A DNA stretch of 64,000 bases from a bacterium (GTDB taxonomy: Bacteria; Bdellovibrionota_G; JALEGL01), in assembly GCA_022763185.1 (NCBI GenBank), contig JALEGL010000015.1, forward strand, positions 186,001 through 250,000, written 5' to 3'. Each line of letters starts with the position of its first letter. The stretch's first letter is position 1. Made by a program: the position numbers and the translations under genes. A model generated the notes under the pieces. It did no database searches and was not told the origin of the DNA. It saw nothing but the letters and a program-made list of their open reading frames with translations. Shown one piece after another: positions 1-64,000 of the stretch.

Positions 1-287
1 CTCAGCTCTCCAGTAACACTTAAAGTATCTTGATTGCTTTCTGAGCTAAAACCTTTTTGTGCGGACACATCTAGGTTGATTGCATTGGATAACATTTCCT
101 GGTCAAAATAATGGCTTACCTTACTTTTTTCATGTTCTATCAGTTTATAATTGGGGTCATGTTGTTTTGCTTGCTCTAAAAGCTGTTCAAAACCTTGTGC
201 TTTTAACTTTGGCCATAAAAAAACAGTCAACAGTATGCACAATGACTTTAAAAGTCTCTTGTCTATATCCTTGGTATAAAAGCTCAT
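1..287 (-). CDS. TolC-like outer-membrane efflux protein, N-terminal part (truncated by window edge)
   Basis: The minus strand encodes 95 residues from an ATG at 287 and stays open to the window edge. Seen: a short basic N-terminus, a hydrophobic signal segment ending near KLKAQ, then FEQLLEQAKQHDPNYKL, which resembles the first helix of the outer-membrane efflux family (an 'AL..NP' type motif). The ATG overlaps the TGA of the RND pump gene as ATGA, so the two are probably translationally coupled. Inferred role: outer-membrane channel of the tripartite pump. The call rests on the short N-terminus and on context. No membrane-fusion subunit is visible here; it may lie beyond the edge. Confidence 0.6.
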   Translation of the reverse strand, partial: MSFYTKDIDKRLLKSLCILLTVFLWPKLKAQGFEQLLEQAKQHDPNYKLIEHEKSKVSHYFDQEMLSNAINLDVSAQKGFSSESNQDTLSVTGEL

Positions 288-3200
288 GCTTTACTTTCTC
301 CTGTAACGATATAACGAAAATCTTGATAGTAGGAATACAAGCAGGGCACTAAAAATAAAGTAATCAACATACCAAACAACAAACCCCAGCCCATGGCCAA
401 CATCATCTCTGCCAACATGGAGTCATAGCCTCCCAAGCCATAGGCGGTAGGAAAAAGGCCAGCAACTGTTGTAATGGTGGTCATGACAATCGCTCTTAAG
501 CGTGAGGATGAAATGATGGCGATGTTAAGCAGTTTTTTTTGCTTGGCTATCTTTGCTTGCTTGAGTTTATCAATCAAAACAATGGCATCATTGATCACCA
601 CGCCCATCATCCCCAAGGTTCCAACAATGGCAAAAAAACCATACTGGGCATAACCATGTAAATAAAAGGCCAGGGTTGTGCCCACGATACCAAAAGGAAT
701 AATCATGGCAATCACTATTGGTGTTAAAAACGAATCAAACAGCCAAATCAACAATAAGTAAATCAAGGTGAGTGCCATCAAAACTGAAATTAAAAAATCA
801 GCTTGTGACTCTCTGGATTCTTCTACTTCTCCCCTAAAAACAATGTTTGTTGAGGGATTGTTGTTAAGAACTTTAGGGATTAACTTTGTTTCAATCTGCC
901 TTGCTATTTCTAAAGGCGTTACCGTGCTTTGTGCTTTGATGTCTGCATAAATCTTGCTTGCTCTTTTGTAATTTACCCTTTCAATGGAAGAGGGTTTTTT
1001 TTCTGCTTTAAAATCTAAAATACTGGCTATGGGCACCAGATAGTTTTCCCGGTTGGCCACGGTTAAGCGTGAAATTTTTTTAATATCATCTTTACTTTTG
1101 TCTTGTCCTGTTAAGCGGACATCCACCTCTTCATCACCATTGTTTAAGGTGTATAAAATATCACCTTCAACATAGGTTCTTAACGTACTGGCTATGTCTT
1201 GATAGGCAATCCCCAAGCGATCAATGCGTTTTTTATTTAAGAGCAGTTGATATCGATCTTTTTGCAATGGTTCTTCTATCTCTACGTTTTCAATGGCAGG
1301 CAATTCTTGCATGGCTTTTTTCAGTTCTTGCGCTACCTTTTCTCGCAGTTCATCATTGTTTTCCTGAATTTCAAGTGCAATGGGGCTGCCACTGTCAAAA
1401 CCAAACCTGGATTTCATAAATCTAATTTCTTTAAAGCCCTTAAGTTTATCCGTTTGCTGTTGCCATTGATCAATCATGGCATTGAGCGACACATTTCTTT
1501 CTGAAGGGGGCACAATTTCTACAATGACGGTTGCTTCATTTTCTCTGACCTCGCCACCTCGCCAACTTTGGCCAATGTATGTTCTGACCGAAGTCACACC
1601 GTTGTCAGGTTCATCCAAAAAAATCTTTTCAACTTGCGTCACATGCTTGGCCATTTGCATGCGCTTGAGCGGTTCACTGGCTACAACCTTAACCCTAAAA
1701 TCCTTGGACTCTTCTCTTGGAAACATCACATAACGTAAATGCTGCTTAAAAATATAGCCGGATAAAAACAACAATCCCAAAAAGACAAGCAAAAGCAAAA
1801 ACCGAAACTTCAAGGCTGTGTACAAAATTTTTGTGTAACTGGATTCTATGCGTTTTAAAAAAATTTGCCGCCAATGTTTGGCCTTAGCCGGTTTTAATTT
1901 TTTTAATACACTCCCAAGTTTACTCTTGTGAGCAATATGGCCGGGCAAAATAAAAAATGATTCAATCAAACTGGCAGTCAGCATTAAAATAATGATGGTG
2001 GGAATGTATTTAACAAACATACCAAAACGACCTTGAAAAAAATACAGAGGCAAAAAGGCTGCGCAGGTGGTTAAGACACTGGCAAGCACCGGTGAAGCCA
2101 CTTGCAAGGTGCTGCTTACAACCGTGCCGTCTTTATAGTTTTTTCCTTTATGCCGAACAATATTTTCAGCGACAATAATGGCATCATCCACCACAATTCC
2201 CAGCACAATAATAATGGACGCCAGCGTCATGTTGTTGATGGTAAAGCCAAGAACCAAAGCTGCAATCAGGGTGAAACCTAAAGAAAAGGGAATGCCCATG
2301 GCTACCCAAATCCCAGACCTTAAATCCAAAAAGATAAATAAGAAAAAAACAATCAAGATAAAACCAATAAGACCGTTGGTGCTGATCAGGTCAATCCTAT
2401 TTTTTACGTCATAGGATTCATCATCAATAAATACAAAGTCTACCGGTAAGTTAGGGTTGTTCTTAATGTATTGTTTAACAAAAGTATCGATGGCTTTTTG
2501 TGCTGATAAAATATCTGATGTTGTCGTCTTTTGGACATTGAGAATAATGCCTTCCTTGCCTTGCACTTTATGCACACTGTTGCTTTTTTCAAACTGTTCT
2601 TCTACGTGGGCAATGTCTTTTAATTTTAAGCGCTGGCCTTCAAAACCAACATTGATAACCGCATTGGACAGCGAATCAATGTCCATCAACTGTGCATCTA
2701 AATTGATTTCTGTTTCTTTTTTATCCATTAAGCTGCCAATGGGATAACGCACATGTTGATTAAGAATTTGTTGTCTGACTTGCTCTAAAGAAATTTCATA
2801 GCGTTGCAGTTTTTTGGGATCAATTTTAATCTGTATCTCCGGGCGTAAATAACCCGAGCTGTCAACACCGCTGACCTGAGCAAGAGATAATAGGCGGTTT
2901 TTAAAACTGAGTACATAGGCTTGAAGTTTTTGCCTGTCTTTGACACTTAGAATTTCAACATCTTTTAAGTAAATCCCAATATCAATGATGGCTTTTTCTG
3001 AGCTTTTAAACTGCCTATAGACTGGATCTCGTGCTTCTCTGGGAAACTCTACCGTTTCCACTGCATCTTTTACTTCCTGAACTTTTTCTCTTAGGTCTGG
3101 AATATTAGCATCAAAGTATACTCTGATACTGCTTACAGCATAGGATGAACTGGCATTGACTTCTTCTAAAGCAGAAACCCCTTTGAGTTTTTCTTCAATG

Positions 3201-3400
3201 GGCTTGGTGATAAATAGCTCTATATCATCTGCCGAAGCTCCAGGATAGGTCACTGTGATACGCAGTGAGTTGAAGGCAAACTCTGGCATTTCTTCTTTAC
3301 CAATTTTTTGCCATGCCAAGACACTGCCAAACAAGACAGCCAACATCATGGCATTGACCAAAGCCGGCCGTTTTAAAAAATAGTGGATAAGATTGTGCAT
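284..3400 (-). CDS. RND-superfamily efflux transporter (AcrB/HAE1-like inner-membrane pump)
   Basis: This 1,038-residue protein has the normal length for a heavy RND exporter, a proton-driven inner-membrane pump. Seen: TM1 around residues 14-30, a large periplasmic loop, a TM cluster from about 340, the acidic pair in GIVVDDAIIVAENI (Asp405, Asp406) expected in TM4 for proton relay, a second periplasmic loop, and a repeated TM half with GVVINDAIVLID. The internal duplication is characteristic of the family. It is followed by a TolC-like gene through an ATGA overlap. The substrate cannot be read from sequence. The ATG at 3400 follows a long untranslated region, so this is probably the first gene of the operon. 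Confidence 0.92.
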   Translation of the reverse strand: MHNLIHYFLKRPALVNAMMLAVLFGSVLAWQKIGKEEMPEFAFNSLRITVTYPGASADDIELFITKPIEEKLKGVSALEEVNASSSYAVSSIRVYFDANIPDLREKVQEVKDAVETVEFPREARDPVYRQFKSSEKAIIDIGIYLKDVEILSVKDRQKLQAYVLSFKNRLLSLAQVSGVDSSGYLRPEIQIKIDPKKLQRYEISLEQVRQQILNQHVRYPIGSLMDKKETEINLDAQLMDIDSLSNAVINVGFEGQRLKLKDIAHVEEQFEKSNSVHKVQGKEGIILNVQKTTTSDILSAQKAIDTFVKQYIKNNPNLPVDFVFIDDESYDVKNRIDLISTNGLIGFILIVFFLFIFLDLRSGIWVAMGIPFSLGFTLIAALVLGFTINNMTLASIIIVLGIVVDDAIIVAENIVRHKGKNYKDGTVVSSTLQVASPVLASVLTTCAAFLPLYFFQGRFGMFVKYIPTIIILMLTASLIESFFILPGHIAHKSKLGSVLKKLKPAKAKHWRQIFLKRIESSYTKILYTALKFRFLLLLVFLGLLFLSGYIFKQHLRYVMFPREESKDFRVKVVASEPLKRMQMAKHVTQVEKIFLDEPDNGVTSVRTYIGQSWRGGEVRENEATVIVEIVPPSERNVSLNAMIDQWQQQTDKLKGFKEIRFMKSRFGFDSGSPIALEIQENNDELREKVAQELKKAMQELPAIENVEIEEPLQKDRYQLLLNKKRIDRLGIAYQDIASTLRTYVEGDILYTLNNGDEEVDVRLTGQDKSKDDIKKISRLTVANRENYLVPIASILDFKAEKKPSSIERVNYKRASKIYADIKAQSTVTPLEIARQIETKLIPKVLNNNPSTNIVFRGEVEESRESQADFLISVLMALTLIYLLLIWLFDSFLTPIVIAMIIPFGIVGTTLAFYLHGYAQYGFFAIVGTLGMMGVVINDAIVLIDKLKQAKIAKQKKLLNIAIISSSRLRAIVMTTITTVAGLFPTAYGLGGYDSMLAEMMLAMGWGLLFGMLITLFLVPCLYSYYQDFRYIVTGESKA

Positions 3401-3689
3401 GCAGCCTATGTCATACCCAAGGCTTTACAAAAAATAAACAAATATAAGCTTAAGTCAAAGTTACTTATTTTAGTAGTGTATCCATAAAAAATTTTTGATA
3501 AAAAAGCTTGCTTTTTTAATTAAAGCTCTTATTGTGAATTTTATGGAAACTTCACAAAGCATATTTTCTTGCCTAAACAGTTTCCGTAACGCTCGTTTTA
3601 TCCGTCTGGCTTAAACGCCAGATATTATTTTACCCCACACATTCACATTATTTTTTTAATTCAATTAATTTATTTTTATGGAGTTTATT

Positions 3690-4175
3690 ATGAAAAAACT
3701 TATAAGTTTATCATTATTATTAGGATGCTTTTGCACACAAGCTAAAGCACAAAAGTATTTTTTTTCTGATCCTAACTGGTTGGCTGTTAAAGAGAATGGG
3801 CATGGCTACAATGTTCTGCTGCTTTTACACAATGGCACTCAGTGTATGTTTTACTTTGAATCTTTAAAACAAGAAGAGGGAAGTCAACATAACACTAACA
3901 ATACATTGTGTCAGACTTACAAAGTCTATGGTCAGACTCAAGGTGAGAGCAAAAAGTATACAAAACAACTTTTCAATAGAGGCGGTGAAGTTATTGTTAC
4001 TCAAGATTATAGCATTACCGCTTTGCAAAATACTGTGGTCAATGCAGTAGACCAGGAAAGTTCAGAGCCCGTGTCATGGGAACATTGGATTAAAATTCCA
4101 AAAAAACAATCGACCCTTGCAAAGCCGCCTGTCAAAAAAAACAATGATTACTTTTACCCTAGAGGTAACATGTAA
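3690..4175 (+). CDS. Secreted hypothetical protein, 161 aa
   Basis: I do not recognise this protein. It starts with a clear Sec signal peptide (MKKLISLSLLLGCFCTQAKA, cleavage before QKYFF). An in-frame ATG 12 bases upstream exists, but GGAG at 3680-3683 is well spaced for the ATG at 3690, so I chose that one. The mature part has two cysteines that could form one disulfide, and a basic proline/lysine-rich C-terminus. It stands alone and is closed by a strong terminator at 4189. A periplasmic or outer-membrane location is inferred. Confidence 0.7.
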   Translation: MKKLISLSLLLGCFCTQAKAQKYFFSDPNWLAVKENGHGYNVLLLLHNGTQCMFYFESLKQEEGSQHNTNNTLCQTYKVYGQTQGESKKYTKQLFNRGGEVIVTQDYSITALQNTVVNAVDQESSEPVSWEHWIKIPKKQSTLAKPPVKKNNDYFYPRGNM

Positions 4176-4188
4176 CCTAAGCATCCTT

Positions 4189-4219
4189 CTTGGGCTCTTA
4201 AACGAGCCCAAGTTTTTTT
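4189..4219 (+). terminator. Rho-independent terminator after the 3690 gene
   Basis: A perfect 9-bp stem, CTTGGGCTC / GAGCCCAAG, with a 6-base loop (TTAAAC), is followed directly by seven T. It lies 14 bases after the stop of the upstream secreted-protein gene. Confidence 0.9.
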
Positions 4220-4280
4220 AAGCTTTTTTTACCATCAAAAAAATGTTGCAATGCGTTTTTTTATCTGCTACGTGATCGTT

Positions 4281-4907
4281 ATGAGGTGTGCACTTTATAG
4301 TTTATTGTTATTTGTGGGACTATCTTTTTCACAAAGTCAACCGCAGATTTTTGATAAAACCGATCAATACTCAGATTACTATCAAAGTAATACTGAGACC
4401 TTTGCAGTGTTGGACAAAGACCTGAATGCCTATTATCCTACAAGTGTTGATAGCACTTTAAACACCAATGAAAATGTTTTTTCAATTACTTTCAATGTTA
4501 CTCTTGAAAATGTTGTTGCACAAATGTGTGAAAGTTCTTCCGCAAGACTATCCAGTGTCAATTTTATCACTTGTCAATTGAACCAGTATAACGACATCGT
4601 GATTTTTGAACGCCATTTTTATACTTGTTATACCCTTGAAAAAAAAACTTATTCAGAGCTGCCCAATGGCTTGTTTTTGCAAAATGCTGAGTTGCCCCTT
4701 GCCTCTACAACTATAGATTATATTCCTGGTGAAATCAGTGAACCCGTTGCAATAATTAGACAAAATAGCAAGACAAGGTTTCATTATCCGGATAACTATA
4801 CTTCCTTTCTTTGGAGGACAAGCAATAAACACAAATACGGTGTTGCTTTTATGGATGCTTTGCTTGAGTATGCTCCGCAGGTTTGCCCTTCAATAAACAG
4901 ACCATAA
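4281..4907 (+). CDS. Secreted hypothetical protein, 208 aa
   Basis: Unrecognised. From the ATG at 4281 the protein has a textbook signal peptide (MRCALYSLLLFVGLSFS) with probable cleavage before QSQPQ. An upstream in-frame ATG at 4251 would put extra residues ahead of it; neither start has a convincing ribosome-binding site. The mature region holds four cysteines (CESS, CQLN, CYTL, CPSI), which suggests two disulfides, and is rich in Asn, Thr and Tyr. It follows the terminator at 4189, so it has its own promoter. It is one of many small exported proteins in this window. Confidence 0.65.
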   Translation: MRCALYSLLLFVGLSFSQSQPQIFDKTDQYSDYYQSNTETFAVLDKDLNAYYPTSVDSTLNTNENVFSITFNVTLENVVAQMCESSSARLSSVNFITCQLNQYNDIVIFERHFYTCYTLEKKTYSELPNGLFLQNAELPLASTTIDYIPGEISEPVAIIRQNSKTRFHYPDNYTSFLWRTSNKHKYGVAFMDALLEYAPQVCPSINRP

Positions 4908-5146
4908 AGTAAGTGCTCTAGGCTCATACAAACCATGGTTACTTTAATAATCTGAATTAAGTTTTTTAGCGTCAAAAGCATTTTGATGTAATTTTCTGAT
5001 ACGCTTGAATGTATCGCCATGATATAAATTAATGTAATGATAAAAACATCTAATATACCCATACCCTAACCAAACCTAACTTGATGAATATGCATGGGCT
5101 ACATGATATTTATTTTATTCAAACTATACAATATTTCTATCTTTAA

Positions 5147-7285
5147 CTACTTTTCCAAAAGCTGTTTTTGCAACAGAACGTAGTCGGTTTTGCCGGTGGC
5201 CAGTAAAGGGAGTTTATCCAGGTGCATGATTTTTTTGGGAATGGATAAATCTGCTAAACCTTGTTGTTTGGCATAATTGCGCAAGTCTTCTTTGTTGGCT
5301 TTTTTATGATTGGTCACCAACAATAGAGCTTCTCCTTTCTTGATATCCGGTATGGATAACACGGCATGCTGATGTTTGGGCCAAAGTTGATTGACAAAGG
5401 TTTCTACCGCCGTTAGCGACACCATTTCTCCAGCAATTTTAGCAAAACGTTTGGCCCTGCCTTCTATGCTGACATAGCCTTCTTCATCAAAACTGACAAT
5501 ATCCCCGGTATCGTACTCACCATCTTTGGGTGCTTGAATAACACCTGGTTTATTGGCCAGCAAATAACCTTTCATGATGTTGGGACCTTTAACCAAAAGT
5601 TTTCCGCCGTCTTCTATACCAGGTACATCTTCCAAACGATAATCAATGCCCGGCAATATTCTTCCCACCGTTCCAGATTTATTGTGCATGGGCGTATTGG
5701 CAGACAACACCGGCGAGGTTTCTGTGGCACCATAGCCTTCTAAAATTCGTACTCCATATTTTTCTGACCACAGCTTGCGGGTTTCTTTTTTAAGTTTTTC
5801 TGCTCCAGCAAACACATACCTTACGGCATAAAAATCATAGGGATTGGCAAAACGCGCATAGCCAGATAAAAATGTATCGGTACCAAACATCAAGGTTGCA
5901 TTGGTGTCATAGACCAACTCGGGTATAATTCTGTAATGTAAAGGCGAAGGATAGAAAAAAATTCTTACGCCACTGAGCATGGTCATCAAGGTACCTCCAG
6001 TCAAACCAAAAGAGTGAAACATGGGCAGGGCATTGAACACCAAATCATCCGGACCAAAATCTACCCGTGAAGACATTTGAAAACGATTGGCCTGAATGTT
6101 CTTATGCGACAAAACAACGCCTTTGGGCGTTCCTTCTGAACCAGAGGTGAATAAAACCACGGCAGCATCATCCGCATGGTGAACATTGTTCCAATGGTAA
6201 AAAGATGCTGCAAAAAAGCTTTTTAACAAGCCTTTTAATTTTTTAATCATGCCAATGCTTTGAGCTACATCTTCCAAGTAAAGCATCTTGATACCGTGCT
6301 CTTCTATGGCTTCTATTAATGAGCTAAGTTTGGCTTGCTCTATGAACTTGCGAGAGCTGATGACGGTTTTTATTTGCGCGGTATCACAGGTGGATAGTAC
6401 GTTATGAACACCGGTAGAAAAATTAATCATGGCTGGAATTTTGTTGTTGACCTGCATGGCAAAAAAGCTCACCGCTGTAGCCACCATGTTGGGCATCATC
6501 AAACCCACATAAATATCATTGTGTAAGGGTTGTTCTAGAGCCTCAGCCAAAATAAAACTTCTTGCTAAAAAACTGCCGTTGCTCATGGGTTTTCGATTGA
6601 TGTCTTCTGCTATAATTTTTTTACGGCCATGCAATTTAACTTGATCAATCAAGGATTCAAACAAAGTTTTTTCATAATCGGATGTTTCAAAGACCATTCT
6701 GCTCATGATGTCGTACAATTTGATGGCTGCAAATTGTCGGCGTTTTCTACCTCTGATATTTTCATCAATGTCTAGGGTGCAAGGTTCAAGAATATTCAAT
6801 GTGATTTTTTGAAACCATCGTCTGCGAACTTTGCCTTTAAGTTTAGAAAATAGGGTGTACTGCGCACCGTTGATTCTGATCGGTAAAATCATGGCCCCAG
6901 ATTTATCGGCAATCATGCCGGGTCCATTGTAAATTTTCATCAAAGAGCCGGTGACTGTGATTCTTCCTTCTGGAAAAATAACACACTTTTCATCTTTCTT
7001 AAGTTCCTTAATCATACTGCGTGTGGCCATGGCACTGCTGGGATCAATGGGAAAAACTTTAACCAGGTTGATTAAGGGTTTAAAATACCAAACATTGGCC
7101 ACCTGACTGTTGATGGCAAACATGGGTTTTTCTGGTAAATACAAAGCGATCAACATGGCATCGAGGAAAGATAGATGGTTGGCCACAATCAATACTCGCG
7201 AACCTGCCCTATGAAAATTTTCTATCCCCGTGACTTCCACCCGATAAATCAATTTAAACAGGGTTTTTAAAAATAATTTCAACAT
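5147..7285 (-). CDS. aas: Acyl-acyl carrier protein synthetase / lysophospholipid acyltransferase (Aas-like)
   Basis: A two-domain 712-residue enzyme. Residues 1-200 are a PlsC-type acyltransferase with NHLSFLD (36-42) and FPEGR (104-108). The rest is an AMP-forming acyl-ACP/acyl-CoA synthetase with FTSGSEGTPKG (379-389) and a YGATETSP motif. In E. coli, Aas re-acylates lysophosphatidylethanolamine returned to the inner leaflet by LplT. Here lplT is immediately upstream (47 bp gap), the same pair in the opposite order. I chose the ATG at 7285 because AAAGGAG lies just before it; an in-frame start 21 bases upstream has no such site. Confidence 0.9.
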   Translation of the reverse strand: MLKLFLKTLFKLIYRVEVTGIENFHRAGSRVLIVANHLSFLDAMLIALYLPEKPMFAINSQVANVWYFKPLINLVKVFPIDPSSAMATRSMIKELKKDEKCVIFPEGRITVTGSLMKIYNGPGMIADKSGAMILPIRINGAQYTLFSKLKGKVRRRWFQKITLNILEPCTLDIDENIRGRKRRQFAAIKLYDIMSRMVFETSDYEKTLFESLIDQVKLHGRKKIIAEDINRKPMSNGSFLARSFILAEALEQPLHNDIYVGLMMPNMVATAVSFFAMQVNNKIPAMINFSTGVHNVLSTCDTAQIKTVISSRKFIEQAKLSSLIEAIEEHGIKMLYLEDVAQSIGMIKKLKGLLKSFFAASFYHWNNVHHADDAAVVLFTSGSEGTPKGVVLSHKNIQANRFQMSSRVDFGPDDLVFNALPMFHSFGLTGGTLMTMLSGVRIFFYPSPLHYRIIPELVYDTNATLMFGTDTFLSGYARFANPYDFYAVRYVFAGAEKLKKETRKLWSEKYGVRILEGYGATETSPVLSANTPMHNKSGTVGRILPGIDYRLEDVPGIEDGGKLLVKGPNIMKGYLLANKPGVIQAPKDGEYDTGDIVSFDEEGYVSIEGRAKRFAKIAGEMVSLTAVETFVNQLWPKHQHAVLSIPDIKKGEALLLVTNHKKANKEDLRNYAKQQGLADLSIPKKIMHLDKLPLLATGKTDYVLLQKQLLEK

Positions 7286-7332
7286 AAAGTCTCCTTTGTT
7301 GTCCAAAAGCTACGGCCTACCTTTTGTGTGGC

Positions 7333-8676
7333 TTATTTTTTGCTATCACCTTCTTGTTTCAGTCTTTTTTTAACGATGTCTCTAATCAAAAAGTACACTG
7401 GAATGTTGGTCACAGCCAAAATTAAAAACAGCTGAAGTAAACTAACCTTCAACGCAAACAAAATCAGCATCAACACGCTGGCCATGACCATAAACAAAGC
7501 GTTGACCACATTATTAGCGGCAATGACTCTGGCCATGAACGTTTCTTCTGTTCTGTCCTGCATAATCGCATACAAGGGAACAATGTACAGGCCAGCGCAT
7601 ATCGCCAAACTCAACAAACTCAATACAATACCCCAGCTGCTTAAACCGACAGCAAAAAACTCTGACAAACTCAACAGTTTATCTTGATACTCAAGCACCC
7701 GCTCCAAGTAATGCATGCGCTCTACAGCAAAAAACAAAGAGCTGATGACAAAAGCCACAATAGACAAACTCAAGCCCACAGAACCATAAGGAACCAGCTT
7801 ACCATCGACTTCTCCTTTGAGCAGTTTGTTGCACCAGGCTGACCCTAAGCCAATGCCAATTGAAAACAAAGTTAAAAACAAGGTGACCGTATGCTCATTG
7901 CCACCAATCACATCTTTGGCATAGGTGGGCAATTGCGTTAACACCACAGAGCCAATAAACCAAAACCAAGACACACCTAAAACAGACAGCCACACCGTGC
8001 GCTCATGCTTGGCGTACTGCATGATGGACCAGGTGGCTTTGATGATGTTGATGTTAATGTTTAGTTTTTCATCGCCCACTGGAGCTTTTGGAATGCTCCT
8101 ACTTGACCACCAGCCTGTTACTGCAAACACAATGACAAAAATAGAAATCCAGATCAAACCATTGTCAGTCCTTACCACCAAACCGCCAAACAGGGTGCCC
8201 AACAAAATGGCTAAAAAGGTACCCATTTCTATCAAGCCATTGCCAGCCAACAACTCATCTTTATGCAAATGTTCTGGCAATAAGCTGTATTTGATGGGGC
8301 CAAAAAAAGTGGACTGCATTCCCATAAAAAATAAAACAATCAGCAAGCCCTCAACACTTTGCACATAAAAACAAAGCGCACAGGCGCACATCAAAGCGAT
8401 TTCAATCATCTTTATAATTTGGGTTAACTTGCTTCTTTCATATTTATCGGCAATCTGTCCGGCCATGGCAGAAAACAAAAAAAATGGGAGAATAAACAAA
8501 CCCGCCGCCAGGCTCACCAGTGTTGCCGGTTGCATGCTACTTTTGCTGGCCATGTCATAGGTGAACCAAATCAAAAAGGCATTTTTAAAGGCATTGTCAT
8601 TGAAGGCACCAAAAAACTGGGTGATGAACAAGGGTAAAAATCGCTTGGTATACAAAAGATGATTTAAGTTTTTCAT
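7333..8676 (-). CDS. lplT: Lysophospholipid transporter LplT (MFS family)
   Basis: A 447-residue polytopic protein with about 12 hydrophobic segments. Its N-terminus (LFITQFFGAFNDNAFKNAF) carries the Q-F-x-G-A-x-N-D-N signature of LplT-like major-facilitator proteins. Family role: flipping lysophospholipids across the inner membrane for re-acylation. The aas gene is next in the same direction, which strongly supports the role. AAGGACC precedes the ATG at 8676. A small membrane-protein gene ends 18 bp upstream and may share the transcript. Confidence 0.9.
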   Translation of the reverse strand: MKNLNHLLYTKRFLPLFITQFFGAFNDNAFKNAFLIWFTYDMASKSSMQPATLVSLAAGLFILPFFLFSAMAGQIADKYERSKLTQIIKMIEIALMCACALCFYVQSVEGLLIVLFFMGMQSTFFGPIKYSLLPEHLHKDELLAGNGLIEMGTFLAILLGTLFGGLVVRTDNGLIWISIFVIVFAVTGWWSSRSIPKAPVGDEKLNININIIKATWSIMQYAKHERTVWLSVLGVSWFWFIGSVVLTQLPTYAKDVIGGNEHTVTLFLTLFSIGIGLGSAWCNKLLKGEVDGKLVPYGSVGLSLSIVAFVISSLFFAVERMHYLERVLEYQDKLLSLSEFFAVGLSSWGIVLSLLSLAICAGLYIVPLYAIMQDRTEETFMARVIAANNVVNALFMVMASVLMLILFALKVSLLQLFLILAVTNIPVYFLIRDIVKKRLKQEGDSKK

Positions 8677-8694
8677 TCTTGGTCCTTGAATTAA

Positions 8695-9123
8695 TCAAAA
8701 AGAAAAGGTACTCCGTTTATACTCGTTAATTATATTTCTTTCTACCCATGGCTTGAATAGCTTGGCTACTATTAAAATTGCTAAAATTAAACCCTCTATA
8801 AATGTATAAATATAAAGCCCAATGATTGCATCATTCAATGAGTACCAATAGCCTGCAAAGCTCAGCATACATAATACGTAGTGAATGGTGATAATCAGAC
8901 ATGAAAAAGTGACTCTTATAAGCTTCGATGATTCTTTAATGATCCATACATAAGACATCACTCCAAGCGTAACAATTGAAAATAATACATTTACAATAAA
9001 AATATTTGCCCACTCTTCTCCAAGAGATATTTTTGCGTATAAGATGACTCCAAGGGTAGGAATAAGCCAAAGGCTGACCCACCGTATAAAAGGCATAATT
9101 TTGATCCATGTATTTTTAATCAT
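8695..9123 (-). CDS. Small integral membrane protein, 142 aa (paralogue of the 11035 gene)
   Basis: Unrecognised. Four hydrophobic segments span nearly the whole protein. The C-terminal two thirds aligns by eye with the 144-residue protein at 11035-11469: G-x-x-SY-x-x-I-x-x-E, then IH, and finally an E-x-x-I-x-x-x-x-L-V-x-KL ending. It lies 18 bp upstream of lplT in the same direction, so co-transcription is possible. No ribosome-binding site stands out before the ATG. Confidence 0.6.
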   Translation of the reverse strand: MIKNTWIKIMPFIRWVSLWLIPTLGVILYAKISLGEEWANIFIVNVLFSIVTLGVMSYVWIIKESSKLIRVTFSCLIITIHYVLCMLSFAGYWYSLNDAIIGLYIYTFIEGLILAILIVAKLFKPWVERNIINEYKRSTFSF

Positions 9124-9175
9124 AATAATTCAGCATCAAATTTTTAATGCTACACTAAAAGGTAGCGGCTGCCTT

Positions 9176-9316
9176 TTAGCACTTCTCCTCATTTAAATGT
9201 TTAAGACCAAGCAAGATTTGATTGATCAATAGATCGGTCATTTGACCAATGGATTCAGCCCCCACGGCTTCGAGTTTGCCAGTAAGTCCCAGTTGACAAA
9301 TGCCATGTATGATCAT
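9176..9316 (-). pseudogene. Possible C-terminal remnant of a TetR-family regulator
   Basis: A 46-residue minus-strand reading frame with coding-like composition (MIIHGICQLGLTGKLEAVGA, then an Ile/Leu-rich helix ending in EEKC). The sequence resembles the last two helices of TetR-type repressors. The frame is closed by a stop two codons upstream of the ATG. No helix-turn-helix part is found in any frame further upstream. I read it as a decayed gene end; a short peptide gene cannot be ruled out. Confidence 0.3.
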
Positions 9317-9448
9317 TTCTTCTCATTATGAAACATTCTTCGCATTCAAAATTAATTGAACAATGTCAAATTATGGAGCTGAGGATAATTTAAGTCAAGG
9401 TATTGTTTTGCTTTTCAAACGTTTAATATCTTTTAAATTCTAGCAAAA

Positions 9449-9478
9449 AAAAGGCCCACGGTTAAACGTGGGCCTTTT
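9449..9478 (-). terminator. Rho-independent terminator, possibly bidirectional
   Basis: A perfect 12-bp stem, AAAAGGCCCACG / CGTGGGCCTTTT, with a 6-base loop. The minus-strand product ends in a longer T run, so it fits as the terminator of the 9554-10078 gene. The plus-strand product also ends in four T. Confidence 0.85.
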
Positions 9479-9553
9479 GTGTTTATTTCAAGTCACTTCT
9501 AAATAAAAGGTATTCCTGCTTACCTTTTTATTGGAACTCTTTGGTTTTAAATA

Positions 9554-10078
9554 TCAAGAACCGTTGATTTTTTTACTTCCAGTTAAAACAATTCTTTCAA
9601 TGCTATCAATAATCTTAATTGAAATTTTCTTGCCGTCTTTATGGTAGCCTGCAGGGATTGTCCTGTCTAACTCTCGTCTATCACGAGTTATTTTTGCTGT
9701 ACCTTTGAAATTATCTAATATTTCAACGTACATCACAAGACCATTTGGCATTTCAATTTCAGTACCATTTTCAATGTATGTTTGTTCAATACTGCTACTG
9801 ATTTGATTGAAATTTATAGTGCCCGACAAATAGTAGTCGTTGTACAAAAAACCTTGGTCGGTAAAAACAGTTAAATCTACATTGACAGTATCAGACGCCA
9901 ATTGGAGACTTGTTTCAAGCATAGAGCTGTTTGTTGACTCTTCTGAAAATTTAGTAGTTTTAGAAGCTTCACGCCCGTCAACAGGATACAATACGTCCAT
10001 TTTAGCCGCAATCTGCGCGTATAGATTTAAAGAACCGAAACAAACTCCCATAACAATTAATAATTTTAATGTTTTCAT
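9554..10078 (-). CDS. Secreted hypothetical protein, 174 aa
   Basis: Unrecognised. A Sec signal peptide (MKTLKLLIVMGVCFGSLNLYA) is followed by a mature part with no cysteines and many alternating hydrophobic/polar stretches, which suggests a beta-rich fold (for example VNVDLTVFTD and LVMYVEILD). A good ribosome-binding site (AAAGGGG) sits four bases before the ATG. It is a single-gene unit closed by the terminator at 9449. Confidence 0.7.
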   Translation of the reverse strand: MKTLKLLIVMGVCFGSLNLYAQIAAKMDVLYPVDGREASKTTKFSEESTNSSMLETSLQLASDTVNVDLTVFTDQGFLYNDYYLSGTINFNQISSSIEQTYIENGTEIEMPNGLVMYVEILDNFKGTAKITRDRRELDRTIPAGYHKDGKKISIKIIDSIERIVLTGSKKINGS

Positions 10079-10375
10079 AAAACCCCTTTCAAGTTTAGAA
10101 ATTTTTCATACACCACAACCAAACATTATAAAAGTTAATAATAGTTATTATAAAATAAATATTTTTTATGATTTTTTGAGAATTTAAAATAACTTAGTTT
10201 TAACGCTGCATTAAAATTACGGTCCTTACGTGCTTTTGAATCTGAATGTGACCGGTTAGACCGTTTGTCATCGATATAAAATAGTAGCCTAAGCTTTTTT
10301 AGGCCTAACTAAAGTTTGTATTTTAATTGTCTTATCCTGCGTACGTTGTTTATTAAATAAACAAGGAGGTTTATA

Positions 10376-10573
10376 ATGAAAGCATGCAATGAACTAAAAT
10401 ACCGTTACAACAGACAATTAAAACTAGCCCATAAACTGGAAAACAATTCACAACACTCAGAGGCTAAGGAGACTGATTCTCTTGATATAAAAAAGAGTGC
10501 TGCCTTTAAAAAACCCACCCAAATACAGCGCTTTTATTTAACGGTTTTAAAAGAAAAAAATCGTCTGAATTGA
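10376..10573 (+). CDS. Small basic hypothetical protein, 65 aa
   Basis: Unrecognised. It is supported by a near-ideal ribosome-binding site (AAGGAGG, 6 bases before the ATG). It is Lys/Arg/Gln-rich with no signal peptide or membrane segment, and probably cytoplasmic. Its C-terminal half (IQRFYLTVLKEKNRLN) looks helical. A second small gene with an equally strong ribosome-binding site follows at 10737. Confidence 0.6.
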   Translation: MKACNELKYRYNRQLKLAHKLENNSQHSEAKETDSLDIKKSAAFKKPTQIQRFYLTVLKEKNRLN

Positions 10574-10736
10574 TGGTGCTTAGCATTGTATAAAGACAGG
10601 TTTTTTTATATAAAACTAAAGAACTGAGCGCTTAAGCCCGATTGGACAAGCTTTCATAAAACAATCTATCTTAAGTTCAAATCAAGCCTATATTATTGCA
10701 AGCTTTTGCACTTTTAATCCAGACAAGGAGTTATAT

Positions 10737-10907
10737 ATGAATGAACATTCACAAAAACCTTACACTGACAATAACGATGAAGAAGATCAACTGCCCAATG
10801 AAAAGCCGGGCATTGTTGATGAACAGCAGCGTGAAAATCTAGGAAACAGCAAAACCGATAAAGAAATTGAAAAAAGAAAAGGCTATGCTCCTAGAGACCG
10901 TTGTTAA
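10737..10907 (+). CDS. Small acidic/polar hypothetical protein, 56 aa
   Basis: A 56-codon frame (MNEHSQKPYTDNNDEEDQL ... GYAPRDRC) preceded by AAGGAG at a good distance from the ATG. It is strongly hydrophilic with no predicted fold core, rich in Asp, Glu, Asn and Lys, so it is probably disordered. I recognise no family. The strong ribosome-binding site and its position in a run of small plus-strand genes support it as real. Confidence 0.5.
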   Translation: MNEHSQKPYTDNNDEEDQLPNEKPGIVDEQQRENLGNSKTDKEIEKRKGYAPRDRC

Positions 10908-11034
10908 GCTTTAATACCTTGTTCTATACGACCTGATTTTCTGAGCAACATTTAAAGCCAGTGTTCCAATATTTATTCTACATTTAATTTTTTTATTCAG
11001 CTTCTATTCATCCTGGGTTGTTAAACCTTTAGGC

Positions 11035-11469
11035 ATGAGACATTTAATCCCTATATATAAAGAAAAGAAAATAAGTTTTACTCAATGGCTCATCGCTTGG
11101 GCAGTTTTATTTTTATTGAGTAATTTTTACGCAGAAGATATTTTAAAAAGCAGTTTAGGACTCTCACTCTCCATGTATTGGCTGTATTGCATTGGCACTG
11201 TAGGACTGGTCTCATATGAGTTTATCCGCCGCGAGCCTTCTATAAAAATAGCCAATAGTTTTGCTCTTGCAGTCTTGTTGATTCATGCTTATTTTTATAT
11301 CACCAGCCTTGTGCAGTACAGCTCAGGTCATTATGAGGCCATAAAAGCTTTGTATATGCTAACCATGGTCGAAACTATAATTGTAAGTGTATTTTTAGTC
11401 ACTAAGCTTATGGTCAAGGGTATCAAATCTAAAAGCCCTGATAAATTTAAGCAACAGCGTTTAATATAA
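11035..11469 (+). CDS. Small integral membrane protein, 144 aa (paralogue of the 8695 gene)
   Basis: Unrecognised; four hydrophobic segments. It matches the 142-residue protein at 8695-9123 in length, segment spacing and several motifs (G-x-x-SY-x-x-I, a central IH, and the terminal ETIIVSVFLVTKL against EGLILAILIVAKL). The N-terminus is basic and cytoplasmic-looking. The ribosome-binding site is weak. It is convergent with the 11639 gene. Confidence 0.6.
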   Translation: MRHLIPIYKEKKISFTQWLIAWAVLFLLSNFYAEDILKSSLGLSLSMYWLYCIGTVGLVSYEFIRREPSIKIANSFALAVLLIHAYFYITSLVQYSSGHYEAIKALYMLTMVETIIVSVFLVTKLMVKGIKSKSPDKFKQQRLI

Positions 11470-11638
11470 AATTTATTGAATTTGCGCATGGGCATCAGCC
11501 AAACATTGATTTTTAAAAACACCTGCTTCAGTGCTGATGCCATAATCTAAAGTAAACTGAGCGAGATTGTTTAAACGTTCAACTGTGTTTGGCTTGTTCT
11601 ATCATTTAGATAAAGTTTTGATACACGTATATTACTTA

Positions 11639-12130
11639 TTACTTGAGTTGATCTGAAATAACCGCACCAAATAAACTGGGAAAGGCAATGATGATGACTC
11701 TTTTAAGTGCTATGATGGGTTGGTCTAGGGGCAGTTTATCAATCAAAAACAAAACAAAAGTCACTGAACTTAAGCAAATCAAATAGGTGGCAAGCACTCG
11801 TTTAAAAAATTCAATGATATGGCCTCTCAAACGTAAACGATAAAAATTGTAATAAATAAAGGTGGTAATCACCAGCACCGAGACCAAAAATAAACTCATG
11901 ACTTTTTCTTGACTTAACTCAATGCTTAAAGTCCATACTTCCTCAGTAAAACATAGAGAAGAGGAAATTAACAAAGAGCCCACAAAGAGCTGTAAAATAT
12001 CCCGAGGCTTAAGCTCAACCATGAGAGGATTAATCACATGCGATATGGGTTTGCCACTGGCATCAAAAAAAGTCGTCACTTCTTTTAAATAGCCATTGAT
12101 GCGTTTTACTTCTGTTTTATGTTTAGACAT
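11639..12130 (-). CDS. Integral membrane protein, DUF2391-like
   Basis: This 163-residue protein has a soluble N-terminus (about 40 residues, with FFDASGKPI) and then four TM segments. The stretch INPLMVELKPRDILQLFVGS with a following FTEEVW resembles the DUF2391 family of putative membrane proteins as I remember it. No function is known. AAAGG precedes the ATG at a reasonable distance. The 12170 membrane-protein gene lies 39 bp upstream in the same direction, so the two may form an operon. Confidence 0.6.
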   Translation of the reverse strand: MSKHKTEVKRINGYLKEVTTFFDASGKPISHVINPLMVELKPRDILQLFVGSLLISSSLCFTEEVWTLSIELSQEKVMSLFLVSVLVITTFIYYNFYRLRLRGHIIEFFKRVLATYLICLSSVTFVLFLIDKLPLDQPIIALKRVIIIAFPSLFGAVISDQLK

Positions 12131-12169
12131 ATAAAAAACCTTTTGCTGTTATGCTTGCTCATTACACAT

Positions 12170-12694
12170 TTAAAAGTTTTTTTTGTAATAGAACCCTAAA
12201 GCACCTTTGTACATCTTGCTGTTGTATCGCTTAGAAAGCTTAACCCTGTTCCACTGTTGACTGCTTACATTGAATTGTACAATTCTTTCATCTGTTTTTA
12301 TGCTCATTGTATACTGATAGTTTTCACCATTTTTATTACTCACCAAGGATCTTTCTTTTTTAATAATTTTTCCAATCAAAGGTGTTTGTTGACCCAAAGA
12401 AAAAAACCCATTGTACAAGCTTGCATAGCCCAAAGCCAACATGGCCTGAGCTACACTAAATATGAAACCTGTGACCATGCTCAATAAAAAAGCACGGCCC
12501 AGGCTGCGTTTGTTTTGTTTAACGTCTTTAAAAAGACCCACAAGTAAAAGAATAAAGTTGATTATGATTAAAAGTCCAGCAAGATTTTTCAATGACCAGT
12601 CTAAAGACAAGCCAAGTTCAGTTTCAAACAGTAGTAAACTGGTCAATGCAACCAACACTGTCAGCCCTAAAAATAAAGTTTGATAAACAATCAT
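12170..12694 (-). CDS. Membrane protein with three TM segments and a soluble C-terminal domain, 174 aa
   Basis: Unrecognised. Three hydrophobic segments lie at about residues 3-23, 33-55 and 68-90. They are followed by an 80-residue basic soluble tail rich in Lys, Tyr and Ser (ERSLVSNKNGENYQYTMS and KLSKRYNSKMYKGALGFYY). AAGGTAGACC before the ATG is a plausible ribosome-binding site. It probably shares a transcript with the DUF2391-like gene. Confidence 0.6.
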   Translation of the reverse strand: MIVYQTLFLGLTVLVALTSLLLFETELGLSLDWSLKNLAGLLIIINFILLLVGLFKDVKQNKRSLGRAFLLSMVTGFIFSVAQAMLALGYASLYNGFFSLGQQTPLIGKIIKKERSLVSNKNGENYQYTMSIKTDERIVQFNVSSQQWNRVKLSKRYNSKMYKGALGFYYKKNF

Positions 12695-12947
12695 GGTCTA
12701 CCTTCATGCATTATTGAGAAGCCTCTTTATCTTCAGTTTCTTTTTTTACGCTACTGAGCGTTTGAACTTTTTTAAGCCTTTCTTGTTTTAAGACTGTGGT
12801 TTTGTGTTGATTCATTCATGCTAGGCTAGCACATGCATGAAGCAAATAAAATGTTTATACTTTTTTGTTTGTTCAATTCTAAGCAGCATTTTTAAGTCTA
12901 TGTTTTTGTCTTTGACAGACTAAACATGACTTAGTATGTCATAGCTT

Positions 12948-13604
12948 ATGAATTTAACGCTTTTTAGAAACTGTTTTTTTGCTTTAAGCACTCTTGCTTT
13001 TGTAGGCTTTGCCCAAAATCGTGCCTCTTTTGTTAAAGGGGATGTACCCACTGAACAATTTATCAAACAATTGACAGGCTCTTATGAAGTTATAGACACG
13101 GACACCAATAAGCATTGCCCTTTAAGTTTGGGAGATACTTTTGTTATTACCTATACCACGCAATTTCATATGGGTAATCAATCAGTGGGGGTCTTTAAGA
13201 TTCATACCGATACCACATCCGAAGACCGTTTTTACTTGGGTCAAAAAAACCTGCCTCAAGACAATGCTGATCAACGGGTATGGACCGGTGTTAAAAGTTC
13301 CATCGATGAAGATGCTAAACGCATGTCGCGTGTAGTCGCACGCTATTCAGCAAATACGCAGAGCTGGACCAAAACTCACTTAAGCTTTGATTTTTCTTAT
13401 GCGCCTGGGACATACTTACAGGTTCGTCAAAGCTCAGCCCAATGCAACTCCTTTGAAGATGATCTTCCGGTATGGAACGGTGGGAGCTCGGAAAAACTGC
13501 CAGACAGCTGTGAGTTTATTGAAGTAGGGGATATTGATATTCCCCCACCTTTTTATTGTCTAGGCAAAAAACTAGCTTTCAGCAGTGTGCATGCTTCAGA
13601 ATAA
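12948..13604 (+). CDS. Secreted hypothetical protein, 218 aa
   Basis: Unrecognised. The N-terminus (MNLTLFRNCFFALSTLAFVGFA) is a Sec signal peptide. The mature part has four cysteines (HCPLS, QCNSF, SCEFI, YCLGK) spaced so as to allow two disulfides, and ends in a short Pro-rich stretch (DIDIPPPFYCLG). It is convergent with the metallophosphoesterase gene, 28 bp away. Confidence 0.65.
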   Translation: MNLTLFRNCFFALSTLAFVGFAQNRASFVKGDVPTEQFIKQLTGSYEVIDTDTNKHCPLSLGDTFVITYTTQFHMGNQSVGVFKIHTDTTSEDRFYLGQKNLPQDNADQRVWTGVKSSIDEDAKRMSRVVARYSANTQSWTKTHLSFDFSYAPGTYLQVRQSSAQCNSFEDDLPVWNGGSSEKLPDSCEFIEVGDIDIPPPFYCLGKKLAFSSVHASE

Positions 13605-13632
13605 GTGATCTTTCAATAGTAAAAAACCGTAT

Positions 13633-14796
13633 CTAATAGGCACTGGTTTTATTCAAGAGCTCAATGCTGGTTATCTCTGAACGGCCATAAAAGCGCATGG
13701 GCGGCCCCCAAAAGCCAGTACCCGGATTGACATAAATTTGCATGTTGCCGTGCTGGTAAAGCCCTTTAAGATAAGGTTGATCTAAAGCCACCAACATTTG
13801 AAAAGGCCAAATTTGACCATTGTGCGTATGCCCTGAGAGCTGTAAGTCAATGCCATGTTTCTCCGCATCCACAATCGATTTAGGCTGATGCGCTAAAAGG
13901 ATGCTAACTTTATCTTTTTGACAATGCTCAACAGCTTTAGCAAGCTGTGGTCCATGACCGGGAATAAACTTACCGCCAGAAACATCATCAATCCCCACCA
14001 AGTTAAAACTATGCTTTCCATCAGCAATTTCAACAGCCGTATTGCGCAAGGTGTGAATGTTCAGTGTCTTTAAATAATCAATCCAAGCCTGAGCCCCAGC
14101 ATAATACTCATGGTTGCCGGTCACAAAATAAACCCCATGTTTGGCAGACAGGTGTTTTAGTTCTTGTGCGAGCGGTGCAAGTTGTTCAACAGGCGCATCC
14201 ACCAAGTCACCCGTAATTACGATTAGATCAGGCTTTTGTGCATTGCACAGAGAAACAGTTTGCTTGATATAGGCTTCTTGAATGATATCCCCTATGTGCA
14301 GATCTGAAATTTGTACAACCTTAAAGCCACACAAAGCTTTGGGCAGTTTGGATAAAATAATGTTTTGCTGTTTAACTTTTGGGCCCCGCTTGGCTTGCCC
14401 ATAGGCATAGAGACTAATCACACTAGCCAAACTGACCACAATCATCATTTTAAAATAAGCTTGGTCAGAGCCGGTTAAAAAAACTCCTTCTGCTGCCCAT
14501 ACCGGTAAGATAAAAACCAGATCACACAAAATAAAACCCACCAACAAAAAAAACATCAGGCCCATCCAGCAATAAGCCAGGTATGCATGGATACGGTGTA
14601 AACTTTTGGGAATACGCCGGTACAAACTGAGCCTGCTCAACATGGTCAAAAACAGGAACAATAAAGCCAGACTTAAAGTCCATTGCCAAACAGTCCCTAA
14701 TTTAGGGGCAAAAATAATTTTCCAGGCCAAATAAGCATGAATCGCCAACAAGACACTGATAAAAACCCATACAATTGCTGGGAGTCTTAGTTTCAT
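13633..14796 (-). CDS. Membrane-anchored metallophosphoesterase (YaeI/YkuE-like)
   Basis: Residues 1-130 hold about four TM segments. A calcineurin-like phosphoesterase domain follows from about 155, with all metal-binding motifs: QISDLHIGD (Asp165, His167), GDLVD (Asp197), GNHE (Asn228, His229), a later LAHQP, and SGHTHNGQIWP. The C-terminal NPGTGFWGPPMR is typical of the YaeI/YkuE group, some members of which cleave phospholipid headgroups such as UDP-diacylglucosamine or phosphatidylglycerol. The substrate here is not determined. The enzyme probably sits at the inner membrane. Confidence 0.85.
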   Translation of the reverse strand: MKLRLPAIVWVFISVLLAIHAYLAWKIIFAPKLGTVWQWTLSLALLFLFLTMLSRLSLYRRIPKSLHRIHAYLAYCWMGLMFFLLVGFILCDLVFILPVWAAEGVFLTGSDQAYFKMMIVVSLASVISLYAYGQAKRGPKVKQQNIILSKLPKALCGFKVVQISDLHIGDIIQEAYIKQTVSLCNAQKPDLIVITGDLVDAPVEQLAPLAQELKHLSAKHGVYFVTGNHEYYAGAQAWIDYLKTLNIHTLRNTAVEIADGKHSFNLVGIDDVSGGKFIPGHGPQLAKAVEHCQKDKVSILLAHQPKSIVDAEKHGIDLQLSGHTHNGQIWPFQMLVALDQPYLKGLYQHGNMQIYVNPGTGFWGPPMRFYGRSEITSIELLNKTSAY

Positions 14797-15068
14797 AGCC
14801 GTTCATTTTCACATTATGTTGCATTCGTCGATCTTTATGTGCAAATTAATTATTCAACATGATCTGCTTTACAGGCCTCACATGCATAATAAATCATAAA
14901 ACTTGATTATAATTATTTGACAAATATAAGTTGTTGAATTTAGAATGACACTGGTGGTTGTTGCGGCTTTTACCTTATTGTGCATGGCTCTGTTTTTTTG
15001 CCCTTTTTCTAAGTCCACCTCAGACCGTATGTCGCATAAACCCAACAAACCTTTCAAGGAGTGTGCTT

Positions 15069-15971
15069 ATGCCTAAAGATAAAATTCCAACTCAAGACGC
15101 CTATCAGGTCATGGAGCACAATCACAAACTTAAAGAATTGGATCAATTAGAAGATGCGTTCTGGGATGACATCGATCAGGCTCTCGCCGATGAACTGTCC
15201 CCAACCACATTTGATGAAGAGCTCTTGGTCCCTCCCCACGACACCTACCACCCAACCTTTGCCAACATGGAAGCGCCAGTTTCTCCAGCCATGCTGGCCA
15301 TGCAAGAGACTTTATTGGCGGCTTTATCCGTGCACCTAAACCCACTAGCCCGTTACATGAAAGCCTTGTCTAAAGGTGAAGAATCGGCTGAAGTGTTTGA
15401 AATCATAGAAATGATGATTTCTTCATTGATTCCTAAATTAGAAGAAGCGCAGTTGACCAAACACGCTGAAGAGCTGATTTTTTTTAGATCGCTCATGTTT
15501 TTGATTTTAGGTGAGTCTGATCAACACGCCATTGATCAGCTTAAAAATGTTATTTTGGAAGCCTATAAAGATATTCAAACAACTTTTCAACTGGATTACA
15601 GAGGCTACAGAAAAGCCATTGAAAACATTGTTGAGTTTTATCGAGCCATGAAACGGACTCCGAGTATTCATGCTGAAGACATCCGAAAATTTTTTGGCAT
15701 TGGGGTTCCCTCCATCACTTGGGTGCGTAAAACCAAAAGTGATGAACTGATCTCGCTTAGCGGTATCAGCGCTCAAAGCATGATGGAGATGAAAAAATTG
15801 GCCCATGTATACCACTGTTTACCTACAGGCGCGCAAAGCATGCGCAACAACTTTGGCAAGCGAGATAAACCAGCTTCTCAAACAAAGCCCTCTACAGGCA
15901 CAAGCCATAGCTTTGATGAAGATTTAGAAGTTACCAAGCCAGATATCTATATTGATATTGCTGATTTTTAG
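15069..15971 (+). CDS. Hypothetical cytoplasmic protein, 300 aa
   Basis: Unrecognised. The frame is open further upstream, but AAGGAG lies seven bases before the ATG at 15069, which I chose. The protein is acidic, mostly helical, and has no signal peptide or TM. A disordered acidic N-terminus (to about 75) leads into a helical core, a segment containing FFGIGVPSITWVRKT, and a Ser/Thr/Lys-rich tail ending DIYIDIADF. The motif-like acidic C-terminus could be a docking tail, but nothing visible assigns a role. Confidence 0.65.
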   Translation: MPKDKIPTQDAYQVMEHNHKLKELDQLEDAFWDDIDQALADELSPTTFDEELLVPPHDTYHPTFANMEAPVSPAMLAMQETLLAALSVHLNPLARYMKALSKGEESAEVFEIIEMMISSLIPKLEEAQLTKHAEELIFFRSLMFLILGESDQHAIDQLKNVILEAYKDIQTTFQLDYRGYRKAIENIVEFYRAMKRTPSIHAEDIRKFFGIGVPSITWVRKTKSDELISLSGISAQSMMEMKKLAHVYHCLPTGAQSMRNNFGKRDKPASQTKPSTGTSHSFDEDLEVTKPDIYIDIADF

Positions 15972-15985
15972 TAATTTTTTAAGCT

Positions 15986-16495
15986 TTATTCTGGAATGGG
16001 TCCAAATAAACTTTCTGCCACTGCGTACATAAACACAATAACCACCATCATTCCAAAGCCAGCCAACAACGACAAAGGCCAAGACTTAGCAGCTTTGTTT
16101 TTAAGCTGGGCTCGGATTTCTTCAATATTCAACTGTTTTTCTTTAAGTTTATAAAACTGTATACAGGCCCTGTTCAACAAAAAACCGTTGCAAAAAAAAG
16201 CCAAAGCTATGGTTACACCCGTTGCTTTAATGGAACGTAAAGCAAAATAGGCCTCAATAAAAGGCAAAAGTGAAAAAACGGCCAGTAGTGAAAAATACAT
16301 GGTCCATTGTCTTCTAAAACCTAACCAGAAGGGTAAGAAAAAGAAGGCTCCCCAGTTGGCGCTGAAAGTCATGATGTTCTCATTGTCTTTGGCCTTATCA
16401 TAAAAGTCTAGCAACTTGTCTGATCCTTCACCACAGTACAAAGCAAAAGTCTCACGGTCAATCCATAGGCTGGTGTCTTTAGAGTTAAATTTCAT
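15986..16495 (-). CDS. DUF2628-like membrane protein, 169 aa
   Basis: A soluble N-terminus precedes TFSANWGAFFFLPFWLGFRRQW, the aromatic W-x-AFFF-x-x-x-W-x-x-x-R-x-x-W pattern characteristic of DUF2628. Three or so TM segments follow, with a charged loop between (LKEKQLNIEEIRAQLKNK). The function of the family is unknown. AAGGAAG precedes the ATG. It lies 11 bp after the peroxiredoxin gene in the same direction, so co-expression with bcp is likely. Confidence 0.7.
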   Translation of the reverse strand: MKFNSKDTSLWIDRETFALYCGEGSDKLLDFYDKAKDNENIMTFSANWGAFFFLPFWLGFRRQWTMYFSLLAVFSLLPFIEAYFALRSIKATGVTIALAFFCNGFLLNRACIQFYKLKEKQLNIEEIRAQLKNKAAKSWPLSLLAGFGMMVVIVFMYAVAESLFGPIPE

Positions 16496-16506
16496 AGTTG
16501 CTTCCT

Positions 16507-16965
16507 TTACTGTTTGAGTTCATCCAATAATTTTTGCGGATGTTCCGCTGCGCGGGTGACTTTAACGGCTTTTTCTATTTTTCCCTGTTCATCAATTAAA
16601 AATGTGCTGCGAATTACTCCCATGACTTTTTTACCGTACATGTTTTTTTCGCCAAAGGCACCAAAGCTCTTGGCCAACTCATTGTCCTTGTCCACCAACA
16701 AATGAAAGCCAATATCGTATTTATCAATAAATTTTTGATGAGACGCTTGTGAATCTTTGCTCACCCCTAAAATGGTGTAACCCAGTTTTTGATACTCCTT
16801 GTACAATTGAGTAAAGCCTTGCGCTTCTTTGGTACAGCCAGGCGTGCTGTCTTTGGGATAAAAATACAATAAAACTTTTTTACCTTTATATTGGCTTAAA
16901 GCAATCACTTCTCCCTGTTCATTGGGTAATTTAAAATTGGGGGCTTTTTTTCCGACCTCTAGCAT
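16507..16965 (-). CDS. bcp: Thiol peroxidase, Bcp/PrxQ-type peroxiredoxin
   Basis: This 152-residue thioredoxin-fold enzyme reduces hydrogen peroxide and organic peroxides. The peroxidatic site YPKDSTPGCTKEAQ is intact with Cys44. The second cysteine five residues on, seen in many 2-Cys Bcp proteins, is absent, and no other cysteine is visible, so this looks like a 1-Cys form needing an external thiol partner. I start at the ATG at 16965, spaced from an AGAGGTG; a GTG nine bases upstream is the alternative. It probably forms an operon with the DUF2628 gene. Confidence 0.9.
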   Translation of the reverse strand: MLEVGKKAPNFKLPNEQGEVIALSQYKGKKVLLYFYPKDSTPGCTKEAQGFTQLYKEYQKLGYTILGVSKDSQASHQKFIDKYDIGFHLLVDKDNELAKSFGAFGEKNMYGKKVMGVIRSTFLIDEQGKIEKAVKVTRAAEHPQKLLDELKQ

Positions 16966-17222
16966 GATTTTCACCTCTTCATTGTTCCGTTAAAGTTCTA
17001 TATTTTCCTCTTTCTTCTAAGGTCAAGCATGGTCCAAGGAAACTTGGTTCAACTATAACAGGCGACCATAATTTTTTTCAATTTTTTTCTCACAGTTTGA
17101 GCTTTCTATGCTAAGATGTATTGCTGATTTGGTTGATAAAACATAAGATAAACCCTTTATGTTTGCCTTGCTTTAGCAGTACATGTATAGACCGCAAGTA
17201 AATTTGTCCGAGGAGAAGAACA

Positions 17223-17603
17223 ATGGCAAAAAAATTAAGCAAAAAAAAATTAGAAGAGTTTCGTAAAGTACTTTTAGAAAAAAAGAAGACTTTGGTGAAT
17301 GAAGCGGTTGAGACCATGGGAGATTTAACAGAATCGCAGGAACATTATGCGGATATGACTGACCAAGCCTCAGCTGAAATGGACAGAAATTTTTTGCTGC
17401 GTGTGCGTGATCGTGAAAGAAAATTGATCATGAAAATCAACTCGGTTATTGCCAAAATAGATGACGGCAGCTATGGCGTGTGTGACCTTTGCGGTGACCT
17501 TATTGCTGAAGCCCGTCTTTTAGCCCGTCCAGAAACCACACAATGCATTGAGTGCAAAACCGATATGGAAGAAATGGAACGCAAAGCCAAAATGGTTGGC
17601 TAA
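17223..17603 (+). CDS. dksA: DksA/TraR-type RNA polymerase-binding transcription factor
   Basis: A 126-residue protein with an N-terminal coiled coil and a C-terminal C4 zinc finger (CDLC ... CIEC, 17 residues between pairs). The signature DGSYGVCDLCGD-LIAEARLLARP is typical of DksA. It binds the RNA polymerase secondary channel and works with ppGpp in the stringent response. Asp residues in the coiled-coil tip region (DMTDQASAEMD) match the family. GAGGAGAA precedes the ATG. A hairpin follows at 17624. Confidence 0.92.
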   Translation: MAKKLSKKKLEEFRKVLLEKKKTLVNEAVETMGDLTESQEHYADMTDQASAEMDRNFLLRVRDRERKLIMKINSVIAKIDDGSYGVCDLCGDLIAEARLLARPETTQCIECKTDMEEMERKAKMVG

Positions 17604-17623
17604 TCCATTAAGTATTCAAGCCT

Positions 17624-17655
17624 TTTAGAGAGTCTTTACAACGGCTCTCTAAATT
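17624..17655 (+). terminator. Probable terminator after dksA
   Basis: An inverted repeat, TTTAGAGAG / CTCTCTAAA, with an approximately 11-base centre is followed by an A/T-rich run (ATTCTTT). The stem is good but the T run is weak. Confidence 0.5.
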
Positions 17656-17731
17656 CTTTAAAACCTGTTGTTTCCCTTAATTTAAAGCAGGCTTTTGACC
17701 ATTGTCATTTTTCATTGTAAAAGCTTTAGCT

Positions 17732-18607
17732 ATGACAAAGATTAAAACGGCAGTTATTCCTGCTGCGGGTCTTGGCACCCGGTTTCTACCCGCCACCAAA
17801 CAAACCCCCAAAGAACTGTTGCCCATTGTTAATCGACCCGCCATTGAATACGTCGTAGATGAGCTGGTGGCCAGTGGTATAGAAACAATCATCTTTGTTT
17901 TACACCCAAGCAAAATGGCGATTTTAGATCATTTTAAAGCCAACGAACGCATTGAACAGGCTTTGCAAAGCCCTGACAAACAACACATCTTGCAGGCTGT
18001 CACCGCCTATCAGGGCAAAGTCAATTTTGACCATGTGTTTCAACATGAGGCCAAAGGACTAGGCCATGCTATTTTATGTGCCCAGGAAAAAATAAATGAA
18101 GACTATTTTGTCGTGGCCTTACCCGATGATTTGGTTTTGCATTCCACACCATGTCTTAGACAAATGTTAGCTTGCTTTGAAAAGTATGAAGCCTCGGTTT
18201 TAGCTTTAGAGCATGTGCCCATGGAGAAAGTTCATCAATACGGCATCATTGCTGGGCCACAGGTGGAAGAAAAGACTTTTAAAGTGGAAGAGATGGTTGA
18301 AAAACCCAAAGCCGAGGAGGCTCCCAGCCAAGAGTCTATCATTGGTCGCTACATTTTGGATAAGCGCATTTTTACTTACATCCAAAACCAGCCCAAAGGT
18401 GCCTTGGGAGAAATTCAACTGACAGATGCTTTATTAACTCTAGCCAAAGAACAAGGTTTGTATGGCTATAGTTTTACTGGCAAACGCTTGGATACCGGTC
18501 AACCGCATGGTTTTATTGAAGCCAACATCATGTATGCTTTAGAAGAAAATTCTGGCTACAGCGCTCAAGTCAAAGATATCATTCAAAATCTTCGGAACGC
18601 GCTTTGA
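17732..18607 (+). CDS. galU: UTP-glucose-1-phosphate uridylyltransferase
   Basis: A 291-residue nucleotidyltransferase making UDP-glucose for envelope polysaccharide. It begins with the signature AAGLGTRFLPATKQTPKELL and has EIQLTDAL near residue 230, both diagnostic of GalU. The frame could begin at a TTG 30 bases upstream, but the ATG at 17732 gives the normal family N-terminus (MTKIKTAVIPAAG). There is no strong ribosome-binding site. It is a stand-alone gene downstream of dksA. Confidence 0.92.
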   Translation: MTKIKTAVIPAAGLGTRFLPATKQTPKELLPIVNRPAIEYVVDELVASGIETIIFVLHPSKMAILDHFKANERIEQALQSPDKQHILQAVTAYQGKVNFDHVFQHEAKGLGHAILCAQEKINEDYFVVALPDDLVLHSTPCLRQMLACFEKYEASVLALEHVPMEKVHQYGIIAGPQVEEKTFKVEEMVEKPKAEEAPSQESIIGRYILDKRIFTYIQNQPKGALGEIQLTDALLTLAKEQGLYGYSFTGKRLDTGQPHGFIEANIMYALEENSGYSAQVKDIIQNLRNAL

Positions 18608-18792
18608 ATATATCTATACCTTGTTATAGGACGACATATTTTTTAGCACATGACAATTCTGCATCAGTATAAAAAAAACTAAATTCTCTATTCAACGTAA
18701 AGCTGTATAAAACAAAGACTTTATTTGCAGTTGACTTTAAGCCAAGAATTGAATAGTTTTTAAGCGAGTTGAATTTACAGTAAGGAGCGGGC

Positions 18793-19359
18793 ATGAAAGC
18801 TTTAGGAATCGCCGTGATGTTGGCTTGGAGCATGTGCTTTGCACAGCAGGCGCCGCAAGCACCCTATCAGCTAAAGGTTAACTCCGTCACTTATACATCA
18901 GATACTCTAAATCTCAGCGATGACGCCTTAGGCAGCTTGGCGCAGTTTCTCAACCTTTTTCATGGGACCTATTCACCCAGCAACGAGTGCAACGCTGCTT
19001 TTCAACAGCTCACTTTCAGCAAAGCCTTGATTGAATGCAATGAAAAAAATGAATCTTTTATCAGCATAGGCATAAGCAAAGGCTCTGAGGCCAGTTCAGA
19101 AAATACCATCATCGGAACGGTGACCAAGCATATGACCAAAACCGAATATAAAGATGGAATTCCCACAACAAGTAAGGTTTTATTTTCAACAAAGGGAAGC
19201 TATGATCAAAGCGCGTCAACATTGAAGCAGAGCATTGATATGATGGGCCATCTTATTGAAGAAACCTATAAGTTAACCGATCAAGGCCTTTACGTGGTCT
19301 ATGATTCCAATCAACTGGGCAGCATTGACTGCCGTTATGAACGATTTGTCCAGCCTTAA
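18793..19359 (+). CDS. Secreted hypothetical protein, 188 aa (first of a tandem paralogue pair)
   Basis: Unrecognised. A signal peptide (MKALGIAVMLAWSMCFA) follows AAGGAG at good spacing. The mature protein shares a layout with the next gene: a FL-x-x-F-x-GTY-x-x-x-x-ECN motif at about 55, a central glycine-rich strand (IIGTVTKHM), a strand-forming repeat (KGSYDQS), and a final IDCRYE. Two conserved cysteines (ECN near the start, DCR at the end) probably pair. The fold is likely a small beta-barrel, but that is inference. Confidence 0.7.
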   Translation: MKALGIAVMLAWSMCFAQQAPQAPYQLKVNSVTYTSDTLNLSDDALGSLAQFLNLFHGTYSPSNECNAAFQQLTFSKALIECNEKNESFISIGISKGSEASSENTIIGTVTKHMTKTEYKDGIPTTSKVLFSTKGSYDQSASTLKQSIDMMGHLIEETYKLTDQGLYVVYDSNQLGSIDCRYERFVQP

Positions 19360-19463
19360 TTTAAAATCATCAAGGTCAATGCGTCGCGCTATATAGCCTT
19401 GACTTTTTCATTTTAATCTCTTAGTTATGCTTGCAACACATCAACGATGTAGAAAGGGAAGAA

Positions 19464-20036
19464 ATGAAAAAAATAGTTTTAATATTAATATTGATCAGCT
19501 TTAGCGTGTTTGCACAGAATACGTCTACACTTAACTTGGAAAATCCAAAATATACGTCAACTACAATGATGTACAGTTCATCGGCAATCACAAACATTCT
19601 TCAAGCTTTGAATAATTTCTACGGTACGTATCAAGCTCAAAGTGACTGCAATGAAATTTTGTTTAGGACCTTCGTGTTCTCTTCACCCTATGTAGGCCAA
19701 ACCAATATCGGAACCCGCATTGTAGGAATTGATTTAACTAAAAACAACAGTACTAATCTTGATGAGACTATCTTGGGTAGCGTTGAGTACGACGCGACTT
19801 TGGTGGAAACATATAATCCTCCTTTAAGAGATGGTAGGACCGGTGCAACCACAACGGGAAAATACAAAGTCACGGGATCATTCAATCAAGCAGATTTAAT
19901 TTTAACCCGTGTCATCAATGAGTTTGGAGATGAGATCAAAGAAGAGTATCAATACTTTACAGATAGCGATACTTTAAAAGTCACTTACAGTTCCAGAACT
20001 GCGCCTACGATCTCATGCGTTTTTGAAAAACAATAA
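19464..20036 (+). CDS. Secreted hypothetical protein, 190 aa (second of a tandem paralogue pair)
   Basis: Paralogue of the preceding gene. Matching blocks include LNNFYGTYQAQSDCNE against LNLFHGTYSPSNECNA, ETILGSVEYD against NTIIGTVTKH, VTGSFNQAD against TKGSYDQSA, and ISCVFE against IDCRYE. The start at 19464 gives the signal peptide MKKIVLILILISFSVFA, with GGGAAG just upstream; an in-frame TTG 33 bases earlier is unlikely. A terminator follows at 20066. The function is unknown. Confidence 0.7.
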   Translation: MKKIVLILILISFSVFAQNTSTLNLENPKYTSTTMMYSSSAITNILQALNNFYGTYQAQSDCNEILFRTFVFSSPYVGQTNIGTRIVGIDLTKNNSTNLDETILGSVEYDATLVETYNPPLRDGRTGATTTGKYKVTGSFNQADLILTRVINEFGDEIKEEYQYFTDSDTLKVTYSSRTAPTISCVFEKQ

Positions 20037-20065
20037 GCAAAATTTTTTGATTGATAAACTTCATT

Positions 20066-20090
20066 AAGCCCTGCACAGCAGGGCTTTTTT
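20066..20090 (+). terminator. Rho-independent terminator after the paralogue pair
   Basis: The 8-bp stem AAGCCCTG / CAGGGCTT with a 5-base loop runs into six T. It ends 18 bp before the priA start. Confidence 0.9.
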
Positions 20091-20107
20091 AGTATATAAC
20101 ACCTACT

Positions 20108-22534
20108 GTGCCACAGCTGGTTGACATAGCGCTGACGCTACCTTTGGATCAGACCTACACTTATACCGTGCCTGAAGGTTTGGAGCCCAAGCTTGGGCAA
20201 AGGGTGCTGGTTCCTTTTCACAATAGAACCTTGACCGGCTTTGTCTTTTCCAGTGCGCGAGCTCTGTCTAAAAAAGATCAAGAGAGCAAGCGTCGCTATA
20301 AAAGCATTCATTCTTTTCTTGACCCTGAAGCCATGCTCAGCGCCGAACAAATAGAGTTGGTTCACTTTCTGAGTCAGCACTATGGTGCTTCTTTGGGAGA
20401 CAGTTTAAACTGCGTTTTACCCCCAGGATTGCTCAAACAAAGCAAGCGTAAAATTACGGTTCTTCATACGGACGTCGTGCACCCACAAACAGATGTTCAG
20501 AACGTGTGGCAGCATCTTTATGGAAGACAAAACCTAGACTACTCTTACTTTTTGCGTCAACATCCCAAAAGTCAAAAAGCTTTAAATACCTTGGTCAAAG
20601 AAGCTTGGATTCGCATTGAGCAAACTTTGCAAAACGATAAAGCCAAAGAGCATTATGAAAGTTTTTATTCTCTATCCAAAACGGTCAAAGCCTTTCCCCG
20701 CTTGGGTAAGAATCAAAAAAAACTCTTGGACCTTTTTTTAAATGAAAGCGTGATCATCAGCAAAACAGATCTTGCACAGGTGGATAAAAAACTTATGCAA
20801 ACGGCAAAAGACCTGGTTCAAAAAGGTATTCTGCATGAAGAAAAAACGCTTAAGAATTTAAAGAGTCACGATATCTTTATGCATGCCCCCAAGCATCAGC
20901 TCAATCAAGATCAGCAGCAAGCCGTGGATCAGGTCAACGCAGCGATCAAAAATAATACTCATGAAGAGTTTTTACTTTATGGTCCAACAGGCAGCGGCAA
21001 AACCGAAGTGTATTTAAACTGTGCTCAAGCGGCCTTAGCCCAAGGCAAAACAGTATTGGCTTTGGTTCCAGAAATCGCGTTGACACCGCAGTTTATTGGA
21101 AGATTCAGAGCCCGCTTTGCTGATCAAGTCGCCGTATTGCACAGCGCTTTAAACGCCAGTGAACGTTTGACCCAGTGGCAAAGAATTGTTCGCAAAGAAG
21201 CAACCGTTGTCATTGGGGCACGCAGTGCTGTGTTTTCACCTTTGGACAACATTGGCCTTATTATCTTAGATGAAGAGCATGACAGCTCTTACAAACAGCA
21301 CGAAGGTTTAAAATACCACTGCAAACATTTGGCGCAAAAGCGTGGCAAAGACCATGATGCCGTTTTGCTGATGGGCTCTGCCACGCCCAGCATGGAAAGT
21401 TTTTATGCCAGTACATCGGAACAAGTACAATACATAGAGTTAAAAAACCGTGCCCATCAAAACAGCCAACTGGCTGACACCGAAATCATTAACATCAAAC
21501 ATGAATTTAAAACTTTTGGTGAAAAAGGCTTGATTTCTGAAAAACTTAAAACGGCTCTGCAAGAAACTTTGGAAAAAGGTCAGCAGTCGGTTGTTTTTCT
21601 TAACCGGCGTGGCTTTGCTCCCATCATTCTATGCACCAGTTGCGGTGAAAGCCAAAAATGCCAGCATTGCAGTGTGGCCTTAACCTACCATAAAAAAAGC
21701 CAAAGCTACGAGTGTCATTACTGTGGCTTTAGCAAACCCAAACAAAGCCGCTGTGGCCAATGCCAACAGGGCAAAGTCATTCACTTGGGCCTAGGAACCG
21801 AAGCGGTGGAGCTGGAATTGCAGCGCTACTTTCCAGATGCCAACATAGCGCGCATGGATCGAGATATTTTAAAAAAGAAAAATGCCCATAAAGACTTGTT
21901 GCAACAATTGGCCTACGGTCAAATTGATATTTTGGTGGGCACACAAATGGTGACCAAAGGTTTGGATATAGAAAACGTAACGCTGGTTGGGGTTTTGTTG
22001 GCCGATCAAAGTTTGCACTTTCCAGATTTTAGAGCGGCAGAAACCACCTTTGCTTTGTTAACCCAGGTCATTGGCCGCAGTGGAAGAGGGCAGTTTAAAG
22101 GCAAAGCCTTAATTCAAACCATGCAGCCTGATCATTACGCCATTAAACATGCTGTGCAACAAGATTACCCTGGTTTTTATCAACAAGAAATTCAATTTAG
22201 ACAAGAGTTGGCTTATCCACCTTTTGAGCACATGGTATTGTTTAACATCAGTAGTAAAGAAGAGCAGCTCTGCCAACACACAGCGCAGTGGTTGGGCAAA
22301 CAGGCTCAACAGTGGCAAAGCAATTTAAACGTAGATCTTTCTTTTTTGGGACCGGCACCATCCCCTTTAAAAAAAATAAACAAGGTTTACCGCTTTCAAT
22401 TTTTGCTCAAAGCCAAAAACAAGAACACCCTGCACGACTTTGCTTTAAAACTGCACCATGCCGCTAAGTTGGCTTTGGCTCAAAATAAAAAGGTCAATCT
22501 CCATATGGACATTGACCCTTATCATTTTTTATAA
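20108..22534 (+). CDS. priA: Primosomal replication-restart helicase PriA
   Basis: This 808-residue protein has the usual PriA order: an N-terminal DNA-binding region (PLDQTYTYTVPEG), a helicase core with Walker A GPTGSGKTE (from 292) and DEEHD (from 388), a zinc-binding insert with paired cysteines around residues 508-560 (CTSC, CQHC, CHYC, CGQC), and GRSGRG in motif VI. It reloads the replisome at stalled forks. The start is GTG, right after a terminator, so it is transcribed on its own. No good ribosome-binding site is visible. Confidence 0.95.
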   Translation: MPQLVDIALTLPLDQTYTYTVPEGLEPKLGQRVLVPFHNRTLTGFVFSSARALSKKDQESKRRYKSIHSFLDPEAMLSAEQIELVHFLSQHYGASLGDSLNCVLPPGLLKQSKRKITVLHTDVVHPQTDVQNVWQHLYGRQNLDYSYFLRQHPKSQKALNTLVKEAWIRIEQTLQNDKAKEHYESFYSLSKTVKAFPRLGKNQKKLLDLFLNESVIISKTDLAQVDKKLMQTAKDLVQKGILHEEKTLKNLKSHDIFMHAPKHQLNQDQQQAVDQVNAAIKNNTHEEFLLYGPTGSGKTEVYLNCAQAALAQGKTVLALVPEIALTPQFIGRFRARFADQVAVLHSALNASERLTQWQRIVRKEATVVIGARSAVFSPLDNIGLIILDEEHDSSYKQHEGLKYHCKHLAQKRGKDHDAVLLMGSATPSMESFYASTSEQVQYIELKNRAHQNSQLADTEIINIKHEFKTFGEKGLISEKLKTALQETLEKGQQSVVFLNRRGFAPIILCTSCGESQKCQHCSVALTYHKKSQSYECHYCGFSKPKQSRCGQCQQGKVIHLGLGTEAVELELQRYFPDANIARMDRDILKKKNAHKDLLQQLAYGQIDILVGTQMVTKGLDIENVTLVGVLLADQSLHFPDFRAAETTFALLTQVIGRSGRGQFKGKALIQTMQPDHYAIKHAVQQDYPGFYQQEIQFRQELAYPPFEHMVLFNISSKEEQLCQHTAQWLGKQAQQWQSNLNVDLSFLGPAPSPLKKINKVYRFQFLLKAKNKNTLHDFALKLHHAAKLALAQNKKVNLHMDIDPYHFL

Positions 22535-22543
22535 ATAAGCTGC

Positions 22544-23170
22544 TTAGCTAATTCTGGCTTTACAATAATATTCAATAAAGACAATGTTGTTTTGATTCAG
22601 TCCTTGAACAAAGGATTGTAAAGGTAACTCATAGTTTTTGTATTTAAAAATCAAGCCGTATTGGCTGTTGTACTGAAAAGAAAGCGGTTCAAACACCAAG
22701 CGACTAGGAAAATCTCTTTCTGCTGTACCGGACATCATCATCTCCGTTGGTAAAACAAAAACTCTTGCGTAAGCTTTTGGACATGCTTCTGTGTTAGGAA
22801 TGATCTCTTCTTTTAAAAAGTTATCTAGATCTATATTCAAAGCTTTTTTACTCATATTCTCTAGATATTTAATTTGATAAGCTGCTCGCCTGCGGTAATA
22901 AACCACTTCATCAATGTAATAATCATTGTTGCTGACCTTAACAACTTCCTCTGAGTGTTTTTGTTTTCCATCTGCTTTTATTGGAAGAATATGACGTGAA
23001 TCATGACGCTGCATAAAAATATGACCATCATGAAACAAGGTCCAAAAATTAACATCCACATCGTTGATCTCTATTTTTTCAACAGACCTTGGATTAACCA
23101 ACTGCGCCCAAGAATTGCTTACAGCGCATAAGATAGCCAAAATACTTAGTTTTAATTTTAAATGCTTCAT
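22544..23170 (-). CDS. Secreted hypothetical protein, 208 aa
   Basis: Unrecognised. The signal peptide (MKHLKLKLSILAILCAVSNSWA) follows GGGGAGA. The mature region is charged, with several Tyr-rich stretches (NNDYYIDEVVYYRRRAAY) and two cysteines (EACPKAY, YYCKARI) that may pair. It is convergent with priA, 9 bp apart. No family assignment is possible by eye. Confidence 0.65.
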   Translation of the reverse strand: MKHLKLKLSILAILCAVSNSWAQLVNPRSVEKIEINDVDVNFWTLFHDGHIFMQRHDSRHILPIKADGKQKHSEEVVKVSNNDYYIDEVVYYRRRAAYQIKYLENMSKKALNIDLDNFLKEEIIPNTEACPKAYARVFVLPTEMMMSGTAERDFPSRLVFEPLSFQYNSQYGLIFKYKNYELPLQSFVQGLNQNNIVFIEYYCKARIS

Positions 23171-23286
23171 TTGTATTCTCCCCTAAAAAACTTTATTTTT
23201 ATTATTTACGCAAAACAGCAATTTTTGTCAAAAACATATTTTGTCTTATTATTTCAGGCCTGACATCTTGATCAATGCTCTAATAC

Positions 23287-23352
23287 GGGGACAGCTACCT
23301 TAATTGCGTTGAAAATATAGGCACCTCTCCTTTGAATAAAGGTAGCTGTCCC
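23287..23352. repeat. REP-like inverted repeat
   Basis: Two perfect 14-bp arms, GGGACAGCTACCTT (23288-23301) and its reverse complement (23339-23352), flank a 37-base centre. The GGGGACAG core also occurs at 26518 with a similar partner arm. Such GGGGACAG-headed palindromes are often seen with REP-associated (RAYT) transposases; none is encoded in this window. Confidence 0.6.
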
Positions 23353-23453
23353 TTTAATAAAATAGAGTTAATTTTTTGACATGTTTGTACAAAGTCTGTT
23401 TTAAAATAGGCCACACAAGCAAACAACCATTCTTTTTAACAAGGAGTTTTTTT

Positions 23454-24059
23454 ATGCACAAACCTTCCACGATTTCACCGTCAACCCCCTTAATTGATGT
23501 CCTGTGGCACACAGATGCCTTTACTCAAGGCGAGCGTTTGTTGCGTCAGCTGACTTTGATTGTTGTGGGATCTTTGTTAATGGCTGCCAGTGCTTATGTT
23601 GAAATTCCTTTTTATCCCGTGCCCATCACCGGCCAAACCTTTGCTGTGATTTTAATTTCCTTATGCTTTGGCAGCCGTCTGGCATTTTTAAGCACCTTGA
23701 CTTATTTGGCAGAAGGCGCTTTGGGTTTACCCGTCTTTGCCGGCGGTGCCGGTGGCTTTATCCACTTGTTTTCCCCCTCTGGTGGTTATTTGTTTGGATT
23801 TTTAGCGGCTTCTTTGCTCAGTGGCTTATTTGCAGAAAAAGGCTATGACAAGCACCCCATCAAATTGGCCTTGGCCATCACCTTGGGGCATGCAGTCATT
23901 TTTGCCTTTGGTTTAATGGGCTTGGGCTTGTATTTTGGTTTTGATCAACCTTTGTTAAGCTGGGGCTTGATTCCTTTTATTCCTGGTCTATGCGTAAAAA
24001 CTTTGGCCATTTTAGCAGTACTGTCACCCACATGGGCTTTGGTCAAACGTTTTAAATAA
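23454..24059 (+). CDS. bioY: Biotin transporter substrate-binding component BioY
   Basis: A 201-residue membrane protein with about six TM segments. The family markers EIPFYPVPITGQTFAVIL and GGYLFGFL are clear. BioY binds biotin and works alone or with an ECF energy module, and no such module is encoded nearby. AAGGAG precedes the ATG at 23454. An upstream in-frame start would only add a non-homologous leader. A very strong terminator follows. No clear BirA operator was recognised. Confidence 0.9.
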   Translation: MHKPSTISPSTPLIDVLWHTDAFTQGERLLRQLTLIVVGSLLMAASAYVEIPFYPVPITGQTFAVILISLCFGSRLAFLSTLTYLAEGALGLPVFAGGAGGFIHLFSPSGGYLFGFLAASLLSGLFAEKGYDKHPIKLALAITLGHAVIFAFGLMGLGLYFGFDQPLLSWGLIPFIPGLCVKTLAILAVLSPTWALVKRFK

Positions 24060-24064
24060 ACCCT

Positions 24065-24105
24065 AAAGTACCCAAAGGTACCGGCTACCTTTGGGTACTT
24101 TTTTT
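24065..24105 (+). terminator. Strong rho-independent terminator after bioY
   Basis: A perfect 16-bp stem, AAAGTACCCAAAGGTA and its complement, with a 5-base loop (CCGGC) leads into an eight-base T run. It ends only about five bases before the next gene's ATG. Confidence 0.92.
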
Positions 24106-24110
24106 GTAGC

Positions 24111-24674
24111 ATGAACCTTGTATTTCAAACTGCTGACTTGCTTTTTCAAAAACGTTTGGGCCTCACAGGTGAGGCCATTGTGGCTTCACGCTCAGTATTA
24201 AATGAAGCCGAGTTCAACCATGTTGCGTTTTTTATATCTGATGCTCATTTGATCCATGCTGTAGACCCACACGGTGTGGAAAAAATTGCTTTGTCTGCTT
24301 TGTTAAGTTCTGGTCAAAACGTTCAAGTGATGCGTATAAAGCATTTAAATTCACGGTCAAAGACCTTGGCTTTAAAAAAAGCTCTCACACAACTTGGAAA
24401 ACGCTATGATTTTGATTTTTCAGGAAATACAGACAAAGCTTTTTATTGCAGCAGCCTGATCCAATATTTATTTCCACAGTACTTTAAGCAACAGCCGATG
24501 ACCTTTAAAGATAAAAACACACAAACCTTTCACCCGCATTGGCTTGAGCATTTTGATAAACTTGGAAAAGCTATTCCAGAAGGCGCTTTAGGAACACATC
24601 CTATGGGTTTATTTCAATCCAACTGTTTGGCACCTGTTCCTCAAAGCCATGGCATACCTTTACAAAACGTTTAA
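24111..24674 (+). CDS. YiiX/YebB-like permuted papain-fold (NlpC/P60-related) protein
   Basis: A 187-residue protein with the permuted NlpC/P60 arrangement. An early His in FNHVAFF (near 38) and a later Cys in YDFDFSGNTDKAFYCSSLI (near 113) match the YiiX-like family of putative amidases or acyl-hydrolases. The substrate is unknown. No signal peptide is seen. The ATG lies immediately after the bioY terminator with no ribosome-binding site, which is odd. The stop overlaps the convergent HIT gene by 4 bp. Confidence 0.7.
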   Translation: MNLVFQTADLLFQKRLGLTGEAIVASRSVLNEAEFNHVAFFISDAHLIHAVDPHGVEKIALSALLSSGQNVQVMRIKHLNSRSKTLALKKALTQLGKRYDFDFSGNTDKAFYCSSLIQYLFPQYFKQQPMTFKDKNTQTFHPHWLEHFDKLGKAIPEGALGTHPMGLFQSNCLAPVPQSHGIPLQNV

Positions 24675-25162
24675 AATTCTGGCTTTAATTTTTGATAGGT
24701 CTGCTCTAGGGTTTCTGGCAATACCCTTGTTTCGCCAATGATGGGCATAAAGTTGCTGTCCCCCACCCAGCGCGGAACCACATGATAATGCAAATGTTGC
24801 GGAATGCCGGCGCCACCGGCTTTGCCCATGTTCATGCCCATATTGCAGCCATCCATGCTGCTTTTATTTTTTAAAGCTTTGATACTTTGGGCAATAAAAT
24901 CCTGCATTTCATAATGACAATCTTGCGATAAAGCTAAATAATCATCGCCATGCTGATAGGGAATAACCATGGTGTGTCCGCAACTGTAAGGGAATTTATT
25001 AAGAATAATAAGACTGTGTTCACCCCGATGCAAGACCAAGTTTTGTGCATCGTTTTTTGAATCATCTTCAATGATGCCACAAAAAATACAGCTATGATTT
25101 TTTCGTTTGTGTGGATTGTTCTTAATAAAATCCAAACGCCAAGGGGTGAATAAACGTTGCAT
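24671..25162 (-). CDS. HIT-family nucleotide hydrolase/transferase, 163 aa
   Basis: A histidine-triad protein with HLHYHVVPRW as the catalytic H-x-H-x-H motif and a CIFC pair near residue 25, probably zinc-binding. The N-terminal FTPWRLDFI and the terminal GDSNFMPII resemble the Ap4A phosphorylase-like HIT subgroup. It likely hydrolyses dinucleotide polyphosphates or AMP adducts; the exact substrate is not determined. It is cytoplasmic and monocistronic. Confidence 0.88.
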   Translation of the reverse strand: MQRLFTPWRLDFIKNNPHKRKNHSCIFCGIIEDDSKNDAQNLVLHRGEHSLIILNKFPYSCGHTMVIPYQHGDDYLALSQDCHYEMQDFIAQSIKALKNKSSMDGCNMGMNMGKAGGAGIPQHLHYHVVPRWVGDSNFMPIIGETRVLPETLEQTYQKLKPEF

Positions 25163-25250
25163 TGTTTGCCTATATCTTATCTTAAGCGTTTAATAAATAA
25201 GCTTTTTGAAGAGAGTAAGACCTTTAATGCTAAAACTGAATGTGCACAGG

Positions 25251-26315
25251 CTAGTTTTGATCTTCTTTTGACAATTCTTGCCAGCGCTCATACACCGCTT
25301 TGGCTATGGTCATCACGTGTTCTCGATACCAGGTTGGGCTGTTGTAGGTTTTGATGGCAAAGTCTTTTCTTGCTTCGCTTTCTCCCCAGGACTTGGATAA
25401 ATAGCGCCCAGCTAAGGGAATCATATCGTCTAAGTTGTTGGGGTCAAAGGCATCATCTTCTGTAAGGATGCCACGCAAGGTGGAGGGCATGAATTGAACG
25501 GGGGTAAAGGCGCCCACCCATGAACCCTCTATGGTTATGAAGGTTGTGGTAGACCAGTCCTTATCTTGCGCAATGTTCATTAAGTCACGCAGCTGAACAA
25601 TCGACTTTTCTCCTCTACGTTTGGCGCGTGAAATCCATATGCTTTTGCTTACAAACTTAGAGCCTTTAACAAAGGTTTTATCGGTCAGGTTGTTGGCAAA
25701 ACCATGATTTAAATCAATTGCGGTGTAATACTGCTGCAATACATGATTTCTAAAATCTTGGTCCAGCAGAGCAATCCAGCTGGCTAAGGTGGCTACGGTT
25801 GGAAACTTAACCACACCTTCATAACTGCCAAAAAAAGACTCAATGGATACAATTCCGCCAATGAAGGGTGCTTCAACGCCGCAGTTTTTCTCCATGTCTG
25901 ATAAAGTATAGCAATGCTGTTCTAAAAAAGCTTCGGTGGCTTGAATCGACGTATCCGACTGCAAACGGGCCAAGACATTGTCCAAACCTCTGTTTCTATC
26001 TTTAAACTTAGCCCCAATGCTTAAATCAATCCAAATGGCGTAGCTTTGAAACTCTAAGTTTTCAGCATTGATGTCATTCAACCAGCTTAAATCATAAATA
26101 TCATTGTTGTTTGCATGCTTGTTGCCAGAGCGTTTCTTGCTGAGTTTTTCACGAACTTTTTCTAATGCCTCGGCCCATAAGTCTGGATCTATCTGAATAT
26201 TTTCCGTCCACTGCATAAAGGCTGGCTTGTCTGAAGACCTATCTTGCGACCAAGCAGCTTGAACATGAAATAAACAAACCCACAAACCTAAAAAGAATCT
26301 CATCACCACCGTCAT
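25251..26315 (-). CDS. Periplasmic lytic murein transglycosylase (MltB-like, SLT_2)
   Basis: A 354-residue exported protein (signal MRFFLGLWVCLFHVQAAWS). The MltB signature is clear: catalytic Glu159 in GGIVSIESFFGSYEG, the substrate groove GSWVGAFTPVQFMPSTL, and a later AGRYLSKSWGE ... KTYNS. It cuts peptidoglycan glycan strands with 1,6-anhydro formation. AAGGA precedes the ATG at 26315; an internal ATG at codon 5 is possible. There is no lipobox, so it is soluble periplasmic rather than lipid-anchored like MltB of E. coli. Confidence 0.85.
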   Translation of the reverse strand: MTVVMRFFLGLWVCLFHVQAAWSQDRSSDKPAFMQWTENIQIDPDLWAEALEKVREKLSKKRSGNKHANNNDIYDLSWLNDINAENLEFQSYAIWIDLSIGAKFKDRNRGLDNVLARLQSDTSIQATEAFLEQHCYTLSDMEKNCGVEAPFIGGIVSIESFFGSYEGVVKFPTVATLASWIALLDQDFRNHVLQQYYTAIDLNHGFANNLTDKTFVKGSKFVSKSIWISRAKRRGEKSIVQLRDLMNIAQDKDWSTTTFITIEGSWVGAFTPVQFMPSTLRGILTEDDAFDPNNLDDMIPLAGRYLSKSWGESEARKDFAIKTYNSPTWYREHVMTIAKAVYERWQELSKEDQN

Positions 26316-26656
26316 AAAGAATCCTTAGCGCAAGTCGTCAAAATCAACAAAGCAAAAACGTTTATATAGCTATAATTAGTTTTTATAGTATTTTTAAATA
26401 AGCTATCTTTAAAACTATAATTAAAAAAGTTAAAAAAAGATTTTTACCCACCCACTCAAACAGCGGGCCGTAAACGGCCCAAACTCGTGGCACGAAATTC
26501 TTTTTCTTTTTTATTCCGGGGACAGTCGACTGAATTTAATTTATGCAAATTAGGTTTAGATTAAAGTAGCTGTCTTCGGAATACTATAGGTTAACTATTG
26601 ATATTTATTCTAAAATTTTTAGAACAAAAAAGCCTATGTTATAATTGAGAGAAGAT
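26316..26656. other. Intergenic region with a hairpin and a second REP-like element
   Basis: AT-rich spacer between divergently transcribed genes. It contains a perfect hairpin GGGCCG-TAAA-CGGCCC (26465-26480) without a T run, then the REP-like palindrome at 26515. No coding frame is convincing. The prepilin promoter should lie in the last 80 bases. Confidence 0.5.
26515..26580. repeat. REP-like inverted repeat, second copy
   Basis: Left end TCCGGGGACAG (26515-26525) pairs with CTGTCTTCGGA (26570-26580) with two mismatches. It shares the GGGGACAG head and an AGTAGCTGTC tail with the element at 23287. The centre differs. It lies upstream of the prepilin gene. Confidence 0.5.
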
Positions 26657-27448
26657 ATGATAAATTCTCCTAAAAAAACAATTGGTTTTACGCTTGTTGA
26701 GCTGATGATTTCAGTTGCTATTATTGGTATTTTAGCTGCAGTATCCATCACTGCTTATCAAAAATACATCATAAATTCTAAAGTTTCTGAGGCTTATGGA
26801 ATGGTGCGAAAAATTTTTGATGGAGCTGCAACATACGCTCAAACATCTGCCATTATGGTTAAAGATTCAGATACAGGTGAACTTAAAGAATGTGTCAAAG
26901 CAAACAAATTTGGAAAGATTTCAGGATGGCCCAGTAATGATCCAAACATGCCGGGAAAAGTAAAAGCTTATGTTGATTATAGTGTTTTATTGCCCAGCCA
27001 GGGTGTAAGCTCTAGTCCTAGTTTTAGTAATGCTGGATTCAATTGTGGAACTACAAAGGATCCTTTACCTTCAGATTATGGTATAGGTGTTTCTTTATTA
27101 AGTAATTATTTTCAAGATTATTACCGCTACAGAACAAATAGTGAGATGTCCTTTGTTTATCATTTAATCCCTAATGATTATCAGCTGTTAGCAGATCTAT
27201 CCGCTGAAGGAAAAAATGCATCATCATCCATTAGAAGTGTTCATACCACTTCTTCAATTTGGGCAATCTCCGATTTAGATGGAGATTTTAATATGGATAA
27301 CGATGATTCAGTTGCAATTTCAGATTTTATTGATCCTCTTTCAAGAAGCAATAAACTTACCTATCTGACTCGAGGCATTTATATTGATACTGTTAGCGGC
27401 GATATAAAAGGTACCGATGGAATTTACACTGAAAATTTGGGAGAATGA
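26657..27448 (+). CDS. Type IV prepilin-like protein
   Basis: The 263-residue protein has a short basic leader and the class III signal G^[21 protein letters not shown], with Phe+1 and Glu5, for cleavage by prepilin peptidase. The mature head is larger than a standard major pilin and Ser/Asp-rich, with cysteines at KECVKAN and FNCGTT. It may be a minor pilin or pseudopilin. The ATG at 26657 follows GAGAG; an upstream TTG is possible. No other pilus genes are nearby. Confidence 0.85.
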
Positions 27449-27595
27449 AATAAATATTTCAGTAACACACCAATAACTTTTATAACACCAGGGCAGTGTG
27501 AAGAATTGTGGCATGTTCCAATAAAGAACATCTATATTTTACTCATTCTACAAAAATTTTGCAGTTCTTTGCAACCCCAAAAATAACTTCCTTTG

Positions 27596-28140
27596 TTATA
27601 AGTTGTTTTGCGGGTTGGTACTTACAAGTAAATCCTCAAAAGATTTAAAATGCTTTTTTGTAATGTGAACCTCGTCGTTTATCAAAATTCTTTCGTGGTC
27701 TATTTCTATAATTTGCGCATCGCCATTTTTATTTTTGTTCTTTAAATCAAAACATATTGGATTATAAAAAGAATGTTTTGAACTACCAATTTGAATCATT
27801 CCTTTTTTTTTCAAAGATTCATACAAAATTGTATCCGAAAAAATTTTATTTTCTAAATCATACTCTTGGTTATTTAAACTATTTCCCCAAAAGCATATTT
27901 CATTGATTTCAAAACTTAAAAAAGAATACGATGAATACAAGTATGAAAAAAGTGGGGGTAATTTTGAAAAAAGATTACTTTCAAAACTATAATGCCTTGG
28001 GTTATCTATTTTTTTAAACTCCCATCTCCTGATTTAAGAAGACCAGGAATTTCTTCAGCATGAAGCGCTTCAAATTGACGATTAGAATGAATAACATTGA
28101 CCCATGAGTCAACCAAGCTCGTATTAATATTTTTTTTCAT
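27596..28140 (-). pseudogene. SUKH (SMI1/KNR4)-like gene with a frameshift
   Basis: Two minus-strand frames form one protein of about 180 residues. Frame A starts with ATG at 28140 (MKKNINTSLVDSWVNVIHSN ...) and stops at 28006. Frame B overlaps it and continues through NPRHYSFESN to a SUKH-like tail (YNPICFDLKNKN, IIEIDHERILI, FKSFEDLL) ending at 27596. The frames differ by one base: restoring a T in GAT(T)GGGAG near 28025 would give SGDWEFKK. Many SUKH proteins are immunity proteins against secreted toxins. A -1 shift on seven A could also join the frames, so loss of function is likely but unproven. Confidence 0.6.
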
Positions 28141-28212
28141 ATGGTTTAGTTTTAAAAAAACACATTAATAATACTTTAAACAAAAATCATTCTAGTCGAT
28201 GTTAAAATATCA

Positions 28213-29325
28213 TCAAATCCGCATTGGCATGATGACGCTGACGTAGTTGTCTGTGTCTGGAAGTTTAACCACGCCGGGGCTTTGATTGTGATCCAATTCT
28301 AGTTTAACCTTATCGGTTTGGACCACAGATAATGCATCCAATAAATACTTGGCATTAAAACCAATGGTCATTTCATCGCCGTTAAATTCAGCGGCAATGT
28401 CTTCTTCTGCTTCACCCAGTTCTGGAGAGTTGGCAGACAAATGCAGTTCATTGGCTTTAAATTGCATCTTAACGCATTTGGATTTGCCTTCAGATAACAA
28501 GGAAACGCGTTTCAACGATTCTTTTAAGTCATTCTTTTGTACCATAACAGTCTTACGGTCACCTTGTGGAATGACTTTGTTATATTCCGGAAAATCACCC
28601 ACCACCAATTTCATAAAAATGGTGTTGCTGTCATTGCTAAACACACATGTGGCTGGAGAAATAGAAACATTGATAGCACTGCCTTCACCTTCAGCTAAAA
28701 GCTTTTTTAATTCCATAATGCCTTTGCGTGGCAGAATAATTTTCTTTTCCATTTGCATGGTTTCTTCACTGCTTAAAGGGCTTTTGTACAAAGACAGTCG
28801 ATGACCATCGGTGGCCACCATGTTTAAATTTTTGTCGCTACCGATTTCCAATAAAATACCGTTAAGATTGGCACGCACTTCATCAGTACTCATGGCGTAA
28901 GAGGTATATTCAATGCCTTTGAGCAACGTATCTTTATTGACTTTATAAAAGGTAAAATCTGTTTTGCGCGGCATCTCAGGAAACTCGGCAGCATCGACGC
29001 TGGCCACTCTAAAATGAGCTTTGCCGCTTTTAATATTCAACCAACCTTTTTCGTCTTTTTCTAATTCAACAGTATTGTTGGGCAGCTGTTTAATAATATC
29101 AATTAGAGTATGAGCTGAGGTGCAGATTTTTCCTGGAACATCATTGTCAACCGAACATGAACTTTCAACAGAAATTTCTAAATCTGTGCCATAAGCGGTT
29201 AAGCTGTTGTCTTTGATATCCAACATGATGTTGGATAAAATAGGCATGGTGGTCTTTTTCTCGGTGACACTGACCACAGATTGCAAGACTTTCATTAGAT
29301 TTTGTTGTTCACAGGTCCATTTCAT
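28213..29325 (-). CDS. dnaN: DNA polymerase III beta sliding clamp
   Basis: A 370-residue clamp with three similar domains. Typical stretches include TMPILSNIMLDI at the start, YATDLEISVE-like TAYGTDLEISVE, MVATDGHRLS in the middle, and the terminal VKLPDTDNYVSVIMPMRI. It tethers DNA polymerase to the template. AAGGATAA precedes the ATG. It is transcribed away from dnaA across the origin, rather than following dnaA in the common dnaA-dnaN operon. Confidence 0.96.
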   Translation of the reverse strand: MKWTCEQQNLMKVLQSVVSVTEKKTTMPILSNIMLDIKDNSLTAYGTDLEISVESSCSVDNDVPGKICTSAHTLIDIIKQLPNNTVELEKDEKGWLNIKSGKAHFRVASVDAAEFPEMPRKTDFTFYKVNKDTLLKGIEYTSYAMSTDEVRANLNGILLEIGSDKNLNMVATDGHRLSLYKSPLSSEETMQMEKKIILPRKGIMELKKLLAEGEGSAINVSISPATCVFSNDSNTIFMKLVVGDFPEYNKVIPQGDRKTVMVQKNDLKESLKRVSLLSEGKSKCVKMQFKANELHLSANSPELGEAEEDIAAEFNGDEMTIGFNAKYLLDALSVVQTDKVKLELDHNQSPGVVKLPDTDNYVSVIMPMRI

Positions 29326-29459
29326 AAGCGTTATCCTTCAACTTGATTGATATTAATTTGCTCTAATTCATTTTGCTTATATGATTTGTTTGGCTTTTTG
29401 TAGTTTTATTTTACTTTCAGCTTAAGAATTTTTTAAGTTTGTTTTCAGAGTTTCAAGTG

Positions 29460-30000
29460 AATGATTAAATAGTATAGATATAAAATAAAAGATCATCATC
29501 ATAGTAAGTCTTGTGGATAAGTTCATTCTTCTTGCTAAGTATTTAAAATTAAGTTTATTTTTAACTAATTTTACTGTGAATAAAGATGTGATTATTGTGC
29601 CTAATGAAGGGATAAGTAACTTGATGACTATCTTATCCCCTATTTATCCCAAACTTATCCATAGCTTTTAAACATCTTATCCACAGTAAAATGCGATTCA
29701 TGAACTACTGTATTGATATTGTTGGTTTTTTATTGGAAAAAAGTTTTATTTCTTCTGGGGATAAGTTTAGGCCAGATGTTAAAAATATACTTCTCAAAAA
29801 ATATTAAATATAAGTTAATAAATTAACTATTATTTTTAAACCATTATATATAAAGGTTTATAAAGTAGGTGATTTGTAAGATACTGAAAAGATGAAAAAT
29901 AATAAAACGCGTCAAAAAAAAATAACAAAAGCAAAGACTTAATGTAAAAAATAAGAAAACTTAAAAGTCTTGAAAAACCAGGGACTTATCCACAGGTTAA
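29460..30000. other. oriC: Chromosomal replication origin (oriC) with DnaA boxes and AT-rich unwinding region
   Basis: This non-coding region lies between divergent dnaN and dnaA. Perfect TTATCCACA boxes lie at 29512-29520 (minus), 29677-29685 (plus) and 29986-29994 (plus). Near matches are TTATCCCCT at 29633, TTATCCCAA at 29644, TTATCCATA at 29655, and TTATCCCCA at 29756-29764 (minus). The stretch of about 29,790-29,970 is very AT-rich and a good candidate for the DNA-unwinding element. The 29633-29685 cluster is the densest array. The flanking dnaA promoter must also lie here, so DnaA autoregulation is likely. Confidence 0.9.
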
Positions 30001-30071
30001 AAAAAAGTAAATTTTTATTGGCCGATAAGCTTGACGGCACAGACCCTTTTCTGGCTTATTGAAAAGTCCCT

Positions 30072-31427
30072 ATGGAGAAAACTTGGCAAAAAACGATTCA
30101 TCACTTGCAAGAGCGTTTACCTGCGCATGCCTTTAACACGTGGATTAAACCCTTAAGTTATAAAGATACACAGGATAATCAGATTTTTGTTGAAGTTCCC
30201 AATACCTATTATCGTGATCGCTTGCAAAGTACCTATTCTAGTATGATTAAAAAAACCTTGCGTGAGTTGAGTCAAGATTTAAACATGGACGTGGCTTTTG
30301 TGGTCTCTAGCAACACACCGGTGTTCAGTCATGATCAATTGCAAAAAATATCTCAAGAAAAAACCAGGCAAAAATTGGCGCAAAGCAAGCAACAAGAAGA
30401 AAAGATTCAGCAAAACCACACCCTTTACCCCCAATACACTTTTGAACAATTTGTGGTGGGTACCGGTAATCAGTTTGCCCATGCTGCCGCTCAATCGGTG
30501 GCCAGTCAACCGGGGCAACAATACAATCCCTTATTTTTATACGGCGGTGTAGGTTTGGGGAAAACCCACCTTTTGTGTGCCATTGGTCATCAAATCAAAC
30601 AAATCAATCCGGGCGCTAAAATTATTTATGAGACCTGTGAGCAATTTACCAACGGCATGATTAATGCTATTCGCTATCAAAAGACCGAACAGTTTAGAAA
30701 CCGCTACCGTAAAAACTGCGACTTGCTGCTTTTGGATGATATTCAATTTTTATCCAAAAAAGAACGCACACAAGAAGAATTTTTTCATACCTTCAATGTT
30801 TTACACCAACAAAACATTCAAATTGTGGTGACCTCAGATGAACTGCCCAAAAACATTCCGGACATTGATGACCGCTTGCGCTCACGCTTTGAGTGGGGAT
30901 TGATGTGTGATATTCAAGCGCCAGATTTAGAAACCCGGGTGGCCATTTTAGAGAAAAAAATCAGTGATCTTCATTTGGATGTTGATCAAGAGGTTTTGGT
31001 TTACTTGGCAGAAAAATTTCAAAATAACATACGGGCTTTAGAAGGGGCTTTAACTCGTTTAAGCGCGCAAGCTACTTTGTCCAACTTGAATATTGATAAA
31101 GCCTTTGCGCAAAGGGTGTTTTCTGATCAGGTCAGTGCCAGTGTGCTTACGCTAGAAACCATTATGGAGAAAGTGGCTAATTTTTTCATGTTGTCTGTGG
31201 CGGATTTAAAATCCAGTAGTCGTAAGAAAAACATAGCTTTTCCAAGGCAAATGGCCATGTACTTATGCCGCAAACATACCCGTCACTCGTTTCCTGAGAT
31301 TGGTCAAAAATTTGGCGGCAAGGATCACACCACCATCATGCATGCGGTTAAAAAAATTGAAGAGCTAAAAGACAAGCAAGACGATACGGCCCACACCTTG
31401 GCAGCAATAGAAAAAACCTTGAAATAA
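30072..31427 (+). CDS. dnaA: Chromosomal replication initiator DnaA
   Basis: A 451-residue initiator with all four domains: an N-terminal interaction domain (to about 80), a Gln/Lys-rich linker (about 100-120), the AAA+ core with GGVGLGKTH (near 158) and LLLLDDIQFL, and a C-terminal DNA-binding domain ending in GGKDHTTIMHAVKKIEEL, the DnaA signature. It binds the boxes just upstream. The ATG has only a weak ribosome-binding site, which fits tight control. Confidence 0.97.
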   Translation: MEKTWQKTIHHLQERLPAHAFNTWIKPLSYKDTQDNQIFVEVPNTYYRDRLQSTYSSMIKKTLRELSQDLNMDVAFVVSSNTPVFSHDQLQKISQEKTRQKLAQSKQQEEKIQQNHTLYPQYTFEQFVVGTGNQFAHAAAQSVASQPGQQYNPLFLYGGVGLGKTHLLCAIGHQIKQINPGAKIIYETCEQFTNGMINAIRYQKTEQFRNRYRKNCDLLLLDDIQFLSKKERTQEEFFHTFNVLHQQNIQIVVTSDELPKNIPDIDDRLRSRFEWGLMCDIQAPDLETRVAILEKKISDLHLDVDQEVLVYLAEKFQNNIRALEGALTRLSAQATLSNLNIDKAFAQRVFSDQVSASVLTLETIMEKVANFFMLSVADLKSSSRKKNIAFPRQMAMYLCRKHTRHSFPEIGQKFGGKDHTTIMHAVKKIEELKDKQDDTAHTLAAIEKTLK

Positions 31428-31567
31428 AGTCATAATAGCCAAAACTGGCCCAACAACAAAAGCACAAGTATCTGAATTATATGTGTTTTTATGTGGTATG
31501 TTTCTTGCTCTAAGTTTAATAGAATGAAGGCAAGTGTGTATAAAAAATTTTGGGGGATTGGATCTGT

Positions 31568-32914
31568 ATGTTCATAAAAAGAGTGTTGGCAATGCTGGCC
31601 TTGGCCAGCATTCTTGGTGTTAATCCGGTTTTGTCACAGAAGCTTGACTGTGCTTCGCTCTATCAAAGTCCGCAAGATGTTTGCCGTTGTTTTCTCAATC
31701 AGCAAGGTTTTATAGATGACGTGGAGGTAGCGTCGCTTTATCATTACTCTATTCTTAACAACATCAATTTACGGGTGTTGAGTAAAAACGAACAAGAAAG
31801 TCGAAAAGCATTGTTGCGTTTGGTATCCTTTCTGCATTATTTTCCTCAATTGAAATCGAGTTACGCACAAAACCGGTCTATACAAACGGTAAGAACCAGC
31901 GACGAACGTTCAAAAAGAGTAAACAGTTGCGATATGTTTCATGATCAATTGACGGTTTATGTTGAAGACTTGGTTTTTTTAGATAAAATTGAACAAAAAT
32001 TTATTGATCAGCAAATTATAGATCCTCGCCCAATTCAAAAACCTGACGCCAATATTCTTTTTGTGGTTGATGGCAGCAACTCGCCGCTAGCAACAAACAG
32101 TTTAGATCAAACTCACTTTTTTTGGGCTTTAAAGTCTATACGCGATAATTTAAAATTTCTTCCTAAACAAAGTAAGGTTAACTTTGCCTTGACCCGAATT
32201 TCAGTTGAAAGCAAATACATTGAGCTCAACAAAGATAAATACCTTTACCCATCGTATCAAAATATAGCGGTTTTTCGTCAATGGTTGGATGAGAGGTTGA
32301 GTGAATACACCACCGATAAACAAGTTTTTTTGGATTTTTTTGAAGAATATGAACCTTGGTTAGAACAAAGGTATGAAGGGGAAAAAAGATCATTTCAATA
32401 TTGGACAGAGGAATTTGCGAACACGCAAAATCCAAAAACAAAAGCAGCTAAAGAACAAGCTCAAGCTAGCTTGGAGTTCATTAAGAAGGAATACAACGGT
32501 GTTCAAGAAGTGAAAGCCAACATGAACTCTTTAAGCATAGAGCAAATTGTAAAAGCCTGTCCCATATCAATTGGGCGAGCTATTCGAAAAAAGATTTTTG
32601 CGCAAACCATGGAGTTGGATCACAGTGACCCTGAGGATTTGGTGCATGACGAAGGCATGAGAAACATACTGCGCAGTGAACAGTTTTCTGGTCAAGAAAA
32701 AAAACCCGACTGGCTGGTTTTTCTGAGCGATGGAGGCATTACCAATGTATTGCTAGAAAGCAGTCTAAACAACATAGACTTGGAAAAAAAACAGGTCAAG
32801 GCCTCTGAAGTAAAAATTCAATTGAAACCTTTAAAATCAGAGCAGTATCAACAAGAGTATTTTGATCAACTTTTTTCCACAACCTGGGTGCAAGTTTTAG
32901 CTCCTGTAGAATAA
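31568..32914 (+). CDS. Secreted protein with a VWA-like domain, 448 aa
   Basis: A signal peptide (MFIKRVLAMLALASILGVNPVLS) precedes a Cys-rich N-terminal region (CASLY, VCRCFL) and, from about residue 163, a Rossmann-like stretch ILFVVDGSNSPLA. D-x-S-x-S (from Asp168) matches the first MIDAS motif of von Willebrand A domains, and DWLVFLSDGG near 380 matches the third. A 120-residue helical insertion separates them. It may bind a metal and a protein ligand in the periplasm. It sits between dnaA and rpmH, an unusual place. The ATG at 31568 is chosen over an upstream TTG because it gives the signal peptide. Confidence 0.5.
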   Translation: MFIKRVLAMLALASILGVNPVLSQKLDCASLYQSPQDVCRCFLNQQGFIDDVEVASLYHYSILNNINLRVLSKNEQESRKALLRLVSFLHYFPQLKSSYAQNRSIQTVRTSDERSKRVNSCDMFHDQLTVYVEDLVFLDKIEQKFIDQQIIDPRPIQKPDANILFVVDGSNSPLATNSLDQTHFFWALKSIRDNLKFLPKQSKVNFALTRISVESKYIELNKDKYLYPSYQNIAVFRQWLDERLSEYTTDKQVFLDFFEEYEPWLEQRYEGEKRSFQYWTEEFANTQNPKTKAAKEQAQASLEFIKKEYNGVQEVKANMNSLSIEQIVKACPISIGRAIRKKIFAQTMELDHSDPEDLVHDEGMRNILRSEQFSGQEKKPDWLVFLSDGGITNVLLESSLNNIDLEKKQVKASEVKIQLKPLKSEQYQQEYFDQLFSTTWVQVLAPVE

Positions 32915-33111
32915 ATAGCAAAATGCGTGTTGCGGGCTAAAGCGTCCAATTCAATTAAAAACAGTTGACAGGCCTTAGCGAATGTGGTTTTTTGTGGGCC
33001 TGTTTCGTATTTGAAATTTGCAGTTTTGAAAAAACTGAAGAAAAAACAGATTAATTTTAGGCCCTTAAAGGTATAAATAAACTTTAAGGCAGAGGAAACA
33101 AGGAAATTAGT

Positions 33112-33264
33112 ATGTCTAAAAGAACCTATCAACCAAGTAACTTAAAGCGTAAAAGAAAACACGGTTTTCGTGAGCGCATGAGCACCAAAGCTGGACGCGC
33201 TATTTTGAATGCACGTCGTCGCAAAGGCAGAAAAAGACTGGTTGTCAGTATTGCTAGCAAGTAA
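33112..33264 (+). CDS. rpmH: 50S ribosomal protein L34
   Basis: A 50-residue, highly basic protein: [19 protein letters not shown] at the N-terminus, then [19 protein letters not shown]. This is the L34 signature. AAGGAAATT precedes the ATG. rnpA begins 17 bp after the stop, the conserved rpmH-rnpA pairing. Confidence 0.96.
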
Positions 33265-33281
33265 TTGGATGAGCACTGGTC

Positions 33282-33650
33282 ATGTTTGCCCAAAAGCATG
33301 ATTTTCCAAAAAAGCAGCGGATAGCAGATAAAAAAGATTTTGCTTTATCCAAAGCCACAGGGAAACGTTTTTATCAACATGATCTGTTTTTAGCCAAATC
33401 CAAGAACACCTGTGGCTTTGCACGTCTGGCGGTGGTTGCCAGCAGAAAAACCGGCAATGCGGTTTTAAGAAATCAGTGGAAAAGACAGGTTAGGGAAGTG
33501 TTTAGACACAGCAAACTACAAGCCAGTGATTATGTTGTTGTTCTTAAGCCCAGTATCAAAGAGCAGAATAAAACTAGCGTTGCTTTACAAGTTAAACAGT
33601 TGTTCAAGCAACATCTGATGGAGAAAGATAATAAAAGCAATGTTGCATAG
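33282..33650 (+). CDS. rnpA: Ribonuclease P protein component
   Basis: A 122-residue basic protein helping the RNase P RNA to process tRNA 5' ends. The core RKTGNAVLRNQWKRQVREVFR matches the conserved RNR helix motif. The N-terminus (FPKKQRIADKKDFALSKATG) and length are normal. The gene overlaps yidD by 11 bp, and the rpmH-rnpA-yidD-yidC order is conserved. No RNase P RNA gene was recognised here. Confidence 0.93.
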   Translation: MFAQKHDFPKKQRIADKKDFALSKATGKRFYQHDLFLAKSKNTCGFARLAVVASRKTGNAVLRNQWKRQVREVFRHSKLQASDYVVVLKPSIKEQNKTSVALQVKQLFKQHLMEKDNKSNVA

Positions 33651-33864
33651 CTTAATTATAAGTGCTCTTAAGTTTGTTTTGAAAGCTTACAAACTCTTTG
33701 TGTCCCCTTTTTTGGGAACCCGCTGTCGATTTCATCCCAGTTGTTCAGAGTATTGTTTAGAAGCCATAGAAAAAAAAGGTCTAGTTTACGGCACGTTTTT
33801 AGCGCTTAAGCGCATTGTTCGTTGCAATCCTTGGTACAGCGGCAAAGACCATGTTTTAGAATAA
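33640..33864 (+). CDS. yidD: Membrane protein insertion efficiency factor YidD
   Basis: A 74-residue protein with an amphipathic N-terminus (ALKFVLKAYKLFVSPFLG) and the diagnostic motif RCRFHPSCSEYCLEAIEKKG followed by RIVRCNPWYSGK. It assists YidC in membrane insertion. It overlaps the rnpA 3' end, implying translational coupling. Confidence 0.93.
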   Translation: MLHSLIISALKFVLKAYKLFVSPFLGTRCRFHPSCSEYCLEAIEKKGLVYGTFLALKRIVRCNPWYSGKDHVLE

Positions 33865-33907
33865 CGATGTTTGTTTAAAAAGAATTAAAGAGAAGGATAG
33901 ATAAAAA

Positions 33908-35614
33908 ATGCAAAATTCAGAAAATAAACCCGAAGGCCGTTTTTTTCTGGCCATGGCCATGACTTTTGGTTTCTTGTTTGTGTGGTACAATTATTTAGCA
34001 CCCAAACCAAGCCCAACAACAAAAGAAAAAGTTTCTAAGCAGCAGTCCGCCTCTACAAGAGATAAAATAACAGAGTCTAAACAACAACAAGCAACGAGCG
34101 ATGAAAGTGCCTTAGCCGAAGCTCAAACAGCCACAGCTTTTCAAACACCTGCGCAAGTTTTGCCGCAGAAGCCACAGATTAAACCCGAACAAAAAAAGAT
34201 TGAAAACCAGCACTTTGCCTTAAGCTTTACCAACCAAGGTGGGGGTTTGCTTAAAGCGGTGTCTAAAGATCACATGAAAGTAAAAGATGGCCAAGACGGT
34301 GTTGTGCTTTTAGCTTCTACAAAACATAAGACTTTACCCTTGTCTTGGCTGTTTGAAGTCAACGGTCAAAGCATTGATACCAGTACCCTGCCATTTAACA
34401 TGGTCTTCAATGCCAGTGAGAATCGGGTTGAATTCAATCAAGAATTGGCCAAAGGTCTGTCTTTAACAAAAAGTTTTTCCTGGCAAGAAGACGGATACGT
34501 GATTGCTCACACGGTAAAGTTGAACAACAGTGGAGAGATGGCGTATACGGTTAAGCCAGTCATAGAACTTGCAGCTCAAGAAGCGGTAAAAGCTGAGAAA
34601 AAACGCAGCTTCTTTTTTGCACCGCAATTGAATAAGCTTAGTGGTGTGGCCTATATTGGCGATGATGTAGAACGCTGGACCATTGATAAATTTGGCACCC
34701 AAGAAGAGCCTGCAAAAATACCAACCGGGGGCATAGAGTGGATTGGTTTTGATAAACAGTACTTTTTGTTTTCTGCCTTACCCAAAGAAGGCCGTTGGGA
34801 AAAGCTTAACCTAGAACAAGCTGAAGGAGTTAAAGAGGGCGTGGTCTCTGCCTATTATCCCACATGGAATTTGGCGGCAGGTCAGCAAAAAAGTTATGCA
34901 GTAGATATCTATGCTGGGCCCAAAGATATTAAAGTTTTAGAGCAAACCAAACCCGGTCTTGAGCGAGCGATTGATTTGGGTTCATGGTTGGGGCCTATTG
35001 CTAGACCCATTTTACGTTTTTTAAAATTTTTGCATAATTTTGTATCCAATTATGGAGTGGCTATTATTGTTTTGACGGTGTTGGTGCGTTTGTTGATGTT
35101 CCCTTTAACGCAAATTCAAGCCAAGAGCATGAAGAAAATGTCTTTGCACAAGCCGCAAATGGATGCTCTAAAAGAACAGTACAAAGATGATCGAGAAGCT
35201 TACTCCAGAGAATTGATGAGCTATATGCGCGAACATCGGATTAACCCAGCTTCTGGATGTTTTTTATTGATTTTACAAATGCCGGTCTTTTTTGCCTTGT
35301 ATCGTGTATTGTACAACTCTATTGAGTTAAGGCATGCCCCGTTTTTTGGCTGGATCACCGACTTGTCTGCGCATGATCCATACTTTGTTTTGCCGGTATT
35401 GTTGGGAATAAGCATGTTCTTCCAACAAAAATTAACGCCAACTGCCGGTGTTGATCCTGCACAACAACAGATGATGAAGTTTATTCCATTGATGTTTACC
35501 GTGTTCATGATCTTTTTACCCGCTGGTTTGAATTTATACATTTTGGTCAGTACCTTATGGGGCGTAGCTCAGCAGTACTGGATTCAAAAAGGCACAACGG
35601 CAGTAACAGCCTAA
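33908..35614 (+). CDS. yidC: Membrane protein insertase YidC
   Basis: 568 residues: TM1 at about 10-27, a Gln/Lys/Ser-rich linker, a large periplasmic domain (about 95-350), then the five-helix insertase core. NYGVAIIVLTVLVRLLMFPLT carries the conserved positively charged groove residue (Arg in VRLLMFP). PASGCFLLILQMPVFFALY and GLNLYILVSTLWGVAQQYW are family signatures. The C-terminal tail is short. AAGGAT precedes the ATG. Confidence 0.95.
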   Translation: MQNSENKPEGRFFLAMAMTFGFLFVWYNYLAPKPSPTTKEKVSKQQSASTRDKITESKQQQATSDESALAEAQTATAFQTPAQVLPQKPQIKPEQKKIENQHFALSFTNQGGGLLKAVSKDHMKVKDGQDGVVLLASTKHKTLPLSWLFEVNGQSIDTSTLPFNMVFNASENRVEFNQELAKGLSLTKSFSWQEDGYVIAHTVKLNNSGEMAYTVKPVIELAAQEAVKAEKKRSFFFAPQLNKLSGVAYIGDDVERWTIDKFGTQEEPAKIPTGGIEWIGFDKQYFLFSALPKEGRWEKLNLEQAEGVKEGVVSAYYPTWNLAAGQQKSYAVDIYAGPKDIKVLEQTKPGLERAIDLGSWLGPIARPILRFLKFLHNFVSNYGVAIIVLTVLVRLLMFPLTQIQAKSMKKMSLHKPQMDALKEQYKDDREAYSRELMSYMREHRINPASGCFLLILQMPVFFALYRVLYNSIELRHAPFFGWITDLSAHDPYFVLPVLLGISMFFQQKLTPTAGVDPAQQQMMKFIPLMFTVFMIFLPAGLNLYILVSTLWGVAQQYWIQKGTTAVTA

Positions 35615-35659
35615 GCTGTTAAAAGGAGAGAAAAAGAGAGAGATTGTCGAGATTATAAA

Positions 35660-35683
35660 AGAGAGCGAAGTGGGATGAACCCT
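35660..35683 (+). repeat. Direct repeat, copy 1 (yidC-jag spacer)
   Basis: AGAGAGCGAAGTGGGATGAA begins the block, followed by CCC. The second copy starts at 35972. The match extends loosely upstream (GAGATTGTC against GAGACTGTC). Confidence 0.5.
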
Positions 35684-35971
35684 CTGCTGATTGGGCAAGA
35701 GCCCTCAAGGCATCGCTTATCATAAAGAATAATCTCATTTGAGATAAGGAGCAGGCATAAAGAGAAAATTTCCGCAAAGTTATTTTACATGACTGAGCGC
35801 ATGAAAGTGAAAAATAATAGAATGCACAGGAGACGAGATTTTATATCGATGTCGACCTCGGGTGGACTGAATAATTATTTCGTGAAGTCATTGAGTATGG
35901 CTGAAAGCACGGGAGTGAAAAAACAAAAACCGCGTTTTTTGTTTTTGAGAGGGTCGTGAGACTGTCTACAA

Positions 35972-36003
35972 AGAGAGCGAAGCGGGAGGGGGATGATCCC
36001 CCC
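35972..36003 (+). repeat. Direct repeat, copy 2 (yidC-jag spacer)
   Basis: AGAGAGCGAAGCGGGAGGGG followed by GATGATCCCCCC. Compared with copy 1 there is a short G-rich insertion. GGGGGATGATCCCCC can fold into a small hairpin just upstream of the jag ribosome-binding site. Confidence 0.5.
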
Positions 36004-36021
36004 TTAAAACAAGGAGGATAA

Positions 36022-37071
36022 ATGAATCAAGCAATTGAACATGACATAGACCATGAGTGGTTGGAAATTGAAGGTAAAAATAGAGAGGATGCTTTGGAAA
36101 GAGCGTGTGTGGCGCTGAACACAACCAAAGCCTATTTAGACTTTGAGTTTTTAAATGATAAACAAACCAAGTTGCGCGCACGCAAAAGTGAAGAAGAGCA
36201 ACAACATCATGAGAAAAAAACCAAGCCGGGCAAAAATGGCAACAAACGGCAAGACAAAACCACCCATGCTAAATCCAATGAAGAAGAACAAGCAGTAGAA
36301 GAAGTATATGTTGACCCAACGGATATGGGAAACAATGCCAAGGCTATTTTAGAAAAAATATTATCCTACATTGATGACAGTGTGGAGGTAGATCTAAAAG
36401 AAACTGAAAATAAAATTTACTTGGATGTTTTGGGTGAAGGCACAGGTTTGGTGATTGGTAAGCGTGGGCAAACTTTGGAAGCTTTGCAACATGTTGTGGC
36501 CAAGGGCATCGGCCTTGATAGAAGTTCTGACAAGCGTTTGGTTCTTGATGCGGAAGGTTACAGAGAGCGTCGTCAGGAAAGTTTAAAATCCTTGGCTTAT
36601 AAAATGGCGTCCAAGGCAAGTCGCGAACGTCGCTCTATTAGCCTTGAGCCGATGAGTGCCATGGATAGACGGGTTGTGCATATGGCTTTGGCCAATAATC
36701 GCCAGATCAATACCAAAAGTGTGGGTGAAGGTTTGGGCCGCAAAGTGATGATTGTTCCTAAAAATGCTAGAAAAAGTGGCAACAGTCGCTCCAATGATAG
36801 AAATGGCAATCGTAGAAGCAACAACAACGGTAACTACAAAAGTGATAGAGAAAAATCACCGCGTTTGGCCAGTGGTTCAAGTCGCATGCATGATTCTTAT
36901 GATGTGCCGCATGCCCCCAATATGGATGTCTTTCCAGACAATATAGATGAGCTTGCAGAATTGCCAGAGCATGAGCTAGAAGCGCATTTGGATTCCACTC
37001 CAACTGAGGCAGTGGCTAACAAAGAAAATAAGCCCAAAGCAAAATTGGTAACACGCCAAGACAAAGAGTAA
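36022..37071 (+). CDS. jag: Jag/KhpB-family RNA-binding protein
   Basis: 349 residues with a Jag-N domain (DHEWLEIEGKNREDALERAC at about 10-28), a charged linker (60-95), a KH domain (with GLVIGKRGQTLEALQHVV) and an R3H domain (SLEPMSAMDRRVVHMALA). A long disordered Asn/Arg/Ser tail, then an acidic C-terminus, extends beyond typical Jag. The KH-R3H pair binds RNA; Jag proteins are linked to cell-wall and envelope control. AAGGAGG precedes the ATG. It sits between yidC and mnmE as in many genomes. Confidence 0.92.
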   Translation: MNQAIEHDIDHEWLEIEGKNREDALERACVALNTTKAYLDFEFLNDKQTKLRARKSEEEQQHHEKKTKPGKNGNKRQDKTTHAKSNEEEQAVEEVYVDPTDMGNNAKAILEKILSYIDDSVEVDLKETENKIYLDVLGEGTGLVIGKRGQTLEALQHVVAKGIGLDRSSDKRLVLDAEGYRERRQESLKSLAYKMASKASRERRSISLEPMSAMDRRVVHMALANNRQINTKSVGEGLGRKVMIVPKNARKSGNSRSNDRNGNRRSNNNGNYKSDREKSPRLASGSSRMHDSYDVPHAPNMDVFPDNIDELAELPEHELEAHLDSTPTEAVANKENKPKAKLVTRQDKE

Positions 37072-37081
37072 TACACATGGA

Positions 37082-37120
37082 TAAGCCTTGTCTTTATGTT
37101 GGATAAGGCTTAGTGTTTTA
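37082..37120 (+). terminator. Possible terminator or attenuator between jag and mnmE
   Basis: TAAGCCTT (37082-37089) pairs with AAGGCTTA (37105-37112), followed by GTGTTTTA. The T run is short, so read-through into mnmE is likely. Confidence 0.4.
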
Positions 37121-37127
37121 GATTGAT

Positions 37128-38507
37128 ATGTCTATAAAAATAAAGCATCGCCAGTGCATTGTTGCCCCTGCAACCGGACCTGCACGCGGCGGTTTGGGTG
37201 TCTTGCGTTTATCGGGTGACAAGGCTTTAGAAATAGCCCAAAAATTTTTTAAATTCAGATCAGAACCAGAAAAGATGCACAGTCACCGCATGTATTATGG
37301 CGATGTTGTTGATCAAGAGGGTCAAGCCATAGACGATGGTTACCTTGTGTTTTTTAAATCGCCACATTCCTACACCGGTGAAGATACGGTTGAATTTTCT
37401 TTGCACGGCAATCCCGTGACCTTAAGCCATATTACAGATTTAATATGCCAGTATGGTCAGGCTCGCATGGCTGAACCTGGTGAGTTTACCCAACGCGCTT
37501 TTCTCAATGAAAAAATGAGTTTGACTCAAGCTGAAGCGGTGGCAGAGTTCATCCACGCTTCTTCAGTTGAGGCGTCGCACTATGCCCGCGTTCGTCTGCA
37601 GGGCCAGTTGGCTCAACAGATAGAAGAACTTTACATGCAGGCTTTGGAAGTTTTGGCAGAGTGTGAAGCAGACATTGACTTTCCAGATGAAAACTTACCC
37701 ATAGAAGATAAACCGCACATTATAAAAAAACTGGAACAGGTTATTGACCGTTTGCAAAAACTACTGCACGGATATAATGCAACGCATAAAATGCATGAGG
37801 GGTTTCATGTGGCTTTGTTGGGCCAACCCAATGTGGGCAAGTCGTCTTTATTCAATGCTCTGTTGCAAGAAGACAGGGCTTTGGTGTCAGATATAGCGGG
37901 TACAACCCGTGATCGCATTGAAGAACAATTGCTTATTTCTGGTTGTCCTGTAAAGTTAATCGATACGGCCGGTCTACGTGAAAATACAGAGGATCAAATT
38001 GAACAAGCCGGGATGAAGTTAAGTTTGAAAAGTCTGGAAAAAGCAGATTTGGTTTGTGTTTTGATGGATTCGGCGGAGTCCGTTGAGTTTGCAGCTATTC
38101 TTGCGGCCCAGAAAATTTATAACTTTAAGCTTTGGACCTTGATCAATAAGGTTGATCTTGATCCCAGCTTACAGAACTTACATGCGCCGCAAGACAATGT
38201 TTTTGTCGTGTCAGCAAAAACCAAGCAAGGGCTGGATACATTGCTGCAGGCTTTGGAGACTTTGATCCAAAATGAACTGAGTGATGAAAAAGTCTTGCTT
38301 GGAAACCTACGTCAGAAAAGGCTAATCGATCGATCTCTAGAATCGTTTTTAAGCGCCAAAAAAAATTGGCTAAGGGGTCAGGCAGAGGAATTTGTGGCTT
38401 TGGAGCTTAGAGAGGGAATGCGGGCTTTGATGGTTTTGTTGGGAAAAGAGGATTTGACCGAAGAAATCTTGGATACGGTGTTTTCCAAGTTTTGTGTTGG
38501 AAAGTAA
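37128..38507 (+). CDS. mnmE: tRNA uridine-5-carboxymethylaminomethyl modification GTPase MnmE
   Basis: 459 residues: an N-terminal formyl-THF-binding domain (PATGPARGGLGVLRLSG), a helical domain, an inserted G domain (GQPNVGKSSLFN, DIAGTTRD, DTAGLRE, NKVDL) and the C-terminal FCVGK, whose cysteine matches the C-x-G-K end of the family. With MnmG it modifies U34 of several tRNAs. mnmG follows one gene later. Confidence 0.95.
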   Translation: MSIKIKHRQCIVAPATGPARGGLGVLRLSGDKALEIAQKFFKFRSEPEKMHSHRMYYGDVVDQEGQAIDDGYLVFFKSPHSYTGEDTVEFSLHGNPVTLSHITDLICQYGQARMAEPGEFTQRAFLNEKMSLTQAEAVAEFIHASSVEASHYARVRLQGQLAQQIEELYMQALEVLAECEADIDFPDENLPIEDKPHIIKKLEQVIDRLQKLLHGYNATHKMHEGFHVALLGQPNVGKSSLFNALLQEDRALVSDIAGTTRDRIEEQLLISGCPVKLIDTAGLRENTEDQIEQAGMKLSLKSLEKADLVCVLMDSAESVEFAAILAAQKIYNFKLWTLINKVDLDPSLQNLHAPQDNVFVVSAKTKQGLDTLLQALETLIQNELSDEKVLLGNLRQKRLIDRSLESFLSAKKNWLRGQAEEFVALELREGMRALMVLLGKEDLTEEILDTVFSKFCVGK

Positions 38508-38512
38508 AGTGG

Positions 38513-38586
38513 GTGAAGGTTTGTTTTTTCCATGTTCGGCTGATCGGGCTTTGCCCTCAAGGCCTTCACATAGGAAAAAAGCAAAC
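38513..38586. repeat. Interlocked inverted repeats between mnmE and the beta-helix gene
   Basis: GTGAAGG (38513-38519) can pair with CCTTCAC (38563-38569). GTTTGTTTTTTCC (38519-38531) can pair with GGAAAAAAGCAAAC (38573-38586, one bulge). The two pairings cross each other. Inside is GGGC-TTT-GCCC followed by TCAAGGC, a variant of the hairpin block at 35693 in the yidC-jag spacer. Confidence 0.55.
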
Positions 38587-38614
38587 TTAACTGAAGAGAA
38601 AAGAGGGTGACGTT

Positions 38615-39370
38615 ATGAATCATGTTTCACGTGAAACATCGCTGGATATAAACAGTTATATCAATATAAAAAATTTATGGTTTAAGGATGTTTTTCCTGA
38701 CGCTGATCCGTGGGCTGTCTTGATCGCCAAACACAAAGAGGCTTGGCTAAAAAACTATATTGCCAATGAAAACCATCATCAACTGGGCGGTATTGAGCTG
38801 GATGCAACAGGTTTGCTGCAAAAAGATAGGGTTTTAGAGCATCCACAAGGTGAGAAAAGTATCATCAAAGCTGGGGCGATCATTGCCAGTGACGGTGTTG
38901 TGCTGATGCCGGGTTGCTTGATTGAGGCTGGGGCTTATGTAGCGGGCCCAAGCGTTTTAGGCCCCAAGACCACTGTTAGGCATGCAGCCTATGTTCGCGG
39001 TGGCGTGATTACAGGTGAGGGTTGTGTGATTGGACATAGCACAGAAGTAAAAAGTTCCATTTTTGCCAACGATGCCAAAGCAGCACACTTTGCCTACGTC
39101 GGTGATAGTGTTTTGGGGCATGCGGTTAATTTGGGAGCAGGAACCAAACTTTCCAATTTAAAAATAATTGCAGGCAACATCAAACTTAAGTTTGAGGATA
39201 AAACCGTGGATACCGGCTTAAGGAAATTTGGGGCCATTTTGGGAGATACTTCTCAGACTGGGTGTAATACAGTGCTTAATCCCGGTGTGGTTTTGGGCAA
39301 GCAAAGTTTGGTTTATCCCTGCGTGGCTGTAAAAAAGGGCTTGTATAAAGCTAAAAGTTTCATTAAGTAG
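38615..39370 (+). CDS. Left-handed beta-helix protein resembling the GlmU acetyltransferase domain
   Basis: 251 residues. After about 75 residues of unknown N-terminal sequence comes a hexapeptide-repeat region ([40 protein letters not shown]) that resembles the GlmU C-terminal acyltransferase. There is no nucleotidyltransferase part, and the GlmU catalytic His cannot be confirmed by eye. Substrate unknown; sugar-nucleotide acylation is an inference. Codons 4-8 are written through a perfect parS site. It ends 7 bp before mnmG. Confidence 0.7.
38623..38638. other. parS: parS centromere site 1
   Basis: Perfect TGTTTCACGTGAAACA, the canonical 16-bp ParB-binding palindrome (18 bp with flanking A/T). 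It lies in codons near the start of the beta-helix gene. Confidence 0.95.
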
Positions 39371-39377
39371 AGAACGA

Positions 39378-41246
39378 ATGTTTGATGTATTGGTCATAGG
39401 TGCAGGACATGCCGGCATAGAGGCAGCTTTGGCTGCAGCACGCAAGGGTGTTAAAACCTGCCTGCTGACGGGTAATTTGGATAGAATAGGGCATATGTCC
39501 TGTAATCCAGCCATTGGCGGCGTGGGCAAAGGTCATATTGTAAAGGAAGTGGATGCTTTGGGCGGTGAAATGGCCAAAGCCATTGATCATACGGGCATAC
39601 AGTTTAGAACCTTGAACACCAAAAAAGGACCGGCAGTGCGAGCCAGCAGGGCTCAGGCTGATAAATACTTGTACGCAGCTTACATGAAAAACGTGGTTGA
39701 AAACACGCCCAACCTACATGTTAAACAGGGTATGGCCGTGGATTTATGTTTCAATGATCAAGCCTGTACGGGTGTGATCACTGAAATGGGTGAAGCGCTT
39801 AGCGCAAAAAAAACCATCATCACCACCGGAACCTTTCTCAATGGTTTGATTCATATTGGTCAGTTTCAACAAGCAGCTGGCCGTCATGGCGACTTACCGG
39901 CTTTAGGCTTAAGTGATGCGTTGATCAAAGCCGGCTTTAGCTTGGGTCGTTTAAAAACGGGGACTGTACCCAGACTGGATGCACGAAGCATTGATTACAG
40001 CAAGTTAGAAGAGCAGCCAGGCGATACGCCTTTGCCCCTATTTTCTTTTTATGGACAAAGTACACAGGTTAAGCAAGTGCCCTGTCACATCACCTACACC
40101 AATCTAGAAACCCATAAAATTATTGAAGACCATTTGCATGAATCGGCGATGTACAGCGGCAATATCCAAGGTGCCGGTCCCCGCTACTGTCCGTGCATAG
40201 AAGATAAAGTAGTGCGTTTTGCTGACAAAGACCGCCATCAAATTTTTCTTGAACCCGAAGGCCTAAGTACACAAGAGATCTACCCCAACGGTTTATCTAA
40301 TTCTTTACCTTTGCCGGTACAGCTCAAGTTTTTGCGCAGCATTGAGGGTTTGGAAAATGTAGAGATGATGCGTCCAGGCTATGCCATTGAGTATGATTAT
40401 GCCGATCCAACCCAGCTTAAAAGCAGTTTAGAAACCAAACAAGTCCCCAATTTGTATTTGGCTGGGCAGATCAACGGTACCACGGGTTATGAAGAAGCAG
40501 CGGGCCAAGGATTATTGGCCGGTGCTAACGCAGCTGCAAGCATACTTGGTCAGGACAGTTTAGATCTTAACCGCAGCAATTCTTATATTGGGGTGATGGT
40601 TGATGATCTGATTACCAAAGGTGTGAAAGAGCCATACCGAATGTTCACTTCCAGGGCAGAGCACCGTTTGCACCTACGTGAGGATAACGCAGATGAGCGA
40701 TTGATGCCTCTGGCTTTTGAGCAAGGACTTGTTTCACGTGAAACATTTGCCTTGTTTGAACAAAAAATGCAGGCCATTGAAAGCTGTGAACAAAAACTCA
40801 AAAACCATAAAATATCACCCACACCTCAGATGCAAGAACAACTAAAAGATCTAGGGACCACAGGCTTAAAAAAACAAAGTGATTTAACCGAGCTGCTGCG
40901 GCGACCGGAGGTGTCTTGGGAAGATATTTTAATCCTTGATCCTAGCCTCAAAGATGTTTCACGTGAAACATTTGCTCAGACCTGTATCCGCATTAAATAT
41001 GCTGGCTATATCAAACGGGCGCAAAATGAAGTGAGTTTGGCTGAGAAAGAGGATAATGCCAAAATCCCAGAAGATTTTGATTACAGTCAGGTCCCAAGCT
41101 TATCCAATGAAGTACGAGAAAAACTCAACAACATTCGTCCTAGCACTTTGGGGCAAGCATCAAGAATATCTGGCATGACACCGGCGGCTGTATCAATCTT
41201 GCATGTTTTTCTTAAGAAAAGCATGCAAGTACAAACATTAAAGTAA
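39378..41246 (+). CDS. mnmG: tRNA uridine-5-carboxymethylaminomethyl modification enzyme MnmG
   Basis: 622 residues. It starts with the FAD-binding motif [19 protein letters not shown] and has the MnmG signatures [22 protein letters not shown] and [17 protein letters not shown], with cysteine-containing YCPCIEDK. Works with MnmE. Two parS sites lie within its 3' third, so the protein carries VSRETF twice. It is followed by a minus-strand gene; rsmG, common at this spot, is not seen. Confidence 0.95.
40730..40745. other. parS: parS centromere site 2 (within mnmG)
   Basis: Perfect TGTTTCACGTGAAACA, read in mnmG as part of LVSRETFA. Confidence 0.95.
40955..40970. other. parS: parS centromere site 3 (within mnmG)
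   Basis: Perfect TGTTTCACGTGAAACA, read in mnmG as part of DVSRETFA, 225 bp after site 2 (75 codons, same phase). Confidence 0.95.
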
Positions 41247-41249
41247 TGG

Positions 41250-41549
41250 TTAATTTTGTTTCTTGCAGTTACTGAGTCTAAAGATTTGGTAGACGGTAAC
41301 TATTCTGCCATCAAGGCTTAATCTAAGAGCTTTGATATTGGACTCACATCCAGAATAAACTGCGTTTTTATCAAGTTCAGAGATATAGTCAGCAATACTT
41401 GAGCTCATAGGCATTAAGCTGCCATTAAAGCCTTCGTAGGGTCTAAGCATCCAGGAGGCATTAAGATTGTATAATTCAAAGGGGTGAATTTGAGCAAAAG
41501 CGCTGCTAGATAAACATACTATGAGGGCAAGCAAGGTCTTTTTGAACAT
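41250..41549 (-). CDS. Small secreted hypothetical protein, 99 aa
   Basis: Unrecognised. The ATG at 41549 gives a signal peptide (MFKKTLLALIVCLSSSAFA); a TTG 36 bases upstream is also in frame. The mature protein of about 80 residues has two cysteines (SGCESN, LSNCKKQN) and is otherwise neutral. Its stop is 3 bp from the mnmG stop (convergent). It may be transcribed with the 41628 gene, 78 bp upstream. Confidence 0.6.
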   Translation of the reverse strand: MFKKTLLALIVCLSSSAFAQIHPFELYNLNASWMLRPYEGFNGSLMPMSSSIADYISELDKNAVYSGCESNIKALRLSLDGRIVTVYQIFRLSNCKKQN

Positions 41550-41627
41550 GAACAAGCGAATATCAAACGCATGATTAAAGGTCAAGGGTTGAAAAATTCT
41601 GTTGCAGGCTATGGTGAGAAAGAGGGC

Positions 41628-43115
41628 CTATGGGTTAAAAAAACAGGTTGAGCTGCAGTGAAGGGCGCCTCCTGGGAGAAAGTCGCTGCGCACGGGAACA
41701 ACTTCTTTAAACCATGGCTTTAAATGTTCTATCGCCTTAAGGTCTTGCTGTCCCAGCTGCTCAAAGGCTTTTACTATTTCAAGCGATGTTCTGTTGCTGT
41801 AGGTGTCGGGTTGGTCAAAGCTTGGAAAACTGGGCATGAGATAAGTGTCATCTAGAACAATTCCATTGATATAGCTGGCCATGTAGGAGCCAGCATTATC
41901 GTAAAAGTTACTGTACATGCCAGCAGCCTCAAGCCAATGTATTCTTGATTCTGGATAACCTGCTTGTTTCAAGGCTTCGAAGTTAAAGGCGTCAGCCGCC
42001 TGTGCTTGTTGATGCTTTTTATTGGCAAAGTCTTGTAAACAGCGCATGATTTGGGGAAAGTTGGGAAAAAGTTCATGGGCTTGATTTAAAAATGCTTGTT
42101 GTGAATCATGCCCGCTAAGATTGGAGACCCAATTGTTTTGGTTGATAAACTCAAAGGGGTCATTCCACTGACCAAAAGCAAATAAAGCAATGTACTTATG
42201 GTCTTTACTTTTGATGCAGTCGTTAATCTCACTCCTTAGCGCTGTAGCCAAGGTCAAAAAGTCTGTGGTGATGGGTTCGTTGTTATGAAAAGCTCTTCTA
42301 ATAAATATGTCAGGCTGCTTGCTTAAAAAAGCGTGTACTTTGCGTGTTTTTGGATGTTTGGCAAACATGACGATGGTATCGGTGTCTTGAGTAAATTCCC
42401 AGGGATTGGCTTTGAGAACGACCAAGCGATCAAAGTTGAGATAAGACCTTAAGTGTGTTTCAAGCTCTGCAGGTGTTTTTTTATTGCTGTCCAACATGCG
42501 TTGGGTGATGTAAAGGTGGCCTTGTTCTTTATCGGTGAGGATATCCGCCGGTCCGTTCCAACGCAAAGGAATGGAGACAAGAGAGTCTGTGTTGCTCAGT
42601 AGATCGTGTTTGAGAATGGGGTTTTGACCTTGCATCTGAACATAAATTTTGTTTTGTTGCCGGTCTTTAGCTTCTAAATAGCTGTTGTTACGCAGCCAAG
42701 CATAGTTTTTGCTGACGCATCGGTAACGAACGGTAGCCAAGCAGTTGTCTTGTTCATTTAAAGAGCAGGTCTTGTTTAGGCTTTGCTCAAAACCTTGAAC
42801 GAGAGGGTAAAGTGCCTTGTACTCGGATTCAAGCTCTTGGTTTTCAGGATGGCAGTGCTCCATGGTATCAACTTTAAGCAAGAGACTGAGCTCAATATTT
42901 TTTTTGTGCGCGACAAAAGCAATACGACTTAAAAACTGTTGCCAAATGGCTTCACCAGGAAAGTCAGAACCGCTTCTAACACTATTTTTTAAAGGAAGAA
43001 CCAGACGTTTAAGCGGCGAGTACTCTGGCATCAAGCTAAGGTTTGTTGCTTTATGTTGAGCACAAAGGCTAAAGCTAAACAAAAAATAAGAAAAGATATA
43101 GATTTTTAGAGTCAT
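41628..43115 (-). CDS. Secreted protein resembling the PAD/agmatine-deiminase fold, catalytic residues altered
   Basis: 495 residues with a signal peptide (MTLKIYIFSYFLFSFSLCAQ). Four landmarks occur in the order of guanidino-group-modifying enzymes: YAWLRNN (near 138; W-x-RD in enzymes), LRWNGPADIL with LYITQRML (185-208), FTQDTDTIVMF (241-251; GHIDMF-like), and the terminal GGALHCSST with Cys487. The nucleophilic Cys and one Asp (246) are kept, but the first Asp is Asn and the His is absent. So a degenerate deiminase fold in the periplasm is proposed; this is a by-eye alignment, not a proven family call. Confidence 0.5.
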   Translation of the reverse strand: MTLKIYIFSYFLFSFSLCAQHKATNLSLMPEYSPLKRLVLPLKNSVRSGSDFPGEAIWQQFLSRIAFVAHKKNIELSLLLKVDTMEHCHPENQELESEYKALYPLVQGFEQSLNKTCSLNEQDNCLATVRYRCVSKNYAWLRNNSYLEAKDRQQNKIYVQMQGQNPILKHDLLSNTDSLVSIPLRWNGPADILTDKEQGHLYITQRMLDSNKKTPAELETHLRSYLNFDRLVVLKANPWEFTQDTDTIVMFAKHPKTRKVHAFLSKQPDIFIRRAFHNNEPITTDFLTLATALRSEINDCIKSKDHKYIALFAFGQWNDPFEFINQNNWVSNLSGHDSQQAFLNQAHELFPNFPQIMRCLQDFANKKHQQAQAADAFNFEALKQAGYPESRIHWLEAAGMYSNFYDNAGSYMASYINGIVLDDTYLMPSFPSFDQPDTYSNRTSLEIVKAFEQLGQQDLKAIEHLKPWFKEVVPVRSDFLPGGALHCSSTCFFNP

Positions 43116-43573
43116 TGGGGTCGCAAAGCCTGACTGTGTAAAACGATAGGGTAAATAAGGAAGAAAATTTTTTTTGCTTTCTCATAGGCTAGGTAGCTAA
43201 GATGCAGTAAAAGCGGTAACTTTTTGTTCATATGGTGAGCGTGCATCCATTGCAACGAAGACCATGGCTTAGATTTTCCCCACATTTATTAATAATATCA
43301 TAGATTTATAAAAAAAACCAAGCCGGTTGATGGCTTAGATACCTGCAAGGCTTTTTCTTGTTGCCTTGCACTTTTTTTGGCCATCAAAACAAAGACATAA
43401 AAACAATGTTATCTCAGAAGCGTCACCAATATAAACAGAATGGAAAAGCATAGAAAGTTTTTCTAAAACAAGACAAAAAATAAAAACTAATTCAATTATT
43501 CTAGGCACTTAACATAAATAACAAAATAATATTACTTTAAAAACAATGAAGTTCGTGGTAAAAGCGTTGGCTT
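43116..43573. other. Intergenic region upstream of parA, with a plus-strand terminator and possible small RNA
   Basis: 458 bp with no good reading frame. A clear plus-strand terminator at 43344 has no known gene to serve, since the neighbour on the left is on the minus strand. GGCTTAGAT occurs twice (43265-43273 and 43332-43340). The last 150 bp are AT-rich and should contain the parA promoter. Confidence 0.5.
43344..43378 (+). terminator. Orphan rho-independent terminator upstream of parA
   Basis: The 8-bp stem TGCAAGGC / GCCTTGCA with an 11-base loop is followed by C and seven T. The minus strand has no T run after it, so it acts on plus-strand transcripts. Confidence 0.75.
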
Positions 43574-44395
43574 ATGACACAGATTATTGCCATGGCCAAT
43601 CAAAAAGGGGGAGTGGGAAAAACCACAACGTCCGTGAACTTGGCAGCGTCTTTGGGAGCCGCAGAAAAAAAAGTTTTGTTGATTGACATGGACCCACAAG
43701 CCAATGCTACCAGCGGAATTGGCTTAACCGAAACAGTATCTGAACAAAAAACGGTCTATGAAGTATTGTTGGGTGAACAAAATATCAATGCTTGTATTTT
43801 AAAAGCCAAAACCCCATTTGTTTGGGCATTGCCCGCCACATCCGACTTGGCCGGCTTTGAAGTTGAAGCCGTAGACCTGCAAGACCGAGAGTTTTTATTG
43901 CATAAGGCCTTACAAAATTTAGACAAAGACTTTGATTATATTTTAATTGATTGCCCGCCGTCTTTGAGTTTGATTACCATCAATGCTTTGGTCGCAGCCA
44001 AAGATGTTTTGGTGCCCTTGCAAGCCGAGTATTATGCTCTAGAGGGATTGAGTCGATTAACAGAAACCATTGAACTGGTACAAGAGAATTTAAATCCGCG
44101 CTTGAACATCAAAGGCATTGTTTTAACCATGTTTGATAAGCGCAACAACCTGTGCCACCAGGTGGAAACAGAAATTAATACCCACTTTCCCAACTTGGTT
44201 TGGGAAACCAAAATCCCACGCAATGTGCGTTTGAGTGAGGCCCCTAGTTTTGGTCAGCCTATCATTCAATACGATATTACCTCTGTGGGCTCGCAAAGTT
44301 ATTTGGCGCTAGCAGCGGAGTGCATTGAACAGTATAAAAGCAAAGAAATAGAAACACCAACAACAAGCGATAAAATAAACACACAGCGTGTTTAA
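43574..44395 (+). CDS. parA: Chromosome-partitioning ATPase ParA (Soj)
   Basis: 273 residues with the deviant Walker A KGGVGKTT at about 11-18, followed by MDPQANATSG and DYILIDCPPSLSL, all typical of ParA/Soj. It drives ParB-parS complexes apart on the nucleoid. parB starts 37 bp downstream and three parS sites lie 2.6-5 kb upstream. A long orphan-terminator spacer separates it from mnmG. Confidence 0.95.
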   Translation: MTQIIAMANQKGGVGKTTTSVNLAASLGAAEKKVLLIDMDPQANATSGIGLTETVSEQKTVYEVLLGEQNINACILKAKTPFVWALPATSDLAGFEVEAVDLQDREFLLHKALQNLDKDFDYILIDCPPSLSLITINALVAAKDVLVPLQAEYYALEGLSRLTETIELVQENLNPRLNIKGIVLTMFDKRNNLCHQVETEINTHFPNLVWETKIPRNVRLSEAPSFGQPIIQYDITSVGSQSYLALAAECIEQYKSKEIETPTTSDKINTQRV

Positions 44396-44432
44396 AGCAA
44401 TTGAATCAGTTGAAAGTTAAGGAGAGCATTGT

Positions 44433-45356
44433 ATGGCACAACAACGTAAAGCTTTAGGTAGAGGCATATCATCATTGATACGGAAAAATCCTGGTGTTAT
44501 TACTCCGGAAAACCAAGATAAAGAGAGCACACAAAAAAACGCAAAAGCACAAACAGGGGAAATAAAAAATAATAAAGGTTTTGTTGAACTTAACATCAAA
44601 GACATTCAGGTCAATCCACGTCAGCCCAGACGGCATTTCAACAGTCAAGCCTTAGAAGAGCTTAAGCAGTCCATTGAACAATCCGGCGTAATTCAACCCA
44701 TTCTGGTGCGTGAAATTTCAGGAGGCTATGAATTGGTTGCCGGTGAGCGCAGGTTTAGAGCCAGTAAGCTGGCGGGTCTAAAAACCATACCAGCGGTCAT
44801 TAAAAACATGAATGATCAAGTGCAACTGGAAATAGCCATTGTTGAAAATTTGCAACGTCAAGATTTAACGCCTATAGAAGAAGCCAAAGGCTATGAACGT
44901 TTGAGCCAGGAGTTTAATTTAAGCCAAGCACAAATAGCAGAAAAAGTAGGCAAGGACAGGTCCACAGTTACCAATTTATTGCGTTTGTTAAAGCTATCGC
45001 CTTTGGTGCAGGCTTATGTCAATGAAGCTAAGCTCAGCATGGGACATGCTCGGGCTTTGTTGGCAGTAGATGCCAACAAGCAAGAGCAGCTGGCCAAAAA
45101 AGTGATTGATCAAGGCCTGTCGGTTAGAGCTGTTGAGCAATGGATTAAAAAACAAGATGAACCTTCATCGAAAACAACAGCAAGCAGCAAAAAAAATGGT
45201 GCAGCATTGGATCCAAACTTAAAGTTTGTACAAAATAAAATGCAGCAGCGTTTGGGAACCAAAGTGGAAATCAAACCCAAAGGCAAAGGCGGTGAAATCA
45301 GCATTACCTACTTCAATTCAGATGATCTAGAACGCATGACCAAGCTTTTGGGTTAG
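44433..45356 (+). CDS. parB: Chromosome-partitioning protein ParB
   Basis: 307 residues. The N-terminal GRGISSLI motif (ParA contact), the CTPase/clamp motif YELVAGERRFRASKLAG, a helix-turn-helix (LSQAQIAEKVGKDRSTVTNL) that reads parS, and a C-terminal dimerisation region are all visible. AAGGAG precedes the ATG. It binds the TGTTTCACGTGAAACA sites found at 38623, 40730 and 40955. Confidence 0.95.
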   Translation: MAQQRKALGRGISSLIRKNPGVITPENQDKESTQKNAKAQTGEIKNNKGFVELNIKDIQVNPRQPRRHFNSQALEELKQSIEQSGVIQPILVREISGGYELVAGERRFRASKLAGLKTIPAVIKNMNDQVQLEIAIVENLQRQDLTPIEEAKGYERLSQEFNLSQAQIAEKVGKDRSTVTNLLRLLKLSPLVQAYVNEAKLSMGHARALLAVDANKQEQLAKKVIDQGLSVRAVEQWIKKQDEPSSKTTASSKKNGAALDPNLKFVQNKMQQRLGTKVEIKPKGKGGEISITYFNSDDLERMTKLLG

Positions 45357-45446
45357 TTTGTGAGCTGTTTTGACTGGTTTTAGCTTGGCGCAGTGTCGAG
45401 AAAATTGTTGACGCATTGTGTTTATGTGGTGTATGTAAACAACCCT

Positions 45447-46787
45447 ATGAAAGCTTTGAGTCACTTTTTAATTGTCATTCTTTATTGTGCGTTGAGCTTG
45501 TCAGCGTGCTCAAAAAAGAAAAACAGTTCTTTGTCTGAAAACAAAGAAAATATTCAAAAAGCAAGCGATAAATTGAGTGACAAAACCACTGACAAAACTA
45601 CAAAAGAAACCACACAGAATGATCTTTCTTCAGATTTAGGGCTGTCGTATGAAATCTCAGATGCAAACATTGAGATTCACTGGAAAACCGCAAACAACCC
45701 TAAAGTTGAATATGAAATCATTGCCATGACGCGTGAAAAAATTGAGGAAACTGCCTTGAATTGGGCTGATAAAGATACTGTTACCACACTTAAAATGCCG
45801 CCGTATACTATGCCTCTACCCAATGAAAAAACCAGCTACCATATTTATATGCGAGCTGGTCTGGATAAAAAGTACAGTGAGGTTGCGTATTTAGGTTTTG
45901 ACTTTACACCAAAAAGTTCAAGCTCTGAGCTGCCAAAGATTTTAGAAATTAGCCATAAAATTGAAAAAGACAATGTTTTGATTTCATGGAAAAGCAATCA
46001 ACCGCAGACACAGGGTGTTGTTTATGAAGTTGTGGTTATTGATACAGAAACTGATACACCCGACTGGACCCAAGCAACTCAAGTTGAAGCTGTATCCTAT
46101 GCTTATCCAGTCACAGGTTTAGAAAACAACACAGATTATTTTATTTATGTCAGAGCCGTAAAAGATTTACCCGGGGATCAGACCATACATCAATTCAAAT
46201 ATACACAGCTTGAAGATGAAGATGAAGATGAAGAAGAAGAAGATGATAAAGTGACAGAATTTGAATTAAAAATTATAGCAGCCAATCAAGGGGGATCTGA
46301 TACGCCTCCTTTGTTGGGAAGTGCATACGGCTGTAATCTCAACAGTCAGTACGGAAACTTTCCCGGTTTGCAGTGGAAAAACCTTCCAAAAGATACCAAA
46401 AGTATTGCCATTCATATGATTGATCAAACAATACCGTGGGTACACTTCTGGGCTATCAATATTCCTTCCAATGTCACCTCTTTACCTGAAGTTGAGCTTG
46501 TTGATGTAGGAAGTATTTTTAGTAATATTGACGGAGCTCAGAACATTGAGCTAAGGGCAAGCTCATACGGTGAAACAGCCTTGGGTTATCAAGGGCCTTG
46601 CCCTCCTATAGGACAAGAACATACTTATGCGTTTGAAGTTTTTGCATTGAATCAAGAAAAGTTTGAAAATATTCCTACAAGCTTGGATCAAGGATACAGT
46701 GCTTTTTTTACAGACATCATCATCAACAATACAAATTCAAATGTGTTGGCTAAGGCAGAAGCGTTGTTTCGTTTTGAGCAAAAGTAA
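45447..46787 (+). CDS. Lipoprotein with FN3-like modules and a C-terminal PEBP (YbhB/YbcL) domain
   Basis: 446 residues from the ATG at 45447; upstream frame extension starts at a GTG and would bury the signal. Lipobox LSAC near residue 20 indicates lipid attachment. Two approximately 90-residue beta-sandwich-like repeats (with SYHIYMRAG and DYFIYVRAVKD, as in fibronectin III) lead to an acidic run of Asp/Glu (about 255-270). A PEBP domain follows: GLQWKNLPKDTKSIAIHM, VHFWAINIP and GYQGPCPPIGQEHTYAFEV. PEBP binds phospholipid-like or anionic ligands in some relatives; the role here is unknown. Confidence 0.75.
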   Translation: MKALSHFLIVILYCALSLSACSKKKNSSLSENKENIQKASDKLSDKTTDKTTKETTQNDLSSDLGLSYEISDANIEIHWKTANNPKVEYEIIAMTREKIEETALNWADKDTVTTLKMPPYTMPLPNEKTSYHIYMRAGLDKKYSEVAYLGFDFTPKSSSSELPKILEISHKIEKDNVLISWKSNQPQTQGVVYEVVVIDTETDTPDWTQATQVEAVSYAYPVTGLENNTDYFIYVRAVKDLPGDQTIHQFKYTQLEDEDEDEEEEDDKVTEFELKIIAANQGGSDTPPLLGSAYGCNLNSQYGNFPGLQWKNLPKDTKSIAIHMIDQTIPWVHFWAINIPSNVTSLPEVELVDVGSIFSNIDGAQNIELRASSYGETALGYQGPCPPIGQEHTYAFEVFALNQEKFENIPTSLDQGYSAFFTDIIINNTNSNVLAKAEALFRFEQK

Positions 46788-46813
46788 CACATAAAAACAC
46801 ATGCATTCAATGG

Positions 46814-46840
46814 TAAGGCCCAGTAAGCCTTATCTTTTAT
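46814..46840 (+). terminator. Probable terminator after the PEBP lipoprotein gene
   Basis: TAAGGC (46814-46819) pairs with GCCTTA (46827-46832), followed by TCTTTTATT. The stem is short and the T run interrupted. Confidence 0.5.
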
Positions 46841-46931
46841 TGATGGGCTATAAAATTTTTTACGCATTGTATAAGGTCATCATTAGGAAAAAGCACTTGT
46901 CAAAGCTTAACAATACATTTATAGGCAGTGG

Positions 46932-47897
46932 ATGATCAAGATTTTACAAGTTGGTCTTGGCCCTTTGGGGCAAAGTATTGCCAAACAAATTGCTCAAGAC
47001 TCTCGTTTTACAACCGTGGCCAGTGTGGATTTAAATCCTGATTTTGCAGGTAAAAAGCTCAATGATATTTGCCAAAACACCAATGATTCACCGATTTACC
47101 AAGATCTTAAACAGGCGGTGGATAAGCATCAGCCAGACATTGCCGTTGTGACCACGGTATCGAGCTTGGCCAAAGCCATGGAAACGTTTAAAAGTTTACT
47201 CAACTTAAAGCTGCCAGTGGTATCTTCTTGTGAAGAGTTGAGTTACCCTTGGCGTGAACAGCCAGATTTATCCAAAGATTTGGATGCCATAGCCCAAGCC
47301 AATAATGTTGCTATTTTAGGAACCGGTGTGAATCCAGGGTTTTTGATGGATGCTTTGCCCAGCCACTTAAGTTTGTTGTGTAAAACAGTTGAACACGTGC
47401 GTGTGAACCGTTATCAAAATGCCTTAAGCCGCAGAATTCCATTTCAAGAAAAAATAGGGGCTGGCTTGAGCTTAGAAGAATTTGAACAAAAAAAACAAGC
47501 GGGGACTTTACGCCATGTGGGTTTAACCGAATCCATGCATATGATAGCCGCGCAATTGGACTGGCCCATTGACAGCTGGAACGATGAAATCAAACCGATC
47601 ATGGTCAAAGAGAACATGCACTGGAATGGCAAAGACTTAACACCAGAACATACCGCCGGCGTGGAACAAATTGGAACAGCCTTGGTTAAGGGTGAAGAAA
47701 AAATAAGACTGCACTTTAAGGCCAGCATTGTTGAAGAAGAAAGTTACGATCAAGTGATTTTAGACAGCGAGCCCAAAATTGATTCAAAAATCACCGGCGG
47801 TGTGCATGGTGATGTGGCCACCCACTCCATTTTGCTCAATACCATCAAAAAAGTTCTTACTGCCAAACCCGGTTTAAGAACCATGATTGACGTATGA
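46932..47897 (+). CDS. NAD(P)-binding dehydrogenase, DapB / 2,4-diaminopentanoate dehydrogenase-like
   Basis: 321 residues. An N-terminal Rossmann fold with VGLGPLGQSIAKQI (GxGxxG) is followed by VVTTVSSLAKAMETF and VVSSCEELSYPW, then GTGVNPGFLMDALP, a stretch seen in the DapB-like/2,4-diaminopentanoate dehydrogenase group. The C-terminal GGVHGDVATHSILLNTI also fits. The substrate is probably an amino or keto acid but is not determined. It stands alone; no lysine or ornithine catabolic genes are near. Confidence 0.75.
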   Translation: MIKILQVGLGPLGQSIAKQIAQDSRFTTVASVDLNPDFAGKKLNDICQNTNDSPIYQDLKQAVDKHQPDIAVVTTVSSLAKAMETFKSLLNLKLPVVSSCEELSYPWREQPDLSKDLDAIAQANNVAILGTGVNPGFLMDALPSHLSLLCKTVEHVRVNRYQNALSRRIPFQEKIGAGLSLEEFEQKKQAGTLRHVGLTESMHMIAAQLDWPIDSWNDEIKPIMVKENMHWNGKDLTPEHTAGVEQIGTALVKGEEKIRLHFKASIVEEESYDQVILDSEPKIDSKITGGVHGDVATHSILLNTIKKVLTAKPGLRTMIDV

Positions 47898-48345
47898 TCT
47901 GAATCAGAGTTTTGTTCAATTGAACAATGCATTGAAACGGTTAGGGGTTGTTAACGGTTATATTTAAGAGATGAGGAAACCATCATCAAAGTCAACAAAG
48001 ACAAAATCATGGTCGATGGGTAATCGTGGGGTTTACTTTATTTTAAGGCTAACAAATCTATTGTATTAATTGTATTATGCAATGATCAATAAATTCAATG
48101 AAATAAAGCATGATGGGCAGAAAAGAGCCAATCCTTTTTTTACAGTCATGGAAAAAACAACAGTCCTAGAAATTTAAACAGGAAAAAGTTGAGTAACACT
48201 AGCAGAACTCAATACTAAAAAACATAAAATAACGCAACACACAGTATTAAAAAAAAATTCAAAAAATAAATTTTTTTTTAATAAAACTATGCTAGTTCAC
48301 GATTCCAAGAAGAGTTATTGCAACATCGTTTTCTTGGGGGCAAAC
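47898..48345. other. Intergenic region before the giant secreted protein gene
   Basis: AT-rich, no supported gene. A short in-frame peptide ending ETIIKVNKDKIMVDG (near 47,975-48,021) looks coding-like but has no start. A frame extension from 48289 precedes the chosen GTG of the next gene. The promoter should be in the poly-A/T stretch before 48290. Confidence 0.35.
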
Positions 48346-51300
48346 GTGAAAAAACTGTTTAGGGGAATTGTTTTAACAGGGTGCATGTCAGCAAACCTAG
48401 TGTTTGCAGGGGACTATATTATTTCAGACCAGTGTTTGAACCAGGTTGAAAATATAAACTTATTTAGGAACACATCAAATCTTCAAGAAAAACTGAACTA
48501 CTTAAAAAAAGATTACAAAGGTGGACGTTTATACAATTATTCAGCTTTACGACACAATCTTGCAAACAACTTGACTGAAATTCAGAATGAATTGGACAAT
48601 AACCAATCTCCAATCAATAAACATCTGCGCATGTGCATGGTCAATCAACGGTATTGCCACAGGTACTTTAATCCAAACAATGAAATTCATCAGCGTTGGT
48701 TCTGTGCCACGCATATCTATAGGAATGTTCTTTCTGATCAATTTACACAATTTAATACCCTGGTTGAAAGATGTGGTGATGGCTCAGTGATGTTTCATAG
48801 CGCCCACTTTCCGGCAAGCGATCACCCTGCCTATCAAAGAGATTGTCATGATAAAAATGGGAACTCAAAACTAGAGTATTATAAAAACCAAAGAAAAATT
48901 GTTCAATCGGAAATGTTCCGTTATTACCAACAAATAGATGATACGGTTCATCAATCTAGCAAACCTGAGGCAGTGGGCTACATCATTGGTAAGCTCAATG
49001 AAACTATAGGAGAAGTTGAGTATGGAGATGTGCGAACAACGCACCATCAGTATCAAGTTGTGCGTTTTGCAAAAAGTATAGCGCAGTGTACTGTAGGCTC
49101 CAACAACAATTACAATAAATCAACGCTTGCTGCCACATCCGATTACGCAGCCTTTAGTCAAAATATCATGTCCATGTTTGAAGGCGCATCAGACGCCTTG
49201 ATTTATAATCCGCAAGAAACATATGAACGTAGTCAAATGGTGAATGCGTTTACGGCTGTTGAACGTTTTGATCACGAAGTTGCCTTGTTTCTAAACAAAG
49301 AACAATACAGATACAGTACAGCTGCATGCGATGATCTTCCAGAAGAAGAAAAAATAAACTGTATCTTGCAATCCTACAGCCAACAAGCGTGGTTGAGCAA
49401 AAGTGAAAGCGAACAAGAATTAGAGCGCAGAAAGTTACAAGTTTACGAACAAAACGCAATGAAAGGCGAAAATAGACGTTTAAAAAACTTAAGTGAAGCA
49501 GCCTATCCAAAAGTTTTTCGCGGATTCTTGCCCTATCATTTTTACCGGACGACCAATGCCAAAATTTTGATGGAGTTGCAAAAAATGAGCGTTGATCAAG
49601 GACGGCAGTATTTGGCAACAGAACAAAGCTTCATCAATTTTACGGAGCAATTGGTATGCGGAAAAAATGCCTTTCATTATTGTCAAGAACAATACAAAGC
49701 TAAACGCGTTGAATCCAGAAAAAAACTGTATCAAAATATTAAAAACGGAACTTACCGAGTGGCTTTCCATCCCACCCCACAAAAAACCGCACTGCGAAAA
49801 AGTATGGTCGACTTACTCAATGCTAAAATCAGTGATATCAATGACTACTGCTACAATGCTTCAGCTGAGCTAAAAGACCGTTTTGAAAACATGAGCATGG
49901 ATGAAACGTTTCCCTTTAATGCTATTGATGAGCAAGAGCGTTACACATTGATGAGCTTCTTGGAAGAAAAATTACAAAAATTGTATGCTACGCCTACCTT
50001 TGGCAGTTACTTTGCTCATTCCAGCATGATTGACTTATTAAACTTTGATGCGCAAGAGCGCTACAACACCTGCTTCAATCAAGGCTACGTATTTGGAGGA
50101 TCGTTAAAAAGCACCAAGACCTATAAAAGAATGATGGAAGATGCATCACACGGAGTCATTTCTTCAGCAATGCATCTCATGGATTTCAAACAACGGAAAT
50201 TGGCCTCTGATTTTCAAGTAAGCATGGCCAGCCTCCAAGCTGTAGAGCGTGCCTTAGAGCAAGATATCATGACAGAGCTTAATATCTTGGAGCAAAAAAG
50301 AAAGCTTAATACTCCAGAAGGACAACTCAACTTTTTGAAAGACAGCATAAAGTCACGGGTTTTTTCCCTGCTCGATTTTGCTTTGGATAACCCATCAGAA
50401 GGTTTAGGCGATACCTACTGCACGTTATTGGATGAAGCCAATTGTGACGAAGTGATGAAAGAAAACATGATCAAAATGGCAATGATTGTGCCGCACGTGA
50501 TGGCTTTGTTTTTGTTGCCTGGGGCGGGAAATATTGTAGTGGAACTAAGCATCGTTGGCGGGGCGTTAACTATCAGCAGTCTTGCTACCTATCAAATGAT
50601 TGTCATGCGTATAAACCAACAAAGCCAACTCGATCGGTCTTTGGCCAGCAGCAACATCAGCCCTCAAAACGCCGCATATTTACAAAGCTATTTTAGAAAA
50701 GATATAAAAAATTACACGGTAGTCCTTGCCCTAGAAGCAGCTGTTGTTGTTGCTACTGATTATGTTCTGATTAGAGAAGGTCTTAAAACCGTAAAGTATC
50801 TCCGACAAACAGGAGCCTTTCAAAAATATTTTTCACGACAAATGTTGATTGACCATGCCATTCGTGTTGCTCCCAAAGGTTCCGCAGGTTTTTTAAATCA
50901 ATACAGGTATTCTAGAGAGTTTTTTGCGCGTTCGGATCAAATATCAGATCAGGTGTTTGATGATTTTATTCGTGCTCTAAAAGAGGGTGAGGGTTTAAAG
51001 TTTTCAAAAAACAATTTTCCAAATCATTTTCCGGAGATAAATCCAAGTTTGGTTTCTCAAATGTTCAAATCAATAGGTAAAGGTTTGAACCATGTATGGA
51101 AAACTCTATGGGATATGCCTCTTTTAAAGCAAGTAAGCATAAATTATTATAAGGTTATGTACCAATACACTAGTAAATGGTGGGTGACAAGCAAACGCAT
51201 GACGGAAATTCTTAACGAAGCTTTAGAACGAGGACGCATCAGTCAACAACAGTTTGAAGAGTTAATTGAGGGCATGCCAGAATTTACTATTGTTAACGGT

Positions 51301-53031
51301 AAAGCGGTTTTAAAAATCAATTCAGAAATAAAAGTATTAGCCAAACGCTTCTTGGATGAGTATGTCATGGATACCAATGGCATGCGCAGCTTTTTGGAAC
51401 CCTTTGTTTACAGTGATATTCTTAGCCCACAGCAATGGCAGCGTGCCATTGCTAACTTTGAAAAAACAGGCAGAAAAATTTTAAGCAAAGAAGATGCTAA
51501 AATGTTTATTTCTGTCATTAAGTTTTCTCGTCGAGAAATCAATTCAATTGCAGATGAACTAAAACGTTCGGGTCAGTTTGTATCTGGTTACTATCAAAAG
51601 CGCACCAATTTTATATTGGACCACATGGATGAATTTTTAGATGTTGCTTATTTGGAACGTTTAAAACAAAGACAGCGCTTTATTCAATACCTAAAACAAA
51701 TGGGCAGAACATCTGAGGACCAAATAGATGAGCTGCACCGTTTTATCAATCAAATTGATGATTATGACTTGCATTACGCTTGGAATCATCAAGGAGAAAT
51801 TGCCCAAAAAATTGACGACATCACAGAAAGTTTACGCTCTCATTCAGGTAGGTTTTTTACCAATGAACACGTGATGTATTATATTCGAGAACAAGAGCAA
51901 TACGTGGACTATTTTTTTAAATCTTTAGACCAAGCTTTGGGACGAAATAACAGTAACCTGATCAAGCGTATACGGACCAAACGTTATGGTAGTGCGCAAC
52001 ATCGAAACTTCACCGATGCCTATGCTGAAGCCCGGCATAAAACAAAAATGCGTAAGACCATACATGGTGAATGTTCGTTGCCCAACTCGCCGGTTAAAAA
52101 AATTGCCAACAAAGTCATGGCCAACCAAGCCAAACAAATAAGTTTGGTGTCCAACACCTGGGGTTATGTCAGTGTAAAGTATGATGACTACGATGTACAT
52201 CAAGGCTTAGACATTGAGTGGATTACGCGCTTGGCTTATGACTTGGCCGTGCCTCAGTTGGGCACACACCTGTCCATGAAAGCTTTAACTTCAGGTGAGA
52301 AAAGGGCCGTATCCAAAATAGGCATGGAGTGGTTAGCAGGCATTCCTGTTTCTGCAGTAGAGTTTGGCGGGTATTGGTTTTTAAGTGAGCATTTGTGGAA
52401 TTCATCGGATCAAGCGGAAGCTCTTTTTGCCAAAGAAGTCAGGCAATCAGAAAATCTTCCCAAAGATTTAGGTGAGCTATTTAAAGGCTATCCAAAAATT
52501 TATCAGGGTGTAATGCAGCGCTTGGAAAAAGTTCAAAACTTCTTAATCCATGAGCATCCACCGGCTGTAATCAACGATGCCTTTTTATACGACTTGGCTG
52601 TTAAAGAAGGTTTGATTGATGAAGTTTTACAAAGTGATGCGGATTTTGAAAAAGAACTTTTGGATGCACTGTCTGACTTTATGTACGATGAAGCTTATGA
52701 TAGCAGACCCAAGTCCAACTTCCCTATTTTAGGCAACAAAGTTCGCTTGTTTGGCGATGGCTTTAAATCAAGAGAGTGGTTGATGGAAAACCAAGATATC
52801 CCTGCTTCTGTGCATGAATCTGTAGATAGAATTATGTTTTACCGTTTGTTTGATTTGTTTCCCAATAGCCAAATCAAGTACATCAGAAGTCAGCTGGTTT
52901 ATTCAATGTTATGCAAGTACAGGTACAGCCAGCGCATGACTGTTCCTGCGGCCATTGCCGTTTATGCAGCCATTAAAGCAGCCACAGACCCTATTAAGTA
53001 TCACCTGCGTGAACAAAATACAGGGCACTGA
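48346..53031 (+). CDS. Giant secreted/envelope orphan protein, 1,561 aa
   Basis: Unrecognised. The GTG at 48346 follows GGGGG and gives a signal peptide (VKKLFRGIVLTGCMSANLVFA); an ATG 57 bases upstream would mask it. The N-terminal half (to about 710) is Cys-rich with about 17 cysteines (such as MCMVNQRYCHRYF, CGKNAFHYCQEQ) and is helical. Two hydrophobic stretches (about 712-755, MALFLLPGAGNIVVELS; about 788-810, LALEAAVVVATDYVLI) could span a membrane. The C-terminal half is charged, helical and Cys-poor. This split suggests an oxidised outside half and a Cys-poor half, but which side is exposed cannot be read. No homologue is known to me. Confidence 0.75.
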   Translation: MKKLFRGIVLTGCMSANLVFAGDYIISDQCLNQVENINLFRNTSNLQEKLNYLKKDYKGGRLYNYSALRHNLANNLTEIQNELDNNQSPINKHLRMCMVNQRYCHRYFNPNNEIHQRWFCATHIYRNVLSDQFTQFNTLVERCGDGSVMFHSAHFPASDHPAYQRDCHDKNGNSKLEYYKNQRKIVQSEMFRYYQQIDDTVHQSSKPEAVGYIIGKLNETIGEVEYGDVRTTHHQYQVVRFAKSIAQCTVGSNNNYNKSTLAATSDYAAFSQNIMSMFEGASDALIYNPQETYERSQMVNAFTAVERFDHEVALFLNKEQYRYSTAACDDLPEEEKINCILQSYSQQAWLSKSESEQELERRKLQVYEQNAMKGENRRLKNLSEAAYPKVFRGFLPYHFYRTTNAKILMELQKMSVDQGRQYLATEQSFINFTEQLVCGKNAFHYCQEQYKAKRVESRKKLYQNIKNGTYRVAFHPTPQKTALRKSMVDLLNAKISDINDYCYNASAELKDRFENMSMDETFPFNAIDEQERYTLMSFLEEKLQKLYATPTFGSYFAHSSMIDLLNFDAQERYNTCFNQGYVFGGSLKSTKTYKRMMEDASHGVISSAMHLMDFKQRKLASDFQVSMASLQAVERALEQDIMTELNILEQKRKLNTPEGQLNFLKDSIKSRVFSLLDFALDNPSEGLGDTYCTLLDEANCDEVMKENMIKMAMIVPHVMALFLLPGAGNIVVELSIVGGALTISSLATYQMIVMRINQQSQLDRSLASSNISPQNAAYLQSYFRKDIKNYTVVLALEAAVVVATDYVLIREGLKTVKYLRQTGAFQKYFSRQMLIDHAIRVAPKGSAGFLNQYRYSREFFARSDQISDQVFDDFIRALKEGEGLKFSKNNFPNHFPEINPSLVSQMFKSIGKGLNHVWKTLWDMPLLKQVSINYYKVMYQYTSKWWVTSKRMTEILNEALERGRISQQQFEELIEGMPEFTIVNGKAVLKINSEIKVLAKRFLDEYVMDTNGMRSFLEPFVYSDILSPQQWQRAIANFEKTGRKILSKEDAKMFISVIKFSRREINSIADELKRSGQFVSGYYQKRTNFILDHMDEFLDVAYLERLKQRQRFIQYLKQMGRTSEDQIDELHRFINQIDDYDLHYAWNHQGEIAQKIDDITESLRSHSGRFFTNEHVMYYIREQEQYVDYFFKSLDQALGRNNSNLIKRIRTKRYGSAQHRNFTDAYAEARHKTKMRKTIHGECSLPNSPVKKIANKVMANQAKQISLVSNTWGYVSVKYDDYDVHQGLDIEWITRLAYDLAVPQLGTHLSMKALTSGEKRAVSKIGMEWLAGIPVSAVEFGGYWFLSEHLWNSSDQAEALFAKEVRQSENLPKDLGELFKGYPKIYQGVMQRLEKVQNFLIHEHPPAVINDAFLYDLAVKEGLIDEVLQSDADFEKELLDALSDFMYDEAYDSRPKSNFPILGNKVRLFGDGFKSREWLMENQDIPASVHESVDRIMFYRLFDLFPNSQIKYIRSQLVYSMLCKYRYSQRMTVPAAIAVYAAIKAATDPIKYHLREQNTGH

Positions 53032-53049
53032 TAAAAACTGCCTATATTG

Positions 53050-53289
53050 TTATGATTGATCTTGCAGCCAAACTTGCAAGTCATCTGACCCACCAATGTG
53101 CTGGCCATCGATGTAAATTTGTGGAACAGAAGTACGACCACTGATGGGTAAAATGGCTTCCATGGGAATATCCTGACCGGCTTTGATTTCAATAATATCA
53201 TAGCCATAATCGGTGAGCATGGCTCTGGCTTTGACACAAAATGGACACACTTGCGTTGAAATCATCACGGCTGTTTTTGTTTGAGACAT
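53050..53289 (-). CDS. grxC: Glutaredoxin 3 (GrxC-like)
   Basis: A 79-residue thiol-disulfide oxidoreductase. The active site CPFC (Cys15, Cys18), the cis-proline loop SVPQIYIDGQHIGG, and GSDDL for glutathione binding are all present. It reduces protein disulfides with glutathione. It lies 18 bp from the giant gene's stop (convergent). Dps is upstream on the same strand, 72 bp away. Confidence 0.9.
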   Translation of the reverse strand: MSQTKTAVMISTQVCPFCVKARAMLTDYGYDIIEIKAGQDIPMEAILPISGRTSVPQIYIDGQHIGGSDDLQVWLQDQS

Positions 53290-53361
53290 AAGATCTTCTT
53301 TCTTGTTAAAGAGTGTTTAGGGGTACGCAGCGCATGCCCCTAAAACCTCAAGTGTATTTTA

Positions 53362-53790
53362 TTAGTCAGCTAATATAGAGCGCAGCATCCAAGCAGTTTT
53401 TTCATGAACTTCTAAGCGTCCAATGAATAAATCTTCACTGACATCATCATGCTCACCTTCATCCAAACTTTTTTTCAAGGTGGTAATGATTTTTTCATGG
53501 CCTTCTAAAAGTTGGGATACCATGTCTTTCCAATGCAGTTGACCTGTAGACTCTTTTATTTGGGTTAGCTGCATGTATTCTTGATATGAGCCCGGGGCAT
53601 AGTCGCCTAAGGCTTTGATACGTTCTGCAATAACATCAATGGCTGCAAAAAACTCATTGTATTGCGCTTCAAATAAGGTGTGCAGAGACGAAAACATAGG
53701 GCCTGTTACGTTCCAGTGATAATTTTGTGTTTTTAAATTCAAAGTGTAGCTATCAGCTAACAATTGTCTTAAAGTTTCTTTAGTAGTCAT
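53362..53790 (-). CDS. dps: Dps-family DNA-binding ferritin
   Basis: 142 residues. The ferroxidase signature NYHWNVTGPMFSSLHTLFEAQY followed by AIDVIAERIKALGD is diagnostic of Dps. Forms a 12-subunit shell that oxidises iron with peroxide and protects DNA. AAAGGAG precedes the ATG at normal spacing. The leader contains ATGAGGCCATAAA, a copy of part of the upstream terminator stem (see 53862). Neighbouring grxC would fit an oxidative-stress unit. Confidence 0.93.
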   Translation of the reverse strand: MTTKETLRQLLADSYTLNLKTQNYHWNVTGPMFSSLHTLFEAQYNEFFAAIDVIAERIKALGDYAPGSYQEYMQLTQIKESTGQLHWKDMVSQLLEGHEKIITTLKKSLDEGEHDDVSEDLFIGRLEVHEKTAWMLRSILAD

Positions 53791-53861
53791 GGTAATAATC
53801 TCCTTTTTGTTTATGGCCTCATCATAAACAAAAGTTGATGATTTGAACAGTTGAAAAAAAC

Positions 53862-53894
53862 TATGGCCTCATTGTTTATAACAATGAGGCCATA
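53862..53894 (-). terminator. Rho-independent terminator after the desaturase gene
   Basis: A perfect 15-bp stem, TATGGCCTCATTGTT / AACAATGAGGCCATA, with a 3-base loop. On the minus strand it is followed by G and seven T. The plus-strand direction ends in AAAAAAC, so it fits the desaturase gene ending at 53925. Confidence 0.9.
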
Positions 53895-53924
53895 AAAAAC
53901 GATCAACTTTAGCTATAAAAAAGT

Positions 53925-55136
53925 TTAAGCAGGCTTGGCAACCTTTGACCACTCTTTAAGCTGTTTTTGCAAGGCTTTCTTGGTTTGCTTTATAGAGTGT
54001 TTTAATTCAAGTTGTTGCTGATCAATGGAATGAACCAAGGATGCCTTTTTTTCTCTGAGTTGTTTATAAAAAGCAGCTTGAGTTTGTTTAAAGGATTGTT
54101 GAAACTCTTGCTGCTGTAAATCCAAAGAATTCATAAAGGCTGCCTTTTTTTGTTCTGCCAGTTGAGACAGCTCTTGTTTTTTAAGTTTGAGCTGCTCAAT
54201 TTTTTGGCAAGCTTCATCAAACAACAACTCGGCTTTTTCACTCAAAGGTTGATGTTGTTCTAAACGTTTTTTTTGCATTTTTAAGCGTGCTTGCAAGATG
54301 GCTTCTTGTGAGGCTTGTTTAAGGTTCCAGGTTAAGCCTAACCAGTTCATACTTTTAATAAACCATTTGCTAGGGTCCCAGTGGTAGGCCTTGATGCCAT
54401 TACGATAATCACGGGCATACCAGTGGTGGAAATTATGGTAACCCTCACCAAAGGTAAAAATAGCCGTAATCCAGCTGTCTTTGGCCGAGTTGGTATCGGT
54501 GTAGTTTTGTTTACCCAGTGTGTGTGCCAATGAATTGATGGCAAAAGTAATGTGATGGGCAAGAAACAGTCTTAAAACGCCACCATAAATAAAACCACCT
54601 AAAAAGTCATTCCACAAAAAATGGGCAATCAAAGCGGGCATCAAACCACCAACCAGGCCACCAATCCATTTCCAGTATTTTTCTTGCCACATGACCAAAG
54701 GGTCATTGAGCAGATCTTGGGGCCTAGCAGCATTGGCTTTTTTAGAGGATAGAATCCAACCGATGTGCGCCCACCAAAACCCTTCTTGTATGCTGTAAGG
54801 ATCTTTTTCTTGGTCAACAAATTGATGGTGAACGCGATGTTCAGAAGCCCACTGTATGCAAGATTGCTGAAAAGCACAGGCACCAAAAACCAAGTAAAAG
54901 AATTTTAAAACCGGAGATGCTTCATAACTGCGATGAGCAAACAAGCGATGATACCCACAGGTGATGCTCATCAAGGTTGCACACAACATAAAGAGAAACA
55001 GTGCAATATTTTGCCAGGCTAAACCATGCATATAAATATGCCAAGGTGTTAAAGTCACTGCAGCCAAACTTAAAATGATGAAGAACGGCGCAGTCACCAA
55101 ATTGTAACGGGATAAAAATGTCTTTAATTTTTGCAT
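53925..55136 (-). CDS. Membrane fatty-acid desaturase (delta-9, acyl-CoA type) with a coiled-coil tail
   Basis: 403 residues. Residues 1-265 are a typical desaturase with TM segments and the three histidine boxes HRLFAH, HRVHH and HNFHH. Introduces a cis double bond into a fatty acyl chain with a di-iron centre. Residues about 270-403 form a long charged, Gln/Lys-rich helical tail with two approximately 33-residue tandem repeats (starting KKAAFMNSLDLQQQEFQQSF and KKASLVHSIDQQQLELKHSI, each ending KQL(R/K)E). The tail is not part of a normal desaturase. A strong terminator follows at 53862. Confidence 0.9.
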   Translation of the reverse strand: MQKLKTFLSRYNLVTAPFFIILSLAAVTLTPWHIYMHGLAWQNIALFLFMLCATLMSITCGYHRLFAHRSYEASPVLKFFYLVFGACAFQQSCIQWASEHRVHHQFVDQEKDPYSIQEGFWWAHIGWILSSKKANAARPQDLLNDPLVMWQEKYWKWIGGLVGGLMPALIAHFLWNDFLGGFIYGGVLRLFLAHHITFAINSLAHTLGKQNYTDTNSAKDSWITAIFTFGEGYHNFHHWYARDYRNGIKAYHWDPSKWFIKSMNWLGLTWNLKQASQEAILQARLKMQKKRLEQHQPLSEKAELLFDEACQKIEQLKLKKQELSQLAEQKKAAFMNSLDLQQQEFQQSFKQTQAAFYKQLREKKASLVHSIDQQQLELKHSIKQTKKALQKQLKEWSKVAKPA

Positions 55137-55694
55137 AGTGCTGGCCAGTATAGCAAAAATTAACTTATGACTCTAGTAAAATACAGACCTAGCCATGCGA
55201 GCTTAGGTTGAACTTGAAAGCATAAGTTTAAGATTTTTGTAACAAAAGCCAGCGCAGTTGAAGCAGTATCGTGTAAATAGCTTATGCATTGTAAGGTCAT
55301 ACATATGGCTTAAAAGGCCGTATTATGCAGGAACAAGCGCTTTGAAAAAATATGCTGCAGTTTTTTTGATCTTTTATTTGGCCGCGCTCAGGATAAAAAT
55401 TTAGGTATTGCGCAAATTTTGAACGTTTAGTGAGATTTAGAAAACACTTTTTAAACAGACAATTTGTCGCGATAAAACCAGATTAATCGATCTGGATTAA
55501 AAGGTATTCAAATTCATTGATATTAGGATAAGGCAGAACGTCTTTATGCACGCTCATAACTGTACGATGTATGATGCTGTTGCTTGGCCATTCATTGAAT
55601 TCAAAAACTTTGGCTTTTTACAGTTGCTTTGGCTTAAAATGCAATACAAACATAAAAGATGCTTTGAAACTACTTTTGAAGTATTTACTTTTAT
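55137..55694. other. Intergenic region (558 bp)
   Basis: No supported gene. A frame starting TTG at about 55,341 encodes a signal-like KKYAAVFLIFYLAAL but stops after about 20 codons, so it may be a lost secreted-protein start. A palindrome CCAGAT-TAATCG-ATCTGG lies at 55478-55495. Promoters for both flanking genes must lie here. Confidence 0.4.
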
Positions 55695-56327
55695 ATGTCT
55701 TGCCCTTTATGCAGCCATAACAAAAAAATACTCTTGAGCCGTGCCAATCAAAAATTATACTATGTTTGTCCACAGTGTGATTTTATTTATTTGGATCGGC
55801 AGTTTTATTTATCCAGACAAGAAGAGCAAGAACGCTATGCCAAACATGAAAACACACCGGAAGACCCAAAGTATCAAAAATTTCTGCAACCGGTTTTGGA
55901 TAGCTTGCTTCCCTATCTAAAAGACAACAGTCTTGGTTTGGATTTTGGTAGTGGTGCAGGGTCTCCTTTGCCGCAGATGTTTGCAGCTTTTGGACACAAG
56001 GTGAAAAATTACGATTCATTTTTTTATCCAGATCAAACGCTGTTTCAACATAAATATGACTTTATTGTATCCACAGAAACCTTTGAACATTTGCATCAAC
56101 CCATCAAAGAGATGAAACGTTTGTTGACTTGCCTTAAACCCGGCGGGTATATTTGTGTGATGACGCAGTTTCTAAGCAACAAAGATGATTTTGAATCTTG
56201 GTATTATCATCGTGATCCGAGTCATGTCGGGTTTTTTAATCAGCACAGCTTTCAATATTTGGCCAAGGCCTTGGGTTTGAGCGTTTTTTTTCCACACAAA
56301 AGTATTGCTGTGTTTGGAGTGAAGTAG
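55695..56327 (+). CDS. SAM-dependent methyltransferase with N-terminal zinc ribbon
   Basis: 210 residues. CPLC and CPQC (residues 3-6 and 25-28) form a zinc-ribbon-like N-terminus. A class I methyltransferase core follows with GLDFGSGAGSPLPQMF (motif I), DFIVSTETFEHL (motif post-II) and LKPGGYICVMTQF. Target unknown; similar zinc-ribbon methyltransferases act on small molecules or sugars in some clusters. It is 1 bp from the downstream lipoprotein gene, so they form an operon. Confidence 0.82.
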   Translation: MSCPLCSHNKKILLSRANQKLYYVCPQCDFIYLDRQFYLSRQEEQERYAKHENTPEDPKYQKFLQPVLDSLLPYLKDNSLGLDFGSGAGSPLPQMFAAFGHKVKNYDSFFYPDQTLFQHKYDFIVSTETFEHLHQPIKEMKRLLTCLKPGGYICVMTQFLSNKDDFESWYYHRDPSHVGFFNQHSFQYLAKALGLSVFFPHKSIAVFGVK

Positions 56328-56328
56328 A

Positions 56329-56751
56329 ATGAAGTCAAAGTTTAGATTAATGCTGAGTCTAGTTTTAGCTTTGTTGGCTCTGGCATGCCACAAACAATCT
56401 GTTAAACAGCAGCAAAAGCAAAAAACACAAGCAGAACTAGAACCAGAAACAGAGGTCACCCATAGCGTTCAAGAAGGTTACTTTTCATACATGGCCGATG
56501 CCAACATGTTTGTCTCTTGTGATAAAAAACACAAAGCCAGTATTTTAATGCAAGGTAAAGCTTACCTTGAACTTGAAAAAAAGTATTTGGCCTTGCAAGT
56601 TTCACCACAAAAAGTTTATCTAAAAATGCGCACCACGTTGGTGAATAGAAAAACAGAGCAAGAAGAATTGAACAAACCTGCCTGGCAGATGGATGCCTTG
56701 CTTGAATTGAATCAACATAAACAGTGTTCAGATCAAACGGACCTAAAATAA
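56329..56751 (+). CDS. Small lipoprotein, 140 aa
   Basis: Unrecognised. MKSKFRLMLSLVLALLALAC ends in a lipobox (LALAC, Cys20). After it come a Gln/Lys linker and a short charged domain with KAYLELEKKYLALQVSP and two further cysteines (SCDKK, QCSDQ). It starts 1 bp after the methyltransferase stop, so translation is probably coupled. Location: lipid-anchored at the envelope. Confidence 0.7.
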   Translation: MKSKFRLMLSLVLALLALACHKQSVKQQQKQKTQAELEPETEVTHSVQEGYFSYMADANMFVSCDKKHKASILMQGKAYLELEKKYLALQVSPQKVYLKMRTTLVNRKTEQEELNKPAWQMDALLELNQHKQCSDQTDLK

Positions 56752-56794
56752 AAACCTTATGGCTTAATCTTTAAGTAGACTTAGTTTATGACAG

Positions 56795-57427
56795 CTATGA
56801 TTTACACTTAAGTTCATGATAGTTATAATCTTCATGAATCATCCGCTGTTTTAGTCCGGGGTGGTGAGGGTTGTTTTGAGCAGGAAAAGTTTCGTCTAAA
56901 CCAATAAAACCATGCAGTATAATATACTCACAATGTTCTCGATCATCGTACCATTGCTGAATATCAAAAATGAGTTGCATGCATTGACTTTCACCTAAGT
57001 CGTCGTTTGAAAACTCAACAGAATTAAGAAATTGCGCAGTATATTTTTTTTCTGTTAACTGTAGGGCATCATAAATCATGACTGAGAATGTTGGGTAATT
57101 GCTGGCACCACAATAAAGAAGACTGGGCTTTTGATCAATATAAATAGCAATGAGATCTTTGGTTGGGCTAAGGGTAGAGAAATCACCGTTTTCTGAGTTG
57201 AACATGCGTTCTATGATTTCTTCAGCATCCGTTTGCTTGGCCAACTCAAGTTCAAAAGCTATGCGTGGATCAGGAGATGCCATCAAACTGATGATGTGAG
57301 TGCTTGGTGGTAAAGCTTTGGTAGGTTGTTCAGGCGAAGACAAAGATAGAGAGTCAAGAGTTTGTGCCTGAGTTAGATTAAACAAAAAAAGGGCTACACA
57401 AAAAAAATTGAATTGCCAAAGACGCAT
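56795..57427 (-). CDS. Secreted hypothetical protein, 210 aa
   Basis: Unrecognised. The ATG at 57427 gives a signal peptide (MRLWQFNFFCVALFLFNLTQA); a start 36 bases upstream is less likely. The mature region has four cysteines (YCGASN, QCMQL, HCEYI, LKCKS), allowing two disulfides, and a helix-rich middle (ELELAKQTDAEEIIERMF-like FELELAKQTDAEEIIE). It sits next to the GNAT gene in the same direction, with an 81-bp gap. Confidence 0.65.
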   Translation of the reverse strand: MRLWQFNFFCVALFLFNLTQAQTLDSLSLSSPEQPTKALPPSTHIISLMASPDPRIAFELELAKQTDAEEIIERMFNSENGDFSTLSPTKDLIAIYIDQKPSLLYCGASNYPTFSVMIYDALQLTEKKYTAQFLNSVEFSNDDLGESQCMQLIFDIQQWYDDREHCEYIILHGFIGLDETFPAQNNPHHPGLKQRMIHEDYNYHELKCKS

Positions 57428-57508
57428 ACAGAAATTCTTACTGTTGATTGCGCAAAGAGTCAAGATGAAAATTTATAGGGTGAAGAAGATATTTTTAATA
57501 AATTTCAG

Positions 57509-57973
57509 TTATGACAAGTAGAGTTTATACCCTACATGTGTCGGCTTGAAACCTAAGTTGGTGTAAAATCGGTTGGCTTCAGAACGGCTTTTGTTTGAGG
57601 TGAATTGAATAATTTTGCAATTCTTTTGTTTTGCCAAAGCAATACAATGCTTGATGAGTGTTTTGCCCAAACCTTTGCCTCTAAATTTTTTTTCAACACG
57701 CACACTTTCAATTTGCAAACGCTTCGCACCCTTAAAGCTTAAATGGGGTAGATACATAACTTGAGCGCAAGCCAAAATTTCCAAAGTGATGGCTTCCTGC
57801 ATGATGATGACATCAAAGTATTCGCTACGTTGTATATGCATAAAAGCTGCTTTGTATTGCTCAAAAATAGTATCAGATAAAGACTCGCGAGTTTTACCCA
57901 AGTGATCTTGATTCAGTAAATTAATGATACTATCCAAGTCATTCACATGTGCTGAACGAAATCTAACATCCAT
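57509..57973 (-). CDS. GNAT-family N-acetyltransferase, 154 aa
   Basis: The GNAT acetyl-CoA loop is clear: VRVEKKFRGKGLGKTLIKH (the R/Q-x-x-G-x-G/A motif), followed by CKIIQFTSNKSRSEANRFYTNLGF. The N-terminus (MDVRFRSAHVNDLDSIINLL) is a normal strand-helix start. It acetylates an unknown amine. I chose the ATG at 57973; an in-frame TTG lies two codons upstream. It probably shares a promoter region with the TrpR-like gene upstream. Confidence 0.85.
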   Translation of the reverse strand: MDVRFRSAHVNDLDSIINLLNQDHLGKTRESLSDTIFEQYKAAFMHIQRSEYFDVIIMQEAITLEILACAQVMYLPHLSFKGAKRLQIESVRVEKKFRGKGLGKTLIKHCIALAKQKNCKIIQFTSNKSRSEANRFYTNLGFKPTHVGYKLYLS

Positions 57974-58109
57974 AATCAATCACTGTATACAAAACTGACA
58001 AAAAAAACCACAAAGCATGCCTATAAAAAAAGCGGTGTCTACGCTGAAAGATCATAAATCTAAACAGACGCATTCCCGCCTTTTTTAAATAGAAGAATAA
58101 AGTAGAAAA

Positions 58110-58373
58110 TTAACCTAAAACTTTTTCAAAACCACCGTTACCATACTTTAAGGTTGCAGCACCACGTGATACTTTAGAAATGCTGGCTTGTTCTTCTGTG
58201 CTCACTTGACGTTGAGGTTTTTCTTTAAGCAAAGATTTAACAATTCTAACACGTAAATCCAAATCTTCAATTTCTGCAGGTGTTAATAAGTCAGCCAAAA
58301 AAGCTTCCATGGTTTTAGGTCCTTTAACAGACAAGATGATTTTACTTAGTTTTTTGAGTTTATTTTTATCCAT
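58110..58373 (-). CDS. TrpR-superfamily DNA-binding protein, 87 aa
   Basis: A small helical protein matching the Trp repressor/YerC superfamily: FLADLLTPAEIEDLDLRVRIVKSLL, then the helix-turn-helix QRQVSTEEQASISKVSRGAATL ending KYGNGGF. Shorter than E. coli TrpR but like YerC-type proteins. No trp genes or operators are near, so tryptophan need not be the ligand. It starts with ATG after GGGGAAACA. Confidence 0.8.
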   Translation of the reverse strand: MDKNKLKKLSKIILSVKGPKTMEAFLADLLTPAEIEDLDLRVRIVKSLLKEKPQRQVSTEEQASISKVSRGAATLKYGNGGFEKVLG

Positions 58374-58920
58374 TGATGTTTCCCCTTATGTTTTTTGTGG
58401 CTCGTGACGTACTGTTGTTGAGCTACATATTATTTATCTCATGTCGCTACATATGACAAAAATCAAAATAAATAAATAGAAATATTCACTTTTTTTAGGT
58501 TTTTTACAAAAAACCGAAGGGTGTGTACGTTTTTTAACTCTTTATTGTTGGATGAAATATAAGAGAAAGCGTTAATCTTAAACACAAGCAAAGCTATGGA
58601 GTTTATAAAAGTAACGTATTGAGTTTTTACACCTATACAGAAGATGCGTGCAGTGAAAAAAATGGATATGTTTGGCAAAAAGCACATAAGCTTGAGCAAG
58701 GCAGCATGCGTCTGTATCAAGGTGAAGAGGGTCAGCTCTGCCCCATTCATCATAAAAACCAATACACAGTAGAAGGGTAGGGTTGGTATAGTAGTCCGCC
58801 TAAGAAAGTATACAATTTAAATACAGAGACCCATGTCTATTATGTTGGCCCCCCAAAATAAATCAAGTTTTGGTGCATGATACCAAGTGGATCAACAAGT
58901 AAAATGATTAAATTTCCAAT
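58374..58920. other. Intergenic region with a gene remnant
   Basis: The first 180 bases are AT-rich with no gene. From 58556 a plus-strand frame with coding-like composition runs to 58861 but is broken by one stop (listed separately). Confidence 0.5.
58556..58861 (+). pseudogene. Broken gene fragment with an in-frame stop, plus strand
   Basis: About 100 codons (with SYGVYKSNVLSFYTYTEDAC, then GSMRLYQGEEGQLCPIH and WYSSPPKKVYNLNTETHVYY) are in one frame, but TAG interrupts it at 58778-58780. The frame is blocked upstream by TGA at 58553 and has no start with a ribosome-binding site. Its cysteines suggest a former exported protein. The family is not recognised. Confidence 0.4.
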
Positions 58921-59823
58921 CTATGCTTTTTTGGATATCAGAAAAGCATAGCTTAAAATAATGATTGTTGCATGCGCTAAACTTAAGTGCAATAGCTTCA
59001 TCCAAATTGGACTTAAGTTTAATAAGGTGGCCCAACCAAAACTTAAGGCAACAATTAAATAACTTCCCAATACGGTAAACTTGTGTGAAGAAAACTGCTC
59101 TTGCTGTTTGAGCAACCATAAAAACGTTAGCACACAAAACACACTGGCCAGAACAGGATGCGATAAACGCAAACGGACTAACAAGGGGCTAGCTGAGTTG
59201 ATGTCTGCAAGAAAGCCGGTGATTAAACTCATGCTGGGGTAAAGCGTTCCTGCCAAGGCGGCCAAAGCGCCGGTGAAAGCAACAGCAGCTAAGAATACCA
59301 GCAAAGGTCTGTAAACATGTTTTAGTTTTGGGTTGATCTGGTGCACAACGTGGCTATGGATGAAACTTAAAAAAATACACAAGGTCAAGGCCAAACTGTT
59401 GATTTGATGAAAGCCAATGGCCCAGGCTCTAAAAATTGAGGCATTGTTCCCAACAAGTTCCAACTTAACCAAAGCCGCACCGATCAAGGCTTCAGATAAA
59501 GTGAACAGTAACATAAAAAATAAACTTGTTCGGACGGGGTGTTTTTTGGGATAAAGCTTTCTACCCCATAAGAACAAAAACAAAGCCAGAATACCAAAAA
59601 TACCGGTGGACAAACGATGCGACCACTCAATCCACTGAGCCATGTCAGCGGCTTGCGGGATAAATTGATCCTCACACAAAGGCCAAGACTTGCCACAGCC
59701 ATCACCAGAAAAACTGATGCGCACCCAAGCGCCCCACAAAATCACCAAAAAATTGTAGATGAGGAAGAATACGATACTGGTGCAAAATCCTTTGCGTAAA
59801 CGTTTTCCACGGTCAAGCGACAT
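58921..59823 (-). CDS. ctaA: Heme A synthase (CtaA/Cox15 family)
   Basis: 300 residues, about eight TM segments. Expected heme-ligand histidines are in EWSHRLSTG, FHQINSLAL, LRLSHPVLA and LHLSLAHA. The GAWVRISFSGDGCGKSWPLC loop carries the cysteine pair of this family. It makes heme A for cytochrome c oxidase, which implies an aa3-type oxidase elsewhere. It stands alone here; ctaB is not seen. Confidence 0.88.
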   Translation of the reverse strand: MSLDRGKRLRKGFCTSIVFFLIYNFLVILWGAWVRISFSGDGCGKSWPLCEDQFIPQAADMAQWIEWSHRLSTGIFGILALFLFLWGRKLYPKKHPVRTSLFFMLLFTLSEALIGAALVKLELVGNNASIFRAWAIGFHQINSLALTLCIFLSFIHSHVVHQINPKLKHVYRPLLVFLAAVAFTGALAALAGTLYPSMSLITGFLADINSASPLLVRLRLSHPVLASVFCVLTFLWLLKQQEQFSSHKFTVLGSYLIVALSFGWATLLNLSPIWMKLLHLSLAHATIIILSYAFLISKKA

Positions 59824-60092
59824 AGGCTTTTACTACAGAAACATGCTGTAAGCGGCAACAAAAATATAGTTAGGGCCATGCTTTATTGGATAAGGAAAGT
59901 CAATTGCCTAAGCAAAAATAAAAGTGATAGATAACAGATAGTGTTAAAACAAGTTCAATTTTTTACAGTTGATGGTGCATTGACTTGCCTTAGCTGTGCA
60001 ATTTTCAAGCAGAGTCGTAAATGAGAAGTATAAATAAATACAAGCAGATAAGGTGAAAAATTTTGGCATCTTAATTGCTCCATTAAATCATC

Positions 60093-60938
60093 ATGAAACA
60101 TATACCTTTAGTTATTAATAAAACATTGCTTTTAACAGTGTCATTAACGGCGATGTTTTTCAGTGGCTGTTCCAGAGATTTAGATGGCGGGAGTTTTTTT
60201 GAAACCTTTGATAAGCCTGGAACAAGTGGTGTTAACCTTAGTGTTGGCAACGTTGTTGGTTTGGATGTACTTCTTGTATGGGAAGACAGCGCCGACAATC
60301 CAGAGCCCTACACTGTAGTTAACCTACCCGTCACATACGAAATACATATGGCCCAGGGCAGTGATATTAATTTTAGTGTTGTGAGTACTCAAAACGTGAT
60401 GGATGTTAAAGAATATGTTTTTAGTTCATCAACTCCCAACTCTAGCTATCGTTTTAAAATTAAATCTTTATACAGTGATGGCAGCAGTGATTTTTCAAAT
60501 ATTGTTCATGCTCAAACACAGCAGTCGTCGGGAAGCTATTCTCCCAATGCGCCAACAGCCATTGCGTTAAACTTGGTGAATGGCTGTGACATACAATTTG
60601 ATTTTCACGACAGTTCTCAAAATGAACATTCATTTGAAATTGAGCTAAAATTTAGAGAGTGGGATTGGGATTGTTGGCAAGATGATGATTGCTACTGGGA
60701 ACCAAGAAGTAGAACACGCTTTTACAGTATGGATCTTAGTCCAGAACAAAAACTTAATATGGGATTACGCTCAATTATTCAAAGCATTCCGGGCAGAGTC
60801 AATCAAAACAATTCAGGTGACTTGGGTTATGCTCCTTCTGATTATCGGTTTCGTGTAAAAGCAATAAATGCTCAAGGAGAAAGTGAATACTCTGAGTGGT
60901 CTTACATGAATGATAGTCCACCAGAAAGTTGTTTTTAA
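60093..60938 (+). CDS. Lipoprotein with FN3-like modules, 281 aa
   Basis: Unrecognised as a family member. MKHIPLVINKTLLLTVSLTA leads to FFSGC, a lipobox at about residue 26. Two beta-sandwich-like units follow (TYEIHMAQGS ... SSYRFKIKSLYSDGSSDF, and DIQFDFHDSS ... YRFRVKAINAQGESEYSEW), each resembling an FN3 end. A loop with DWDCWQDDDCYWEP is notably Trp/Cys-rich. It is similar in style to the 45447 lipoprotein but lacks a PEBP domain. An envelope anchor or binding role is inferred. Confidence 0.65.
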   Translation: MKHIPLVINKTLLLTVSLTAMFFSGCSRDLDGGSFFETFDKPGTSGVNLSVGNVVGLDVLLVWEDSADNPEPYTVVNLPVTYEIHMAQGSDINFSVVSTQNVMDVKEYVFSSSTPNSSYRFKIKSLYSDGSSDFSNIVHAQTQQSSGSYSPNAPTAIALNLVNGCDIQFDFHDSSQNEHSFEIELKFREWDWDCWQDDDCYWEPRSRTRFYSMDLSPEQKLNMGLRSIIQSIPGRVNQNNSGDLGYAPSDYRFRVKAINAQGESEYSEWSYMNDSPPESCF

Positions 60939-61030
60939 AATCATCATGATAAACACACAGAAAACTTGAACAATTAAAGTCATTTTATAGTTTTAAGAAT
61001 GTGCAAAAGCTTTCTGCGTATTTAAAAAAC

Positions 61031-62437
61031 TTAAACTAAAGCTAGGTATTTTTTTATAGAGAGCAATAATATATCAACATCTTCTTGTTCATGAAAAATA
61101 TGAAAAGAAGCGCGCACACCATCTAAATTATCTTCGTGGATATGACGTAAACGCAGATGAATGTTTTGATTGTTGATTTGAACTATGTTTATTTTTGAGT
61201 AGCATAAATCTTTACTGTCGAGCCAAGTAGTGTTGAGCCTGTCTTCAATGGCAAAGGTGACCATGGCACTGTAACTGCTAGCATCGGCATGGACAATATC
61301 ATGAATATGAAAACGTGATTGCGATTGATTGTATTGCTTAAGGCCTTGTCTAAAATAATTAGACAAAGATAAAACTTTGCTTTGGATTCTGTCCACACCA
61401 ATGCTTTCAAACAAATGAACAGCTTGAGCTAAGCCTGCAAACAGTTGCGTGTTTTGCGTGCCATAGGCATAGCGGTTAGCATTTTGAACAAGATCAATCT
61501 GCAGAGGTGAAAAACTTGCCAAAGAACAAGAATAGGCACCAACAAACTGTGCTTGAATAAAATTTTGGACATCATGGTGAACATAAAGAACGCCGGTACC
61601 TTTGGGTCCACATAGCCATTTATGTCCACTGGCAGCATAGGCATGACATTGATAAGATTTGACATCTATAGGCATCATACCAAGAGATTGTGCACCATCA
61701 ATAAAGTAAAAAATCTTATGGGTTCTTGAGGTGTTTAGTTGACTAATTTTTACGCCAATGGCTTCTACAGGAAAACGGTAGCCATCAGATGCAATATGAG
61801 GGATACTTAAAATAACAGGACGATCAGGAAGTGCGTTGAGTTTATCAAAAATAAGGTCTGTACATTCGTTTTGGCTAAGTTTGTTACATGAAAAAGTAAC
61901 AATATCCATATCACCATCTTTTTGTGAGCGATTCACCCAAGCAGCAACATTTCCCACATGTTCTTTTGTACTGGTGAGTAAAATATATTTTTTATTGGTT
62001 TTGGGTAAGCCCTTGCAAATAATATTAACCCCTTCGGTTGTGTTGCGGGTCAAAACAATCTCCTCGCTGCTGCAGTTGATGAACTGAGCCAGCGTTTTTT
62101 TATGATTTTCCCAGTCTCGACTTCCATCACTAGGAAGCTTTTGTTGACCGTCAACAAAATCACCATTGATCATTTTAACTGTGTTGCAGAGCTTTTCAAT
62201 GACTTGATGTGAAGAGGGTCCAACGGTGGCGGTATTGAAGTAACGTATTTTTGGATTGCGTGTGTGTGGAAAAAGATTTTTTATATTTTGCCAAGCATGA
62301 CCATTGCTATCAAAGTCATTGCTAAGGTTGATGTCTTGGGCAAATGCAGAAGGCAGAAGTTTTTTAAAATTGAATAAAGATAGGCCTAGAGTAGCCATAA
62401 AAGTTTGAATAAAATGCTTGCGACTTGTTTTTAACAT
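61031..62437 (-). CDS. Exported class-V aminotransferase (PLP enzyme), cysteine desulfurase/epimerase-like
   Basis: 468 residues. The N-terminus SRKHFIQTFMATLGLSLF ... PSAFAQ looks like a signal, with S-R-K-x-F as a Tat-like variant. The mature enzyme matches the class-V fold: RYFNTATVGPSSHQVIEKL, LTRNTTEGVNIICKGL, FIDGAQSLGMMPIDV, and AASGHKWLCGPKGTGVLYV with the PLP-binding Lys (near 270). It resembles isopenicillin N epimerase and cysteine desulfurases. Tat export of a folded PLP protein would make sense. Substrate unknown. Confidence 0.8.
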   Translation of the reverse strand: MLKTSRKHFIQTFMATLGLSLFNFKKLLPSAFAQDINLSNDFDSNGHAWQNIKNLFPHTRNPKIRYFNTATVGPSSHQVIEKLCNTVKMINGDFVDGQQKLPSDGSRDWENHKKTLAQFINCSSEEIVLTRNTTEGVNIICKGLPKTNKKYILLTSTKEHVGNVAAWVNRSQKDGDMDIVTFSCNKLSQNECTDLIFDKLNALPDRPVILSIPHIASDGYRFPVEAIGVKISQLNTSRTHKIFYFIDGAQSLGMMPIDVKSYQCHAYAASGHKWLCGPKGTGVLYVHHDVQNFIQAQFVGAYSCSLASFSPLQIDLVQNANRYAYGTQNTQLFAGLAQAVHLFESIGVDRIQSKVLSLSNYFRQGLKQYNQSQSRFHIHDIVHADASSYSAMVTFAIEDRLNTTWLDSKDLCYSKINIVQINNQNIHLRLRHIHEDNLDGVRASFHIFHEQEDVDILLLSIKKYLALV

Positions 62438-62644
62438 GATGCGTTATATCTTTTTTCTGTCGCTTTGTAAACGTATTTTTTAATTCAACTTTGGGGTGGG
62501 GATTATAGCCCTTATTATTGAGCTTTGGGGAAAAAGCTTGCTACGCAAATAGTTTACAATAAAACCAAAGCCATGGGTTTATAAACATTAAGTGTATGAA
62601 ATTATTTCTTTAATTTTGGAACATGTTTTGCATTTTATACTGAT

Positions 62645-63817
62645 ATGAAAGGATTGAATCTATTATGGCTGATGCTGTGTCTGACTTGCATGCATTGTGG
62701 CACAGTCAACATTGCTGCCAGTAATGGTGGGTCGGATCTTGGAGGAATTCAGCCCCCAGATGTACCCGGTATCCCTCCCTTAATACCATCGCCTACACCT
62801 AATCCAAATCCTTCTCCCACGCCAAGTCCTTCTCCGATATGTCCCAATTTTACCATGCCACCCATAGTTTCAGGCGGTATGCCTATAGCACTACAAAGAG
62901 ATCAAGAGCCTTTTGCTTTGCCCCAAAACACGTTTTACAGTGAAGATGTTGCCTATGGCAGCCAACAAAGAACATGGATGGATGTATTTTTGCCTGAATC
63001 TTCTAATGCAACAGCCGTTATTGTTTATATTCATGGCGGTGGTTTTTCTGGCGGTGATAAAGACAGTGATGTTTTGGAAGATACAGCCAGCAGCCAAGCG
63101 TTTATTCAAGGTTTACTCAATCAAAATATTGCTTTTATTCGAGCCAATTATAGCTTTTTACAATCGCCCGATAACAGTGATGGCGTGTTTGGATCATTAC
63201 AAGATATCAAACGCCTGATTCAGTTTATTCGTTACCATCATCAGGCATTGAACATCAATCCCGAAAAAATAGGCATGATTGGCCGGTCAGCAGGAGCTGG
63301 AGCAGCAACGTGGATGGCGCTGCACGATGACATGATGAACAGTAACAGCTCTGACCCAATAGAGCACATGCCAACACGCATACAAGCAGCCATAAGTTTA
63401 CACGGCCAAGCCAGTTACGATTTAATGCAATGGGAAACGGTTTTTCCCGGTTTGGATATTGAGGTGCTGTACAACAGCAGTCTTGAGATTCAGCAAAGCA
63501 TCCACGCGTTTTACACTATCAGTGATTTTTCACAGATCTTCAGTCAACCCACTTTGGGACAAAGACAGAGCTTAGATTTTTTAAGCATGACCGATGACTG
63601 CGATCCTCCTGTGCAATTGATCAATCTTAATCCAGACAATGGCATACCCACCAGCATTGGAGAATTAAACCATCATCCCAACCATGCTCAAGCCTTGTAT
63701 AACCAGCTTATTGGCTCAGGGAATACAGCTGTTGAAGCCTTAATCCCAGCCTTCAATATTGAAGACCCTGTAGCCCTGCTAAGTCCATTGGACTTTTTTA
63801 TACGTGAGTTGAACTAA
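62645..63817 (+). CDS. Exported alpha/beta hydrolase (carboxylesterase-like) with Pro-rich linker
   Basis: 390 residues. The N-terminus is a signal with a Cys pair (LTCMHCGT), possibly a weak lipobox. A Pro/Ser/Thr linker (PSPTPNPNPSPTPSPSP) separates it from the enzyme. The enzyme has the oxyanion HGGG motif (YIHGGGFSGGDKD), the nucleophile GRSAGAG (Ser), and a late His in ELNHHPNHAQALY. This fits the esterase/lipase (BD-FAE-like) group. Envelope-anchored esterase is the inference; substrate unknown. Confidence 0.82.
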   Translation: MKGLNLLWLMLCLTCMHCGTVNIAASNGGSDLGGIQPPDVPGIPPLIPSPTPNPNPSPTPSPSPICPNFTMPPIVSGGMPIALQRDQEPFALPQNTFYSEDVAYGSQQRTWMDVFLPESSNATAVIVYIHGGGFSGGDKDSDVLEDTASSQAFIQGLLNQNIAFIRANYSFLQSPDNSDGVFGSLQDIKRLIQFIRYHHQALNINPEKIGMIGRSAGAGAATWMALHDDMMNSNSSDPIEHMPTRIQAAISLHGQASYDLMQWETVFPGLDIEVLYNSSLEIQQSIHAFYTISDFSQIFSQPTLGQRQSLDFLSMTDDCDPPVQLINLNPDNGIPTSIGELNHHPNHAQALYNQLIGSGNTAVEALIPAFNIEDPVALLSPLDFFIRELN

Positions 63818-63959
63818 AGTTTTTATAGCCCGATGCGTACTTGACCAAATCAGATATAGGTCCAATGCCATGGCATCTATATTAAGCTAAAAATTTATGG
63901 CAAAGCGTTTTGAACAAGTTAAAAGTGGTTTTTTTGTATATTTATGTCACTATGCAAAA

Positions 63960-64000
63960 ATGAAACATGTCTTTTTATCCTTGATTCTATTTTATTCGAG
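63960..64000 (+). CDS. Possible start of a secreted protein gene (truncated by window edge)
   Basis: ATG at 63960 begins MKHVFLSLILFYS, a signal-peptide-like start that runs to the edge. No strong ribosome-binding site. Only 13 full codons are visible, so this is weak support. Confidence 0.3.
   Translation, partial: MKHVFLSLILFYS

What the first reader, a model, noticed from the sequence alone, without database searches (positions are those of the whole stretch)
48346..53031. 1,561-residue exported orphan with a Cys-rich half and a Cys-poor half
About 17 cysteines in the N-terminal half, two possible membrane segments in the middle, and a highly charged helical C-terminal half. No known domain. 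Its size and place near the origin suggest a major envelope or contact-dependent role.
Basis: partly seen in the sequence, partly recalled or inferred. Interest (0 to 1): 0.5.

Follow-up and report, generated by a model that had tools for sequence, protein, structure and literature searches.

The report
Order-restricted giant exported helical protein
A very large, probably exported protein with no recognisable domain turns out to have very divergent counterparts in relatives from one small bacterial order, with cysteines far better conserved than the rest, which suggests a disulfide-braced envelope or secreted protein of still unknown job.

Summary
The ORF is real: GTG start at 48346 behind a GGGGG Shine-Dalgarno, 1,561 aa, a Sec-type signal peptide by eye, host-like codon usage. 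It is not a strict orphan. One full-length homologue (1,524 aa, 24% identity) and one cut by a contig end (1,131 aa) lie in two other families of the same order; the two other genomes held for the phylum have no detectable copy. Nothing convincing turned up elsewhere; Pfam, NCBIfam, PHROGs, PADLOC and the PDB give no credible match. Cysteine is by far the best-conserved residue (12 of 17, against 24% overall), and the only two cysteines of the window's C-terminal half are present in all three genomes. I therefore read both halves as extracytoplasmic, braced by disulfides, around a hydrophobic hairpin that inserts in or lies on a membrane; a further hydrophobic stretch at 1329-1347 leaves the topology open. 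AlphaFold models were too poor to assign a fold (mean pLDDT 52 and 35); their secondary structure is almost all helix. A 'major envelope or contact-dependent role' stays unproven. Most likely: a structural envelope protein of one lineage; a secreted membrane-inserting effector is the main exciting rival.

The parts
48336..48340 (+). Shine-Dalgarno-like GGGGG, 5 nt before the GTG start
   Evidence: sequence printed
48346..53031 (+). coding sequence of the protein, 1,561 aa and stop; GTG start
48346..48408 (+). Sec-type signal peptide (residues 1-21), cleavage after VFA
   Evidence: by eye on the translation; homologue L007 has a like signal at the same place
48433..48846 (+). N-terminal cysteine cluster: C30, C97, C104, C120, C143, C167, all matched by Cys in L007 (L008 is cut off here)
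49657..50073 (+). second conserved cysteine region: C438 and C446 (kept in L007), C502 and C576 (kept in all three)
50470..50613 (+). hydrophobic hairpin with Gly and Pro, residues 709-756 (possible membrane segments)
50716..50775 (+). hydrophobic helix, residues 791-810, with a Glu present in all three genomes (E797)
52072..52074 (+). codon of C1243, Cys in all three genomes
52330..52386 (+). further hydrophobic stretch, residues 1329-1347, found on one of two scales
52912..52914 (+). codon of C1523, Cys in all three genomes
53020..53028 (+). extreme C-terminus TGH; homologues end TGG and TGR
   Evidence: alignment

Best explanation
A Sec-exported, almost wholly alpha-helical giant protein of the cell envelope. 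After signal-peptide cleavage both halves are extracytoplasmic. The N-terminal half is pinned by several disulfides and the C-terminal half by one (C1243-C1523). The hydrophobic hairpin in the middle dips into or sits on a membrane and anchors the protein. It works as a structural or scaffolding element of the envelope (or surface) of one bacterial order rather than as an enzyme. Shown: reading frame, homologues, spread within the genomes searched, cysteine conservation. Inferred: export, disulfides, topology, helicity, scaffold role.
For: A signal peptide is seen by eye in both full-length members. Cysteine is the best-conserved residue: 12 of 17 window Cys match a Cys in L007 (71%; chance expectation 0.2 pairs; overall identity 24%). 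C502, C576, C1243 and C1523 are Cys in all three genomes. C692 with C700 in the window has a like pair in L008 (279, 286), and both are missing in L007, the pattern expected of a disulfide gained or lost as a unit. C-terminal parts hold few Cys (2 of 731, 5 of 754, 3 of 726) against 52 of 5,039 in 15 cytosolic window proteins (P = 0.019, 0.21, 0.059), as exported proteins tend to. DsbA-family matches occur in 5 of 5 phylum genomes. The G002 homologue aligns over 386-1551 and 75-245. Model secondary structure is almost all helix. In the part covered by all three members only one invariant residue is His (H610), so no metal or catalytic-triad signature stands out there.
Against: No fold, partner or experiment supports a scaffold role. 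The Cys depletion is weak (P 0.21 in L007) and not independent between homologues. Seventeen is odd, so at least one mature Cys is unpaired within a monomer. DsbA-family genes also occur in the two genomes without the protein. The hairpin shows no positive-inside signal, and a further hydrophobic stretch at 1329-1347 could add a crossing and put part of the C-half inside. Sequence drift is fast: 24% identity while SLT_2, DnaA and YidC are 50, 49 and 45% and MnmG is 64%, which fits changing selection as well as it fits structure. No copy was detected in G001 and G004.
Confidence: 0.38

Rival explanations
1. Bitopic or polytopic inner-membrane protein: disulfide-rich N-half outside, helical C-half (or part of it) in the cytosol, linking an outside sensor or anchor to cytosolic partners.
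For: The Cys contrast between the halves (15 of 17 in the first half), the hydrophobic middle and the extra stretch at 1329-1347 would fit.
Against: The two C-half cysteines of the window are Cys in all three genomes; C-parts are poor in Cys; the hydrophobic block contains Pro and Gly in all three and is 48 and 51 residues long in two of them, enough for a hairpin (33 in L007).
Confidence: 0.24
2. Secreted effector or toxin-like protein: soluble, disulfide-braced helical protein whose hydrophobic hairpin inserts into another cell's membrane, as helical pore-forming proteins do (that comparison is recalled).
For: A hydrophobic block with few charges (3, 1 and 4 charged residues in blocks of 48, 33 and 51) inside a large soluble-looking protein, fast divergence (24% against 45-50% for SLT_2, DnaA and YidC), patchy presence (3 of 5).
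Against: No immunity-like gene behind any of the three (all followed by convergent genes); no variable C-terminal tip (identity by blocks of 100 is about as high at the C-end as elsewhere); no PDB or Pfam match to a pore-former.
Confidence: 0.2
3. Exported enzyme of an unrecognised family.
For: Size, and some invariant acidic residues in the C-half.
Against: No family match over a cut-off; only one invariant His in the part covered by all three.
Confidence: 0.1

Closest known systems
Uncharacterised homologue in MAG HKST-UBA30, labelled 'Bdellovibrionales bacterium' (JAGRAY010000001.1; L007:2446-7020)
   Same: Full length (1,524 aa), signal peptide by eye, 12 shared cysteines, hydrophobic middle, C-terminal TG-x end, near dnaA
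   Different: 24% identity; lacks C692/C700; four mature Cys (700, 914, 918, 1027) without a window counterpart; other neighbours (gyrA, SLT_2 transglycosylase)
ZorA (PADLOC PDLC00650, weak hit of L008 only, E 0.0002)
   Same: Long helical stretch; L008 207-512 aligns to ZorA model positions 596-841
   Different: Only a late part of the 1,063-position model matches; window and L007 do not match; read as a helix-composition match
Helical pore-forming proteins (recalled group, no call)
   Same: Large helical protein with a hydrophobic hairpin
   Different: No sequence or fold match found, but the models are too poor to exclude one

Membership tests
The order-restricted family defined here | collinear similarity over most of the length and shared cysteines | tested here: met
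   the third member is cut at its 5' end
Any Pfam, NCBIfam or PHROGs family | match over the curated cut-off, or for PHROGs an E-value below 0.001 | tested here: not met
   best: NF001070 E 0.0007, 19.9 bits against a cut-off of 117, absent from both homologues; best PHROG E 0.023
ZorA (Zorya defence) | MotA/ExbB/TolQ-type membrane motor domain (its place at the start of the model is recalled) | tested here: not met
   0 of 2 other members hit; L008 hits only model positions 596-841 of 1063
ZorA (Zorya defence) | ZorB and further Zorya partners alongside | not tested
   neighbouring ORFs were read by eye only
Lipoproteins | lipobox Cys at the end of the signal peptide | tested here: inconclusive
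   the window has LTGC at residues 10-13, very early; the Cys is not shared by L007; no predictor was run
Disulfide-bonded exported proteins | oxidised cysteine pairs | not testable with these tools
   only conservation and co-loss seen
Contact-dependent (polymorphic) toxins | variable C-terminal toxin tip with immunity gene behind | tested here: not met
   C-terminus alignable in three genomes; next gene behind is convergent in the window, L007 and L008
Helical pore-forming proteins | matching fold | tested here: inconclusive
   models too poor; fold search of the N-part gave E >= 0.65, VIA-align best Z 7.8

The most novel reading that the evidence does not exclude
A founding member of a new class of giant, disulfide-stapled helical proteins that insert a hydrophobic hairpin into a membrane, perhaps that of a neighbouring cell, invented within one order of a barely sampled phylum of which one genome is labelled 'Bdellovibrionales'.
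Probability: 0.13. Interest if true: 0.65.

Novelty: new member of a known kind. Interest (0 to 1): 0.33.

Why it matters
It turns an 'orphan' into a small real family with a testable topology, in a phylum of which only five species genomes were held here. If the hairpin acts on other cells it would be a new kind of envelope weapon; if it is a scaffold it would be a lineage-specific answer to envelope architecture. As it stands it is one of many lineage-restricted large exported proteins.

Tried and rejected
Family scans (Pfam whole and in seven pieces, NCBIfam, PHROGs, PADLOC): nothing credible; weak hits such as NF001070 (E 0.0007, residues 1052-1141) are absent from the homologues. PDB sequence searches with the protein and three profiles: best E 0.079, a glutathione transferase, taken as chance.

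Phage match MT836895.1 (E 0.002, 31.5% over 8% of the query): rejected; a profile comparison gives probability 0.6% and a different place. No match in plasmids; the pattern scan of viral contigs confirmed none. Two weak profile hits in G073 and G100 (E 0.004 and 0.007, 63 and 46 positions, the first with four stops) were taken as chance and dropped.

Internal duplication, N-half against C-half: hhalign probability 0.1%, rejected. AlphaFold: N-part mean pLDDT 52.5, C-part 35.3. Fold searches of the N-part list 14-3-3, nuclear transport, dynein-tail and other helical proteins, best Z 7.8, within what the tool says unrelated helical models give; not used. Fold search of the C-part was not run because the model is meaningless, and the 'viral' library was not searched.

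Reach of the absence: the two genome-contig scans use a few short peptide patterns. The whole-genome profile searches covered 385 genomes plus phyla of 2, 4, 17, 24 and 57 genomes, which partly overlap them; those five phylum searches held no genome known to match, so their empty answers are weak. Distant members in unsampled lineages cannot be excluded; no Bdellovibrio genome was searched by name. Paper searches (listings with the starts of abstracts only, no paper opened) showed nothing on this protein; 'HKST-UBA30' gave 0 papers.

Full report
What is there. The frame 48346-53031 (+) encodes 1,561 residues. The longest listing starts at ATG 48289, but the GTG at 48346 has a GGGGG ribosome-binding-like sequence 5 nt upstream (sequence) and begins exactly at a Sec-type signal peptide (by eye). 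A stop-free run of this length has a chance of about 10^-46, the other five frames hold 77-128 stops, and codon usage correlates 0.955 with a pool of ten other window genes, so it reads as a native gene. It stands alone: a 2,4-diaminopentanoate-dehydrogenase-like gene ends 448 bp before the GTG, and a convergent ferritin-like (Dps-type) gene lies downstream.

Relatives. In the window's own genome it is single copy. In 39 genomes (own one included) two others match with the single sequence. A profile of three rows finds 3 of 5 genomes of the phylum: G000, G002 and G003, all of one order but of different families. G001 (same order, 96% complete) and G004 (same phylum, 95%) show none even at E 10; G002 is only 74% complete. 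In 385 genomes (the five included) 5 match at E 0.01: these three and two chance-level hits. The phyla of five of the six genomes with the best MnmG scores outside the phylum give 0 of 2, 0 of 4, 0 of 17, 0 of 24 and 0 of 57, with no positive control in those calls. The homologue in G002 is 1,524 aa; that in G003 runs off its contig end at 1,131 aa. BLASTP aligns window 386-1551 to G002 in one piece and 75-245 in a second; window to G003 E 3e-16; G002 to G003 E 9e-6.

Place. In the window dnaA starts at 30072 and the gene at 48346, past parA-parB. In G002 dnaA starts at 11274 and the homologue at 21446 of the contig, past gyrB-gyrA with one lipoprotein-like ORF between, 54 bp before it (gene names by eye, DnaA). 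So both are within 20 kb of dnaA but on different sides. Of the G003 contig I read the last 19 kb: TatC, a class A penicillin-binding protein and SpoIID genes, no dnaA by eye. Nearness to the origin recurs in the two genomes where it could be judged; exact synteny does not. In G001 the parB flank holds ATP-synthase genes instead (by eye).

Cysteines. Eighteen in all, 17 after the signal peptide, 15 of these in the first half (P 0.001); in G002 11 of 16 (P 0.09). Twelve of the 17 match a Cys in G002 against 0.2 expected and 24% overall identity. C502, C576, C1243 and C1523 are Cys in all three genomes; the pair C692/C700 has a like pair in G003 and both are absent in G002. This is how disulfides behave, although 17 is odd and at least one must be free within a monomer. 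Since the only two C-half cysteines of the window are kept in all three, and C-parts are poor in Cys compared with 52 of 5,039 in 15 cytosolic proteins (2 of 731, 5 of 754, 3 of 726; P 0.019, 0.21, 0.059), I infer that the C-half is outside the cytosol too. This statistic is weak, above all for G002. DsbA-family matches occur in 5 of 5 phylum genomes, including the two without the protein, which permits but does not prove oxidation.

Hydrophobic parts. Residues about 709-756 form one hydrophobic block with Gly and Pro; L007 and L008 have like blocks, with 3, 1 and 4 charged residues and without a positive-inside pattern. A hydrophobic helix follows at 791-810 with a Glu kept in all three. A further stretch at 1329-1347 passes on one scale, and the homologues show other extra stretches of their own (L007 302-320 and 339-357; L008 379-397, which aligns with the 791-810 helix, and 485-503, 851-870 and 1098-1116). 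Two crossings, a re-entrant hairpin or more crossings are all possible. The last residues are TGH, TGG and TGR, an unexplained conserved end.

Fold. Two AlphaFold jobs on three-row alignments: N-part (22-600) mean pLDDT 52.5 with a better patch at about 400-590, C-part (480-1561) 35.3. Both are almost all helix, with one short strand pair in the C-part model. Foldseek best E 0.65, VIA-align best Z 7.8 among unrelated helical proteins: no fold can be named.

Reading. Best: a lineage-restricted, disulfide-braced helical envelope protein anchored by a hairpin, acting as structure rather than as enzyme (0.38). Main rivals: bitopic or polytopic protein with cytosolic C-half (0.24), secreted membrane-inserting effector (0.2), unrecognised enzyme (0.1). 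The fast drift (24% against 50, 49 and 45% for SLT_2, DnaA and YidC, and 64% for MnmG) and the patchy presence leave the effector reading open. Interest is modest: a real, new, small family of a common general kind, with function unresolved.

Noticed in passing
28213-29325 and 30072-31427: dnaN (by eye) is divergent from dnaA here, with a GC-skew switch near 30 kb, whereas G002 has dnaA-dnaN-recF-gyrB-gyrA in one direction (by eye).
   Followed up: no
31550-32914: Exported-looking 454-aa protein next to dnaA without a Pfam match; begins with a Cys-rich stretch and contains VDGSNS, which by eye resembles a von Willebrand-type metal site.
   Followed up: no
41628-43115: Exported-looking 495-aa protein without a Pfam match.
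   Followed up: no
18793-19359 and 19431-20036: Two tandem exported-looking proteins of 188 and 201 aa that look like paralogues by eye.
   Followed up: no
26645-27448: Type IV pilin-like protein ([28 protein letters not shown]) near dnaN, by eye.
   Followed up: no
25251-26315: SLT_2 lytic transglycosylase; its 50%-identical counterpart lies directly beside the homologue of the finding in G002, but in the window the two are 22 kb apart.
   Followed up: partly
L008:15307-15891: Gene convergent with the G003 homologue: a cytidine-deaminase-like protein that also reaches the cut-off of MafB19-deam, a family named after a toxin; probably an ordinary deaminase.
   Followed up: no
L007:1222-2391: Lipoprotein-like 389-aa ORF 54 bp before the G002 homologue, without a Pfam match; possible operon partner, not looked for elsewhere.
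   Followed up: no
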